DNA of 51,200 bases from Spirochaetota bacterium (GTDB lineage: Bacteria; Spirochaetota; Spirochaetia; Treponematales; Rectinemataceae): NCBI GenBank assembly GCA_029778945.1, contig JAKPBN010000487.1, positions 1-51,200 on the forward strand, given 5' to 3'. Under the pieces are notes generated by a model. It did not search any database. It worked only from the letters and a program-made list of their open reading frames with translations, and was not told where the DNA came from. Shown here one piece after another: positions 1 to 51,200 of the stretch (positions are counted from its first letter, which is position 1; every line of letters starts with the position of its first letter). Position numbers and translations under genes: made by a program.

Positions 1-1
1 A

Positions 2-1105
2 GAGATCCTCAAGGCCCTCTACCGAGGCGCCCGGATCCTTATCCTCGACGAGCCCACGGCCGTCCTCACCCCCCAGGAGACGGACGAGCTCTTCGTGGAG
101 CTCGCGACCCTGAGGAAGCAGGGCTATACCATCATCTTTATCAGCCACAAGCTCGGCGAGGTCTTCCGCCTCTGCGACCGGGTCTCGGTGATGCGGGACG
201 GGCGCATGGTCGCGAGCCACGACATCAAGGACGTGGACAGCCAGACCATCTCCAACGAGATGGTGGGCCGGGAGGTAAAGCTCGGGGTGGACAAGGCCAA
301 GGCCAGGCCCGGAAAGTCCCTCCTCGTCGCCCAGGACCTCTCCTTTGTCGATGACTTTAACCTCAAGATGGTCGACCGGGTGTCCTTCTCCCTCAGGGAA
401 AGGGAGATCCTGGGCGTCGTGGGCGTGGACGGCAATGGCCAGTCCGAGCTCATCTCCATCCTCACGGGCCTCGCCCGGACGTTGACGGGCTCGGTCAAGG
501 TCTGCGGGACCGAGGTGACTAACCAGGGCCCCGGGGCCGCGAGGGCCGCGGGCCTCGCCCATGTGGCCGAGGACCGCATGACCGTGGGCACGGCCCTGCC
601 GGCCTCGATCCAGGACAACCTCCTCGCGGACCGCTACACCAAGGCCAAGTTCACGGGCCCCCTAGGCTTCATGCACCCCGATGCCATGGCCGAGGAGGCC
701 CGGGACATCGTGGCCCGCTTTGACATCCGCTGCGCCTCGGCAGGCCAGAGCGTGGGCAGCCTCTCGGGGGGCAACATGCAGAAGGTGGTCGTAGGCCGGG
801 AGTTCACCGCCGATGCCCGGGTCCTCGTGGTGTCCCAGCCGACCCGGGGGGTCGACGTGGGGGCCATCGAGTTCCTCCATGCCCGCATTGTCGCGATGCG
901 CGACGAGGGCAAGGCCGTCCTCCTCGTCTCCTCGGACCTGACCGAGGTGATGTCCCTCTCGGACAGCCTCATCGTGATGAGCGGGGGCCGGATCGTGGCC
1001 TATTTCCCCGACGCCTCCGCGGTCTCCGACAAGGAGCTGGGCCTCTATATGCTCGGCCTCAAGAGCCAGGACGAAGAAGAGATAAGGAAGGTCTGCCATG
1101 ACTAG
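2..1105 (+). CDS. Nucleoside/sugar ABC transporter ATP-binding protein (5' truncated)
   Basis: The gene runs in from before the window; its frame is open from base 2, so about 367 C-terminal residues are visible. It is a tandem-NBD ATPase of the RbsA/YufO (BMP-family importer) type. The first NBD shows only its end: Walker B LILDEPTAVLTPQE and the H-loop FISHKL. The second NBD has a divergent Walker A (GVDGNGQSE), the signature LSGGNMQKVV and a Walker-B-like VLVVSQPTRGVDVGA, the usual asymmetric arrangement of this family. It overlaps the next permease gene by 8 bp. With two permeases, a deaminase and a nucleoside phosphorylase downstream, it probably powers purine nucleoside import like treponemal PnrC. 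A simple-sugar transporter is the alternative. The binding protein should lie upstream, outside the window. Confidence 0.93.
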   Translation, partial: EILKALYRGARILILDEPTAVLTPQETDELFVELATLRKQGYTIIFISHKLGEVFRLCDRVSVMRDGRMVASHDIKDVDSQTISNEMVGREVKLGVDKAKARPGKSLLVAQDLSFVDDFNLKMVDRVSFSLREREILGVVGVDGNGQSELISILTGLARTLTGSVKVCGTEVTNQGPGAARAAGLAHVAEDRMTVGTALPASIQDNLLADRYTKAKFTGPLGFMHPDAMAEEARDIVARFDIRCASAGQSVGSLSGGNMQKVVVGREFTADARVLVVSQPTRGVDVGAIEFLHARIVAMRDEGKAVLLVSSDLTEVMSLSDSLIVMSGGRIVAYFPDASAVSDKELGLYMLGLKSQDEEEIRKVCHD

Positions 1106-2255
1106 CGCCCGCCAGGGCGGCGAGCCTGGCCGGGCGAAGCCCGGCTTTTTCGCCTCCATCCGCCTGTTTTTCACGGACCGGGACAAGCTCGAGCCCGTCG
1201 TCATAACCCTCCTCGCCGGGGCCTTCGCGGTGATCGCGGGCATCATCCTCATCTTCCTCGTGAGCAAGCACCCCACGGAGTCGGTGAGGAATTTCCTCCT
1301 TGCGCCTTTCCTCAAGAAGTACAACCTCTGGTACCTCATGATCGCGATGGTGCCCATCACCTTCACGGGCCTCGCCCTCTGCATCATCTACCAGGCCAAA
1401 TACCTCTCCCTCATCGTGGACTCCTCCTTCTACATGGGGGCCGTGATAGCCACGGCCATAGGGATCTACCTTCCCCTGCCCAAGGGCCTCCACCCCGCGG
1501 TGGCCATGGTCGCGGCCGGCCTGGGCGGGGGCCTCATAGGCCTGCTTCCGGCCATCCTCAAGATGAAGTGGAGGGCCAACGAGCTTGTGTCCTCTCTTAT
1601 GTTCAACTATGTCTTCTATTTCCTTGGCTCCTTCATCATCCAGTATTTCCTGCGGGACCGGAACCAGTCCATCCTGGCCTCCCTGCCCTTCCAGAAGACC
1701 TTTTCCCTCACCAAGCTCGTGCCCAACACCCAGCTCCACACGGGCTTTATCATCGCCGGGGTGGCCGTCATCCTCGTCTCCCTCCTCATCTACCGGACCA
1801 AGTGGGGCTTCGCGATCCGCCTCTCCGGGGCCAACCCGAAATTCGCCACCTATGCCGGGCTTTCGGTGTCAGCCATCGCGATCTATTCCCACTTCATCTC
1901 GGGCTTTATCGGCGGGCTGGGCGGGGCCGTGGAGATGTCGGGCCTCTACCGGGCCTTCATCTGGCAGACCGATCCCTCCTATGGCTGGGACGGGGTCATC
2001 GTGGCCATGCTGGCCCGGAAGAACCCCAAATTCGTGCCTTTCTCGGCCCTCTTCCTCGCCTACCTCCGGGTCGGCGCCGACTACATGTCCCGGCGGGGCG
2101 ACGTGGCCTTTGAGTTCATCACCCTCCTCCAGGGCATGATCATCCTCATCCTGGCCTCGGACAAGCTCGTGAGCGCCTTCAAGGCCCGCCGGCTCAGGGG
2201 CGAGGCCCTCAAGGCCGAGGCTGCGGCCCTCAAGGCGGCGGAGGTCCTCGAATGA
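1098..2255 (+). CDS. BMP-family ABC transporter permease 1 (nucleoside/sugar)
   Basis: A 385-residue inner-membrane permease of the YufP/PnrD (BPD_transp_2) type. After a short basic cytoplasmic N-terminus it has about nine hydrophobic segments, beginning near residue 31 (VVITLLAGAFAVIAGIILIF). The family features KWRANELVSSLMFNYV and SGANPKFATYAGLSV are present, followed by a Gly-rich SGFIGGLGGAVEMSG stretch. The start ATG lies inside the end of the ATPase gene (8 bp overlap), and its stop overlaps the next start by ATGA, so translation is coupled. The C-terminal tail is rich in Ala, Lys and Glu and is probably cytoplasmic. Length is normal for the family. Confidence 0.93.
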   Translation: MTSARQGGEPGRAKPGFFASIRLFFTDRDKLEPVVITLLAGAFAVIAGIILIFLVSKHPTESVRNFLLAPFLKKYNLWYLMIAMVPITFTGLALCIIYQAKYLSLIVDSSFYMGAVIATAIGIYLPLPKGLHPAVAMVAAGLGGGLIGLLPAILKMKWRANELVSSLMFNYVFYFLGSFIIQYFLRDRNQSILASLPFQKTFSLTKLVPNTQLHTGFIIAGVAVILVSLLIYRTKWGFAIRLSGANPKFATYAGLSVSAIAIYSHFISGFIGGLGGAVEMSGLYRAFIWQTDPSYGWDGVIVAMLARKNPKFVPFSALFLAYLRVGADYMSRRGDVAFEFITLLQGMIILILASDKLVSAFKARRLRGEALKAEAAALKAAEVLE

Positions 2256-3235
2256 TCGACTTCCTCGTCACCGTCTTTGGCTCCTCCAACTACTGGTACA
2301 TCGTCCTCCGCTCCACGGCCCCCATCCTCCTCGTGACCCTGGGGGCGGTGATCAGCGAGCAATCCGGGATCAGCAACATGGCCCTCGAGGGGGCCATGCT
2401 CTGGGCGGCCCTCACCGGCGTGATCGTGAGCGCCGCCACGGGGAGTGTCTGGATCGGCCTTGGGGCGGGGATCTGCGCCTCGGTCCTCGTGTGCCTCATC
2501 CTCTGGTTCTTTGCCCTGAAGCTCCAGGCGAACGCCGTCCTCTGCGGCGTGGCCCTCAACCTCGTGGCCCATGGCGGGACGGTCTTTGTGCTCTTTTCCC
2601 TGACCGGGGACAAGGGCATCTCCTCGAGCCTCGCGAGCAAGACCCTGCCCTTCTTCCACATCCCTGGCGTCGAGTCCATCCCCTGGCTAGGCAAGGTCCT
2701 CTCGAACCAGAACCTTGTGGTCTATCTCTCCCTGGTCGCCGTCGTGGTCCTCCACCTCATCCTCAACAAGTACCCCATCGGGCGGAGGATCAAGGCCACT
2801 GGCGCCAATGTCGAGGCCGCCCGCTCGGCGGGCATCAACCCCGACCGGATCAAGCTCTTTGCCCTCGTGGTCTCGGGCATCCTCGCGGGCCTCGCGGGCT
2901 GCTTCCTCTCCATGGGCTACACCTCGAACTTCACCTCGGGCATCGCGGCCGGCCGGGGCTATGTGGCCAACGCGGCCCAGGTTGTGGCCGGGGGCACGGC
3001 GGTGGGGGCGATCTTCGCCTCCCTGATCTTTGGCCTCACGGATGCTTTGGCGACCTTCCTCCAGAACGTGGGCATGCCCCCGGAGCTCATCCAGGCCCTG
3101 CCCTACGCGGTGACTATCCTGGGCTTTATCGTCGTGACCCTCTCCAGGGACAGGCGGGAGGCCGCCCGCAAGCGGGCCCTCTTCGCCGGGCGCGAAGGCG
3201 CGGCGGCCACGAAGCCCGGGGAGGCCGGGGCGTGA
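2252..3235 (+). CDS. BMP-family ABC transporter permease 2 (nucleoside/sugar)
   Basis: A 327-residue partner permease of the YufQ/PnrE type, polytopic throughout. The family motif ITLGAVISEQSGISNMALEG appears here as VTLGAVISEQSGISNMALEG near residue 31, and SAGINPDRIKLFALVVSG near residue 190. These permeases form a heterodimer with the preceding gene product. The start overlaps the upstream stop by ATGA, and the end overlaps the downstream GTG start by four bases. The pairing of two related but unequal permeases with one double ATPase is the standard architecture for nucleoside importers of this family. Confidence 0.93.
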   Translation: MIDFLVTVFGSSNYWYIVLRSTAPILLVTLGAVISEQSGISNMALEGAMLWAALTGVIVSAATGSVWIGLGAGICASVLVCLILWFFALKLQANAVLCGVALNLVAHGGTVFVLFSLTGDKGISSSLASKTLPFFHIPGVESIPWLGKVLSNQNLVVYLSLVAVVVLHLILNKYPIGRRIKATGANVEAARSAGINPDRIKLFALVVSGILAGLAGCFLSMGYTSNFTSGIAAGRGYVANAAQVVAGGTAVGAIFASLIFGLTDALATFLQNVGMPPELIQALPYAVTILGFIVVTLSRDRREAARKRALFAGREGAAATKPGEAGA

Positions 3236-4560
3236 AGGCCGAGCTCCTCGTCGAGGGGGCGACTATCCTCACGATGGACGGCCAGTGGCGGGCCTTCGAT
3301 CCCGGCTGGCTAGCCGTCAAGGATGGCGCGATAGCCGGCCTGGGGCCCATGCCCGCGCCGGGGGGGCTCGAGGCCGGAGAGGTCGTGGATGGGCGGGGGA
3401 TGCTCTGCCTCCCGGGCTTTGTGAACACCCATACCCATGTGGCCATGGCCGCCTTCCGGGGGGCTGGGGAGGACAGGGCGGACCGCCTGGTCCGTTTCCT
3501 CTTTCCCATGGAAAAGGCCTTGGTCACCCGGGACCTGGTCCGGGAGGCCTCCCGCTTCTGCCTGGCCGAGATGGCCCGGTCGGGCACCACGACCTTCGCG
3601 GACATGTACTATTTCGAGGACGAGGTGGCCCGGGCCGCCGACGAGGCCGGAATGCGAGCCGTCCTGGGAGAGACCATCGTCGACTTCCCCAGTCCGGACG
3701 CCCCCGAGGCCCATGGGGGCCTGGCCTACGCCGAGGGCTTTATAGCCCAGTGGCAGGGCCACGAGCGCATAACTCCTTGCTTTGCCCCCCACGCCACCTA
3801 CACCGTCGACCCCGACGTTCTTGTGGCCATCCATGGCCGGGCCGAGGCCCTGGGCCTGCCCGTCCTCATCCACCTGGCGGAGACGGAAAAGGAGGCGGCC
3901 CGCTTCAAGGTCAGCCATGGCTCGGCGGTGCGCTACCTGGACTCCCTGGGCCTCCTCGACCCAAGGCTGGTGGCGGCCCACGTGGTCTATGTGGACGCCG
4001 AGGACATCGCCCTCCTCGCCCGGCGCGGCGTGGCCGTGGCCCACTGCCCGGCCTCGAACGCCAAGTCCGGCAGGCCCATTGCCCCGGCCTATAGGATGAG
4101 GGAGGCCGGGATACGGCTGGGCCTCGCGACCGACGGCCCAGTCTCGGGGAATGGCATGGACATGGAGGGGATCCTCGGCCTCTATCCCAAGCTCCAGAAG
4201 GTCCTCGAGGGCCGGCGGGAGGTCCTGTCCTCCCGGGAGGCCCTGAGGGCCGCCACCCTGGGCGGGGCCGAGGCCCTGGGCCTGGCCGAGAAGACGGGCT
4301 CCCTTGAGCCGGGCAAGCGGGCGGACTTCCTTCTGGCGGACGCCACGGACTTTAACATGCAGCCCGTCTACGATTGGTACGCCACGGCGGTCTATGCCAT
4401 GAGGCCGCATAACGTGCGCCAGGTCTATGTGGACGGCCGCGCGATCGTCAGGGACGGTCGGATGACAACAATAGACGAGGCCCAGGCCCTGGCCGGGATG
4501 GCCGGGATCGCCGACCGCTGCCGGGACCAGATTGCCCGGCTTATGAGGGAGATACAATGA
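3232..4560 (+). CDS. Amidohydrolase, adenosine/MTA/SAH deaminase type
   Basis: A 442-residue metal-dependent TIM-barrel hydrolase of the TRZ/ATZ-MtaD group, which deaminates adenine-type nucleosides (5'-methylthioadenosine, S-adenosylhomocysteine, adenosine) or hydrolyses triazines. Metal ligands are visible: HTH in FVNTHTHVAMAAF near residue 66, His in FAPHATYTV, His in LIHLAETEKEA and Asp in LATDGPVSGNG. The C-terminal PGKRADFLLAD closes the composite beta domain. The start is the GTG that overlaps the permease stop (GTGA). An upstream in-frame extension would lie wholly inside the permease gene and is rejected. Next to a nucleoside transporter and a phosphorylase, deamination of an imported adenine nucleoside is the likely role. 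Exact substrate is not determinable. Confidence 0.88.
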   Translation: MKAELLVEGATILTMDGQWRAFDPGWLAVKDGAIAGLGPMPAPGGLEAGEVVDGRGMLCLPGFVNTHTHVAMAAFRGAGEDRADRLVRFLFPMEKALVTRDLVREASRFCLAEMARSGTTTFADMYYFEDEVARAADEAGMRAVLGETIVDFPSPDAPEAHGGLAYAEGFIAQWQGHERITPCFAPHATYTVDPDVLVAIHGRAEALGLPVLIHLAETEKEAARFKVSHGSAVRYLDSLGLLDPRLVAAHVVYVDAEDIALLARRGVAVAHCPASNAKSGRPIAPAYRMREAGIRLGLATDGPVSGNGMDMEGILGLYPKLQKVLEGRREVLSSREALRAATLGGAEALGLAEKTGSLEPGKRADFLLADATDFNMQPVYDWYATAVYAMRPHNVRQVYVDGRAIVRDGRMTTIDEAQALAGMAGIADRCRDQIARLMREIQ

Positions 4561-5300
4561 GCCAGATCGACCCCGTGATGGACCTGCCCGAGGGCACCCC
4601 CCACATCAAGCCCGAGGCGCCCATCGCGCCCTCCGTCCTCATGCCCGGGGACCCTTTGAGGGCCCAGTACATAGCCGAGCGCTTCCTTGACTCGCCTAGG
4701 CGCTTCAACAGCGTCCGGGGCATGCTGGGCTTTACCGGGACCCATAAGGGCAGGCCCGTCTCCGTGATGGGCTCGGGCATGGGCATCCCCTCCATGGGCA
4801 TCTATTCCTGGGAGCTCTATTCCTATTTCGGGGTCGAGTCCATCATCAGGGTGGGAACCTGCGCCGCCTATCGCGATGACATAGAGCTGGCGGACATCGT
4901 GATCGCCCAGGCCTCGTCGACGACCTCGTCCTGGGCCGAGCAGTACCAGCTCGGGGGGACCTTCTCCGCCATACCCGACTACGGTCTTCTCGAGGCCGCC
5001 GTGGGGGCGGCCCGGAGCCAGGGCAGGCGCTTTGTGGTGGGCAACACCCTCTGCATGGACGTCTTCTCCAAGTACAACCGGATCCCCAAGGTCTGGCGGC
5101 CCTGGACGGCCATGGGCATCGTGGCCACGGACATGGAGGCCTATGCCCTCTACTGCAATGCCGCCTGCCTCGGGAAAAGGGCCCTGGCCATGTTCTCCGT
5201 ATCCGACCACCGGGAGAAGGACCTCCACCTGTCCACGGAGGATAGGGAGCGGGCCTTGGACGGGATGATCGAGGTTGCCCTGGCGGCCCTGGAAAAATAG
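4557..5300 (+). CDS. deoD: Purine nucleoside phosphorylase, DeoD-like
   Basis: A 247-residue cytoplasmic phosphorylase of the hexameric PNP/UdP family. The N-terminal TPHIKPEAPIAPSVLMPGDP and the following RAQYIAERFLD are the DeoD signature. The central IIRVGTCAAYRDDIELADIV holds the phosphate-binding region, TDMEAYALY corresponds to the MEA ribose-binding motif, and VSDHREKD carries the catalytic Asp position. Uridine phosphorylase is the main alternative, but the N-terminus favours DeoD. It overlaps the deaminase stop by ATGA and is the last gene of the operon, which suggests import, deamination and phosphorolysis of purine nucleosides to base plus ribose-1-phosphate. Confidence 0.88.
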   Translation: MSQIDPVMDLPEGTPHIKPEAPIAPSVLMPGDPLRAQYIAERFLDSPRRFNSVRGMLGFTGTHKGRPVSVMGSGMGIPSMGIYSWELYSYFGVESIIRVGTCAAYRDDIELADIVIAQASSTTSSWAEQYQLGGTFSAIPDYGLLEAAVGAARSQGRRFVVGNTLCMDVFSKYNRIPKVWRPWTAMGIVATDMEAYALYCNAACLGKRALAMFSVSDHREKDLHLSTEDRERALDGMIEVALAALEK

Positions 5301-5308
5301 GAAAATTT

Positions 5309-5362
5309 ACCACGGAGCCGGAGGCCTAGCGAAGCCGAAGGCGTAGCGTTAGACACAGAGGA
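5309..5362 (+). repeat. Single-arm copy of interspersed CACAGAG element (copy A)
   Basis: Just after the DeoD stop lies a CCACGGAGCCGGAGGC start, an AGCGAAGCCGAAGGCG core and an AGACACAGAG end. The 38 bases at 5323-5360 match 49993-50030 at all but two positions. Unlike the other three copies, no CTCTGTG right arm follows before the convergent gene at 5390, so this is a half element or remnant. It may double as a 3'-end structure for the nucleoside operon. Confidence 0.75.
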
Positions 5363-5389
5363 TAGATGGGAATGCGCCTGTCGGGGCTA

Positions 5390-5962
5390 TCAGTCTGTAT
5401 CGCCCGATTGTTCGGCGTTTTCCGGGGACTTCGACCTCAGGGCCTCGATGATCCGCCTCTGGATCTCCGTCTCGCCTTCCCAGACCTTGGGCAGGATGAT
5501 GGCCGAGGCCTCATCGGTAAATAGGAAGTAGTTCCTTGGCGACTCGAGGATGAGGGAGATGTCGCCTATCGCGATTTTCCTTGTCCCCGACTCCTCCTTG
5601 TAGAAGAGTTCCTCCCCATGGAGCCTGAGCCGCTTGGCCCCGATGGCCCGGTCGGACTTGGCCGCCTTGATGATCTTCCGGGAGGCCCGGCTTACCCTCC
5701 ATTCATAGAGCTTGCCTACCCCCAGGATATGGACGATGGCGAGCAGGAGGATCCCCCCCAGGACCAGGATCCTCGCGAGGCCGGCTAGGGCGGGGTAGAG
5801 GATGAGGAGGAGGAAGACGTAGAGGCTGGCCATGGAGAGCCTCGTCCTCTTGATGTTCCTGGCCACCTCGGGGGAGTGGCGGTTGAAGGCGGTCTGGGAG
5901 TCGAGGTAGTCCTCCCAGGTGATGGCATAGGAGAGGGAGAGGTCCAGGCTTGGCTTGTCCAT
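5390..5962 (-). CDS. YcxB-like membrane protein
   Basis: A 190-residue protein of unknown function resembling the YcxB family. It has a short cytoplasmic N-terminus (LSYAITWEDYLDSQTAFNR), two adjacent membrane segments at roughly residues 45-85 rich in Leu, Ile and Ala, then a soluble C-terminal domain (HGEELFYKEESGTRKIAIG, then NYFLFTDEASAIILPK). The start chosen is the ATG one base after the stop of the upstream M20 gene (TAG-C-ATG). This implies translational coupling, and a longer in-frame start would overlap that gene by over 60 bases. Function unknown. Confidence 0.72.
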   Translation of the reverse strand: MDKPSLDLSLSYAITWEDYLDSQTAFNRHSPEVARNIKRTRLSMASLYVFLLLILYPALAGLARILVLGGILLLAIVHILGVGKLYEWRVSRASRKIIKAAKSDRAIGAKRLRLHGEELFYKEESGTRKIAIGDISLILESPRNYFLFTDEASAIILPKVWEGETEIQRRIIEALRSKSPENAEQSGDTD

Positions 5963-5963
5963 G

Positions 5964-7337
5964 CTAGAGGTCCATCGTCGAGCGCCAGGGAGTCCGTGTC
6001 GCCCGGTGCTCGGCCTGGGCGGCCCCAAGGAGCCTAGGCTCGGTGAGGAGCCTGTAGCCCGTCGCCGCGAGGACGGCCGCCGCCCAGCGGGCCTGGCGGC
6101 GGGCCCAGGTGGAGCCCGAGGCCGAGCAGGACTGCCAGGTATGGGCGCCGACGCCCAGGGGCCAGGTGGCCGCGTTCATCTGCCCCGTGGGCACGATATA
6201 CGACACATCCCCCACGTCCAGGGAGCCCCCGATCCGGTAGCCCCGGCCAAAATCGCCTATCTCGCCGTGGATTGCCTTGGAGAGGAGGGCCGTGGGGGCT
6301 CCGATCATCGTGAGGGTCGCCTCCCGGTCCTTGCGGCCCACCGTGGCGGCCAGGGCCTTGGCAAAGGTCTTTTCCTCGGCCGCCGGCCGGGGCAGGGGGA
6401 TCTGGCCCATCGTCTCGTGGATGGCTCCATGGATGGCCTCGTTGGGGATAAAGTCGCATTTCCCGTGGGTGATCTCCCAGGAGGCCTTGGTGCCCGTCAT
6501 CGTAGCCGCGCCCTTGGCGCAGTCGAGGACGCGCTTGAGGGCCGCCCTCACGCCCTCGGCCCGGGGGGCCCGGACGTAGAGGGAGACCGCGGCGGCCTCG
6601 GGGACGATGTTGGGCCGCCGGCCCCCGTCGGTGATGACATAGTGGAGGAGGGTGCCCGGCTCCACATGCTCCCGGAGGAACTCGATCCCGAGGTTCATGA
6701 GCTGGGCGGCGTCCAGGGCCGAGCGGCCGGCCTGGGGAGCCATGGCCGCGTGGCTTGCCCTGCCGGCAAAGCGGACCACCAGGGCCACATTCGCCGAGGT
6801 CCGGTAGTGGTGGGGGGTGTTGACGTCCGCGGGGTGCCAGGAGAGGCTCGCGTCGAGGTCATCGAAGCGGCCGGCCCTGACGAGGGGTATCCGCCCTAGG
6901 GCCTCCTCCGCCGGGCAGCCGTAGTACCTGACCCGGCCGGGCTGGCCCGAGAGCTCGAGGGCCTCGGCCAGGGCCAGGGCGGCCGCGAGGGAGCCCACCC
7001 CCAGGAGGTTGTGGCCGCAGGCGTGGCCGGGCCCGCCCTCGACGAGGGCCTGGCGGCTGGTCGAGCAGGCCTGGGACATGCCCGGGAGGGCGTCGTACTC
7101 ACCCATGATGCCCAGGATCGGCCCGCCCGAGCCCTTTTCGGCCATAAAGGAGTGGGCCATCTCCGGGCAGTCGGTGACCCGGAAGGCCCGGCTTGCCAGG
7201 AGGTCCCGGTGGAGGGCCGAGGACCGCGCCTCCTGGAAGGCCGGCTCGGGGTGGTCCCAGATGTCCAGGGCCAGGGCGTCATATTCGGCGGCCCGGGCTT
7301 CCACCAGGGCCGCTATGCGGATACTGTCCATGCTCAT
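5964..7337 (-). CDS. M20 family amidohydrolase, AbgB-like
   Basis: A 457-residue zinc-dependent amidohydrolase like p-aminobenzoyl-glutamate hydrolase subunit B (AbgB). Metal-site motifs are GHACGHNLLG near residue 105, CPAEEALG near 143, SLSWHPADVN, and a C-terminal GAHTWQS. The lid-domain dimer region begins at FAGRASHAAMAPQAGRSAL. The family hydrolyses aryl- or acyl-amino-acid amides. Both AbgA and AbgB are usual in E. coli, but only one subunit is seen here, as in many bacteria with a homodimeric enzyme. There is no signal peptide. It is co-transcribed with the YcxB-like gene and divergent from the DHOD-like gene. Two possible ATGs (MSMD) lie at the start, and no strong ribosome binding site is visible. 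Confidence 0.85.
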   Translation of the reverse strand: MSMDSIRIAALVEARAAEYDALALDIWDHPEPAFQEARSSALHRDLLASRAFRVTDCPEMAHSFMAEKGSGGPILGIMGEYDALPGMSQACSTSRQALVEGGPGHACGHNLLGVGSLAAALALAEALELSGQPGRVRYYGCPAEEALGRIPLVRAGRFDDLDASLSWHPADVNTPHHYRTSANVALVVRFAGRASHAAMAPQAGRSALDAAQLMNLGIEFLREHVEPGTLLHYVITDGGRRPNIVPEAAAVSLYVRAPRAEGVRAALKRVLDCAKGAATMTGTKASWEITHGKCDFIPNEAIHGAIHETMGQIPLPRPAAEEKTFAKALAATVGRKDREATLTMIGAPTALLSKAIHGEIGDFGRGYRIGGSLDVGDVSYIVPTGQMNAATWPLGVGAHTWQSCSASGSTWARRQARWAAAVLAATGYRLLTEPRLLGAAQAEHRATRTPWRSTMDL

Positions 7338-7421
7338 GGCCCAGGATTATGCCCCGCCGGAGGGGGAGGCGCAAGCGATGCGACCTTGCCGGCGGAGAAA
7401 CGAGGCATTACATTGGAAAAA

Positions 7422-7444
7422 GGCCGGGCTGTCCAGGCCCGGCC
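7422..7444 (+). promoter_or_regulatory. Leader hairpin before DHOD-like gene
   Basis: GGCCGGGC and GCCCGGCC pair as an 8-bp perfect stem around a 7-base loop, ending only six bases before the AAGGAG ribosome binding site. It may influence translation or be a transcription pause. No T-run follows, so it is not a plain terminator. Confidence 0.3.
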
Positions 7445-7460
7445 GCAACAAGGAGAGTAC

Positions 7461-8435
7461 ATGGCAGAGCTCGGCTGTAGTTATCTAGGCATCGAACTGC
7501 GGAACCCCATCGTCGTGGCGGCCTCAGGGCTCACAGGAAGCGTGGAGGGCGTCAAGAAGGCGGCCGCGGCCGGAGCCGGGGCGGTTGTCCTCAAGTCCCT
7601 CTTTGAGGAGCAGCTCCGAGCCGAGATTTCCTCCGCCGAGTCCCTCCTCGACTCCCATCCCGAGGCCGAGGCCTTTTTCGAAAGAGCGGGGATGGAGGAA
7701 GGAGCGCGGGCCTATCTCGACCTCGTGAAGGGCTCGGTGGGCCAGGGCGTCCCCGTGATAGCCTCGGTCAACTGCGTGGGCTCCTCCCGCTGGGCCGAAT
7801 TCGCCGCGCGCATCGAGGAGGCCGGAGCCCAGGCCCTGGAGCTCAACATGGCCTTCCTCCCGGCCAATCCCGGGGAGACCGGGGCTTCCGTCGAGGCCCG
7901 CCTCCTCGAGGCCTTTGCCGAGGTCAGGGCGGCGACCAAGCTTCCCCTCTCGGTCAAGCTGGGCCAGTCCTATGCCAGCCTTCCCAACCTTGGGGCCGAG
8001 CTGTCCCGCCTGGGCGCCCAGGGCCTCGTCCTCTTTAACCGCTTCTATCGCTTTGACGTCGACCTCCAGGCCCTGGCCATAAAGGCCGGGCCCGTCCGCT
8101 CGGGTCCCGAGGACTACCATGAGACCCTGCGCTGGATAGCCCTCCTCTCGGGCCGCTTCCCCCTCGACCTGGCCGCGGCCACGGGGGTCCACGATGGAGA
8201 AACCGCCCTCAAGCTCATCGCGGCCGGGGCCGGGGCCGTCCAGGTCTGCTCGGTGATCTACCGGCGTGGATTTGGGGTGATCGGCGAGATGTGCCGGGCC
8301 ATGGATGAGTGGCTGGGCTCCAAGGGCATCCCCTCGGTGCGGGCCCTCAAGGGCCGGGTGTCCCAGGCCTCGGCGGCCGACCCCGCGGCCTACGCCCGGC
8401 TCCAGTATATCCAGGCCCTGACGGGGATCTCCTAA
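7461..8435 (+). CDS. Dihydroorotate dehydrogenase-like flavoprotein
   Basis: A 324-residue TIM-barrel protein of the PyrD/DHOD superfamily (dihydroorotate dehydrogenase-like subgroup). It opens with LGIELRNPIVVAASGLTGSV, and GAVVLKSLFEEQL supplies the FMN-contacting Lys. The C-terminal FMN phosphate site is ATGVHDGETALKLIAAGAGAV. At the position where true DHODs have N-x-(C/S)-P-N it reads ELNMAFLPANPG, without a catalytic Cys or Ser, so pyrimidine synthesis is doubtful. The start is the ATG preceded by AAGGAGAG; a longer frame upstream overlaps the divergent M20 gene and is rejected. No pyr genes are nearby. An FMN oxidoreductase of unknown substrate is the safest call. Confidence 0.8.
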   Translation: MAELGCSYLGIELRNPIVVAASGLTGSVEGVKKAAAAGAGAVVLKSLFEEQLRAEISSAESLLDSHPEAEAFFERAGMEEGARAYLDLVKGSVGQGVPVIASVNCVGSSRWAEFAARIEEAGAQALELNMAFLPANPGETGASVEARLLEAFAEVRAATKLPLSVKLGQSYASLPNLGAELSRLGAQGLVLFNRFYRFDVDLQALAIKAGPVRSGPEDYHETLRWIALLSGRFPLDLAAATGVHDGETALKLIAAGAGAVQVCSVIYRRGFGVIGEMCRAMDEWLGSKGIPSVRALKGRVSQASAADPAAYARLQYIQALTGIS

Positions 8436-8467
8436 GCCCCAGGAGAAGGAGGCCGGCGGGGCCTGCC

Positions 8468-8989
8468 CTACCTCGTGTAATAGCTCTGGGAAAGGTGCTC
8501 GTTGAGCATCTCGACCTTCCTGAGCTTGAGAGGCAGGTCCCCCGGCAGCTTCCCAAAGAGGGGGATCCCCTCGCCCAGGAGGACGGAGACCCGGGTGAGG
8601 ATCAGCTCATCTATGAGATTCCTCGCGAGGAAGGACTGGATCGTCCTCCCCCCGTCGATGTAGAGATTGACGTAGCCCTGGGCCTTAAGCCTGGACACCA
8701 AGGCCACCAGGTCTCCCCCTACGACCGAGGCCCTGCCCTCGAGCTCCGGGGGCAACTCCTTGAGACTTTCGCTCAGCACAAAGACGGGCTTCTCGTAGGG
8801 CCATTCCCCAAAGCCCAGGACGGTCTCGAAGGTCTTCCTCCCCATGACGATGGCGTCTATCCTCTTTATGAAGTCCCCGAATCCATAGTCGCCGCCATCG
8901 TCTGGCAGGCCCGTGAGCCAATCGAGGCTGCCGTCAGGGCGAGCTATGAAGCCATCAAGGGATGCGGCTATGTATACGATGTTGGCCAC
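8468..8989 (-). CDS. Dihydrofolate-reductase-like (RibD C-terminal) family protein
   Basis: A 173-residue protein of the RibD_C/DHFR-like fold (YyaP/YwjB type). The N-terminus NIVYIAASLDGFIARPDGS, the NADPH-loop region AIVMGRKTFETVLGF, VFVLSESLKELP, and YIDGGRTIQSFL are characteristic. The start is taken as GTG (VANIVYIAA) because GGGGAGGACCTAGCC provides a ribosome binding site directly before it; an ATG ten codons earlier lacks one. It is convergent with the DHOD-like gene. A pteridine- or pyrimidine-type NADPH reductase is likely, substrate unknown. Confidence 0.82.
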   Translation of the reverse strand: MANIVYIAASLDGFIARPDGSLDWLTGLPDDGGDYGFGDFIKRIDAIVMGRKTFETVLGFGEWPYEKPVFVLSESLKELPPELEGRASVVGGDLVALVSRLKAQGYVNLYIDGGRTIQSFLARNLIDELILTRVSVLLGEGIPLFGKLPGDLPLKLRKVEMLNEHLSQSYYTR

Positions 8990-9077
8990 GGCTAGGTCCT
9001 CCCCGGGGGCATGCCCCAATCTTGGCTAAAGTTAGGCAAAGGCATAAGGCCGAGAAAGGGAAAAAATATGATAAACT

Positions 9078-12000
9078 ATGTGCGCCATGCCTCCCCAAGC
9101 CAAGCCCCCACGCCTCGCCCTGGTCTGCGCCTCGATCCATACCGGGGCTAGTCGGGGCCTCTGGACCGGCCTCGTGGACGAGGCCCTGGTCCGGGGGGCC
9201 CGGGTCCTCGTGATCCCTGGGGGCCGCCTTGGGGCCGAGGAGGCCTGGGAGGCGAGCCGCAACCTCAACTACCGCCTTGCCAGCCCCCGCAACGCCGACG
9301 GCATCGTGAGCTGGACGACGAGCCTCTCGGGCTCCGTCGGGGCCGAGGTGGTCGAGGCCTTTGTGGCCTCCCTCGCCAGCCTCCCCCTGGTGACCGTCTC
9401 CCAGGCCGCGGCCGGGGCCCCCCTCGTGGCCTTTGACGCCTACCGGGGCATGAGGTCCATGGTCGAGCACCTCATCGATGTCCATGGCCACCGGGCCATC
9501 GCCTTTATCCGGGGGCCTTCCTCCCATGTCTCGGCCGAGCAGCGCTACCGGGCCTACCGAGATGTCCTGGAGGCCCGGGGCCTGGTCTTTAGGCCCGAGC
9601 TCGTCACCCCCGCCCTGGCCTGGGACGCCGGGAGCCTGGCTCCGGCCATCCTCCTCGACGAGGGGGGCCTTGTGCCCGGCAGGGACTTTTCCGCCCTGGT
9701 GGCGGCCTCGGACCTCCTCGCCTTTTGGGCGATGGAAGGCTTCCTCTCCCGGGGCTGGAGGATACCCGAGGACCTGGCCCTGGGGGGCTTTAACGACTCC
9801 CTCGAGTCCTCCCTGGCTTCCCCGGCCCTGTCCACCGTTGGGGTGGACTTTGAGCGCGAGGGCGGGGTAGCCGCGGACATCCTCCTCCGCCTCCTTGCTG
9901 GAGAAGCCGTGCCAAAGGAGACTATCCTCCCGGCGGAGCTCCTTCTCCGCCGCTCCTGCGGCTGTCCCACCGTCCTCCCGGAGACCCGGCTCGCGGCCCT
10001 CGCCGGGGGCTTTTCCGGCTCCGGCATCCCCGCCGCCGGGCCCGGCCGCCGGGCCCTCCTGGCTGCCATGGCTGGCCTCCTGGGGACAGAGCCCAGGAAG
10101 TCCGGAGCCTGGCTCGAGGCCCTCCTGGATAGCCTTGTCCGGGAAGGGGAAGCCGGGGTGGGGGAGAGCCCCTTCCTGGGGGCCCTGGAGCTCGCCTTGG
10201 ACAGGACCAGCCCCGAGGGCCTCGAGCCGGGGGGCTGGCAGCCCCTGCTCTCCCTGCTGCGGGCCCTGGCTGGGGCAAAAAAACCGGCTCTGTCCCCAAA
10301 GGGCGGCCTTGAGGACGTCTTCCATCGGGCCCGGAGCCTGGCTTTCGAGGCCTCCCGGAGGGCCCTGACCCGAACCCAGTGGCTAGCCGAGCAAAGGGCC
10401 TTGGAGCTCCGGCGGGCCGGGGCTGCCCTCCTCCTTTGCCACGACCTGGAAAGCCTCGTCGCCAGCCTGGGGGAGTCCCTGGCCCGCCTGGGCATTCCCC
10501 GGGCCTGGCTGGCTATTTCTGAGGGGGGAGCCGAGAAGGACGCCGGAAGACTGAGCCTGGTGGCCGCCCTGGGAACAGCTCCGGGACAGAGTTTGCCGCC
10601 CGGGGGCCTGGGTTTTGAGGCCGAGGACCTCCTACCACCCGGTTTCTTGCCCGACAAGGGGGCCTTTGTGGTGGAGCCCCTCTTTTTCCGGGACGAGGCT
10701 CTTGGGCGCCTCGTCCTGGAGATCGGTCCCCGGGATGGCGGGATCTACGAGGAGCTGCGCTCCTACCTCTCTTCGGCCCTGAAAAGCGCCCGCCTCTTTG
10801 GCCAAGCCGAGGAAGCCCGGCGCCGGGCCGAGGCGGCCGACCTCGTCAAGACCCGGCTTATGGCCTCTGTGAGCCGGGGGCTCTGCGAGCCCCGGGGCAG
10901 GATATCCGCGGAGGCCCTGGCTCTGGGGCATGAGGGTATTGGCCGGGAGGCAGCGGGCCAACTCGCCCTGATAGAAGACCTCCTCGACCTCTCCCGGGCC
11001 GACCTGGGTGACCTCGCCCTCGATCTGGGGCTCATCGACCTCCGGGCCCTCCTTCTCGAGGCCCTGGCGAACCGGGGGACAGAGCTCCCTCCCGAGGGCC
11101 TCGAGCTGGCCGAGCGGCTGCCCCTCCTCGTGGGGGACAGGGCCCGCCTGCTCAGGATTCTTATGAGCCTTCTTGAGGAAGGAGACCCGCTGCCAAAGTC
11201 GGGCAGGGGCCCTGTCCCCAGGCCTCGGCTCTCGGCCCGGCTCGAGGCCAATCTGGTCCTCGTGGAAGGCCGGGGCTTTGCCGGGACCTCCCGGGACCTT
11301 TCCTCGGCCCGGCGGATCCTGGGCCTCCTTGGGGCCCGGCTCGAGACCGAAGGGGAGGGCTTCCGCCTCTGCCTGCCCCTGCCCCCGGCCTTAGGCAGGG
11401 CCGAGGGCAGCCTCCGGCCGGGCCGGGCCCTCTTTCTGGGCAGGGACCTTCCCGAGCCGGAGGAAGTCGCCCCAGGGGAGTTCGGCCACCTTGTCCTCGA
11501 CCTCGAGGCCGGAGGGGAATGGGAAGTCCTGGCTTCCCTGCACGGCCGGCCCGACCTGGCCTCCCTGCCCCTGGCCGTCTATCCGCCCTCGGGTTATGGC
11601 CAGGGCCTTGTCCAGGCTAGTCCAAAGCCGGGCACCCAGGCCCAGCGGGGAGGGGACTTCCTCGACTATCTCGAGGCAGCCTGGCCCGAGGCGGCGGCTC
11701 CGCCCATCCTTATCCTGGCCTCCAGGGGCGGATCCCAGGCCGGGCTCCGGGCCCTAGCCGAGGAAAGCCTCCCCGGGCGCCGTCTCCTCTACCTGGAAGC
11801 CAAGGACCTGGCCTCGGGGCGTTCCTTCCCTCGGCCGGCCCTTGTCCTGGCGGAAGGCGAGGCGGCCGAAGCCTGGCTAGCTCTGTCCCCAGGGCCAGGC
11901 CTGGTCCCGGGCGGGCAGGCTCCCCTCCTCGCCCTCTGTCCCGAGCTCTGTCCCCGGTCCTCCCTCCTGGGTCGGCCCGGGGTCCTTGTCCTGCCTTGGG

Positions 12001-12389
12001 GCGTCCTGGCCCCCGAGGGCCTGACTGCCCTGGTCCGGGGCCTTGCGGAAGGCCGTCTTTCCTTAAATCCAGGCCCTTCCCTCCTGGTTCAAAAGGCCCA
12101 GGTCTGGCTCGCCCAGGGTTACGGGAAGCCCCTCGCCCGGTCCGAGATGGCCTTGGCCCTCGGGGTAAACGGCGATTACCTGGGCCGCCTCTTTCACGGC
12201 CTCCTGGGGCTCTCGCCCTGGGAATACCTGGGCAGGCTCAGGGTCAGGGCGGCCCAGGATCTTCTCGAGGCCGGAGTCCTGCCCCTCGCCGAGATAGGCA
12301 GAAAGGTCGGCCTGGCCGACCAGGCCTATTTTAGCCGGGTCTTCCGGAAGTTTGCCGGCAAGGGTCCCCGGGAGTGGAAACGGGGTTAA
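9078..12389 (+). CDS. Giant hybrid regulator: LacI-type sugar-binding domain, degenerate kinase core, AraC HTH
   Basis: A 1,103-residue cytoplasmic protein with no signal peptide. Residues 11-300 form a LacI/GalR-type periplasmic-binding-protein-like domain (LALVCASIHTGAS, ADGIVSWTT, HGHRAIAFIRGPSS, LALGGFNDS) but without the usual N-terminal HTH. Residues about 440-575 look GAF-like, and 575-790 look like a histidine-kinase core. The phospho-acceptor box reads KTRLMASVSRGLCEPRGRI where kinases have SHELRTPL, so the His is replaced, and no clear ATP-binding G box remains. About 830-990 may be remnant receiver-like domains. Residues 1000-1103 are a clear AraC-family double HTH (MALALGVNGDYLGRLFHGLL, IGRKVGLADQAYFSRVFRKF). 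It probably binds an imported sugar and activates the pectin operon starting 90 bp downstream. Confidence 0.85.
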   Translation: MCAMPPQAKPPRLALVCASIHTGASRGLWTGLVDEALVRGARVLVIPGGRLGAEEAWEASRNLNYRLASPRNADGIVSWTTSLSGSVGAEVVEAFVASLASLPLVTVSQAAAGAPLVAFDAYRGMRSMVEHLIDVHGHRAIAFIRGPSSHVSAEQRYRAYRDVLEARGLVFRPELVTPALAWDAGSLAPAILLDEGGLVPGRDFSALVAASDLLAFWAMEGFLSRGWRIPEDLALGGFNDSLESSLASPALSTVGVDFEREGGVAADILLRLLAGEAVPKETILPAELLLRRSCGCPTVLPETRLAALAGGFSGSGIPAAGPGRRALLAAMAGLLGTEPRKSGAWLEALLDSLVREGEAGVGESPFLGALELALDRTSPEGLEPGGWQPLLSLLRALAGAKKPALSPKGGLEDVFHRARSLAFEASRRALTRTQWLAEQRALELRRAGAALLLCHDLESLVASLGESLARLGIPRAWLAISEGGAEKDAGRLSLVAALGTAPGQSLPPGGLGFEAEDLLPPGFLPDKGAFVVEPLFFRDEALGRLVLEIGPRDGGIYEELRSYLSSALKSARLFGQAEEARRRAEAADLVKTRLMASVSRGLCEPRGRISAEALALGHEGIGREAAGQLALIEDLLDLSRADLGDLALDLGLIDLRALLLEALANRGTELPPEGLELAERLPLLVGDRARLLRILMSLLEEGDPLPKSGRGPVPRPRLSARLEANLVLVEGRGFAGTSRDLSSARRILGLLGARLETEGEGFRLCLPLPPALGRAEGSLRPGRALFLGRDLPEPEEVAPGEFGHLVLDLEAGGEWEVLASLHGRPDLASLPLAVYPPSGYGQGLVQASPKPGTQAQRGGDFLDYLEAAWPEAAAPPILILASRGGSQAGLRALAEESLPGRRLLYLEAKDLASGRSFPRPALVLAEGEAAEAWLALSPGPGLVPGGQAPLLALCPELCPRSSLLGRPGVLVLPWGVLAPEGLTALVRGLAEGRLSLNPGPSLLVQKAQVWLAQGYGKPLARSEMALALGVNGDYLGRLFHGLLGLSPWEYLGRLRVRAAQDLLEAGVLPLAEIGRKVGLADQAYFSRVFRKFAGKGPREWKRG

Positions 12390-12416
12390 GATCGGAAAAA
12401 TCAAATAATATGTCGT

Positions 12417-12422
12417 TATAAT
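12417..12422 (+). promoter_or_regulatory. Candidate -10 box of the pectin operon promoter
   Basis: A consensus TATAAT lies in the AT-rich gap between the regulator and the transporter operon. Seventeen bases upstream the sequence is GGAAAA, not a -35 element. A good -10 without a -35 suits an activator-dependent promoter, as expected if the AraC-type upstream gene drives it. Confidence 0.45.
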
Positions 12423-12431
12423 ATCACTCGC

Positions 12432-12447
12432 CTGAGCCTAGACTCAG
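12432..12447 (+). promoter_or_regulatory. Inverted repeat in the pectin operon leader
   Basis: CTGAG-CCTAGA-CTCAG lies about 10 bases beyond the predicted start point and 33 bases before the TTG start. It could be an operator or an RNA hairpin. No factor can be assigned. Confidence 0.3.
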
Positions 12448-12480
12448 CCTATAGGAAGCAAGTCCTAGGGGGAGAGAAGC

Positions 12481-13395
12481 TTGACTGACCGGAAAACTAC
12501 CTTAGGCCGGGTGAGGCGCCACCGCAGCCTCTATATCATGGTCCTCCTCCCCCTGGCCTATTTCCTCGTCTTTCGCTATATGCCCCTGGTCAACGCCCAG
12601 ATCGCGTTTAAGGAATTTTCCCCCCTGGACGGGGTCTGGAAATCCCCCTGGGTGGGCCTCGCGAACTTCAAGGAGTTCTTCCACTCCATCTATTTCTGGG
12701 AGCTGATCCGCAACACCGTAGGCTATAGCCTGGCCAAGCTCCTGGTGGGCCTCCCCCTGGCCGTCATCCTGGCCCTCGTCCTCTCGGAGACGGCGGCCAA
12801 GGTTTTCAAGTCCTCGGTCCAGACTATCACCTACCTCCCCCACTTCCTCTCCTGGGTCATCATGTACGGGGTCCTCCTGGCCCTCCTCTCCGAGGGGGAT
12901 GGCTGGATCAACCAGATAGCCAAGGCCACGGGGGGCACAGCCCGGTCCTACCTCGGGTCCCCCACCTGGTTTCCCGTGGTCATTGTCCTCTCGGACGCCT
13001 GGAAGGAGACCGGCTGGTCGGCCATCATCTACCTGGCCGCCCTCGCGGGCATCGACCCCTGCCTCTACGAGGCCGCCGAGGTCGAGGGGGCGAGCCGCCT
13101 CCAGCGCATCCTCAAGATCTCCCTTCCGGGCATCCTGGACGTGATCATCGTAGTCACCCTCCTGCGCCTGGGCACGGTCCTCGACGCGGGCTTCCACCAG
13201 GTCTTCATGCTCTACTCCATGCCCGTGATGAGCGTGGGGGACATCATCGACACCTGGGTCTACCGCCAGGGGGTCCTGGACTTCCGCTTTAGCCTGGCCA
13301 TGGCGGTGGGCCTCTTCAAGGGCGTCATAGGACTCTCCATGGTCCTGGTCTTCAACAGGCTGGCCAAGCGCTTCTCCGGCGCGAGCCTGTACTAG
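12481..13395 (+). CDS. Oligosaccharide ABC transporter permease, LplB/YteP type
   Basis: A 304-residue inner-membrane permease (BPD_transp_1). It has a basic N-terminus, then TM1 at about residues 17-35 (LYIMVLLPLAYFLVFRY) followed by the LplB hallmark FRYMPLVNAQIAFKEFSP. The ATPase-contacting EAA loop is EAAEVEGASRLQRILKISLP. It starts at TTG, supported by GGGGGAGAG a few bases upstream; no ATG fits. It is the first gene of a transporter-hydrolase operon. In Bacillus subtilis the homologous YteP-YtcP-YtcQ system imports rhamnogalacturonan fragments, which matches the GH105/GH28 genes here. No ATPase is encoded in the operon, so a shared MsmX-like ATPase elsewhere is expected. Confidence 0.92.
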   Translation: MTDRKTTLGRVRRHRSLYIMVLLPLAYFLVFRYMPLVNAQIAFKEFSPLDGVWKSPWVGLANFKEFFHSIYFWELIRNTVGYSLAKLLVGLPLAVILALVLSETAAKVFKSSVQTITYLPHFLSWVIMYGVLLALLSEGDGWINQIAKATGGTARSYLGSPTWFPVVIVLSDAWKETGWSAIIYLAALAGIDPCLYEAAEVEGASRLQRILKISLPGILDVIIVVTLLRLGTVLDAGFHQVFMLYSMPVMSVGDIIDTWVYRQGVLDFRFSLAMAVGLFKGVIGLSMVLVFNRLAKRFSGASLY

Positions 13396-13406
13396 GGGGG
13401 GCCGGA

Positions 13407-14285
13407 ATGAGCCGCAGGAAAAGCAGGGAAGAGCTCCTCTACCAGGTCCTGGTCAATGCCTATCTCCTCGCCACCCTCCTCGTGGTGGTGATTCCCCTTA
13501 TGCGGGTGATCACCATGTCGGTCTCCCCGATCAAGTCGGGCCAGGAATACCTCGGGGGCCTCCTCATCCCCTTCTCCCGCTGGAGCGCCGCCGCCTACAG
13601 CCAGCTCCTCTCCCACCCGGCCTTCCTCTCCTCCTTGAGGAATTCCGTCCTGATCACCGTCCTGGGCACGACGGTCAACCTCCTCCTCACGATCCCCTTG
13701 GCCTATGTCCTCTCGATCAAGACCCTGCCGGCGCGCCGCTTCCTCAACGCCTTTATCCTCCTGCCCTTCCTCTTCAACCCCGGCCTCATCCCCTCCTACC
13801 TCGTCGTGACGGGCCTCGGGCTCACCGATACCTATCTGGCGGTGATCCTCCCCGGGGCGGTGAGCGTCTACAACGCCTTTGTGATGCGGGGCTTCTTCGA
13901 GGGCATCCCCGATGACTTCAAGGAGGCGGCCAGGATCGACGGGGCCGGGGAGTTCTATATCCTAAGGCGGATCATCCTCCCCCTGTCCAAGCCCATTATC
14001 CTCACAATTGGACTGTTCTATGGGGTGAGCCACTGGAACGAGTTCTTCGCCCCACTCCTCTACCTCAACGACACCAAGCTCCAGCCCCTTCCCGTCCTCC
14101 TCCGGAACATCCTCCTCGCGGCCAATGTCAACGAGTATGTCGATTTCGACGCGATGAGCGCGGCCCCGGTCTCGGCCCTCAAGGCGGCCTCGGTCGTCCT
14201 CACCACCCTTCCCATGGTCATCGTCTATCCCTGGATCCAGAAACACTTCACGAAGGGAACCCTCGTGGGTGGCATAAAAGGTTAG
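13407..14285 (+). CDS. Oligosaccharide ABC transporter permease, YtcP/LplC type
   Basis: A 292-residue partner permease. Six membrane segments are visible, the first at about residues 14-36 (LVNAYLLATLLVVVIPLMRV). The EAA loop is EAARIDGAGEFYILRRIILP. The C-terminus ends HFTKGTLVGGIKG, a near-invariant YtcP/LplC ending. It begins 11 bases after the LplB-type gene with GGGGGGCCGGA before its ATG, and is followed 10 bases later by the binding-protein gene. It forms the second half of the membrane channel. Confidence 0.92.
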   Translation: MSRRKSREELLYQVLVNAYLLATLLVVVIPLMRVITMSVSPIKSGQEYLGGLLIPFSRWSAAAYSQLLSHPAFLSSLRNSVLITVLGTTVNLLLTIPLAYVLSIKTLPARRFLNAFILLPFLFNPGLIPSYLVVTGLGLTDTYLAVILPGAVSVYNAFVMRGFFEGIPDDFKEAARIDGAGEFYILRRIILPLSKPIILTIGLFYGVSHWNEFFAPLLYLNDTKLQPLPVLLRNILLAANVNEYVDFDAMSAAPVSALKAASVVLTTLPMVIVYPWIQKHFTKGTLVGGIKG

Positions 14286-14295
14286 GAGGCAATCT

Positions 14296-15858
14296 ATGGC
14301 ACGAAAGCTCATGGCACTCTCCCTGGCCGCCCTCGCGGCGGCCTGGCTCGCCCTCCCGGTCCTGGCCCAGGCCAAGCCGGTGGCGATCGATTTCTGGTAC
14401 AACGCCGCGGCCAGCGAGGCGGGCCAGCCGCCGGACTCCTGGAAGGCCTACGAGATCATCAAGGGCCAGCTGGGCATCGACCTCAACCTGGTCCAGCTCC
14501 CCTCGACCTCCTCGGACCAGGACACCAAGATCAACACCGCCGCGGCGGCCAACAACCTACCCGACCTCTTCCAGGTCCAGCGCGATGTCTGGTACAAGCT
14601 CGTCAAGGCCGGCCTCATCGCCCCGGTGGACAAGCTCCTGCCCCAGATGCCCACCCGGACCAAGCTGCGCTACTCGGACAGCGTGCGCAACAAGCTCGTC
14701 ACCCTCAATGGCAAGATGTACGGCCTGGCCGAGCCGGGAGCCCTGGCGGGCACCGACGGCTTTGTGGTCCGCAAGGACTGGCTGGACAAGCTGGGCCTCA
14801 AGGTCCCCGTGACCATCGATGACTTCTACGCCGTGGCCAAGGCCTTCACCGAGGGCGACCCCGACGGCAACGGCAAGGCCGACACCTATGGCTTTGGCGG
14901 CTACCTCGAGCCCCTCTCCATGGCCCAGCAGGGCCTTGGCTCCCGCTTTGACGCCATCCTGGGCGCCTTTGGGGCCGACTCCACCTGGAACCTCACGAGC
15001 GCCGCCAAGTTCGGCCTCAAGGTCAAGCAGGCCGGCTACTATGAGGCCATCGCCTTCATGAAAAAGCTCGTCGAGGCCAAGTATGTCGACCCCGACTGGG
15101 CCACCCTCAAGAAGGACGACTTCCGGGCCCACTGGAAGCAGGGCCGCTTTGGCATGATGACGGAAGGTTATGCGGCCCTGGCCATGCAGGCCAACTACAA
15201 GGATTTTGACGCCAACTTCCCCGATGGCGAGTGGCTGGCGATCAATCCCCCCCTCGGGCCCGGGAAGAAGAGCTCCGAAGGGCCCTTCATGCGCAATGCC
15301 CGCATCCTCGCGGTCTCCGCGAAGGCCCTCAAGGAGGGCAAGGGCGAGGCCATCGCCAAGCTTCTTGAATGGATGCAGAAGGACGAGGGCTATTACCTCC
15401 TCGGCTTCGGAGAGAAGGGCGTCAACTTCACCATCGACGCCGCCGGCCTTGTGTCCACCGCCGGGATCGAACCCGCCAAGGCCTACACGGCCAAGCCCCA
15501 GGCCCCCCTCCTCCAGCTCAAGAACTATGTCTACGTGAACAGCCCCGAGGAGCTCAAGGTCCGCTATGTGACCTATAAGACCTCCAAGGGCCGCACCATG
15601 GACCCCTTAGGCTACTGGGAGGCCTTCAAGAAGGCCCCCTGGAGCGAGTCCACGGGCGCCCTCGTGATCAACCCGCCGGCCAACGGCTCCGACTTCTGGC
15701 GCTACTACACCGAGAACCAGGTCAAGTTCATCCTGGGCCTCCAGCCCCTAACCAAGGAGTCCTGGGCCGCCTATATCGCGGGCCTGGACAAGCTCGGGGC
15801 CAAGGACTTCGAGGCCGCCGCCAAGAAGCAGGCCCTCGAGGCCGGCTTTATCAAGTAG
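14296..15858 (+). CDS. Extracellular oligosaccharide-binding protein, LplA/YtcQ type
   Basis: A 520-residue solute-binding protein of extracellular SBP family 1. A signal peptide covers residues 1-26 (LMALSLAALAAAWLALPVLA), with cleavage probably after AQA. There is no lipobox Cys, so it is probably a soluble periplasmic protein, unlike Gram-positive LplA lipoproteins. An EF-hand-like DPDGNGKADTYGF near residue 192 is typical of this family. It is preceded by GGTTAGGAGG. Its place between YtcP and GH105 genes implies recognition of oligogalacturonide or rhamnogalacturonan fragments. Confidence 0.9.
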   Translation: MARKLMALSLAALAAAWLALPVLAQAKPVAIDFWYNAAASEAGQPPDSWKAYEIIKGQLGIDLNLVQLPSTSSDQDTKINTAAAANNLPDLFQVQRDVWYKLVKAGLIAPVDKLLPQMPTRTKLRYSDSVRNKLVTLNGKMYGLAEPGALAGTDGFVVRKDWLDKLGLKVPVTIDDFYAVAKAFTEGDPDGNGKADTYGFGGYLEPLSMAQQGLGSRFDAILGAFGADSTWNLTSAAKFGLKVKQAGYYEAIAFMKKLVEAKYVDPDWATLKKDDFRAHWKQGRFGMMTEGYAALAMQANYKDFDANFPDGEWLAINPPLGPGKKSSEGPFMRNARILAVSAKALKEGKGEAIAKLLEWMQKDEGYYLLGFGEKGVNFTIDAAGLVSTAGIEPAKAYTAKPQAPLLQLKNYVYVNSPEELKVRYVTYKTSKGRTMDPLGYWEAFKKAPWSESTGALVINPPANGSDFWRYYTENQVKFILGLQPLTKESWAAYIAGLDKLGAKDFEAAAKKQALEAGFIK

Positions 15859-15874
15859 GCAGGACCAGGCCCTG

Positions 15875-17038
15875 ATGAGCGAGTCCATCTTCGGGGGCGC
15901 CCCTCCCTCGGTAGCCGCGGCCACCTCCATCGTGGCCCGGCGCGGGCCCGGGGACTTCCGCTGGCGCTACGAGGATGGCCTGGCCCTCCTTGCCCTGGCC
16001 GAGTGCGGCCGGCGGCGGGAGAGGCCCGAGTTCCTGGCCTATGTCGAGGAGGCCCTCCGGGGCCTCCTCCTCCCCGGGGGGGGCATCAAGGGCTACCGCC
16101 TCGAGGACTGGAACCTCGACCAGGTCAAGCCGGGCCTCCTCCTCCTCGATTTCGCGCCCAGGCTCGGGCCGGGCCAGGCCGAGGCGGGCCTGGCCCGCTT
16201 GAGGGCCCAGCTTGCGGGCCAGCCCCGCTCCCCCTCGGGGGCCTTTTGGCACAAGGGCATCTATCCCGACCAGCTCTGGCTCGACGGCCTCTACATGGCC
16301 GCCCCCTTCCATCTGCGCACAAGCCTCGAGGCCGGCGACGAGGCCGGGGTGGAGGACGTCCTCCTCCAGTTCCGCCTGGCCCTCGAGCACTGCTCCGAGC
16401 CCGGCCGCCCAGGCCTCCTGAAGCACGCCTGGAACGAGGGCTCGGCCCAGGCCTGGGCCGAGCCCCATACAGGAAGATCGCCTAACTTCTGGGCCCGGGC
16501 CATGGGCTGGTTCCTGATGGCTCAGGCCGACTGCCTAGGCCTCCTGCCCCCGGCCCATCCCGGCCGGCCCGGCCTCGAGGCGGGCTTTCGCCAGGTCGCC
16601 GCCGGGGTCCTCTCCGTGGCCGACCCGGAGACGGGCCTCTGGTGGCAGGTCCTCGACCAGGCCGGCGTCCCGGGCAACTACCTCGAGGCCTCGGCCTCGG
16701 CGATGTTTGTCTATGCCCTGATGAAGGGCCTGGGCCTGGGTCTCCTGGGTCCCTCCCCTGGCGCCGCCCCTGGTCCTGAGCCCCTCGAGGCGGCTAGGAA
16801 GGCCTGGGCCTCGATCCAGGAGCGCTTTGTCCGTCCCGGAGAGGATGGCCACTTTTCCCTTGGAGGGATCTGCCAGGTGGCGGGCCTTGGCGGCCAACCC
16901 TACCGGGATGGCTCCCGGTCCTACTACTTCTCCGAGCCCGTGGTCAGGGATGACTTCAAGGGCCTGGGCCCTTACATCCTGGCCGCCCTCGAGCTGGAGG
17001 ATGCCCTGGGGCAGGCAGGAACGGAAGCTAGGCAATGA
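15875..17038 (+). CDS. GH105 unsaturated rhamnogalacturonyl/uronyl hydrolase (YteR/YesR-like)
   Basis: A 387-residue (alpha/alpha)6-barrel hydrolase. GH105/88 motifs are HKGIYPDQLWLDGLYMAAPF at residues 126-145, with Asp132 and Asp137 as the probable acid/base region. NFWARAMGWFLMAQ follows, then WWQVLDQAGVPGNYLEASAS, which leads into AMFVYALMKG. These enzymes remove the 4,5-unsaturated uronic acid left by pectate or rhamnogalacturonan lyases. No signal peptide is present, so it acts in the cytoplasm on imported oligomers. Its stop overlaps the GH28 start by ATGA. A G8 run at 16076-16083 lies within the Pro-Gly-Gly-Gly codons and could be slippage-prone. Confidence 0.9.
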   Translation: MSESIFGGAPPSVAAATSIVARRGPGDFRWRYEDGLALLALAECGRRRERPEFLAYVEEALRGLLLPGGGIKGYRLEDWNLDQVKPGLLLLDFAPRLGPGQAEAGLARLRAQLAGQPRSPSGAFWHKGIYPDQLWLDGLYMAAPFHLRTSLEAGDEAGVEDVLLQFRLALEHCSEPGRPGLLKHAWNEGSAQAWAEPHTGRSPNFWARAMGWFLMAQADCLGLLPPAHPGRPGLEAGFRQVAAGVLSVADPETGLWWQVLDQAGVPGNYLEASASAMFVYALMKGLGLGLLGPSPGAAPGPEPLEAARKAWASIQERFVRPGEDGHFSLGGICQVAGLGGQPYRDGSRSYYFSEPVVRDDFKGLGPYILAALELEDALGQAGTEARQ

Positions 17039-18351
17039 GCGAAACAACCAATGCAAAAGAAATGTCCCCTCGTGGCGGCTTTGATCCCCGGGACTTTGGG
17101 GCTGCCGCGGACGGGGTCCACCGGGACGGGGCGGCCATCCAGGCTGCCCTGGACGCCGCGGGCCGGGCCGGGGGAGGCCTCGTGGTCCTCGCAGGCGGGA
17201 CCTTCCTTTCCGCGGCCCTCGTGATGCATAGCGGGGTGGAGCTCCGGGTCGAGCGGGGGGCGAGGCTCCTGGCCAGCGAGGACGCCGCCGACTACCCCCT
17301 CGTGGAGGCCCGCTGGGAGGGCTCGACCCGGACTGTCCATGCGTCCTTCATCTCGGGCCGGAACCTGCGGAACCTTGCCCTCTCCGGCGGCGGGACGATC
17401 GATGGCCGGGGCGGGGTCTGGTGGAGGGCCTTCAGGGAAGGCCGCCTCGCGGCCCCCCGGCCCCGGCTCATCTCGTTTGAGGACTGCGAGGATGTGGTTG
17501 TCCAGGACTTGCTCCTCCTGGACTCTCCCTCATGGACCCTCAACCCCGTGCGCTGCCGGGGGGTCGTGGCCCGGGGCGTCCGGATCCGCAACCCGCCGAA
17601 CTCCCCCAACACCGACGGGATCAACCCCGACTCCTGCCAGTCCGTCCTGATCGAGGGCTGCCGGATCAGCTCCGGGGACGACTGCATCACCCTCAAGTCG
17701 GGCAGCGAGGCCGAGGCCCCCGAGCTCAGGGCCCCCTGCCGGGACATCGTGATCGCCAACTGCATCCTCGAGGCCGGCCATGGCGGCCTTGTCGTGGGCA
17801 GCGAGATGTCCGGTGGAGTCTCCCGGGTTGTCGTGTCCAACTGTGTCTTCCGGGGGACGGACCGGGGCATCCGCGTCAAGTCTCGGCGGGGGAGGGGAGG
17901 CCTCGTCGAGGACCTCCGCCTCTCGAACCTGGTGATGGAAGGAGTCGCGGTCCCCTTGGCCATCAACCTGCGCTACCACTGCGGGGCCAAGGGCGATCCC
18001 CTCGTGGCCGACCGGGGGCCACGGCCCCAGGGGCCCGGGACCCCCAGGGTCAGGGGGATCAGCATCGAGGGCCTCACCGCCCGGGGGGCCACTACGGCGG
18101 CGGCCTGGATCGAGGGCCTCCCGGAATCGCCTATCCTGGACCTGGCCTTGAGGGATTGCTTTTTTGGGCTGGCCCCCGGCTCCGCCCTGGGCCCTGCCGC
18201 CGTGCCCGAGATGGCCGATGGCCTCGAGGCCATCGCCGGGGCGGGCTTCCTGGCCAGGCATGTGCGGGGACTTGGGCTTTCCGGGGTGAGGGTCGAGGGC
18301 CAGGCCGGTCCGGCCTTTGGCCTCGAGGCCTGCGACCTAGGCGGCTCTTGA
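17035..18351 (+). CDS. GH28 polygalacturonase-type hydrolase
   Basis: A 438-residue right-handed beta-helix hydrolase. All four GH28 active-site motifs are present: PNTDGINPDS (Asp194), SSGDDCITLKSG (Asp215/216), GHGGLVVGSEMSGG (His249) and RGIRVKS (Arg278-Lys282). The N-terminal FDPRDFGAAADGVHRDGAAI is the usual pectinase entry. Without a signal peptide it should be cytoplasmic, where it would cleave galacturonic acid from imported oligogalacturonides or rhamnogalacturonan fragments together with the GH105 enzyme. It is the last gene of the operon and ends three bases before the convergent YbeD-like gene. Confidence 0.92.
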   Translation: MSETTNAKEMSPRGGFDPRDFGAAADGVHRDGAAIQAALDAAGRAGGGLVVLAGGTFLSAALVMHSGVELRVERGARLLASEDAADYPLVEARWEGSTRTVHASFISGRNLRNLALSGGGTIDGRGGVWWRAFREGRLAAPRPRLISFEDCEDVVVQDLLLLDSPSWTLNPVRCRGVVARGVRIRNPPNSPNTDGINPDSCQSVLIEGCRISSGDDCITLKSGSEAEAPELRAPCRDIVIANCILEAGHGGLVVGSEMSGGVSRVVVSNCVFRGTDRGIRVKSRRGRGGLVEDLRLSNLVMEGVAVPLAINLRYHCGAKGDPLVADRGPRPQGPGTPRVRGISIEGLTARGATTAAAWIEGLPESPILDLALRDCFFGLAPGSALGPAAVPEMADGLEAIAGAGFLARHVRGLGLSGVRVEGQAGPAFGLEACDLGGS

Positions 18352-18354
18352 GGC

Positions 18355-18636
18355 CTAGAGGGCGGTCTTGATGTAGGGGAGCTTGCCTATGGCCTCGTAG
18401 GTGGCGTACATCTGCTTTTTCGAGGAGAAGGTGAGGCGGGAGCCGAAGCGGCCATACTTGGCTCCGGGCTTGGCCACCCCCTGCATCAGGCTGCAGGGCA
18501 CCTCGAGGCGGGCATAGATGGCCTCGAGGTCTTCCTGGATCGTCCCGCCCTGGTCGAGGACATAGATGACCCGGAGGTCAAAGGTCACCGGAAATTCTAT
18601 CTGCGCCCCCTCGAGGGCGGCCGTGATATCGTCCAT
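18355..18636 (-). CDS. Small conserved protein, YbeD/DUF493-like
   Basis: A 93-residue cytoplasmic protein. The pattern FPVTFDLRVIYVLD at residues 15-28, a central Cys-Ser, and a C-terminal FSSKKQMYATYEAIGKLPYI resemble the ACT-like fold of DUF493/YbeD. Family assignment is by pattern only. It is divergent from the aminopeptidase gene, with a gap of about 110 bases. Role unknown; a regulatory ACT-like protein is possible. Confidence 0.6.
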   Translation of the reverse strand: MDDITAALEGAQIEFPVTFDLRVIYVLDQGGTIQEDLEAIYARLEVPCSLMQGVAKPGAKYGRFGSRLTFSSKKQMYATYEAIGKLPYIKTAL

Positions 18637-18747
18637 AGAGCCAATGATGCCACGCCGGGGCCCGGCATGTCGAGACAGGCCTTGCGCCGGAGTCCCCCTT
18701 TCGGGCTAACTATGTCCTGCCCCCCCGAGGGGCCTAAAGGAGAGATG

Positions 18748-19863
18748 ATGATCGACTCCCGCCTTAGAAAGCTTGCCTCCATCCTTGTGAATTTCTCCAC
18801 GAAGGTTCGTCCCGGCGAAAAGGTCCTTATCCAGGACAACAATGTGGAAGCCCCCTTTGTCCAGGCCCTCGTCGAGGCTGTCCACGACGCGGGGGGCCTG
18901 CCCTTTGTGACCCTCCGGGACCGGGCCATCGACCGGGCCCTCTTTGGCCGGGCCACCGAGGAGCAGATGCGCATCCAGGCCAAGTTCGAGCGGGACCGGA
19001 TGGCCGAGATGGACGTCTACATCGGCTTCACCTCGCTGCGGAACGCCTCGGCCTGGTCCGACATGCCCGGGGACAAGCTCGATCTCTACAACCGCCATGT
19101 CTGGAAGACCGTCCATATCGAGACCCGCCTCCCCGGGACCCGCTGGGTGGTCTTCCGCTATCCCTCCCCGGCCTTCGCCCAGCAGGCCTCGATGAGCGAG
19201 GAGGCCTTTGAGGACTGGTACTTCGATGTCTGCACCATGGACTACGGCAGGATGTCCAAGGCCATGGATCCCCTGGTGGACCTCATGGCGAGGACCGACC
19301 GGGTCCGCCTGGTCTCCCCGGGGACCGACCTGTCCTTCTCCATCAAGGGCCTGCCCCCGATCAAGTGCGACGGGACGATGAACATCCCCGACGGCGAGGT
19401 CTACACCGCCCCGGTCAAGGACTCGGTCGAGGGCGTCATTGCCTACAACACCCCCTCGGAGAAGGATGGCTTCTGCTTTACGGACATCCGCTTCGAGTTC
19501 AAGGGCGGCCGGATCGTCAAGGCCACGGCCAACGACACGGCCCGGATCAACCGGGGCCTCGACATCGACGCGGGCGCCCGCTTTGTGGGCGAGTTCGCCA
19601 TCGGGGTCAATCCCTTTATCACCAAGCCCATGAAGGAGACCCTCTTCGACGAGAAGATCGCCGGCTCCATCCACTTTACCCCGGGCAACTCCTATGACGA
19701 CTGCGACAACGGCAACCACTCGGCCCTCCACTGGGACATTGTCCTCATCCAGACCCCCGAATGGGGGGGTGGGGAGATCTGGTTCGATGGCCGGCTTGTG
19801 CGCAAGGACGGCCGCTTTGTCGTGCCCGAGCTCGAGGGCCTGAATCCGGAGAATCTCAGTTAG
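18748..19863 (+). CDS. M29 family aminopeptidase
   Basis: A 371-residue metallo-aminopeptidase (AmpS/AmpT family), which removes N-terminal residues from peptides in the cytoplasm. Co-catalytic metal ligands are all visible: Glu in NIPDGEVYTAP, Glu in VGEFAIGVNPFI, His in AGSIHFTPGNSY, plus the Tyr there, and His-Asp in ALHWDIVLI. The N-terminal LASILVNFSTKVRPGEKVLI is typical. The second of two adjacent ATGs was chosen because AAAGGAGAG then lies five bases upstream; a longer frame has no ribosome binding site. It stands alone and is followed by a strong hairpin. Confidence 0.92.
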   Translation: MIDSRLRKLASILVNFSTKVRPGEKVLIQDNNVEAPFVQALVEAVHDAGGLPFVTLRDRAIDRALFGRATEEQMRIQAKFERDRMAEMDVYIGFTSLRNASAWSDMPGDKLDLYNRHVWKTVHIETRLPGTRWVVFRYPSPAFAQQASMSEEAFEDWYFDVCTMDYGRMSKAMDPLVDLMARTDRVRLVSPGTDLSFSIKGLPPIKCDGTMNIPDGEVYTAPVKDSVEGVIAYNTPSEKDGFCFTDIRFEFKGGRIVKATANDTARINRGLDIDAGARFVGEFAIGVNPFITKPMKETLFDEKIAGSIHFTPGNSYDDCDNGNHSALHWDIVLIQTPEWGGGEIWFDGRLVRKDGRFVVPELEGLNPENLS

Positions 19864-19870
19864 GCGAAAC

Positions 19871-19894
19871 AGGGCAGGCGGGCCCGCCTGCCCT
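19871..19894 (+). terminator. Perfect 24-base palindrome after the aminopeptidase
   Basis: AGGGCAGGCGGG and its exact complement form a 12-bp perfect palindrome eight bases after the aminopeptidase stop. A T-rich stretch (CCCTTTTGCC) follows about ten bases later, not immediately. It is probably a transcription terminator for the aminopeptidase gene. Confidence 0.6.
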
Positions 19895-19911
19895 ATATCA
19901 GCCCTTTTGCC

Positions 19912-19940
19912 TTGACAGGACAGCTCCTGGGACTTAGCGT
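19912..19940 (+). promoter_or_regulatory. Candidate sigma-70 promoter of the first chemoreceptor gene
   Basis: TTGACA, 17 bases, then TAGCGT. The -35 is perfect, while the -10 keeps only its first two and last consensus bases. It lies 70 bases before the ATG. No sigma-28 type motif was found. Confidence 0.4.
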
Positions 19941-20009
19941 CTAGGTCACCGCTAGAGGCCCGCTCCAGTCTGGGTCGGCGGGCGGCATAAACCCAGGAGG
20001 TGATTCCGG

Positions 20010-21821
20010 ATGGCCTCGCGCTTTGGTGTCCGCTCGCGCCTTATGTCCACATATTTTGCCATCGCCCTTATCTGCGCCCTCGTGGGCGGGGGGGGGATCT
20101 ACTATGTGGACCAGCTCTCAAGGAGCCTGCGCTCCACCCTCAAGGAGACCCTCGCCCCCTTGAGCCGGCTTTTTTCCCTCAACGGCGACCTCCTCCTCCT
20201 CCAGCCCGTGGTCAGGGACCTGGGGGACCTCCGGGATGTCTCCTCCGGGCTCTGGGATTTCCAGACCAAGCTTTCCCTCGTCGACCAGGACCTGGCCGCG
20301 ATCCTTGAAAAGAGCGCTCCGGGCCGCTTCCGGGACGGGGCCAAGGGTTTCGAGGCCGCCTGGGCGGCCTACCGGGCCGACGCGGCCCTGCTCGAGGCCG
20401 CGGCCAAGGCCGGGGACAGACCGGCAGCCCAAGCCGCCATGACCAAGCTTATAGGGACCACGGGGGCAGCCGCCCGGGACGTGATGGCGACGATGGTCGT
20501 CGACTTTGTGGCCCAGGGGAATAGCCTGGCCACCAAGGCGGCCCAGACGGCCCGGATAGCCGAGCTTCAGCTCCTCGGCCTTGTCATCCTGTCCATCCTC
20601 GTGTCCGTCCTCCTCTCCCTGCGTGTCTCCTCGTCCTTTTCCCGTCCCCTCGAGGCCGCCGCCCGGGCCGCCGCCCAGATAGCCGAGGGCAATCTCCTCG
20701 TCTCCCTGGGCTCGGCCGACCTGGAGAGGAAGGATGAGTTCGGCGACCTGGCCCGGGCCCTCTCCGGCATGGCAGCGCACCTGGCCTCCCGGATGCGGGA
20801 CATCAGGACCGAGGTCGGGGAGCTTGCGGTGGTGGGCTCGACCCTCATGGAGGCCATGGGCCGGGCCGACGGCTCGCTCCGGGAGGTCCAGGCCACGGCC
20901 GAGGGGGTGGAGCGCCACGTCCTGGACCAGAGCGCCGGGGTCGAGGAGACGGCGGCGACGGTCCGCTCCATGAGCCAGACGGTCGAGGGCCTGGACAGGG
21001 AGATCGAGCGCCAGGCCGAGGGAGTCTCGGCCTCCTCGGCCTCCATCGAGGAGATGGTGGGCAACATCCGGTCTGTGGCCGCGGCGATCGAGCGCCTGGG
21101 CGAGAGCTTCAGCGAGCTCATGAAGGCCTCCGAGGAGGGCCGGCTCAAGCTCGATGGGGTGACCACCGTGGTCGGGGAGATCTCGGCCCAGTCGGAGAAG
21201 CTAAGGGAGGCCAACGCGGTGGTGGCGGGCATCGCGTCCAAGACCAACCTCCTGGCGATGAACGCGGCGATCGAGGCGGCCCACGCCGGGGACGCGGGCC
21301 AGGGCTTCGCGGTGGTGGCCGACGAGATCCGGGGCCTGGCGGAGAGCGCCACCCGCCAGTCGAAGGAGATCTCCAAGGACATCGGGGGGATCCGCAAGTC
21401 CATAGAGACGGCGGTCTCCAGCTCGGAGATAGCCCGCAGGGCCTTTGGCCAGGTGGTCGACCTCCTGGGCCTCGTGGGGGCCCTGGAGCGGGAGATCACG
21501 GGCTCCCTGGAGGAGCAGAAGGAAGGCTCCCGCCAAGCCTTGGAGGGTCTGGCGGCGATCAACGAGGTGACGGCCAAGGTCAGGTCGGGCTCGGCGGAGC
21601 TCCGGGAGGGCTCCAAGGCCATCGGCATCGAGATGGGCCAGCTTGAGCTTGCGACCCAGGCCTTGAGGGAGGCCGCCGGGGAGATCACCCGGGGCGTGGC
21701 CTCCATCTCCGAGGCCTCGGGCCTTGTGGGCAGCCTCTCCGAAAGGAATGGCCAGGCTATTGCCGCCGTCGAGGGTATGGTGTCAGGATATAGCCTGGAC
21801 GAAGCGCCCGGCCGCGCCTAA
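20010..21821 (+). CDS. Methyl-accepting chemotaxis protein 1
   Basis: A 603-residue transmembrane chemoreceptor. TM1 at about 12-33, a four-helix-bundle-like periplasmic domain at 34-180, TM2 at 186-206, HAMP at about 207-262, then a long coiled-coil signalling domain. The hairpin tip is [20 protein letters not shown] (409-428), followed by [19 protein letters not shown], the CheA/CheW contact. There is no C-terminal CheR pentapeptide. The ribosome binding site AGGAGGTGAT is a near-perfect anti-16S match. A G9 run at 20088-20096 lies inside the TM1 codons (VGGGGIYYV). It is clearly paralogous to the next gene. Confidence 0.95.
   Translation: MASRFGVRSRLMSTYFAIALICALVGGGGIYYVDQLSRSLRSTLKETLAPLSRLFSLNGDLLLLQPVVRDLGDLRDVSSGLWDFQTKLSLVDQDLAAILEKSAPGRFRDGAKGFEAAWAAYRADAALLEAAAKAGDRPAAQAAMTKLIGTTGAAARDVMATMVVDFVAQGNSLATKAAQTARIAELQLLGLVILSILVSVLLSLRVSSSFSRPLEAAARAAAQIAEGNLLVSLGSADLERKDEFGDLARALSGMAAHLASRMRDIRTEVGELAVVGSTLMEAMGRADGSLREVQATAEGVERHVLDQSAGVEETAATVRSMSQTVEGLDREIERQAEGVSASSASIEEMVGNIRSVAAAIERLGESFSELMKASEEGRLKLDGVTTVVGEISAQSEKLREANAVVAGIASKTNLLAMNAAIEAAHAGDAGQGFAVVADEIRGLAESATRQSKEISKDIGGIRKSIETAVSSSEIARRAFGQVVDLLGLVGALEREITGSLEEQKEGSRQALEGLAAINEVTAKVRSGSAELREGSKAIGIEMGQLELATQALREAAGEITRGVASISEASGLVGSLSERNGQAIAAVEGMVSGYSLDEAPGRA
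20088..20096 (+). repeat. Poly-G (G9) tract inside the chemoreceptor 1 gene
   Basis: Nine consecutive G residues encode Gly-Gly-Gly near codon 27. It is the longest G run noticed in the window. Gain or loss of one base would truncate the receptor within its first membrane segment. Confidence 0.9.
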
Positions 21822-21854
21822 GGGAGGCGGGCGCGCCCAACGGAGGTTGGAGCT

Positions 21855-23693
21855 ATGGCTAGGCGGATCGGGGTCTTTAAGCGCCTCCTTGCGGCATTCG
21901 TCGGCGTGGCTGTCCTGGGGGCCGCGGCGGGCCTTTCCGGGGCCTTTTATCTTGCCCGGCTATCCTCCCTCATGGCGAGCATGTACGGGGAGACGACAGC
22001 CCCCCTGGCCCGCCTGTTTTCCCTCTACAAGGACGTCATCGAGCTTAAGCCCCTGGTCGAAGGCCTGGGGGCCTCCCGGGACCTGGAGAACAACCTGGCC
22101 CTGGCCCAAAAGCGCCTGGATCGCATCGATGACACCCTGGCCGGACTCCTCGAGGAAAGCCCCCCCGGGCCCTTCACGGACTACCTGACCATCTTCAAGG
22201 GCCACTGGCTTCCCTACAAGTCCGGGATAGCCGAGCTTGGGGGCCTGGCCAAGGCAGGAAGGGCCCCCGAGGCCGAGGCCGCGAAGGACGCCCTCGTCGT
22301 CGGGCCCGGGGCGGGGGTCTCGGACACCCTGGCCCCCATGCTCACCAGCTTTGTGGGCCGCGGCACGAGCCTGGCCGCAGAGGCCAGGCAAACCCTCCAG
22401 CTTTCCCTCCTCGTGGTGTCGGTCCTGGTGGCGGCCTCCTTCCTCCTCTCCCTGGGCCTGGCCTTCCTGATGGGCTCCCGCTTTGTCCGTCCCCTCCGGG
22501 CCGCCGGGGAGGCCGCGGCCAGCATCACCCGGGGCCAGCTCTCCATCGACCTGGGCAAGGACCTCCTGGCCAGGAGGGACGAGTACGGCGAGCTATGTAG
22601 GGCCCTCGAGGGGATGTCCAAGGCCCTTTCGGGCCAGCTTAGCGCGATAGGCGACTCCGTCGTCGAGCTGTCCGGGGTGGGCCGGGCCCTCCAGGCCAAT
22701 ACCCTCACGGTGGACCGGGCCATCGACGAGGTGGTGGCCGTGGTGGACGCCATGGGCCGGGATGTCCAGAGCCAGGGGGCCGGGGTCGAGGAGACCGCCG
22801 CGACCCTGAGGTCCATGGACCAGACCATCGAGGCCCTGGACCGGGAGATCGAGAAGCAGGCCCAGAGCGTGAGCTCCTCCTCGGCCTCGGTGGAGGAGAT
22901 GGTGGGCAACATCTCCTCCGTGGCCGAGGGCATTGGCCAGCTTGGCGCCCGGGTCGGCGAGCTCCAGGGCGCCTCCGAGGAGGGCAGCCAGAGGCTCGAC
23001 GGGGTCATCCGCCTTGTCACCGAGATCGCGGCCCAGTCCGAGCGGCTCCGGTCGGCCAACGCGGCTGTGGCGAGCATCGCGGCCAAGACCAACCTCCTGG
23101 CGATGAACGCCGCGATCGAGGCGGCCCATGCCGGCGAGGCCGGCCAGGGCTTTGCCGTCGTGGCCGACGAGATCCGGGGCCTCGCGGCCAGCGCGGCCAG
23201 GCAGTCCAAGGAGATAGCCAGTGACATAGGGGGAGTCCGGAAGTCCATCGAGGAGGCCGTGGCCTCCTCGGAGACGGCCCGCCAGGCCTTCGCCTCGGTG
23301 ACCTCCCTCCTGGCCCTTGTGGGCAATCTCGAGAGCGAGATCAACTCCAGCCTCGGGGAGCAGCGCGAGGGCTCCCGCCTGGCCCTGGAGGGCCTGGCCC
23401 AGATCAAGGACATCACGGCGGCCGTGCGCTCGGGCTCCCGGGAGCTCCGGGAGGGCTCGGGGGCGATCATCATCGAGATGGGCGAGCTGGAGAAGGCCAC
23501 CCAGGGCCTGAGGGAGGCGGCCAAGAACATCGGCTCCAGCGTCGGCTCCATCGCCCAGGCGACCAAGGACCTGGCCCTCCTGTCCACCCGGACCGGGGAG
23601 GCCATAGGAACCGTGGAGGGCCAGCTGGCCTGCTACGGCCTGGGCCAGAAATGCAAGGACGGGGACCAGGACCTCGCCAAGGAAGGCTCCTGA
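21855..23693 (+). CDS. Methyl-accepting chemotaxis protein 2
   Basis: A 612-residue chemoreceptor, tandem paralogue of the preceding gene with a 33-base gap and its own GGAGG site. TM1 lies at about 10-34, the periplasmic helical domain at 35-180, TM2 at 183-206, then HAMP and signalling domain. The tip [20 protein letters not shown] is near residues 409-428. The two periplasmic domains share ETxAPLxRLFSL near residue 46-57 but differ elsewhere, while the cytoplasmic halves are highly alike. This suggests duplication followed by divergence of ligand specificity. The C-terminus (DQDLAKEGS) has no CheR-tethering pentapeptide. Confidence 0.95.
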
Positions 23694-23729
23694 CCCCTCT
23701 TTTCCTGGCTACGTTGGTCGGCCGGGGTT

Positions 23730-23759
23730 TTGAGTTAAATCTGACAAAAAAACTAGTGT
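23730..23759 (+). promoter_or_regulatory. Candidate promoter of the split lipoprotein gene
   Basis: TTGAGT, 18 bases including an A7 run, then TAGTGT, located 52 bases upstream of the lipoprotein ATG. It is a moderate match to sigma-70. Confidence 0.35.
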
Positions 23760-23811
23760 AATGTCCTCGCCGGTGGTATTTTTGCCACAAACGCATTTTG
23801 GGAGGACATAC

Positions 23812-24280
23812 ATGGCACGTTCCAGGTTTTTCGTTTTGGGCCTGATCTCCGTTTTTTGCCTGGTGTTCCTGACCGCTTGTGATCTTTTTTTTCCCCAAGG
23901 GCGACGGGGCAACCAATACTGTCAGCGGTACTATCACCGAGGCCTATTATTCCATAAGCGGCCCGCTCACGATTACGATCTCCGATGGCGCTAAAACTTA
24001 TTCCACCCAGGCAAATCTCTCGGGCTCCATTGGGGCGGATAGCGCCGACTATTCGATTTCGGGCCTGCCCACGGGGACTTATACCGTGACGGTAAGCTTT
24101 ACCTGCAACTCTTACAGCTCGGGGGTGAGCTATTCCGTGGATGGGATTGCCCAGACCTCACCGGCCATCACTGCCGCCTCCGCATCGGGGGGATCGCCCT
24201 ATGATGTCACCGTAAGCATCGAGGGCCTCGGCATAAGCGCCACCGAGACCCTCGATATCGACTTAGGCAGCCTCGGCTAG
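23812..24280 (+). pseudogene. Lipoprotein gene split by a frameshift at a T8 tract (possibly phase-variable)
   Basis: An ATG preceded by GGGAGGACATAC begins a lipoprotein signal peptide (FFVLGLISVFCLVFLTAC; lipobox LTAC). Two codons after the Cys lies TTTTTTTTCCCC. With eight T the frame continues out of register and ends at 23994. With seven T the signal sequence would run directly into the long frame ending at 24280, giving ...CDLFFPKGDGATNTVSG. That second part (about 130 residues) is a Ser/Thr/Gly-rich beta-sandwich-like region (SGLPTGTYTVTVSF; GGSPYDVTVSIEGLGI). So the intact product would be a surface or periplasmic lipoprotein of about 150 residues. Explanations are a sequencing error, a genuine mutation, slipped-strand phase variation, or transcriptional slippage. 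Function unknown. Confidence 0.75.
23885..23892 (+). repeat. T8 homopolymer at the lipoprotein frameshift
   Basis: Eight T followed by four C directly after the lipobox codons. A change of minus one (or plus two) restores the full lipoprotein reading frame. Confidence 0.85.
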
Positions 24281-25206
24281 GCCTGGGTCGACCTCACAAT
24301 TCCTCCCTCCACCCCGACGACGTTGACGGCAATCGGGGTATCCAGGCCGGCCAGGGACCTCGCCTCGGTGACGAGCTTGAGGAGGCCTGAGCAGCAGGGG
24401 ACTTCCATGATAGCCACCTCGACCCGGGAGGCCACGGCGATGAGGCGGGCGAGCTTTTCCACATAGCCCGTCCGGTCATCGAGCTTGGGGCAGGCGATCA
24501 CGAGGCTCCGGCCGGAGAGGAGGCTGGGGTGGAAGGAGCCGAGGGCAAAGGCCGTGCAGTCCGCCGCCACGAGGAGGCTTGCCCCCCGGTACTGGGGCGC
24601 TCCGGGGTTGGCCAGGTGGAGCTGGATGGGCCAGTGGCCCAGGGCCGAGGACTGGTCGGTCGCGCCGGGATTGGGCCGGGAGGCTTGGGCCTCGGCCCGG
24701 GACAGGCCCGGGCCAGCCATGGTCCGGACAGCCTCCACCGAGGCGGCCCGGGCATTGAAGCGCCGGGAGGCCGAGCCGGGACAGCCCCCGCCATGGCATT
24801 CCGAGGCCGCCGCGCCGGGGGCCGTTGCGGCAGGAGCGCCTAGGGCGGCCTTGCGGGGATCTTCGAGACCCCGGGCCGCGAGCCAGGCCAGGGCCTGGGA
24901 CTCAAAGAGATCCTGGCCGTGGTGGGCCAGGTGCTCGAGGTGGGCGGCGATCACCGAAGGCCCAAGGCGGGACATGCCCTCCATGACCTTGGCCTCATCA
25001 TAGGCCTCGGCCTCGCGCTTGGTGACCGTGATGGCTCCCCGGGGGCATTCGCCCAGGCAGGCCCCCAGGCCGTCGCAGAGGCTTTCCCCCACCAGCCTGG
25101 CCTTGCCCTCGATTATCTGGAGGGCGCCCTCGGGGCAGCCCGTGGCGCAGGCTCCGCAGCCGTCGCACTTGTCCTCATCGATCTCTATGATTTCCCGGAG
25201 CGCCAT
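24277..25206 (-). CDS. 4Fe-4S ferredoxin-domain protein
   Basis: A 309-residue cytoplasmic protein. Residues 1-70 form a bacterial ferredoxin domain. The first cluster motif is complete (CDGCGACATGCP). The second reads CDGLGACLGECP, with one of the four usual Cys replaced by Leu, so it may hold a three-ligand or labile cluster. The middle region is Ala-rich with ECHGGGCPGS. The C-terminal domain has HWPIQLHLANPGAP, LLVAADCTAFALGSFHPSLL, VIACPKLDD and MEVPCCSGL, offering more Cys ligands. Its ATG is preceded by GAGGAGGGG. The stop codon shares a CTAG with the convergent lipoprotein gene. A redox or electron-transfer role is likely; exact partner unknown. Confidence 0.82.
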   Translation of the reverse strand: MALREIIEIDEDKCDGCGACATGCPEGALQIIEGKARLVGESLCDGLGACLGECPRGAITVTKREAEAYDEAKVMEGMSRLGPSVIAAHLEHLAHHGQDLFESQALAWLAARGLEDPRKAALGAPAATAPGAAASECHGGGCPGSASRRFNARAASVEAVRTMAGPGLSRAEAQASRPNPGATDQSSALGHWPIQLHLANPGAPQYRGASLLVAADCTAFALGSFHPSLLSGRSLVIACPKLDDRTGYVEKLARLIAVASRVEVAIMEVPCCSGLLKLVTEARSLAGLDTPIAVNVVGVEGGIVRSTQA

Positions 25207-25240
25207 GGTGCCCCTCCTCGTCGTGGTTTTGTAGGATTTT

Positions 25241-25257
25241 GCCCTGGCAGGCAGGGC
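25241..25257. promoter_or_regulatory. Inverted repeat in divergent promoter region
   Basis: GCCCTG-GCAGG-CAGGGC sits 35 bases upstream of the Fe-S gene start and about 100 bases upstream of the divergent exported-protein gene. It could be an operator. On the plus strand TTGGTG-N18-TACTCT, about 30 bases before the ATG at 25357, is a possible promoter for the latter. Confidence 0.3.
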
Positions 25258-25356
25258 CGGGTCTGTAACGGATGCTACGGATTTTCCCGGTTTCCTCCCG
25301 GCCCCGGGCTTGGTGGAAGGGGCTTTTCCAGTGTACTCTAGGCCAGAGGGAGAGCC

Positions 25357-25983
25357 ATGAGATCAAGAGCGCTTTTGCCGCTGGCAGTCTGCGGGTTCCT
25401 TGGGCTCCAGGTCCTCCATGCCCAGTCCTCGGAGCTGGGCCTCCTGGGAAAGCCCTTTGGGGCCGTCCTGGCCGAGAAAGGCAGTCCTACAACCCTGGGC
25501 CATGATGCGGGCTTCCTGGACTCCGGCGCCGTATACCGCTTTTTTGGCTCCTGGTTTGACTATTACCTATCCTGTGACGATCGATATACATTTAACAGCC
25601 CCATCCTCCTCGACCTCGCGGCGGGGGTGAGTGCCCAGCCCCTCCGGAGGGGCTATACAGTCCTGGCCTATCCTGCCGCCTCCTTCTGGATCGAGGAGGG
25701 GGGCCGGGCCGTGGCCCTGGAGTACGGGCCTGGCCAGGTCCTTCCCCCGGCCTTGGGAAGGCTGGCCAGCCTCGAGGATGCCCAGGCCCGCCTGGGCAGT
25801 CCTCGAGGGCGTATCGAGGGCTGGTACCGCTTTGCCCCGCCCAAGGATCTTTCCGTTCTAGGGGAGGTTTTTATATACTTTGACGGCCCGGAGCCCCTCC
25901 GGGTTGTCCTCTTCTCTTCGGCCTATGCCCTGCCTGAGACCTGGGACTGGGATGGCCGCGCTCAGCCCGGCAAGCAAGGATGA
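25357..25983 (+). CDS. Exported protein of unknown function
   Basis: A 208-residue protein with a signal peptide (LLPLAVCGFLGLQVLHAQ; cleavage likely after HAQ or AQS). The mature part has DSGAVYRFFGSWFDYYLSCD, a Gly/Ala-rich middle and EVFIYFDGPEPLRVVLFSSA, suggesting a beta-rich fold. I do not recognise the family. GAGGGAGAG precedes the ATG. Its stop overlaps the DUF3788-like start by ATGA, so the two are coupled although the second protein looks cytoplasmic. Confidence 0.72.
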   Translation: MRSRALLPLAVCGFLGLQVLHAQSSELGLLGKPFGAVLAEKGSPTTLGHDAGFLDSGAVYRFFGSWFDYYLSCDDRYTFNSPILLDLAAGVSAQPLRRGYTVLAYPAASFWIEEGGRAVALEYGPGQVLPPALGRLASLEDAQARLGSPRGRIEGWYRFAPPKDLSVLGEVFIYFDGPEPLRVVLFSSAYALPETWDWDGRAQPGKQG

Positions 25984-26414
25984 CCATGAAACTAGAGATA
26001 GTGTTTAGCGACCCTGAAAAGACTCCCGACGAGGCAGGCTTGGCCGAGTGCCTTGGCCCCTCCCTGGCCTGGTTCCATGGCCTTGAGGCAAGCTGCCCCG
26101 GCTATGAAAAAGCCTGGCGCCACTATGGCCGGAAGTATGGATGGAAGTACCGGGCCAATGATCCGGCCAAGACCCTCTACGAGGCGACCCCCCTCAAGGG
26201 GAGCTTTGCCCTGACTATCGCGGTCCGGGAGCCCGAGTGGGCCCTCCTCGAGGGCCTCGACCTGGATGCCGAGGCCAGGGCTATCCTGGACAAGGCCAAG
26301 GCCCAGGACGAGGGCTATGGGATCAAGGCCGTGGTGGCGGACGAGGCAAGCTTCAGGGCTGCCCTGCGTTTTGTGAAGGCCCTGGCCGAGCAGCGGACTC
26401 AGGCCCAGGCCTAG
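25980..26414 (+). CDS. DUF3788-like protein
   Basis: A 144-residue cytoplasmic protein. The segment EKAWRHYGRKYGWKYRANDP followed by KTLYEATPLKGSFALTIAV matches the pattern of DUF3788 proteins (Tyr-x-x-Lys-Tyr-Gly-Trp, then a beta-rich core). The family has no established biochemical role. It is translationally coupled to the exported-protein gene and ends just before a clear bidirectional terminator. Confidence 0.72.
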   Translation: MTMKLEIVFSDPEKTPDEAGLAECLGPSLAWFHGLEASCPGYEKAWRHYGRKYGWKYRANDPAKTLYEATPLKGSFALTIAVREPEWALLEGLDLDAEARAILDKAKAQDEGYGIKAVVADEASFRAALRFVKALAEQRTQAQA

Positions 26415-26443
26415 GGCTCCTGGCCCGGGTCGCCGTAAAATGA

Positions 26444-26475
26444 GCAGGGCTGCCCCGGAGGGCAGCCCTGCTTTT
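26444..26475. terminator. Rho-independent terminator between convergent genes
   Basis: GCAGGGCTGCC and GGCAGCCCTGC form an 11-bp perfect stem with a six-base loop, followed by TTTT on the plus strand. It lies between the DUF3788-like gene and the convergent hsp20 gene and probably serves both. Confidence 0.85.
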
Positions 26476-26488
26476 CCATTTGGGCGCC

Positions 26489-26962
26489 TTAGGCGACCTT
26501 GACGACCACCTGGCGGGGGGCTTTCTCGGGCTTCTTGGGCAGGGCGATCATGAGGATGCCGTCCTTGAAGCGGGCCTCGATAGCCTCCTCGTCGGCGTTC
26601 TCAGGCAGGCTAAAGCTGCGGGTAAAGGCATAGTTCCGCCGCTCCCGATGGATCCACTTCTCGTCCTCGGCCTTGGGGGCTTCCTTGGCCTCGGCCTTTT
26701 CCACCGTCTCCACCTTTAGGCTGAGCACCGAATCCTTGACCTCGATCTGGACGTCCTTTTCGGAGAGGCCGGGAAGCTCGGCCTCGATCAGGTAGGCCTT
26801 CTCATTTTCCCGGATATCGATAGCCGGCTGGCGGACCGGGGCGGCCCTAAAGGCGTCGAAGCCCAGGAACTCCTCCAGGAAGTCCAGGGGATCCCTCTGG
26901 AGAATCAGATCATTGGTAACCCTAAGGCCAAGGCGGGGATCGTACAGGCTAATGTTCCTCAT
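26489..26962 (-). CDS. Small heat shock protein, Hsp20 family
   Basis: A 157-residue chaperone that holds unfolding proteins in large oligomers. An N-terminal arm of about 45 residues is followed by an alpha-crystallin domain from RQPAIDIRENEKAYLIEAEL to about residue 145. AELPGLSEKDVQIEV and the conserved ARFKDGILMIALPK (A-x-x-x-D/N-G-x-L) motif are present. The C-terminal tail KPEKAPRQVVVKVA carries a V-x-V motif for oligomer contacts. An ATG with GGAGGTTTG upstream marks the start. A near-perfect -24/-12 promoter lies 57 bases upstream, implying sigma-54 control. Confidence 0.95.
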   Translation of the reverse strand: MRNISLYDPRLGLRVTNDLILQRDPLDFLEEFLGFDAFRAAPVRQPAIDIRENEKAYLIEAELPGLSEKDVQIEVKDSVLSLKVETVEKAEAKEAPKAEDEKWIHRERRNYAFTRSFSLPENADEEAIEARFKDGILMIALPKKPEKAPRQVVVKVA

Positions 26963-27018
26963 ATCAAACCTCCATCGGTTTATCGGTGTAGGGGCTCTTA
27001 CGCCCTCACTCTTGTATA

Positions 27019-27034
27019 TGCAAACAGCGTGCCA
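27019..27034 (-). promoter_or_regulatory. Sigma-54 (RpoN) promoter of hsp20
   Basis: On the minus strand the sequence is TGGCACGCTGTTTGCA. This matches the RpoN consensus TGGCACG-N4-TTGC(A/T) exactly, with GG and GC ten bases apart. The predicted start is near 27008, giving a leader of about 46 bases. It requires an AAA+ activator not encoded in the window. Confidence 0.85.
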
Positions 27035-27284
27035 GGATTAGGAATAAATTCTATCCGAAATTGCGATTTTTTAAAAAGATTTATAAATCAATATAATATA
27101 AATAAATAATAGATAGCCCCGATCAAAGGGCTAATTCTCTAAGTCGAACAAAGCCTTCCTCCGAGCTAAGCCAGGCCTAAAGAATTGTGTGGGGCTGTGT
27201 AGGAATGGAAACGGTGTGTTTCGAAAGTGACTACTAAGTGTTTCAATAAGAAACATAACTGAGGATTATTCGCCTAAGCGCTAT
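27035..27284. other. AT-rich upstream region of hsp20, no gene seen
   Basis: This stretch has no coding potential and is far richer in A+T than the rest of the window, above all at 27061-27115 (A/T runs including AATCAATATAATA, close to an IHF-type site). TAGCCC-N8-GGGCTA at 27114-27133 is an inverted repeat that could be an activator site or, read leftward with its following AT-rich tail, a terminator for the sensor kinase gene ending at 27285. Such DNA upstream of a sigma-54 promoter usually bends to bring the activator to the polymerase. Confidence 0.55.
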
Positions 27285-29360
27285 CTATGAGCTCCTAGTA
27301 TCCCCGGTTGTATCGCCGTCCCTATCGAAGGGAAAGCTGAGGCTTGCCCTCGTCCCTGGTCGTTCGGCCCCGGGGTAGGCCACGGTCCATTCCACATGGC
27401 CCTCGAGCTGATGGGCCAGGCTGGAGATGAGGCTAAAGCCCAGGGTCGCCGAGTTGAGGGGATCCGAATCCGGAGGCAGGCCGGGGCCGTGGTCAGTCAC
27501 CTCGACCTTTACCTCCGCCTTGGAGCCCTCGACGACGAGCTGCATGGACACCCGGATCGGGCCTCCCGATGTCGGGGAAGCGTACTTGATGGCGTTGGTG
27601 ATCAGCTCGTTCAGGATGAGGCCGCAGGGCAGGGCCTTGTCCAGGGAGAGGATAAAATGGCCAAAATCGGTCTCGATCCGGGTATCGGCCTGCTGCTGGG
27701 CATCCCGGAGGTAGGCCAGGAGGCGCTGGCCGTACTCGGCCATATTGACGCTGGATAGATCGTCGGCCTGGTAGAGGAGCTCATGGGTCAGGGACATGGA
27801 GTAGACCCGGTTCTGGCTGGTCCTGAAGAGCTCCCTGTCCTCGGGGTTCTTGATGTGGCGGATCTGGAGGTTGAGGAGGCTGGCCACGATCTGGAGGTTG
27901 TTCTTGACCCGGTGGTGGATCTCCTTGAGGAGGACCACCTTTTCCTCGAGGGCCTTCTCGAGCTGGTCCTGGGCCACGCGCCGGGAAGTCACGTCGAAGA
28001 TGAGGACATAGTGGTAGGACCTGCCCCCCAGGCTTATGGGGTTCGAGTAGATCTCCACATCCCGGATCGAGCCGTTTTTCATCCGGTGTTTGAGGCTGTG
28101 GTGCCGGTTGCCGGTCTTCTTGGCCTCCGAGAGCTCCGCAAAGAGCTCGGCCGCGCTTTGGGCGCTGACGCCCTGGATAGTCACGGTCTCCAGCTCCTCC
28201 AGGGTATAGCCGTAAAAGTCCACGGCCGCGGGGTTGGCCCCCCGGATGATGCCCAGGTCGGGCTCTATAAGGAGAGCCGGGACGGGGTTGTCGTGGAAGA
28301 GGCTGCGGTAGCGCTCCTCGCTCTCCTGGAGCTCCTTGTCCCGGCAGCCTACGCCGGTGGCCATGAGATTAAAGGTCTCGGCTATGCCCGCGAGCTCCGG
28401 GGGGTAGTCGCCGCTTACCCGGAGGTCATAGTTGCCCTGGGCCACGGCCCGCATTTTGCCAAGGATATCCTCGAGGGGCCTGGCCAGGTCCCGCCGGATC
28501 CGGAGCCCAAACAGGATGGCCAGGAGGGCCGCCGCGGCTATGGCCCCACCCATCCGGAGGAGGAGGCTCCGGTAGAAAGGGGATAGAAAGGAGGATTCCC
28601 TATAGTAGATGGCCTTCCAGGGACTGTCCGGAACGGGGGCAGAAAAGGCCAGGTAGGACTTGGAGGCCACCCTAAGGGTTTGTTCCTTCCCGGCGGCAAA
28701 AAGCCTTTGTGCCGGGATGTTCGCCTGGGCCAGGGGGCTGGCCCGGCTTAGGGCAATGAGGCTGCCGTCCTGGTCAAAAATCGCCACCATGTCGCCCTCG
28801 GCCAGGCGCAGATTGTCCAGGAAATTCTCCAGAAGGCCGAGGGCCATCGCGGCGATGTCGGTGCCCTGGGGGCTACGCTGCCATCGGACAAGCCTCGTTC
28901 CCCCCCGGCCGTCCGGGAGGGGGCCGGTCCAGCCCTCGGCGGCGGCCAGGTCCGTGCTGGAGCCAAGGTCATGGCTGGCCGCGGCCACGGCAGAGGCCTC
29001 GGTGGGGGGCCAGAGCAGGGCGGGCCGGCCCTGGGGATCAAGGCGGGCCGCAAAGGCCACCCGAATCCGTTTTCCGCCCCCCTTGGCCAGGAAGGAGGCC
29101 AGGGCCGGGTTGTCCTCCGGTGGATAGAGGGACATCGAGTCCAGGACGGTGCTTACAGAGGTCCGTCCCCAGGCGGCCTCCTGGGCGGCCAGGCCCACCT
29201 GGACCCTTAGGCTGGTCTCCATGGTCCTTTCCATGTTGGTCGCCACAAGGTGACCGCCCCCTATTCCCAGGACCAGGATGGGAATAAGGGCCAGGACAAG
29301 GAGCCCCACCCCCGTTGTCCTACTGAGCGTAGCCTTTCTTGCCCTCACCGCATCCTCCAC
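27285..29360 (-). CDS. Membrane sensor histidine kinase, HisKA_2/HWE type, with PAS domain
   Basis: A 691-residue protein. TM1 lies at about residues 17-38 and TM2 at 269-288, bracketing a 230-residue extracytoplasmic sensor that resembles a Cache domain (MVAIFDQDGSLIALSRASP). HAMP follows at about 290-342 and PAS at 347-462 (YRSLFHDNPVPALLI; GANPAAVDFYGYTLEEL). The kinase core begins LLKEIHHRVKNNLQIVASLL (phospho-acceptor His482). N-box LILNELITNAIKYA and G-box DHGPGLP complete the ATPase domain. No response regulator is adjacent, so it is an orphan kinase. It reads toward hsp20 with a 322-base gap. Confidence 0.93.
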   Translation of the reverse strand: MEDAVRARKATLSRTTGVGLLVLALIPILVLGIGGGHLVATNMERTMETSLRVQVGLAAQEAAWGRTSVSTVLDSMSLYPPEDNPALASFLAKGGGKRIRVAFAARLDPQGRPALLWPPTEASAVAAASHDLGSSTDLAAAEGWTGPLPDGRGGTRLVRWQRSPQGTDIAAMALGLLENFLDNLRLAEGDMVAIFDQDGSLIALSRASPLAQANIPAQRLFAAGKEQTLRVASKSYLAFSAPVPDSPWKAIYYRESSFLSPFYRSLLLRMGGAIAAAALLAILFGLRIRRDLARPLEDILGKMRAVAQGNYDLRVSGDYPPELAGIAETFNLMATGVGCRDKELQESEERYRSLFHDNPVPALLIEPDLGIIRGANPAAVDFYGYTLEELETVTIQGVSAQSAAELFAELSEAKKTGNRHHSLKHRMKNGSIRDVEIYSNPISLGGRSYHYVLIFDVTSRRVAQDQLEKALEEKVVLLKEIHHRVKNNLQIVASLLNLQIRHIKNPEDRELFRTSQNRVYSMSLTHELLYQADDLSSVNMAEYGQRLLAYLRDAQQQADTRIETDFGHFILSLDKALPCGLILNELITNAIKYASPTSGGPIRVSMQLVVEGSKAEVKVEVTDHGPGLPPDSDPLNSATLGFSLISSLAHQLEGHVEWTVAYPGAERPGTRASLSFPFDRDGDTTGDTRSS

Positions 29361-29466
29361 CTATCATTTTAGTATTGGAGAGGCCGGGGAGCGGCGCAAG
29401 GGCTGGAGCCTAGCCGGCCAGCCCCTAATTTTGGATAAAATGGAGTAAAATGTAACAGATTCCTAA

Positions 29467-29532
29467 CCGGATCTTTGCATTTCCCCGGATCTAGGGTAAA
29501 CTTCAGGCAGAATAGGGCCCTAAAGGGGCCCT
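29467..29532 (+). promoter_or_regulatory. Direct repeats and hairpin upstream of the metal/phosphonate binding-protein gene
   Basis: CCGGATCT occurs at 29467-29474 and again at 29485-29492, 18 bases apart. AGGGCCC-TAAAG-GGGCCCT (29514-29532) is a 7-bp perfect hairpin ending two bases before the AGGAGG site of the binding-protein gene. These could be an operator pair and a translational control hairpin. No Fur-box match was seen. Confidence 0.4.
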
Positions 29533-29548
29533 CTAGGAGGAAGCTCAA

Positions 29549-30547
29549 GTGAAACGATTCGCATTGATTCTCACCTGCATTGTCTCCGTCCTCGCCCTAG
29601 CGGGGGCCCAGGCCAAGTCCGTCGGGGCCTATACGACCCTCGAGGAGCCCCTTGCCAAGCAGCTCTTTGACCAGTTCGAGAAGGAGACGGGCATCCACGT
29701 CAACTGGCAGCGCCTTGCCGGTGGCGAGGCCGAGACCCGCATGGAGGCTGAAAAGGCCAATCCCCAGGCTTCGATCTGGGTCGGCGGCGTCGGCCTCAAC
29801 CACATGAGCGCCAAGGCCAAGGGCCTGACCACCCCCTACGTCTCCCGGCTCGCGGGCAACACCCCCGCCCAGTACCGGGACAAGGAGAACTACTGGATCG
29901 GCCTCTATGTGGGGCCCCTCGGCTTTATCTCCAACGATAAGCGCCTGGCCGAGCTCGGCCTCAAGCCCCCCAAGTCCTGGGCCGACCTCCTCAAGCCCGA
30001 GTACAAGGGCTATATCCGCATGGGCAATCCCTCCGTCACCGGGACGGCCTACAATGTCCTTACCACGATCCGCTATGTCTTCAACAAGGACGAGGAAAAG
30101 GCCTTTGACTACATGAAAAAGCTCGATGTGAACATCGACCAGTACACCAAGTCCGGCGCCGCCGGCGGCAAGAGCGTCGCGATCGGCGAGATCCCGATCG
30201 CCATCGGCTATGCCCACGACATGGTCAAGCTCAAGGTCGAGGGAGCCCCCGTCTCCATCAACATCCCCACCGAGGGCACGGGCTACGAAGTCGCCTCCAT
30301 GTCCCTCGTCAAGGGCGGCAAGGACCCGGTCAACGCCAAGAAGCTCTATGACTGGATCCTCTCCAAGACCGCCCAGGACATCATCGGCTCCTGGTACGTC
30401 GTGCCCCTCTCCAAGCTCGCGGTCAAGAACCCCGTGGCCTTCAGCCTCGAGGACGTGAAGACCGTCAAGCAGGACCTCCAGTGGGACGCGGACAACAAGC
30501 CCCGTCTCGTCGAGAGGTGGAACAAGGAAATCGGCTCCAAGCGCTAG
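29549..30547 (+). CDS. Fe(III)/2-aminoethylphosphonate-type ABC substrate-binding protein
   Basis: A 332-residue periplasmic binding protein of the FbpA/AfuA/PhnS group. A signal peptide covers residues 1-22 (FALILTCIVSVLALAGAQA). Family features are VGAYTTLEEPLAKQLFDQFE, LYVGPLGFISNDKRL, SWADLLKPEYKGYIRMGNPS and the C-terminal NAKKLYDWILSKTAQ. The double-Tyr iron ligand pair of FbpA is not obvious, so phosphonate, polyamine or another small anion remain possible. Start is GTG with AGGAGG eight bases upstream. It is separated from its permease gene by interspersed element B. Confidence 0.85.
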   Translation: MKRFALILTCIVSVLALAGAQAKSVGAYTTLEEPLAKQLFDQFEKETGIHVNWQRLAGGEAETRMEAEKANPQASIWVGGVGLNHMSAKAKGLTTPYVSRLAGNTPAQYRDKENYWIGLYVGPLGFISNDKRLAELGLKPPKSWADLLKPEYKGYIRMGNPSVTGTAYNVLTTIRYVFNKDEEKAFDYMKKLDVNIDQYTKSGAAGGKSVAIGEIPIAIGYAHDMVKLKVEGAPVSINIPTEGTGYEVASMSLVKGGKDPVNAKKLYDWILSKTAQDIIGSWYVVPLSKLAVKNPVAFSLEDVKTVKQDLQWDADNKPRLVERWNKEIGSKR

Positions 30548-30558
30548 GTTAAGGGAAA

Positions 30559-30739
30559 GCCACAGAATCGAGGCCCGGCCGAGCCGGGCCGAAGATCTAG
30601 CGGAGCCGGGAGAAATCCCGGCGAAGCGCGTAGGCACGAAGACACGGAGACACGGAGGAAAGAGGAGAATTTTAGTCGGGAGAATAGGGGATTTTTTCGC
30701 CCTATCCATTCCGCTCTCTTCACTCCGTGCCTCTGTGGC
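30559..30739 (+). repeat. Interspersed inverted-repeat element (copy B)
   Basis: Ends are GCCACAGA (30559-30566) and TCTGTGGC (30732-30739), an 8-bp terminal inverted repeat. Inside are two GC-rich hairpins (GGCCCGGC-CGA-GCCGGGCC at 30573-30591; CCGGGA-GAAA-TCCCGG at 30606-30621, a GNRA-like loop) and CACGAAGACACGGAGACACG repeats, answered on the right by CTCCGTGCCTCTGTG. No coding potential. It lies between a binding-protein gene and its permease gene, like copy D. Confidence 0.8.
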
Positions 30740-30774
30740 CGTTTGGGCGCATAATTTCTCCTAAGTAGGTCGCC

Positions 30775-32982
30775 GTGTTTACCAAGAAGAAGATCATCAC
30801 CTTTCTGACGGCCCTGACCGTCTTCCTCGTCCTGGACCTCTGGATGTTCTCCTCCCTCAAGGGAAGCTACTCCAAGACCCTGGCCGAGGACCAGGTCCTC
30901 CTCGCGACCGCCGTGGCCAGGTCGGCCCCCGCCGAGTCCGAGGCCGTGGAGCCCTGGCTCCGGTCCGCCACCGCAAGCTACGGGGGCACCACCTTCCTCT
31001 ACCTCAAGGGCATCCCCGGAGTCGACGAGGCGGTCGAGGCCTCGGCCTCGAATCCCATGCTCCTAGGGCTCTATGAGGCCAGCAAGGACGACGAGGCCTT
31101 CGCCAAGGGCATCGAGGCCGCGGGCTACCTCGAGACCTCCCTCTCGGACGGGGTCTATCGCCTGGGGGAGGCAAAGGTCCGCCTCCTTTTCGCCCCCGTG
31201 CCCAGCGCCGCCGGGGACTCCGCCACGGGCATCGTGGTGGCCGCCCTGGACGAGGCCCGGGCCAGGTCCTTCATCAACCTCGCCGACGCCCTCTCGGCCA
31301 TAGCCCTCATCGTCTTCGCCCTGGCCTTTGGCATCATCCTCTTCACGAGGGACCCGCCCACGGGTTATGCGATCCTTGTCCTCTTCGGGGTGGCCGCGGT
31401 CTTTATCGCCTATCCCCTCCTCGAGGCCGCGAGGCTCACCTTCCTCAAGGAGGGCCGCTTTTCCCTCTCGGTCTGGAAGACCGTCCTGGGGAACAAGCAA
31501 TACCTCTCCGCCCTGGCCGGCTCGGTCAAGCTCGGCTGCGTGACCGCCACCATCTCGACCTTTGTGGGCTTCCTCTTCGCCTTCGCCGTGGCCCGCACCT
31601 CCATCAAGGCCAAGAAGCTCCTCACCACCCTGGCCACCATGCCGGTGATCTCCCCGCCCTTTTCCCTCACCCTCTCCATCATCCTCCTATTTGGCAACAA
31701 CGGCCTGATCACGAACCGCCTCCTCCACCTCCAGGGATTCTCCATCTACGGGATGTGGGGCCTCGCGATTGTCCAGACCATAAGCATGTTCCCCATCGCC
31801 TTCCTCACCCTCTCGGGGGTCCTCCAGGCCATGGACTCCACCCTCGAAGACGCCTCCCTCGACCTCAACGCCGGGCGCTGGACCACCTTCACCAAGGTGA
31901 CCCTGCCCCTGGCGGCCCCGGGCCTCCTGTCCTCCTGGCTCCTCGTGTTCACCAATTCCCTGGCGGACTTCGCCAATCCCCTCCTCCTCGCGGGCTCCTT
32001 CCGGGTCCTCTCCGTGGAGTCCTACATCGAGGTGACGGGGATGAACCGCCTGGCCAACGGGGCGGCCCTCTCGATCCTCCTCCTCCTGCCCACCCTCACG
32101 GCCTTCTTCCTCCAGCGCTCCTGGGTGTCCAGGAAGTCCTTTGTGGTGGTCACGGGCAAGCCCTCGGGCCGGATGTCGGACCTGGCCTCGAAGCCCGTCC
32201 GCAACGCCCTCGTGGTCGTGATCAGCCTCATCTCGGCCTTTATCGTGGCCCTCTACGGCACCATCGTCGCGGGCTGCTTTGTCAAGAACTGGGGCGTCGA
32301 CTACAGCTTTACCCTCTCGAACATCGTGGAGGCCCTCCAGCGGGGCAAGGACGCCCTCTTCTCGACCCTGCTTCTCTCGGCCATAGCCACGCCGATAGCG
32401 GGCATCCTGTCCATGGTCGCCGCCGTCCTCGTGGTGAGGAAGAAATTCCCGGGCAAGAGATTCCTCGAGGCCCTGGTGATGACCCCCTTCGCCATCCCGG
32501 GCACCCTCCTGGGCATCAGCTACATCCTGGCCTTCAACAAGCAACCGATCCTCCTCGTGGGCACCGCGGCCATCCTCGTGGTCAACTACGTGGTCCGGGA
32601 GCTTCCCGTGGGCCTGGAGAACGGGGTGGCCACCCTGCGCCAGATCGACCCCTCCATCGAGGAGGCGGCCTCCGACCTGGGGGCCGACCAGGCCACGGTC
32701 TTCCGAACCGTCGTGATGCCCCTGATCAGGCCGGCCTTTATCTCCTCCATGTCCTACACCTTCGTGCGCTCCATGACGGCGGTCTCGGCGATCATCTTCC
32801 TGATCAGCGCCCGCTGGTACCACATCACGATCCAGATCTACAACTTCTCGGAGAATATCCGCTTTGGCCTGGCGAGCGTCCTCGCCACGACCCTCATCAT
32901 CATCGTCCTGGCCGTCTTTGGCCTCATGCGGCTCTTCCTCCGGCAGAGCGAGAATCTCGAAAAGACCATCACGATCCAGTGA
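30775..32982 (+). CDS. Fused double-domain ABC permease with extra N-terminal extracytoplasmic domain
   Basis: A 735-residue permease of the FbpB/ThiP class, in which both membrane domains are in one chain. The first domain holds an EAA-like loop LEDASLDLNAGRWTTFTKVT, the second IEEAASDLGADQATVFRTVV. Typical FbpB is about 500-560 residues; the excess is N-terminal. It consists of TM at about 7-28, roughly 135 residues that look extracytoplasmic and Cache-like (SNPMLLGLYEASKDDEAFAK; LLFAPVPSAAGDSATGIVVA), then two further TM segments before the permease core. The start is GTG, with only a weak site (AAGTAGG) upstream. Element B lies between it and the binding-protein gene. Confidence 0.88.
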   Translation: MFTKKKIITFLTALTVFLVLDLWMFSSLKGSYSKTLAEDQVLLATAVARSAPAESEAVEPWLRSATASYGGTTFLYLKGIPGVDEAVEASASNPMLLGLYEASKDDEAFAKGIEAAGYLETSLSDGVYRLGEAKVRLLFAPVPSAAGDSATGIVVAALDEARARSFINLADALSAIALIVFALAFGIILFTRDPPTGYAILVLFGVAAVFIAYPLLEAARLTFLKEGRFSLSVWKTVLGNKQYLSALAGSVKLGCVTATISTFVGFLFAFAVARTSIKAKKLLTTLATMPVISPPFSLTLSIILLFGNNGLITNRLLHLQGFSIYGMWGLAIVQTISMFPIAFLTLSGVLQAMDSTLEDASLDLNAGRWTTFTKVTLPLAAPGLLSSWLLVFTNSLADFANPLLLAGSFRVLSVESYIEVTGMNRLANGAALSILLLLPTLTAFFLQRSWVSRKSFVVVTGKPSGRMSDLASKPVRNALVVVISLISAFIVALYGTIVAGCFVKNWGVDYSFTLSNIVEALQRGKDALFSTLLLSAIATPIAGILSMVAAVLVVRKKFPGKRFLEALVMTPFAIPGTLLGISYILAFNKQPILLVGTAAILVVNYVVRELPVGLENGVATLRQIDPSIEEAASDLGADQATVFRTVVMPLIRPAFISSMSYTFVRSMTAVSAIIFLISARWYHITIQIYNFSENIRFGLASVLATTLIIIVLAVFGLMRLFLRQSENLEKTITIQ

Positions 32983-32996
32983 GAGAGGTAGTGACC

Positions 32997-34091
32997 ATGA
33001 GAGACAAATCCGTGCCCGTGCGCCTCGAGCAGGTGACCAAGATATTCCGGGATCCCAAGACCAAGACCGAGGTGGCCGCCGTCAATGGGGCCGACTTTGA
33101 GGTGAGCCCCGGGGAGCTCGTCACCCTCCTTGGCCCTTCCGGCTGCGGCAAGACGACCACCCTGCGCATGGTGGGGGGCTTTGAGCTTCCCACCCGGGGC
33201 AAGATCTCCATCGGCGGGGAGGACGTGACCTTCCTCCCCCCCAACGGCCGCGCCACGGCGACGGTCTTCCAGTCCTACGGCCTCTTTCCCCACCTCAACG
33301 TCTTTGACAATGTGGCCTATGGCCTCCGGGTGAGGAAGGTCGAGCAGGCCGAGCTCAAGCGCCGGGTCGAGGAGGCCCTGGCCCTGGTGGGCCTGACCGA
33401 CCTGGCCCTGCGCGCCCCCTCCCGCCTTTCCGGCGGCCAGCAGCAGCGGGTCGCCCTGGCCCGGAGCCTGGTGGTCGAGCCCAAGGTCCTCCTCCTGGAC
33501 GAGCCTCTCTCCAACCTCGATGCCCTGCTGCGGGAGCAGATGCGCGTGGAGATCCGGAAGATCCAGAAGGCCCTGGGCATCACGGCCATCTATGTGACCC
33601 ACGACCGGGTCGAGGCGATGAGCCTCTCGGACCGGGTCATCGTGATGCGCGGAGGGGTGATCGAGCAGATGGGTCCCCCCTCGTCGATCTACGAGGACCC
33701 GGACTCGAAATTCGTCGCGGGCTTTGTGGGCAAGGTGGCCTTCTTTCCCGTGACCTACGAGGGGCCCGAGGGCGACTACGCCATCTGCACCCTGGAGGGC
33801 AAGAAGGTGAGGGCCCGCAAGCGCGCGGCCGCCGTGAGCCCGGGATCCCCGGCCTGCCTCATGGCCCGGCCGGAGTCCCTCCGCCTGGGCGAGGCCGGGG
33901 CAGGGATCGCCGATGGGGTGGTTTCGGCCAACGTCTACCTTGGCTCTAGCGTCGAGTCCTTTGTCACGACGGCCTATGGGGAGGTCCTCGTCCAGATCGA
34001 CGATCCCGCGGAGAAGAAGGTCTGGCCCGAGGGCGCCCGGGTGTCCGTGTCCTTCAACGAGGCCCTGGTGAGGCTCCTGCCCGAGTCCTAG
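32997..34091 (+). CDS. ABC transporter ATP-binding protein, FbpC/PotA type
   Basis: A 364-residue ATPase. Walker A GPSGCGKTTT near residue 46, Q-loop VFQSYGLFPHLNVFDNVAYG, signature LSGGQQQRVALARSL, Walker B VLLLDEPLSNLDALLR, and H-loop YVTHDRVEAM (Arg in place of the usual Gln after HD). The C-terminal 110 residues form a TOBE-type domain. The ATG was chosen because GAGAGG lies nine bases upstream; the long frame further upstream is inside the permease gene. It ends the metal/phosphonate-type operon and is followed by a strong terminator. Confidence 0.94.
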   Translation: MRDKSVPVRLEQVTKIFRDPKTKTEVAAVNGADFEVSPGELVTLLGPSGCGKTTTLRMVGGFELPTRGKISIGGEDVTFLPPNGRATATVFQSYGLFPHLNVFDNVAYGLRVRKVEQAELKRRVEEALALVGLTDLALRAPSRLSGGQQQRVALARSLVVEPKVLLLDEPLSNLDALLREQMRVEIRKIQKALGITAIYVTHDRVEAMSLSDRVIVMRGGVIEQMGPPSSIYEDPDSKFVAGFVGKVAFFPVTYEGPEGDYAICTLEGKKVRARKRAAAVSPGSPACLMARPESLRLGEAGAGIADGVVSANVYLGSSVESFVTTAYGEVLVQIDDPAEKKVWPEGARVSVSFNEALVRLLPES

Positions 34092-34107
34092 GCCTGGCGC
34101 GCTGAAT

Positions 34108-34141
34108 AGGGGAGGGGGGCTCAGGCCCCTCTCCTTTTTTT
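34108..34141 (+). terminator. Rho-independent terminator
   Basis: A 10-bp GC-rich stem (34111-34120 with 34125-34134, one G-T pair) with loop TCAG, followed directly by T7. It ends the FbpC-type operon and insulates the LacI-controlled cluster. Confidence 0.9.
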
Positions 34142-34150
34142 GCTTTGATA

Positions 34151-34162
34151 GGGAACGTTCCC
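34151..34162. promoter_or_regulatory. LacI-family operator O1
   Basis: A perfect palindrome GGGAACGTTCCC upstream of the -35 element. The same 12 bases recur at 34206-34217 (centres 55 bp apart), in the CpG-centred style of LacI/GalR operators. Confidence 0.85.
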
Positions 34163-34170
34163 AAATTCGC

Positions 34171-34199
34171 TTGCGGAAATGGCCAAGTCGTGGTATTCT
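34171..34199 (+). promoter_or_regulatory. Promoter of the lacI-type regulator and transport operon
   Basis: TTGCGG, exactly 17 bases, TATTCT. It is nested between the two operators, so repressor binding or looping would block it. Predicted start is near 34206, inside O2. Confidence 0.75.
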
Positions 34200-34205
34200 T
34201 TTTTT

Positions 34206-34217
34206 GGGAACGTTCCC
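34206..34217. promoter_or_regulatory. LacI-family operator O2
   Basis: GGGAACGTTCCC, extended to TTGGGAACGTTCCCAA, overlapping the predicted transcription start and ending ten bases before the regulator's ATG. Confidence 0.85.
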
Positions 34218-34227
34218 AATAAACGGC

Positions 34228-35268
34228 ATGAAACCAACGATCAGCATTATCGAAGTCGCCCGCCTCGCCGGGGTCTCGAAGTCCACCGTCTCCCGGGTCA
34301 TCAGCGACCGGGGGGGCTCGGTGAGCCCCAAGGCCCTGGACGCGGTCAACGCCGCCATCAAGGAGCTGGGCTATACCCGCAACGACCTGGCCGCGGGCTT
34401 CCGCACCCAGCGCAGCAATCTCATCCTCCTCATGGTGCCGGATATCGCCAATCCCTTCTGGTCCGAGATGGCCCGGGCGGCCCAGGACAGGCTCGAGGAC
34501 TCGGGCTATTCCGTCGTCGTGGGCAACACCGACTGGAGCGAGCAGAGGGAGTCCCGGTACTACGAGCTGGCCCGGTCCCGGCGCTTTGACGGCCTGATCC
34601 TCAACAGCGTGACCGACAATATCGCGGCCATCTCAGACATGGGCCTCCCCGCCGTCCTGATAGGCGAGCGGGCCCTGGTCCAGGACATAGACACCACGGG
34701 CACCGATACCCGGGTGGCGACCCGCACGGCCCTGGACTATCTCTGGGACACGGGACACCGGCGCATAGCCATAGCGACCACCGAGCATGGGAGCGAGCGC
34801 TTCCTTTCCCTGCGCCGGAAGACCCACGCGGACTTCCTGGCCGAGCGCGGCCTGGCCCCAGGCTCGGGCCTGGCCTTCTCGGTCAAGCTCTCCGAGGAGG
34901 GCGGCAGGGACCTTGTCCGGGAGGTCCTGGCCCTGCCGGACTGGAGGGCCAAGGTGGACTCCATCCTCTGCGGCAACGACCTTTTGGCCGTCTCGGCCAT
35001 CGCGGCCTTCCTCGAGGCAGGGGTCGTCCCGGGCCGGGACATCTCGATCGTGGGCATGGACGACATCCCCGCGGCGGCCCATTGCCGGCCGGGGCTCACC
35101 ACAATCCGCAAGCCCCGGTCCTTGATCGGGACCACGGCGGTGGACCTTCTCCTGGAGCGCTTGGGAAACCCCGAGCTCCCGGCCCGGTCGAGGCTTTACC
35201 CGGGGGAGCTGGTGGTCAGGGAGAGCGTAGCCGACAGGACTGGAAGCGCAAGGGAGGCAGGGGCATGA
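34228..35268 (+). CDS. LacI/GalR-family transcriptional regulator
   Basis: A 346-residue repressor. The N-terminal HTH is ISIIEVARLAGVSKSTVSRV, followed by the hinge LGYTRNDLAAGFRTQRSNLI. A ligand-binding domain spans about residues 60-335 (LMVPDIANPFWSEMARAAQD; GHRRIAIATTE; DSILCGNDLLAVSAI; SIVGMDDIPAAAHCRPGLTT). The ATG at 34228 was chosen because a longer in-frame TTG start coincides with the -35 box. The leader is very short and has no clear ribosome binding site. The two operators flanking its promoter imply autoregulation and control of the downstream genes, which it overlaps by ATGA. Confidence 0.93.
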   Translation: MKPTISIIEVARLAGVSKSTVSRVISDRGGSVSPKALDAVNAAIKELGYTRNDLAAGFRTQRSNLILLMVPDIANPFWSEMARAAQDRLEDSGYSVVVGNTDWSEQRESRYYELARSRRFDGLILNSVTDNIAAISDMGLPAVLIGERALVQDIDTTGTDTRVATRTALDYLWDTGHRRIAIATTEHGSERFLSLRRKTHADFLAERGLAPGSGLAFSVKLSEEGGRDLVREVLALPDWRAKVDSILCGNDLLAVSAIAAFLEAGVVPGRDISIVGMDDIPAAAHCRPGLTTIRKPRSLIGTTAVDLLLERLGNPELPARSRLYPGELVVRESVADRTGSAREAGA

Positions 35269-36188
35269 TAGCCGCGGCAAGAATACGAAAAGGGCCGGGC
35301 CTCCTGTCCCGGATAGGCCGGGACTGGTTCCTCTATGTCCTCCTCATCCCCGCCCTCTGCTATTTTACGGTCTTCCATATCCTCCCCATCCTGGGGATGA
35401 AGATGGCCTTCCAGGACTTCCGCCTCGTGGGGCCCAGCAAGTTCGTGGGACTCAAGCACTTTGGCATCCTCTTTTCCTCCCCGGCCTTCTACACGGTCCT
35501 CGCCAACACCCTCATCCTCTCGGCGATGAAGATCATCCTCTTCTTTCCCTTGCCCATCATCTTCGCCCTCATGGTCAACGAAGTCAGGGTCGGGGCCTTG
35601 CGCAAGCTCACCCAGGCCGTGGCCTACCTGCCGCACTTCCTGTCCTGGGTCGCCATAGCGGGGATCTGGATCGCCTTCCTCTCTCCCACCACGGGCGGGG
35701 CCAACCAGGCCCGGGGCTTCCTGGGCCTGCCGCCCCTGGACTTCATGACGAGCAAGGCCCACATCCGCTGGGTCCTCTTCGCCTCGGAGACCTGGAGGAG
35801 CCTGGGCTGGGACTCCATCATCTATCTGGCCGCCCTCATGCGGATCAGCCCCAGCCTCTACGAGTCGGCCGAGATGGATGGGGCCTCGGCGCCCCAGAAG
35901 ATGCTCTATATCACCCTGCCCGAGCTCGTCCCCACGATGGTGACGGTCTTCATCCTCAACCTGGGCTTCTTCATGAACGCCGGCTTCGACCAGGTCTTCA
36001 ACATGATGAACGACTCCGTGATCAGCGTGGTCGACATCCTCGATACCTATGTCTATAGGATAGGACTCGTCAATATGCAGTACTCCGTATCCACGGCGGC
36101 CAGCCTCTTCAAAGGCGTCATCGGACTCATCCTCATCCTGTCCACCCATGTCGCGGCCAAGAAGACCACGGGAAAGGGGCTTTGGTGA
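35265..36188 (+). CDS. Oligosaccharide ABC transporter permease, LplB type (second system)
   Basis: A 307-residue polytopic permease. TM1 at about 23-42 (FLYVLLIPALCYFTVFHI) leads to the LplB hallmark HILPILGMKMAFQDFRLVG. The EAA loop is ESAEMDGASAPQKMLYITLP. The ATG overlaps the LacI stop (ATGA) and has GGGAGG upstream; a longer frame lies inside the regulator gene. It is the first transporter gene of the cluster that also encodes citrate-lyase-like and ADP-ribosylglycohydrolase-like proteins. No ATPase is encoded nearby. Confidence 0.92.
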   Translation: MIAAARIRKGPGLLSRIGRDWFLYVLLIPALCYFTVFHILPILGMKMAFQDFRLVGPSKFVGLKHFGILFSSPAFYTVLANTLILSAMKIILFFPLPIIFALMVNEVRVGALRKLTQAVAYLPHFLSWVAIAGIWIAFLSPTTGGANQARGFLGLPPLDFMTSKAHIRWVLFASETWRSLGWDSIIYLAALMRISPSLYESAEMDGASAPQKMLYITLPELVPTMVTVFILNLGFFMNAGFDQVFNMMNDSVISVVDILDTYVYRIGLVNMQYSVSTAASLFKGVIGLILILSTHVAAKKTTGKGLW

Positions 36189-37087
36189 TGGGCCGCCGCG
36201 TGAGAGCTTCCCTCGGGGACAGGGTCTTCCGGGCCCTTATCATGGTTATCCTCCTGGCCATAGCGGCGATCATCCTCGTCCCCATCCTCAACCTCCTCGC
36301 CCTCTCCCTCTCCGACCCGAGGCGGGTGCCGGAGTTGTCGGGCCTGGATGTCCTCCCCAAGGGCTTCTCCCTCATCGTCTACAAGGTCCTGGCCGCCAAC
36401 CGCTTCTTCATGCAGTCCATCCTCAACTCGGTCTTCATCACCGTGGTGGGCACGCTGATCAACCTCGCGGCCACGGCCATGGCCGCCTACGCCCTGACCC
36501 GCCCCGGCCTGCCCGGGAAGCGCCTGTTCATGCTCATCGTCATCGTCATCATGGTCTTCGAGCCCGGGATAGTCCCGGAGTACCTCGTGGTCAAGAAGGT
36601 CGGCCTCATGAACTCCATGTGGGCCGTCATCCTCTACAAGGCCGTCAACGTCTACTATCTGATCATCCTCATGCGCTTCTTCGAGGAGGTCCCTCCCTCC
36701 TTCATCGAGGCCGCCCGGGTAGACGGGGCCGGCCATGGGACCATTCTCCGAAAAATCATGCTGCCCCTCTCCAAGTCGGCCATGGCGACCCTCGCCCTAT
36801 TCTACGGTGTTATGCATTGGAACGAGTATTTCCGGGCGAGCATCTACCTGAACGACCCCAACAAGTATCCCCTCCAGCTCATCCTGCGCCAGTTCGTGGT
36901 CCTGGACGACACCTCGGCCCTCATCGGCGCGGGAACCCTGTACAGCTATGACGAAGCCGCCCGCTTAAGCTACGCCGCCCTGAGGGCGGGGACGATAATT
37001 GTCTCCATTATACCGGTGCTCATGCTCTATCCCCTGATCCTGAAGTACTACACTCGCGGGGTCATGGAGGGTGGAGTCAAGGAATAG
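36188..37087 (+). CDS. Oligosaccharide ABC transporter permease, YtcP/LplC type (second system)
   Basis: A 299-residue partner permease with six membrane segments; the EAA loop is EAARVDGAGHGTILRKIMLP and the ending YYTRGVMEGGVKE is typical of YtcP/LplC. The ATG overlapping the upstream TGA was preferred over in-frame TTG and GTG codons just before it, because AAGGGG then lies seven bases upstream. It forms the channel with the preceding LplB-type protein. Confidence 0.92.
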   Translation: MGRRVRASLGDRVFRALIMVILLAIAAIILVPILNLLALSLSDPRRVPELSGLDVLPKGFSLIVYKVLAANRFFMQSILNSVFITVVGTLINLAATAMAAYALTRPGLPGKRLFMLIVIVIMVFEPGIVPEYLVVKKVGLMNSMWAVILYKAVNVYYLIILMRFFEEVPPSFIEAARVDGAGHGTILRKIMLPLSKSAMATLALFYGVMHWNEYFRASIYLNDPNKYPLQLILRQFVVLDDTSALIGAGTLYSYDEAARLSYAALRAGTIIVSIIPVLMLYPLILKYYTRGVMEGGVKE

Positions 37088-37101
37088 CGAGGAGGTCACC
37101 C

Positions 37102-38529
37102 GTGAAGATGCGAAGATTCGCCTGCGCGGTCCTGGTTCTGGTCTTTGCCCTGGCATGCCTGGGCGGACTCTCGGCCCAGCCCAAGGTCCGTTTCCTGATG
37201 AAGGATTTTGACGCCGATCCCAACATCGCCGCCTTTATCGACCTGGTCGAGAAGGGGATGGCCGCCGCCGGCACCCCGGTCAAGATCGAGGTCCTCAAGA
37301 CCCCGGCGGGCGACTATGCCCAGAAGGTCGCCCTCATGGTCATGTCCGGGGACATCCCCGACCTCATCTACTTCCAGGGCGGGGATGACAAGCTCTCCTC
37401 CCAGGGGGTCCTCGAGGACCTGACTCCCTATGTCGCCAAGTCCAAGTACATCAAGAGCCTCATGGACGCCCACAGCGCCACCCGGCTCGCCAACTACCCC
37501 TACCTCCTCTGGCTGGCCCCCCCCAGGGTCAGGGCTCCCGTGATGAGGAAGGACTGGTTCGAGTCCCTCCCCTCGGCCAAGGCCGTCCAGGCCAACCCCA
37601 CGGTCGACACCTGGTATGCCCTCTTCAAGGACCTGGTCGCCAAGAAGGGCGCCAAATTCGGCATCTCCATCACCGGCGCCACCAACGGCGTCGAGGAGCT
37701 CGACGCCATATTCGACGGGGCCTTTGGCAACACCTCCACCTGGATGAAGGGCGCCGACGGCAAGTGGGCCTATGCCAGGGTCTCGGCCAGCGAGAAGGCC
37801 AAGCTCGAGTTCTACGCCAAGCTCTACAAGGAAGGCCTCCTGGATCCTGAGTACCTGACCAAGAAGTGGGACTCCAAGGAGCAGGTCTTCTATGAGGGCA
37901 AGGCGGGAGTCATCCCCGGCGTGGCCCCCGGCTCGGTCGACGTCTACGCGAACAAGATGCAGAAGGCCCAGGGCACGGACATCGTGGCCCTCCCCCCCGC
38001 CAAGGGCAAGGCCCAGGGCCTCACGCCCTTTGTGGATGTGACCAAGGAGCCCCGGGGCTTCGCGATCTCCTCGACCTCGAAGGTCAAGGCCCAGGCCTTC
38101 GCCATCCTCGACTTCATGTGGAGCCCCGCGGGCCTCAAGCTCGCCAAGCTCGGCATCCCCGGCGTCCACTCCATCGACGACGGCAAGCAGTACGTCCTCA
38201 CCGACAAGTATCCTGAGTGGCCCATCGGCTGGTTCGGGGACTCCCTCAATGGCTTTAACCCCGACAAGCCCCTCTCCAGGCCCATCATGAACAAGTCGGC
38301 GATCGACGCCGGAGCCCTGGCCAAGAAGTACATGCTCCCGGACCACAACTTCCTCATGCCCGAGCAGTATGTGACCAACTGGGACGCCATGACCAACCTC
38401 TACAAGGAGTATGTGGCGGACATCGTGACCGGCAAGAAGCCCATCTCCGCCTTCGACGAGTTTGTCGACAAGTGGAACAAGGCCGGCGGCGTCGACGTGA
38501 CCAAGTACGCCAACACCGTCCTCAAGTAG
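37102..38529 (+). CDS. Extracellular oligosaccharide-binding protein (second LplB/YtcP system)
   Basis: A 475-residue family-1 solute-binding protein. Signal peptide at residues 1-25 (FACAVLVLVFALACLGGLSA), cleaved probably before QPK; the Cys at 19 is not in a good lipobox. The hallmark YAQKVALMVMSGDIPDLIYF appears near residue 72. Family members bind oligosaccharides; the ligand cannot be read from sequence. The start is GTG with GGAGG six bases upstream. It is followed by element C and then the ADP-ribosylglycohydrolase-like gene. Confidence 0.9.
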   Translation: MKMRRFACAVLVLVFALACLGGLSAQPKVRFLMKDFDADPNIAAFIDLVEKGMAAAGTPVKIEVLKTPAGDYAQKVALMVMSGDIPDLIYFQGGDDKLSSQGVLEDLTPYVAKSKYIKSLMDAHSATRLANYPYLLWLAPPRVRAPVMRKDWFESLPSAKAVQANPTVDTWYALFKDLVAKKGAKFGISITGATNGVEELDAIFDGAFGNTSTWMKGADGKWAYARVSASEKAKLEFYAKLYKEGLLDPEYLTKKWDSKEQVFYEGKAGVIPGVAPGSVDVYANKMQKAQGTDIVALPPAKGKAQGLTPFVDVTKEPRGFAISSTSKVKAQAFAILDFMWSPAGLKLAKLGIPGVHSIDDGKQYVLTDKYPEWPIGWFGDSLNGFNPDKPLSRPIMNKSAIDAGALAKKYMLPDHNFLMPEQYVTNWDAMTNLYKEYVADIVTGKKPISAFDEFVDKWNKAGGVDVTKYANTVLK

Positions 38530-38551
38530 AGAGAAGACATCTAGCTACGGA

Positions 38552-38707
38552 GCCACAGAGGCACAGAGACACAGAGACACAGAAGGGAGAATAGGAAGAG
38601 AAGGATTTTATGTTGAGAGTTAGGATGAGGTGAGATCACCCTTTCCAGACTTAGCTTTCATCAATCCTCCCTGTGTCCTCTGTGGCTAAACTCTGTGTCT
38701 CTGTGGT
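38552..38707 (+). repeat. Interspersed inverted-repeat element (copy C)
   Basis: The left arm starts GCCACAGAG (38552-38560) and continues with CACAGAG units. The right side has CTCTGTGGC (38678-38686) and a second CTCTGTGTCTCTGTGG (38691-38706). The arms can fold into a long hairpin around an AT-richer centre. It lacks the GCCGAAGGC core of copies A and D. It sits 23 bases after a binding-protein stop. Confidence 0.8.
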
Positions 38708-38759
38708 TGCATTTTCCCTTTTTATCATTTTGTACTAATTGTCGGATTATGGAGTTGAC

Positions 38760-40880
38760 ATGGCCATCCAGGCGGACTATCTCGAGCGAGTGTATGCGGG
38801 TTTCCTTGGCAAGAACGTGGGCATCAGGCTTGGCGCCCCCGTCGAGCCTGCCATCTGGACCTACGAGCGGATCCGGGAGATCTACGGGGACGTGAAGGGC
38901 TATCTCAAGCCCTGGCGCAATTTCGCCGCCGATGACGACGCCAATGGACCGGTCTTCTTTGTCCGCCCCCTCCTCGAGGGGGATCCGACGGCTGAGCTCA
39001 GGCCCCTCGATGTGGAGAAGGCCTGGCTCGAGTACAGCCGGGAAGGGGTGGGCATGTTCTGGTGGGGGGGCTATGGCCGCTCGACCGAGCACACGGCCTA
39101 CCTCAACATCAAGTCGGGCATCCATGCCCCCGAGTCCGGCTCCATCGCGCGCAACGGGGCCGTGGTCGCCGAGCAGATCGGCGGCCAGATCTTTATCGAC
39201 ACCTGGGGCCTCGTCTGGCCCCGCCGGCCCGACAAGGCCGCCCACTATGCGGCCACCGCCGCCTCGGTCTCCCACGACGGGGATGGCCTCGAGGGCGCCC
39301 GCTTTATCGCTGCCTGCATCGCCGCCGCCTTTGAAGAGCAGACGGTCGCCTCCGTGGTCCAGAAAGGCCTGGCCCAGCTGACTCCAGGCTCGACCTACGA
39401 GGCGGTGGCCAAGGCCGTGATCGCCTTTCACGCCAAGGCCCCCGGGGATTGGCGGGCCTGCCAGGAATACCTGATCGCCGAATGGGGCTACGACCGCTAC
39501 CCCGGCCTCTGCCACATGATCCCCAACGCCGGGGTCTGCGTCCTCGCCCTCCTCTACGGCGAGGGCAGCTTTGCCCGGACCGTGGAGATCGCCACCATGT
39601 GCGGCTGGGACACGGACTGCAATGCCGGCAACGTGGGCTGCATCGCCGGGGTCCTCTACGGCCTGTCATCGATTCCGGCGCATTACCGGGATCCCATCAA
39701 CGATGGAATAGTCCTGTCGGGCATCTCCGGCAGCCTCAATATCCTCGATATTCCCACCTTTTGCCGCCGCCTTGCCGCCGTGGGCTATCGCCTGGCCGGT
39801 GAGGCCGTCCCTTCCGGCCTGGCCGCCGCCCTGGCCTCGGGGGATGGGGAAAGGGCCTTCAACTTTGACTTCGCCCTCCCGGGCTCGACCCACAACCTCC
39901 GCGTATCGGATCCGGCCAACTTTGCCGTCGTCCATCGGCCGGGGGAGGGCTCGGATGGCGGAAACGCCCTGGAGTTCCGCTTCGACCGCCTCCTCCGGGA
40001 GGCCACGGGCACCCTCTTCTACAAGCCCTACTACAAGAGATCGGACTTTGACGATGAGCGCTACAGCCCGACCTTCGCCCCCACCGTCAGGCCGGGGATG
40101 GAGGTCCGCATCGTCTTCCGCCTCGAGAGCTGGGAGGGCCAGAAGATCGGGGTCGAAGGCTATGCCCGGTCCAGCGCCACCGGCGCGATAATTCCCGCCT
40201 CGGCCATGGTCTTCCCCCGGCCCGGGGATGTCCAGGTCCTGGAATTCACCGTGCCCGAGGTCGGCGGCGCCCAGGTCGACGAGCTGGGGCTCAGGATCAT
40301 GGGCTTTACCGGGGCCGGCAAGCGGGACTCGGGCCGCCTCCTCGTGGACAGCTTCCATATAGGCGGTAAGGCGCGTTATACGATTGATATGGCTCGCCAG
40401 TCCGTCGACTTTGGCTGCGTGACGCCCTTTTCCCATGACCACGGCTCCTGGGCCCTCGAGGGCGGACGCCTGCGCCTCATGAGCCACGAGGCCGCGGCCT
40501 CCTATACGGGCGGCCATGGGGTGGGGGACCAGAGGATCAAGGCCAGGCTCAGCCCACTGGCTGGCCACAGCCACCTTCTGGGTCTGCGATGCAAGGGCGC
40601 GATGAGCGGCTACTTTGCCGGTTTCGATGCCCCTGGCCGGGTCGCCATCTACCGCAAGGATTTTGGCGTCACGCGCCTGGCCGAGGGACCCTGTGCCTGG
40701 GCCTTGGGTGGGGACTACGAGCTTTCCTTCGAGGCGATCGGGGACAGGCTTGTCCTCGCCCTGGACGGCAAGCCCGTCCTGGAGGCTAGGGACCAGGCCC
40801 ATGCCGAGGGCATGGTGGGCTGCGGCTGCCTTGGTCCTGCCCGGGCCCTCTATGGGCCTTTCCAGGTGGAGGAGCTTTGA
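38760..40880 (+). CDS. ADP-ribosylglycohydrolase-family protein with C-terminal beta-sandwich region
   Basis: A 706-residue protein without a signal peptide. Residues 1-340 have the ARH fold: ERVYAGFLGKNVGIRLGAPV, NFAADDDANGPVF, ETVA-like MCGWDTDCNAGNVGCIAGVL. In typical ARHs the first metal motif is G-D-A-x-G; here that Asp is lost (GIRLGAPVE), while the DDD and DTDCN motifs remain, so activity may be altered. Residues about 360-706 are unrelated and look like two beta-sandwich (carbohydrate-binding or LamG-like) modules. ATG with GGAG six bases upstream was preferred over an upstream TTG. Its stop overlaps the CitDE start (TGATG). A ribosyl- or other glycosidase in this sugar operon is likely. 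Confidence 0.82.
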   Translation: MAIQADYLERVYAGFLGKNVGIRLGAPVEPAIWTYERIREIYGDVKGYLKPWRNFAADDDANGPVFFVRPLLEGDPTAELRPLDVEKAWLEYSREGVGMFWWGGYGRSTEHTAYLNIKSGIHAPESGSIARNGAVVAEQIGGQIFIDTWGLVWPRRPDKAAHYAATAASVSHDGDGLEGARFIAACIAAAFEEQTVASVVQKGLAQLTPGSTYEAVAKAVIAFHAKAPGDWRACQEYLIAEWGYDRYPGLCHMIPNAGVCVLALLYGEGSFARTVEIATMCGWDTDCNAGNVGCIAGVLYGLSSIPAHYRDPINDGIVLSGISGSLNILDIPTFCRRLAAVGYRLAGEAVPSGLAAALASGDGERAFNFDFALPGSTHNLRVSDPANFAVVHRPGEGSDGGNALEFRFDRLLREATGTLFYKPYYKRSDFDDERYSPTFAPTVRPGMEVRIVFRLESWEGQKIGVEGYARSSATGAIIPASAMVFPRPGDVQVLEFTVPEVGGAQVDELGLRIMGFTGAGKRDSGRLLVDSFHIGGKARYTIDMARQSVDFGCVTPFSHDHGSWALEGGRLRLMSHEAAASYTGGHGVGDQRIKARLSPLAGHSHLLGLRCKGAMSGYFAGFDAPGRVAIYRKDFGVTRLAEGPCAWALGGDYELSFEAIGDRLVLALDGKPVLEARDQAHAEGMVGCGCLGPARALYGPFQVEEL

Positions 40881-42112
40881 TGGAGGAGTCGCCGGGCGGG
40901 GGCGCCAGCTTTTCCGCCGGCACCCGGTCCAAGGGTGACTGCCTCGTCTCCTGGCGGCCCGGCAAGGACGGGCTAAGGCTCTGCCTTGAGTCGTCCGTAG
41001 CCCCCCTTTTCGGGCGGCTTATCCGGGAGACCGCGGCCGCCGAGGCCCATCGCCTTGGGGCAGGGGGCGAGCTGTCCATCTTCGATGACGGGGCCCTGGA
41101 CTATGTGGTGGCCGCCAGGGTTGAGGCGGCCCTGAGGGCCGGGGGCCTCCAGGCTCCGCTCCACGGCGTTCCCTCCGGCCCTCGGTCTTGCCCTCAGCTC
41201 AGCCCCGAGGTCCTGGCGGACCGGAAGTCCCGGCCCAGGCGCTCGCGCCTCTATATACCGGGCAACCAGCCCGAGTTGGCCATCAACTCGGGGCTTTTCC
41301 GCGCCGACTGCATCCTCCTCGACCTGGAGGACTCGGTGGCCCTGGACCGTAAGACCGAGGCGAGGATACACCTCAGGCGCCTCCTGGCCTGTCATCGCTC
41401 TTTCCTTCGCGATTCCGAGATAGCCGTCAGGGTCAATCCCCTGGCCTCTCCGGCGGGACTGGCCGATCTTGCGGAGCTCGTGCCGGTCAGGCCAGAGGTC
41501 CTCGTCCTGCCCAAGTGCGAGTCCGCCGAGGATGTCCGGGCCTGGGACAGGGAAGTCGGCCGCCTCGAGGCCCAGGCCGGCCTTCCTGAGGGGGGCATTC
41601 TCTTTATGCCCCTCGTGGAGACGGCCGTGGGCCTCAGCCGGGCCACCCAGATCGCCGCCGCGAGTCCGCGCAACGTGGCCCTCTGCTTTGGGGCCGAGGA
41701 CTACCGCCGGGACCTGGGGGTCGAGGCCGGCCCCGCCGAGGAGGAGACCGCCGTGGCCCGGGGCCTGGTGGTCCTGGCCGCGCGGGCGGCGGGCATCGAG
41801 GCCCAGGACTCGGTCTTTTCCCGGATCGAGGACGAGGCAGGACTTGAGGCCTCGGCCCGTCGGGCCAGGGCCCTGGGCTTCCAGGGCAAGGGCATCCTCC
41901 ACCCCGGCCAGATCGAAACTGTGCATCGCGTCTTCTCACCCAGCCCGGCCGAGATCGCCGGGGCGAGGAGGGTGGTGGAGGCCCTTGCGAGGGCCGAGGC
42001 CGAGGGGCGCGGCGTGGCTTCCCTCGATGGGCTTATGATAGACGCCCCGGTCGCGGCCCGGGCCAGGCGGGTCCTGGCCATGGCCGGATCCCTAGGCAGG
42101 AACAAGGCATGA
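40880..42112 (+). CDS. CitD-CitE fusion: citrate lyase acyl carrier domain plus beta-subunit (aldolase) domain
   Basis: A 410-residue protein joining two citrate lyase subunits. Residues about 10-95 match CitD, the acyl carrier: AGTRSKGDCLV, LESSVAPLFGRLIRET, FDDGALDYVVAARVEAAL. In CitD the prosthetic group is carried by Ser in AGTLES; here the Ser is one position earlier (AGTRS) and Lys occupies the usual place. Residues about 120-400 are CitE/HpcH aldolase: RSRLYIPGNQPELAINSG, ADCILLDLEDSVALDRKTEA, IAVRVNPL, VLPKCESAEDV, CFGAEDYRRDLGV and GILHPGQIETVHRVF; metal-ligand Glu and Asp are retained. It overlaps CitF by ATGA. It would cleave a citryl- or related acyl-thioester to acetyl-carrier plus an oxoacid. 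Confidence 0.88.
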   Translation: MEESPGGGASFSAGTRSKGDCLVSWRPGKDGLRLCLESSVAPLFGRLIRETAAAEAHRLGAGGELSIFDDGALDYVVAARVEAALRAGGLQAPLHGVPSGPRSCPQLSPEVLADRKSRPRRSRLYIPGNQPELAINSGLFRADCILLDLEDSVALDRKTEARIHLRRLLACHRSFLRDSEIAVRVNPLASPAGLADLAELVPVRPEVLVLPKCESAEDVRAWDREVGRLEAQAGLPEGGILFMPLVETAVGLSRATQIAAASPRNVALCFGAEDYRRDLGVEAGPAEEETAVARGLVVLAARAAGIEAQDSVFSRIEDEAGLEASARRARALGFQGKGILHPGQIETVHRVFSPSPAEIAGARRVVEALARAEAEGRGVASLDGLMIDAPVAARARRVLAMAGSLGRNKA

Positions 42113-43674
42113 GCAATATCAGCGGGACCGCGAATTCCCTAGGCAGGGCCATTCCCTCCTCAATAGATGGCCGGGCCTTTCGGCCCTACGCCACGGCCTT
42201 CTCTGGCCCCGGGGCCAGGGGACCGGGGCCGATGGCCCGGTCGGCCACGGCCAGGGGCAGGCCCTCCAAGCTCTGCCATACCTGGGACGAGGCCCTGGAT
42301 CGCCTCGAGCTCCACGACGGGATGACCATCTCCTTTCACCACCACCTAAGGGACGGCGACACGGTGGTGAATGAGGCGATAGCGCACATTGTGGCTCGAG
42401 GGATAGGCGATCTCGTGATAGCTCCCACGGCCCTTTTTCCGGTCCATGACAGCCTTGTGCCCCTGATCGAGTCCGGGGCCATAGCCCGGGTCGAGGGCTC
42501 GATGAACGGGGCCGTGGGCGCGGCCTGCACCCGGGGGGCCATGAGGGGCGTCTCCGTCCTCCGCTCCCATGGCGGACGCGGCCGGGCCATAGAGGCCGGG
42601 GACCTCCCCATAGACCTGGCCATCATCGCCGCCCCCTGCGCCGACCCCTTTGGCAACGCCAACGGGATCCACGGCCGCTCGGCCTGCGGACCCTTGACCT
42701 ATCCCGTCCCCGACTCCCTCTACGCCCGCCAGGTCCTCGTGGTCACCGATGGCCTCGTGCCCTTTCCCTGCAGCCCCTGGTCGATCCAGGGTGGGCGGGT
42801 GGACCAGGTCCTCGTGGTAGAATCCATTGGCGATCCCTCGCGGATAGCCTCGGGAACGACGAGGCTCACCCGAAGCCCCACCCAGCTCCTCATCGCCGAC
42901 CTGGCGGCCGCCTTCGCCGAGGCCACGGGGGTCCTCCACGAGGGCTTTTCCTTCCAGGCCGGGGCGGGGGGGATCTCCCTGGCCACGGTGGCGAGCCTAG
43001 GCAGGCTGATGCGGGCCCGGGGCATCAAGGCCTCCTTTGCCCATGGCGGGGCCACGGGCCTCCTCGTGGGTATGCTCGAGGAGGGAATCCTCGGCTCCAT
43101 CATCGACCTCCAAAGTTTTGACCTCGAGGCGGTGCGCTCCTGCCGGGACAATCCCCGGCACATCGAGTCCACGCCCTTTACCTCCTATGGGCCCCAGGGC
43201 GCGGGCTGCGTGGCCTCCATGCTCGACCTCGCGGTCCTGGGGGCCACCGAGGTCGACCTCGACTTTAACGTGAATGTGAACACCCACTCGGATGGCCGCC
43301 TTCTCCACGGGATCGGGGGCCACCAGGACGCCGCGGCCTCGGCCTCCTGCTGCATCGTGACCGTACCCTCCTTCCGCAAGCGGATACCCATCGTGAGGGA
43401 GAGGGTGACCACCGTGTCCTGCCCGGGCGAGGTGGTCGACGCCGTGGTGACCGAGAGGGGGATCGCCATAAACCCCCGGCGGGAGGACCTGCGTGAGCTG
43501 GCCCTTGGGGCCGGCCTCCCCGTGGTGGAGATGTCCCGCCTCCTGGAGGAGGTCAGGGCCATAACCGGAGTGCCCGACGAGCCCCGCTTTGGGGACAGGG
43601 TCGTTGCCCTTGTGGAGTGGCGGGACGGAAGCGTCCTAGATGTCGTGCGCGAGCTAGAGCCAGGTCAGAATTGA
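42109..43674 (+). CDS. citF: Citrate lyase alpha subunit (CitF)-like transferase
   Basis: A 521-residue protein close in length to E. coli CitF (about 510). Motifs along the whole length agree: LHDGMTISFHHHLRDGD, RSHGGRGRAIEAGDLPIDLA, CADPFGNANGIHGRSACG, EGFSFQAGAGGISLATVASL, NPRHIESTPF, DFNVNVNTHSDGRLLHGIGG and the C-terminal RVVALVEWRDGSVLDVVREL. CitF exchanges acetyl for citryl on the acyl carrier. With the CitD-CitE fusion it gives a full lyase. Homologous 4-hydroxybutyrate/acetate CoA-transferases are less likely given the CitD partner. No citC, citX, citG or citrate transporter gene is seen, so maturation genes must lie elsewhere. Confidence 0.9.
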   Translation: MSNISGTANSLGRAIPSSIDGRAFRPYATAFSGPGARGPGPMARSATARGRPSKLCHTWDEALDRLELHDGMTISFHHHLRDGDTVVNEAIAHIVARGIGDLVIAPTALFPVHDSLVPLIESGAIARVEGSMNGAVGAACTRGAMRGVSVLRSHGGRGRAIEAGDLPIDLAIIAAPCADPFGNANGIHGRSACGPLTYPVPDSLYARQVLVVTDGLVPFPCSPWSIQGGRVDQVLVVESIGDPSRIASGTTRLTRSPTQLLIADLAAAFAEATGVLHEGFSFQAGAGGISLATVASLGRLMRARGIKASFAHGGATGLLVGMLEEGILGSIIDLQSFDLEAVRSCRDNPRHIESTPFTSYGPQGAGCVASMLDLAVLGATEVDLDFNVNVNTHSDGRLLHGIGGHQDAAASASCCIVTVPSFRKRIPIVRERVTTVSCPGEVVDAVVTERGIAINPRREDLRELALGAGLPVVEMSRLLEEVRAITGVPDEPRFGDRVVALVEWRDGSVLDVVRELEPGQN

Positions 43675-43694
43675 TCCAAGGAAAGGATGGTGCC

Positions 43695-44666
43695 ATGAAC
43701 GAGGTTTTGAGTTACGAGTCCAGGGCCAAGGGATGCATGGCCGGCCTGGCCTGCGGGGACGCGATGGGAGACGTTGGGCGCAACCAGGCCTTCCGGGACC
43801 GCTATGGCATCGTGGACGACATGTATGACGGGGCCAAGAGCACCGACGACACCGAGTTTGCCGTCCTCACCGCGGTGACCCTCCTCGACTGCCAGGGCAG
43901 GCTGAGCACCGAGGCCCTGGTGGACTCCTGGAGGCGGCGCATCCTCGACCAGGGCGGCCTCTTTGACCGCGGCGGGGTCCCCCTCTACGGGGCCGTGGAG
44001 AACCTGCGGCGGGGCCTCCTGCCGCCCCTCTCGGGCCGCTACAACACCCTCAACATCGACGACGGGGCCGCCATGCGCATAGCTCCCGTGGGCATTGTGG
44101 CCAGGGACGAGGCCCACGCGGCCGAGCTCGCGGCCCTCGAGGCGAGCATCAGCCACTATGACGACGGCATCTACGCCGCCGTGGCCTGCGCCGTCGCGGT
44201 GAGGCTCTGCATGGATGGAGCCTCGGCGGTCGAGGCCGTGGCGGGGGCCATGCGCCACATCCCGGCCGATTCCTGGCTTGGGGTGACCATGGCCAGGATG
44301 CTCGACCTTGTGGCCGCAAAGCCCACGATCGAGGAGGCCTGGGCCGGCCTCCACAAGGATTTCTGGACTCCCCGGCACTCGATCAGCCCCGAGGCCATAC
44401 CCCAGGCCCTGGGGGTCTTCCTCCTCACCGGAGGGGACTTCCGCAAGGGCATGTTCTGGGCGAGCAACTTTGGCCGCGACGCGGACACGATAGCCGCCCT
44501 CGTGGGCGCCCTGTCCGGCGCACGCCAGGGCTACGGGGTCATACCCCCGGCCTGGGTTGAGAAAGTGCGCAGGCCCTCGGGGGTCTGCCTCAAGTTCGCC
44601 TCCGGCCACGACGTCGTCCAGCTGGGGACCGAGCTCGCGGCCCTGGCGGCAAGGCTTAAGTCCTAG
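43695..44666 (+). CDS. ADP-ribosylglycohydrolase-family protein (canonical motifs)
   Basis: A 323-residue cytoplasmic enzyme of the ARH/DraG family. All metal motifs are intact: GCMAGLACGDAMGDVGRN near residue 14, KSTDDTEFAVLTAV near 49, and NFGRDADTIAALVGALSGAR near 261, which bind the two Mg ions around the ribose. Family members remove ADP-ribose from Arg, Ser or other acceptors, or hydrolyse related ribosides. ATG follows AAGGATGGTGCC; the longer upstream frame is inside citF. It shares a CTAG as stop codon with the convergent beta-mannosidase gene. In this operon a metabolic riboside or cofactor substrate is as likely as a modified protein. Confidence 0.9.
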   Translation: MNEVLSYESRAKGCMAGLACGDAMGDVGRNQAFRDRYGIVDDMYDGAKSTDDTEFAVLTAVTLLDCQGRLSTEALVDSWRRRILDQGGLFDRGGVPLYGAVENLRRGLLPPLSGRYNTLNIDDGAAMRIAPVGIVARDEAHAAELAALEASISHYDDGIYAAVACAVAVRLCMDGASAVEAVAGAMRHIPADSWLGVTMARMLDLVAAKPTIEEAWAGLHKDFWTPRHSISPEAIPQALGVFLLTGGDFRKGMFWASNFGRDADTIAALVGALSGARQGYGVIPPAWVEKVRRPSGVCLKFASGHDVVQLGTELAALAARLKS

Positions 44667-47257
44667 GCGCAGCTAGACCAGAGGTCCCTGAGCCGCAGGG
44701 CCCGGGCCAGATCGGCCGCCGAGGGCATGGGACTTCCCGGGGCGGGCCGGAAGTCCACCAGGGCCTCCTCCCCGGCCCCCAGGTCAAAGCCCGAGTCGGA
44801 AAAGCGCCCCGCCATGGGCGATTCCGGGTCGAGCTCGAGGGCCACGAAAAAAGCCGGGGCCGCGGCCCGCAGGTGGATCCGGGGGCCCTCGGGCCCGTCC
44901 TTGACCCGGAACTCGAGGCCCGAGGGAGCCAGGGTGGCGGTTTTGGGCTCGGCCAGGAAGGCCCGGGCCAGGCGCCGCTCGACCCGGCCCCCGGAGGCGC
45001 GGGCCGTGAAGCTGGCCTCGAGGAAGGCCTGCCCGGGGCCCAGGGCGAGGCCGCTTCCCAGGAGGCCCTCCCCCTCGAGCCTCCTACTCCAGGGCCGGGC
45101 CACCGAGTCGGCGCCGACCCTGGCCTCGAGGCCCTCCTCCCAGAGACTCCGCCCGTCAAAGGCCTTCAAGGCCAGCCTGAGCTCCCCCTCGAGGGCCTCG
45201 GCCCTGTCGTTGATCAGCACCGCGGCAAGGGAGCCGTCCCTCATGATCAGGGCCAGGTGGAGGTCCTCGTAGAACCTCCTGGCCTCATGGTGGAGGAGCT
45301 TCCAGCCCCCGTCGTACTCGAGGCTCGACCAGGAGGCCACGGGCCAGACATCGTTCAGCTGCCAGTAGAGGGTCCCCATGCAGCGGGGCCGGAGGCTTCT
45401 CCAGAATTCCACCGCCGTCCGGATGGCCAGGGCCTGCTGGACCTGGGAGAGGTAGAGGGTCTCGGCGAAGCCCCGGGGCCGGCGGAAATAGCGCCCCATG
45501 GTCTCCAGGATCAGGCTGTTGCCCCGGGGATGGCGCTGGTGGGCCTCCATCACGGGGCTCGAGAAGTCCCGGTCTTTAGGTTTCGCATAACTTGCCACTA
45601 TCCTGGGGGAGGGCAGGGACTGGAAGCCGAACTCCGAGCAGAAGCGGGGCTCGACCTCGAGGTAGGCGGAGAAGGGCCTGCCCTCGTGCCAGACCGTCCA
45701 GTAGTGCATGTCCCCCCGGCTGTCCGAGTGCCAGTTGTCCGAGAAGTCCCCCGGCCCCGCCGATGGAGAAGAGGGCCACCAGGTCCGGTCCGGGTCGAGG
45801 GCGCGGATCACCCGGCCCAGGACCCCCTCGTTGAGGCGCTCATAGTCCTCGAGATAGCGCTCGGGGCTGTCCTTGCTCTCCTCGTACCAGGTGATGGCCC
45901 CCAGGGCCTCGTTGTTGCCGCACCAGAGGGCCAGGCTCGGATGGTCCTTGAGGCGCCTGACCTGGTGGGTGATCTCGGCCTCCACTCCGGCCAGGAAGTC
46001 CGGGCTCGAGGGGTAGAGGGCGCAGGAGAACATGCAGTCCTGCCAAAGGAGGATCCCGAGCTCGTCGCAAAGGCCGTAGAAGTCCTCGCTCTCGTAGCGG
46101 CCCCCTCCCCAGACCCTGAGCATGTTCATGTTCGCCGCCCGGGCCGAGCCGAGGAGGTCGGCGAGGCGGGCCCTGGTCCAGCGGGAGGGCAGGGAGTCCG
46201 CCGGGATCCAGTTGGCGCCCTTGGCAAAGATCTCCCGGCCGTTGACCCGGAACTTCATCGACTTGCCCCAGGCGTCCTCCTCGGCCACGACCTCGAGGCT
46301 GCGGAAGCCCAGGCGCTTTTTCTGGGTCCAGAGGAGCTCTGTCCCCGGTCCTGTTCCGGCTTCCCTTTCCCCGGATCCCGCCTGTGGCCGGAGGAGCCTG
46401 ACTTTCAAGTCATAGAGGGCCTGGCTTCCATAGCCCGCGGGGTTCCAGTCCTCGATCCCCTCAAGCTCGAGGGTGAGTAGGCAGCTCTGTACCCGGGAGG
46501 CTGCCCGGGGGGGCTCCAAGGCCAGGCTGGCCGTTTTCCCGGCTAGGCTCGCCTCGAGGATGGCCTTTCCCGAGCTCTGTCCCCCTTTTTTGGGGTTTGC
46601 CGGCCCGACCAGGTCGACCTGGACCTCCAGCTTCCACGCCCCGGGCCCCCGGCGGGTCATCCGGGTGCCCAGGTAGTCGAACCGAGGACCATTGTGGGCG
46701 GTCAGGCTGATTCCGTCGTAGATCCCCCCGGTCATCAGGCAGGGACCCCAATCCCAGCCGCCCATAAACTGGGCCTTCCTGAGGAGGTTGCGGTGGGGGG
46801 AGGTGACGGGGTACTGGGAATAGGGGATGGGGTAGGGGAGGCGGGCGGCGGCTTCGGCGGCGGCCTTTTCCGGGGAGGCGATCGTGACGGCGATCGTGTT
46901 TTTCCCTGCCCTGAGGAGGGGGCGGGCGTCGGCCCGGAAGGGGAAGAACATGTTGCGGCCCTCACCCAGGAGGGAGCCGTTGAGCTCGATGGTGGCCACG
47001 GTGTCGAGGACGAGGGCCTCCAGGAGGGCTTCCTCGCAGTCGAGGAAGCTCGGATCCAGGTCAAAATCCCTCTCGAGACGCCAGTCCTCCCGGCCTATCC
47101 ACTGGAGCTCAAGCTCGTTGCGCCCGGCATAGGGGTCGGGGATCTCTCCGGCGGCGAGGAGGGCGCTGAGGATGTCCCCGGGGACCTGCATAGGGCGCTG
47201 GGAGCCGTCCTTGACCCGCAGAAGTCTCCAATCGCCTTCGAGTCCGAGCCTTTCCAT
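44663..47257 (-). CDS. Beta-mannosidase, glycoside hydrolase family 2
   Basis: An 864-residue cytoplasmic enzyme that releases mannose from beta-1,4-manno-oligosaccharides. The N-terminal jelly-roll (LEGDWRLLRV) includes FMGGWDWGPCL. The catalytic barrel follows: FAKGANWIPADSLPSR, NMNMLRVWGGGRYES, acid/base Glu450 in LWCGNNEALG, nucleophile Glu542 in CSEFGFQSLP, and LYWQLNDVWPVASWSSL. C-terminal beta domains complete it. The ATG at 47257 was chosen because AAGGAGG lies six bases upstream; a longer frame would run into the divergent promoter. There is no signal peptide, so it should act on imported manno-oligosaccharides, probably supplied by the downstream ROK-linked transporter. Confidence 0.94.
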   Translation of the reverse strand: MERLGLEGDWRLLRVKDGSQRPMQVPGDILSALLAAGEIPDPYAGRNELELQWIGREDWRLERDFDLDPSFLDCEEALLEALVLDTVATIELNGSLLGEGRNMFFPFRADARPLLRAGKNTIAVTIASPEKAAAEAAARLPYPIPYSQYPVTSPHRNLLRKAQFMGGWDWGPCLMTGGIYDGISLTAHNGPRFDYLGTRMTRRGPGAWKLEVQVDLVGPANPKKGGQSSGKAILEASLAGKTASLALEPPRAASRVQSCLLTLELEGIEDWNPAGYGSQALYDLKVRLLRPQAGSGEREAGTGPGTELLWTQKKRLGFRSLEVVAEEDAWGKSMKFRVNGREIFAKGANWIPADSLPSRWTRARLADLLGSARAANMNMLRVWGGGRYESEDFYGLCDELGILLWQDCMFSCALYPSSPDFLAGVEAEITHQVRRLKDHPSLALWCGNNEALGAITWYEESKDSPERYLEDYERLNEGVLGRVIRALDPDRTWWPSSPSAGPGDFSDNWHSDSRGDMHYWTVWHEGRPFSAYLEVEPRFCSEFGFQSLPSPRIVASYAKPKDRDFSSPVMEAHQRHPRGNSLILETMGRYFRRPRGFAETLYLSQVQQALAIRTAVEFWRSLRPRCMGTLYWQLNDVWPVASWSSLEYDGGWKLLHHEARRFYEDLHLALIMRDGSLAAVLINDRAEALEGELRLALKAFDGRSLWEEGLEARVGADSVARPWSRRLEGEGLLGSGLALGPGQAFLEASFTARASGGRVERRLARAFLAEPKTATLAPSGLEFRVKDGPEGPRIHLRAAAPAFFVALELDPESPMAGRFSDSGFDLGAGEEALVDFRPAPGSPMPSAADLARALRLRDLWSSCA

Positions 47258-47314
47258 TCCTGCCTCCTTGGGACATCCCAGGCATATTCGGTCTTTTTCG
47301 TGGCTAAATCCAGA

Positions 47315-47343
47315 TTGACGGTCCAGTATACCCGTGCTATACC
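47315..47343 (+). promoter_or_regulatory. Promoter of the ROK regulator gene
   Basis: TTGACG, 17 bases, TATACC; an excellent sigma-70 match. The -10 lies in a further inverted repeat (GTATA-CCCGTGC-TATAC, 47326-47342), which also gives a TATACT on the minus strand, though no good -35 was seen for beta-mannosidase. Confidence 0.75.
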
Positions 47344-47347
47344 ATGA

Positions 47348-47368
47348 TTGGTTGAAAAGATCAACCAA
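47348..47368. promoter_or_regulatory. Candidate ROK operator
   Basis: TTGGTTGA-AAAGA-TCAACCAA is a perfect 8-bp inverted repeat covering the predicted start point of the ROK gene. It is well placed for autorepression and lies between the two divergent genes. Confidence 0.65.
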
Positions 47369-47382
47369 CCAGGGAGAGCGAC

Positions 47383-48525
47383 GTGGCGGGAACCAGAGAC
47401 CTAGGCCTGAGATCGGCTTCGCGCATCTTTCGATGCGTCTGGCGGAGCCCCAATATCAGCCGGGTTGAGATAGCCGACAAGCTGGGCCTCGACAAGTCCA
47501 CGGTGACCAACCAGGTCAATCGCCTGATCGATCTAGGCCTGGTGGCCGAAACCGAGGCCGGCGAGGCCTCGAGCCGGGGAGGGCGCCGCCCCATAGGCCT
47601 GGCGGTCCGCAAGAACTTTGGCCGCATCATCGGCATCGAGCTCCAGGTCGGGGGCTTTCACGCCTTGGCGGTCGATCTGTCCGGGGAGATCCTGGGGGAG
47701 CTCCAGGGCCCAGCCTCGATCAACAAGGACAGCTTCGCCTCGACCATCCTGGATATCGTGGACCGGGCCACGAGGGAGCTCTGTCCCGGCCCGGGCCCCC
47801 TCCTGGGCGTGGGTGTGGGCCTGGGCGGCCTCGTGGATCTCAAGTCCAGCCGGATCCGCTATTCCGTCCCCCTGGGCATCCGGGAGCCCCTGGACTTTGG
47901 CAAGACCGTGGCCTCGCGCCTCCCCATGCCCTGCTTTGTGGAAAACGACGCCAACTGCTGCGCCTGGGGCGAGCTGGCCTTTAACCGCTCCGAGGAGCTC
48001 CGGGACTTCCTCTTTGCCCTGGTGGAATACCGCCAGGACACGACCTCCCTGGGGACCTATGGCGGCATCGGGGTGGGCTTTGGGGTTGTCCATGGGGGCA
48101 AGGTCTACTCGGGCTCCCACGGCAACGCCGGGGAGTTCCGCTCAACCTTCTGCAAGGGCCGGGGGGACCTCCAGTTCTCCCTTCCCATGGACGAGCTCCG
48201 GCGGATGGACCGGGATCCCCGGGTCCTGGCCGCGGCGATGGAGGAGCTGGCCCGCAACATGGCCATGCTCGTCAACACGATGGACTTTGACCGGGTCTAT
48301 GTCGGAGGCGACATCGAGGAGCTCTTCGCGGACTTTCCCGCCCTCCTCAGGACCTGCCTGGAGGAAAACTGGATGTACCCCTCCCCCAAGGACGTGGATA
48401 TCCGCTACTCGAGTCTCAAGGGCCGGGCCGTGGCCTATGGGGCCGCGGGGATGATGCTGGATCGCCTCGTGGCCGAGCGCCTCCTCCCGGGCCTGGGTGG
48501 AAAGGCCGCGGCAGGGGGGGCCTAG
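47383..48525 (+). CDS. ROK-family transcriptional regulator (NagC/XylR type)
   Basis: A 380-residue regulator. An N-terminal winged HTH (ISRVEIADKLGLDKSTVTNQ at about residues 25-44) precedes a sugar-kinase-like ROK domain: GVGVGLGGLVDLKSSRI, PCFVENDANCCAWGEL, GIGVGFGVVHGGKVYSGSHG and a C-terminal VAYGAAGMMLDRL. The zinc-binding C-x-C-G-x-x-G-C-x-E motif of the family is replaced by FCKGRGDLQFS, so zinc is probably not bound, although the preceding His (GSHGNAGEF) is kept. GTG start with GGGAG upstream. It is likely the sensor for mannosides controlling the divergent beta-mannosidase and the following transporter. Confidence 0.92.
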   Translation: MAGTRDLGLRSASRIFRCVWRSPNISRVEIADKLGLDKSTVTNQVNRLIDLGLVAETEAGEASSRGGRRPIGLAVRKNFGRIIGIELQVGGFHALAVDLSGEILGELQGPASINKDSFASTILDIVDRATRELCPGPGPLLGVGVGLGGLVDLKSSRIRYSVPLGIREPLDFGKTVASRLPMPCFVENDANCCAWGELAFNRSEELRDFLFALVEYRQDTTSLGTYGGIGVGFGVVHGGKVYSGSHGNAGEFRSTFCKGRGDLQFSLPMDELRRMDRDPRVLAAAMEELARNMAMLVNTMDFDRVYVGGDIEELFADFPALLRTCLEENWMYPSPKDVDIRYSSLKGRAVAYGAAGMMLDRLVAERLLPGLGGKAAAGGA

Positions 48526-48542
48526 GATCATGGTTCCAAGGG

Positions 48543-48580
48543 CCCCTGGGCGGCTGAGGATGGCCTCGGCCTTCCAGGGG
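48543..48580 (+). promoter_or_regulatory. Stem-loop between ROK gene and binding-protein gene
   Basis: CCCCTGG (48543-48549) pairs with CCAGGGG (48574-48580), and an inner GAGG-ATGG-CCTC can pair inside. No immediate T-run follows, though TTCTTTTC occurs 17 bases later. It could be an attenuator or a processing site before the highly expressed binding-protein gene. Confidence 0.35.
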
Positions 48581-48619
48581 TCCACAAGCTCGCAATTCTT
48601 TTCTAGGAGGAATCTCGGA

Positions 48620-49942
48620 ATGAAGCAGAGAAAGATCGCTTTCGCCCTTCTCGCTGCCCTCGTGGCGGCGGGCCTTCTCCTCGGCGGCTGCGCCAAGAAG
48701 CCCAAGGTCACCCTCAAGGTCCTCAACTACCAGCAGGCCGACCAGGCCGGCTACAACGAGGACGTGCAGATCTGGAAGGATTTCCAGAAGGCCAACCCGG
48801 ACATCAGGCTCGACATCGAGGTCCTCTTCAACGACCCCTACCACCAGAAGCTCCAGGCCTATGCCGCCGCCGGCACCCTGCCCGACGTCTTCTATGTCTG
48901 GCCCGGCTCCCGCTCGGCCATCATCCATGAGAAGCACCTGGCCAAGGACCTCGCCAGCCTCCTTGGGCCCGACTACCTCAAGGATTTCTCCGCCGCGGCC
49001 ACCAACCCCGCCAACCAGCTTGGCCGCTATATGGCCATGCTCCCCCAGTCCTACACCTACACCTCGGTGATGTACGTCAACAAGAAGCTCCTGGCCGACA
49101 ACGGCTTCGAGCTCCCCAAGACCTACGCCGACCTCAAGAAGATGGTCCCGAAGCTCAAGGCCAAGGGCATCGCCGTGGCCATGCTGCCCAACAAGGACGG
49201 CTGGCCCATGCAGTCCTGCCTCTTCTCCACCGTGGCCGGCCGCATGGCCGGGGACAAGTTCTTTGACGACGTGGTCGCCGGCAAGGCCAAGTTCACGGAC
49301 AAGGCCTTTGTCGACTCCCTCACGGTGATCGACAACCTCTACAAGGATGGCATCCTCTCCCGGGAGGACACCCAGGTCGGCTATGGCGAGGGCCCTGGCC
49401 TCTTCGCCTCCGGCAAGGCCGCGATCAACATCGACGGCGACTGGCACACCGGCGCCTATATCACGGACAAGGCCTCGGGCAAGGCCCTTATCGACCCCAA
49501 GGTCCAGGAGAGCGACTTTGTCCTCCTGCCCTTCCCCGCCATCCCCGGAGAGGCCAACCCCGGCGTGGTCTCCGCCGTGGCCGGCACCGGCTGGGCCATC
49601 AACGGCGCCATCCCCGCGGACTCCGAGCAGGAGAAGGCCGCCGTCCGCCTCATGAAGTACCTCTACTCCCCCGAGGTCCAGGCTATCCGCTTTGGGACCG
49701 GCGCCTATGTCCCCACCCGCCAGGGCGTCAAGGCCAAGGTCGAGCCCCTCGTCCAGATGGTTCCCGCCTTCTACGCCGAGAACAGCAAGACCTGCTATGT
49801 CGTGGACGGCGTCCTCGACCCCGCGGTCTACAACGTGATCAACGCCGGCCTCATCGCGATCGGCAACGGGACCAAGAAGCCCGCCCAGGTCGCCGCCGAG
49901 ACCCAGAAGGCCTTCACCGACTGGCAGGCCACGAAAAAATAG
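48620..49942 (+). CDS. Sugar-binding lipoprotein of an ABC transporter (family 1)
   Basis: A 440-residue binding protein. A lipoprotein signal peptide with lipobox LLGGC (Cys24) anchors it to the membrane. Family 1 SBP features include VLNYQQADQAGYNEDVQIWK, GTLPDVFYVWPGS, VMYVNKKLLADNGFELPKTY, and LMKYLYSPEVQAIRFGTGAY. AGGAGG lies nine bases before the ATG; an upstream in-frame start has no such site. Neighbouring ROK regulator and beta-mannosidase suggest manno-oligosaccharides as ligand. Element D separates it from its permease gene. Confidence 0.92.
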   Translation: MKQRKIAFALLAALVAAGLLLGGCAKKPKVTLKVLNYQQADQAGYNEDVQIWKDFQKANPDIRLDIEVLFNDPYHQKLQAYAAAGTLPDVFYVWPGSRSAIIHEKHLAKDLASLLGPDYLKDFSAAATNPANQLGRYMAMLPQSYTYTSVMYVNKKLLADNGFELPKTYADLKKMVPKLKAKGIAVAMLPNKDGWPMQSCLFSTVAGRMAGDKFFDDVVAGKAKFTDKAFVDSLTVIDNLYKDGILSREDTQVGYGEGPGLFASGKAAINIDGDWHTGAYITDKASGKALIDPKVQESDFVLLPFPAIPGEANPGVVSAVAGTGWAINGAIPADSEQEKAAVRLMKYLYSPEVQAIRFGTGAYVPTRQGVKAKVEPLVQMVPAFYAENSKTCYVVDGVLDPAVYNVINAGLIAIGNGTKKPAQVAAETQKAFTDWQATKK

Positions 49943-49956
49943 CTAATAATTAGTAA

Positions 49957-50141
49957 GCCACAGAGCCGGAGGCCTGGCATTGCCAGGCCGAAGGCCTAGC
50001 GTAGCCGAAGGCGAAGCGTTAGACACAGAGACACAGAGGAAAGAAGGGTTTTATGAGCATGGAAGGCATGCATACTTGATGCATTACTCTTCCAGCACCC
50101 CAGAATCTTCCTATAACTCTGTGCCTCAGTGCCCCTGTGGC
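49957..50141 (+). repeat. Interspersed inverted-repeat element (copy D)
   Basis: Termini are GCCACAG (49957-49963) and CTGTGGC (50135-50141). Inside, GGCCTGGCA-T-TGCCAGGCC (49971-49989) forms a hairpin. The 38-base core at 49993-50030 is nearly identical to copy A, followed by ACACAGAGACACAGAGG and, on the right, CTCTGTGCCTCAGTGC. It fills most of the 242-base gap between the binding-protein and permease genes. Confidence 0.8.
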
Positions 50142-50184
50142 ACATTCTCTTTCCTTTTTTGATCCTGTGTGTCTTGAGGTTGCA

Positions 50185-51200
50185 ATGCCTGGTCTGAAGC
50201 TAGTCCACCGGGAAGAGAAGCGAGCCTACTGGGGCATGGTCCTCCCGGCCTTCCTGGTCTATCTCCTCGTGATGGCCTTTCCCATCGTCCTCTCCATCGT
50301 GCTCTCGGTGTCCAACTATTCCGGGGGCAAGATGTTCGGCGGCGAGGCCTGGGGCTTCGCGGGCTTTAGCCAGTATTCCCGGGTCCTCCACGATCCCTGG
50401 TTCTGGAATGCCCTGAAGAACAACCTCTATATCGTCCTCGTCTCCGTCCTGGGCCAGCTCCCCCTGGGCTTTGTCTTTGCCTATGTCATCTACCGGAGAC
50501 TGGTGCGCTGGCCCGGCTTCTGGCAGGGCCTTCTCTATGTGCCCAACATCATCTCCATCATCGTGGTGGGCCTCCTCTGGCAGACCATCTTTTCCCCCAA
50601 TGGGCCCATAGGCGAGGTGATGAACCGCGTCTACCGCCATGACTTTGCCCTCCAGCTCCAGGCCGCCTTTGGAGGCTCCGGCCACATCGACGTCCAGGAC
50701 GCGACCCTGGTCCGGGTCCTCGACCTGGCCGGCCAGGCGGGCCGCTCGCTTTTCACGAACCCCATACCCGAGCTCAGGGACCTCATCCTCTCCTATGGCC
50801 CCGGCCAGGACGGCCAGGTCCTCGAGGCCCTGACCAACCTCTTTGTCCACCGCTGGAGCCCTGACTTCCTCAACAAGCCCGATGTGGCCATGCTCCCCAT
50901 CCTCTTTGTCATCCTCTGGATGTACACGGGGATGTACCTCATCCTCTTTCTCGCTAACATGCAGAAGATCGACACCCAGGTCATCGAGTCCGCCAAGATA
51001 GACGGCGCGAACGAGGCCCAGGTCATGCGCTACATAATCCTGCCCTCCCTTACGGGCACGATCGTCAACTCGGCCATCCTGGCGATCTCCGGCTCCCTGT
51101 CCAGCTTTGCCCTCATCTTCGCGATGACCGGGGGAGGGCCCTCCAGGATCACGGAGATCCTGTCCATCTACATGTATAATTCGGCCTTCCTGGGGCGGCC
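50185..51200 (+). CDS. MalF/UgpA-type sugar ABC permease (3' truncated) with loop insertion
   Basis: The gene runs off the window end; 338 residues are visible and open. After a short N-terminus, TM1 (MVLPAFLVYLLVMAFPIVLS) leads to the MalF-type SNYSGGKMFG. The channel helices follow: NLYIVLVSVLGQLPLGFVFA and LLYVPNIISIIVVGLLWQTI. Between this helix and the next (AMLPILFVILWMYTGMYLIL), where relatives have a short extracellular loop, there is an insertion of about 85 residues (residues 150-235: NRVYRHDFALQLQAAFGGSG to RWSPDFLNKPDV). The EAA loop ESAKIDGANEAQVMRY is normal. ATG with GAGG seven bases upstream. It is the partner of the preceding lipoprotein. Confidence 0.9.
   Translation, partial: MPGLKLVHREEKRAYWGMVLPAFLVYLLVMAFPIVLSIVLSVSNYSGGKMFGGEAWGFAGFSQYSRVLHDPWFWNALKNNLYIVLVSVLGQLPLGFVFAYVIYRRLVRWPGFWQGLLYVPNIISIIVVGLLWQTIFSPNGPIGEVMNRVYRHDFALQLQAAFGGSGHIDVQDATLVRVLDLAGQAGRSLFTNPIPELRDLILSYGPGQDGQVLEALTNLFVHRWSPDFLNKPDVAMLPILFVILWMYTGMYLILFLANMQKIDTQVIESAKIDGANEAQVMRYIILPSLTGTIVNSAILAISGSLSSFALIFAMTGGGPSRITEILSIYMYNSAFLGR

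Follow-up and report, generated by a model that had tools for sequence, protein, structure and literature searches.

A spirochete operon encoding two ADP-ribosylglycohydrolases and a citrate lyase variant likely serves catabolism of an imported 2-alkylmalate riboside

Why should relatives of citrate lyase be encoded between two ADP-ribosylglycohydrolases (ARHs), directly downstream of a sugar transporter? This question is raised by a stretch of 51,200 nucleotides from a Spirochaetota bacterium of the Rectinemataceae, hereafter referred to as the window, which represents contig C312 of a 4.07-Mb draft genome.

The ARH-Lyase Operon and Its Surroundings

Eight co-directional genes on the plus strand (34228 to 44666) encode, in order, LacI, LplB, YtcP, a binding protein, ARH1, CitDE, CitF, and ARH2. 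The LacI-family regulator (34228 to 35268; PF00356 and Peripla_BP_3), which also heads the conserved block in orthologs, is followed by an LplB-type ABC permease (35265 to 36188; PF00528), a YtcP-type ABC permease (36182 to 37087; PF00528), and an AlgQ-like extracellular solute-binding protein (37102 to 38529; PF13416), for which AlgQ1 was the top PDB sequence match (61.9 bits). Two PF00528 permeases together with an AlgQ-like PF13416 binding protein identify an LplB/YtcP oligosaccharide ABC importer. LplB shares 54 to 81% identity with its positional counterparts in the ARH loci of Spirochaetota and Bacillota, and YtcP is also conserved in ARH loci. After a gap of 230 bp come ARH1 (38760 to 40880; ATG start; PF03747, E 2e-50), a CitDE fusion (40880 to 42112) in which a CitD-like domain (PF06857) precedes a CitE-type lyase (PF03328), the alpha subunit of a CitF-like CoA/ACP transferase belonging to a divergent clade (42109 to 43674; PF04223, E 1e-135), and ARH2, a single-domain ADP-ribosylglycohydrolase (43695 to 44666; PF03747, E 5e-43). 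A preliminary description of this DNA had placed the last four genes in this order behind the regulator and transporter and had read them as tightly coupled; direct reading confirmed both the order, with all genes on the plus strand, and the coupling, which consists of a TGATG overlap (40878 to 40882), an ATGA overlap (42109 to 42112), and a 20-base gap (43675 to 43694). As also claimed there, the window showed neither a citrate transporter nor citC, citX, or citG.

Copies of the sequence CTCTGTGTCTCTGTGG repeat at 38553 to 38706 and also at 30723 and 50023 (six matches versus 0.05 expected). In the gap preceding ARH1 they partly form inverted arms, and the repeat is possibly a mobile or REP-like element. 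Just downstream of the operon (44663 to 48525) lie a convergent GH2 mannosidase-like gene of about 900 amino acids and a ROK regulator; among the relatives compared, G001 likewise has this pair close to the operon. Elsewhere in the window, a second binding-protein-dependent transporter with two PF00528 permeases is followed by GH88 and GH28 genes, constituting a pectin-type degradation operon (12481 to 18351), and an ABC ATPase, two BPD_transp_2 permeases, and a PNP_UDP_1 phosphorylase (95 to 5300) probably form a unit for nucleoside uptake and cleavage.

The Block Is Conserved in Spirochaetota

The window block is kept in 12 Spirochaetota loci. Searching the relatives' loci with the window genes (tblastn) gave a usual order of LacI, ARH2, LplB, YtcP, binding protein, ARH1, CitDE, CitF, with ARH2 in last position in L086 and L091, which are from the closest relatives, as in the window, and in second position in the other relatives. 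Coverage was near complete, in that almost every genome with window-type CitF contained the block, and was partial where contigs were short. Of 393 genomes sampled from the phylum, three had window-type CitF, each together with ARH1. The four genes ARH1, CitDE, CitF, and ARH2 are thus conserved together beside an LplB-type transporter and linked across genomes, with the canonical cit operon located elsewhere in the genome; the suggestion that they belong together survived this neighborhood search. Retention of the block in 12 loci excludes a chance grouping. At L038 (G001), the binding-protein gene was matched as two overlapping pieces (14202 to 15624), which suggests a frameshift or an assembly error.

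Different Lyases Occupy the Same Place Beside a Transporter-ARH Core

An ARH1 alignment, used to scan named genomes, returned 80 loci, which, having been gathered through ARH1, are not independent samples for counting. Twelve are the Spirochaetota loci with the window block, and the other 68 are almost all from Bacillota, including Paenibacillus, Cohnella, and Clostridium. The Bacillota core comprises LplB, YtcP, the binding protein, an ARH2-type protein, and ARH1, at about 50% identity and mostly without citrate lyase, and it is repeatedly accompanied by an AtuA-family gene, a ribokinase, and GntR, LacI, or AraC regulators. Lyase types excluded one another. CmlA, the AtuA-family protein, was the only type in 53 of the 80 loci and CitE-type lyase the only one in 18, no locus had both, and nine (L108, L112, L121, L126, L136, L148, L151, L153, and L156) had neither in view. 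Genomes harboring three of these nine (L121, L136, and L156) encode CitF or CitF fragments elsewhere.

A DUF4387 gene (CmlB) follows CmlA in all 53 CmlA loci. The top PDB matches of CmlA and CmlB were chains A and B of 9ERQ (also 9EVF), with E values of 1e-139 and 8e-26, respectively; these chains are named "citramalate lyase subunit A/B," and the function given to CmlA/CmlB here rests on that name, which is the depositor's. The CitE loci of Bacillota were themselves varied. A complete canonical set (CitD with Ser14, CitE, CitF, CitC, and CitXG) stands beside the ARHs in L107, CitE is accompanied by CitF in L109, L133, and L159, by an ADP-forming acyl-CoA synthetase in L149, and by a CaiB-type CoA transferase in L160. 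Within a further set of Spirochaetota, CmlA/CmlB were found in L221, L222, L225, and L226, and ADP-forming acyl-CoA synthetase genes in L223, L224, L227, and L228. In L224 and L227, the loci read closely, the synthetase genes are followed by a protein closest to the citryl-CoA lyase 6HXP or to NCBIfam citryl-CoA lyase models.

A tree built from 43 CitF sequences united the window type in a single, long-branched clade (support 100/100), and this clade, L107, and a clade of L109, L133, and L159 lay apart from each other. CitF was therefore recruited to the ARH core more than once, which renders a chance neighborhood unlikely. Each of the interchanged systems performs, or is named for, a cleavage in which a 2-alkylmalate or its thioester yields an acetyl unit and a 2-keto acid. 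Most simply, then, the ARH core would supply an acid of the 2-alkylmalate type.

That acid could be citrate, such that ribosyl-citrate would be degraded and the lyase would yield oxaloacetate. The window CitE and CitF are relatives of citrate lyase, the L107 CitE passes the TIGR01588 citE cut-off, and in L224 and L227 a citryl-CoA lyase-like variant takes the corresponding position, which speaks for citrate no less than for citramalate. However, the commonest replacement, CmlA/CmlB, is named a citramalate lyase, and the window CitE fails at equivalog level, scoring 245 bits for TIGR01588 against a cut-off of 443.4. We therefore regard citrate as an unlikely, albeit credible, identity of the acid. 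The NCBIfam citE and RipC scores favored no one substrate for the lyase. From its replacement by CmlA/CmlB, the window lyase probably cleaves citramalate, and our view that citramalate is the more likely of the two acids rests mainly on the depositor's name for CmlA/CmlB.

The ARHs Probably Act in a Riboside Pathway

Both ARHs combine the PF03747 fold with acidic metal-site motifs, which places them in the ADP-ribosylglycohydrolase superfamily. ARH1 consists of a catalytic domain of this fold followed by jelly-roll regions, the last of which is CBM66-like. In its AlphaFold model (mean pLDDT 87.7), the N-terminal domain matched ARH3 (TMt about 0.75) at a remote sequence identity of about 14%, and the last domain matched CBM66, the carbohydrate-binding module of a levanase (TMt 0.80 to 0.84, about 1.9 Å). 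The ARH1 motifs FAADDD and GWDTDC were conserved in 26 of 26 sequences, and the ARH2 motifs STDDTEF and GRDADTI were also conserved.

Ribokinase is encoded in 38 of the 53 CmlA loci and in all six CitE loci of Bacillota, and three of five cluster ribokinases tested scored over the TIGR02152 cut-off. In the window's genome, a ribokinase over the family cut-off is located on another contig; no ribokinase was found in the Rectinema-type clusters, and G012 had no good ribokinase match. ARH enzymes act on ribosyl bonds, cleaving those in the alpha configuration. This activity, together with the ribokinase genes in the Bacillota clusters and on another contig of the window's genome, makes ribosides the likeliest class of substrate.

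With ARH3 and DraG among the closest solved ARH structures, we also considered that the operon handles ADP-ribose or an NAD-derived molecule, the citrate lyase relative having an unrelated anaplerotic role. This is improbable, since the transporter, LacI, ribokinase, and CBM66-like domain all indicate carbohydrate use, the recurrent shared neighbors include no nucleotide-processing gene, and it would leave unexplained why only 2-alkylmalate-cleaving systems interchange at this position.

The Window Lyase Has Lost the Prosthetic-Group Serine

Every window-type row of the CitD alignment has Lys or Arg in the column of the prosthetic-group Ser14, where every canonical row has Ser; the window CitD domain thus lacks the defining residue of a canonical CitD carrier. 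The CitE domain has the predicted fold of CLYBL and of malyl-CoA/citramalyl-CoA lyases, and its catalytic positions R184, E247, D274, and D388 (protein numbering, via the CLYBL alignment) are invariant across 13 sequences. CitF, an alpha subunit by PF04223 (over the cut-off), scored 500.7 bits for TIGR01584, just below the cut-off of 501.45, and window-type CitF proteins were 63 to 78% identical to it, versus 47% or less for all other CitF. The Cys of a conserved "SDC" motif in CitD was considered as an alternative acyl carrier and rejected as not specific, since some canonical CitD share a Cys there.

Loss of Ser14 might be taken to mean that a paralogous citrate lyase is degenerating and came to lie in a sugar operon by chance. 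We judge this highly improbable, as the invariant CitE catalytic residues, the linkage retained in 12 loci, and the separate recruitment of CitF-type lyases to the same core in Bacillota all argue against it. Rather, the window lyase is a citrate lyase variant devoid of the cofactor arm and probably acts on CoA thioesters.

Cofactor Genes Track the Canonical Lyase

The same genome encodes a second, canonical lyase on other contigs, with citC, citE, citF, and citX on C75 and citG on C226; no ARH gene was found on C75, which carries the canonical citrate lyase operon. Among 16 genomes compared, CitX and CitG were detected in 10 of the 11 with canonical CitF, the sole exception being G022, in which the cit operon lies on a short contig that ends within CitC. 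The five genomes whose only lyase is of the window type (G006, G010, G019, G021, and G023; completeness 87 to 99%) yielded no CitX, CitG, or CitC; the window's own genome has all three, alongside its second, canonical lyase. The exact hypergeometric probability of this distribution of CitX across lyase types, with shared ancestry ignored, is 0.0014 (11/8008), or 0.0003 with G022 left out (10/10). The canonical cit operons of G001 (L049) and G012 (L050) adjoin genes that by eye resemble a tripartite tricarboxylate transporter, TctABC.

The first idea of the preliminary description, namely that the ARHs edit, recycle, or remove the phosphoribosyl-dephospho-CoA cofactor of citrate lyase, draws on the adjacency of ARH and cit genes and on the ribosyl-ribosyl bond that this cofactor offers to enzymes cleaving alpha-ribosyl bonds, but it is scarcely credible given that Ser14 is lost in all orthologs, the cofactor genes are absent from five genomes, CitD is missing from most ARH loci, which have CmlA/CmlB, and the contig with the canonical lyase operon is devoid of ARH. 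Instead, loss of Ser14, absence of the cofactor genes from five relatives, and a CitE whose residues and fold are those of CLYBL-type lyases together make free CoA the likeliest acyl carrier of the window lyase.

Discussion

Building on the observed gene content and its conservation, the exclusion between lyase types, the loss of Ser14, and the lack of cofactor genes in five relatives, we consider it likely that this operon directs the LacI-controlled catabolism of an imported riboside of a 2-alkylmalate, citramalate being the likeliest and citrate the next candidate, with CoA as the carrier. A ribose-containing conjugate would be taken up by the LplB/YtcP/AlgQ-like transporter, and its ribosyl bond or bonds would be hydrolyzed in the cytoplasm by ARH2 and by ARH1, which joins the ARH fold to a CBM66-like domain. 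The released ribose would pass to ribokinase, whose gene belongs to the cluster in many Bacillota and, in the window's genome, lies on another contig. CitF is predicted to activate the acid by exchange with acetyl-CoA, releasing acetate, and CitE to split the activated acid into acetyl-CoA and pyruvate, or oxaloacetate should the acid be citrate. Free CoA would probably serve as acyl carrier, the CitD domain being unable to carry the phosphoribosyl-dephospho-CoA arm. Substrate, ribosyl linkage, direction of flow, and use of CoA are all predictions of the model. The second idea of the preliminary description, that the ARHs free a citrate-like acid from an imported glycoside for the lyase to split, is strongly favored by the interchange of unrelated lyases beside the core and by the usual presence of ribokinase.

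In the openly available literature, we found no ribosyl-citramalate or ribosyl-citrate natural product and no report of this pathway or of clusters combining ARH with LplB, ribokinase, or citrate lyase. We likewise found no description of the class of metabolite that the model predicts, in which ribose is linked to citramalate or citrate, or of its catabolic route. We tentatively entertain the broader possibility, somewhat short of even, that such an undescribed compound is a widespread carbon source for bacteria of at least two phyla, Spirochaetota and Bacillota, that these ARHs are true carbohydrate glycosidases, and that the window-clade lyase operates on free CoA, having abandoned its covalent cofactor. 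This would give a sugar-degrading role to a superfamily known from ADP-ribose signaling. The window clade also represents a natural experiment in citrate lyase evolution, with a lineage from which the covalent CoA-like arm has disappeared, accompanied in five genomes by the genes for its synthesis and attachment. As several unrelated lyases replace one another beside the same core, the chemistry is directly testable.

The closest known systems each share part of this arrangement. Citrate lyase and clostridial citramalate lyase (CitD, CitE, and CitF with CitC, CitX, and CitG) likewise have a CitE-type lyase, a CitF transferase, and a CitD-fold domain, and copies of CitDEF/CitCXG in methylaspartate clusters of Clostridia have been proposed to be citramalate lyase (PMC4682846). 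Unlike these, the window CitD is fused to CitE and is without the prosthetic-group serine, CitC, CitX, and CitG are not needed in five genomes with the window type, and the lyase genes share their operon with those for a sugar transporter and two ARHs. CmlA/CmlB (PDB 9ERQ and 9EVF) occupy the equivalent slot in most relatives and so probably catalyze an equivalent reaction, but they belong to another family than CitE/CitF (AtuA and DUF4387 by Pfam) and are not present in the window. ARH3 and DraG have the fold and acidic metal-site motifs of the window ARHs, whereas the latter are encoded in a carbohydrate-uptake operon, with ribokinase adjacent in many relatives, and ARH1 bears jelly-roll and CBM66-like domains, with no sign of protein ADP-ribosylation. 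Finally, CLYBL and the CitE-like citramalyl-CoA and malyl-CoA lyases have the CitE fold, the catalytic residues, and a CoA thioester substrate, the last of which is presumed for the window lyase; in the window, however, CitE is fused to a CitD-like domain and is paired with CitF rather than with another CoA transferase or a synthetase.
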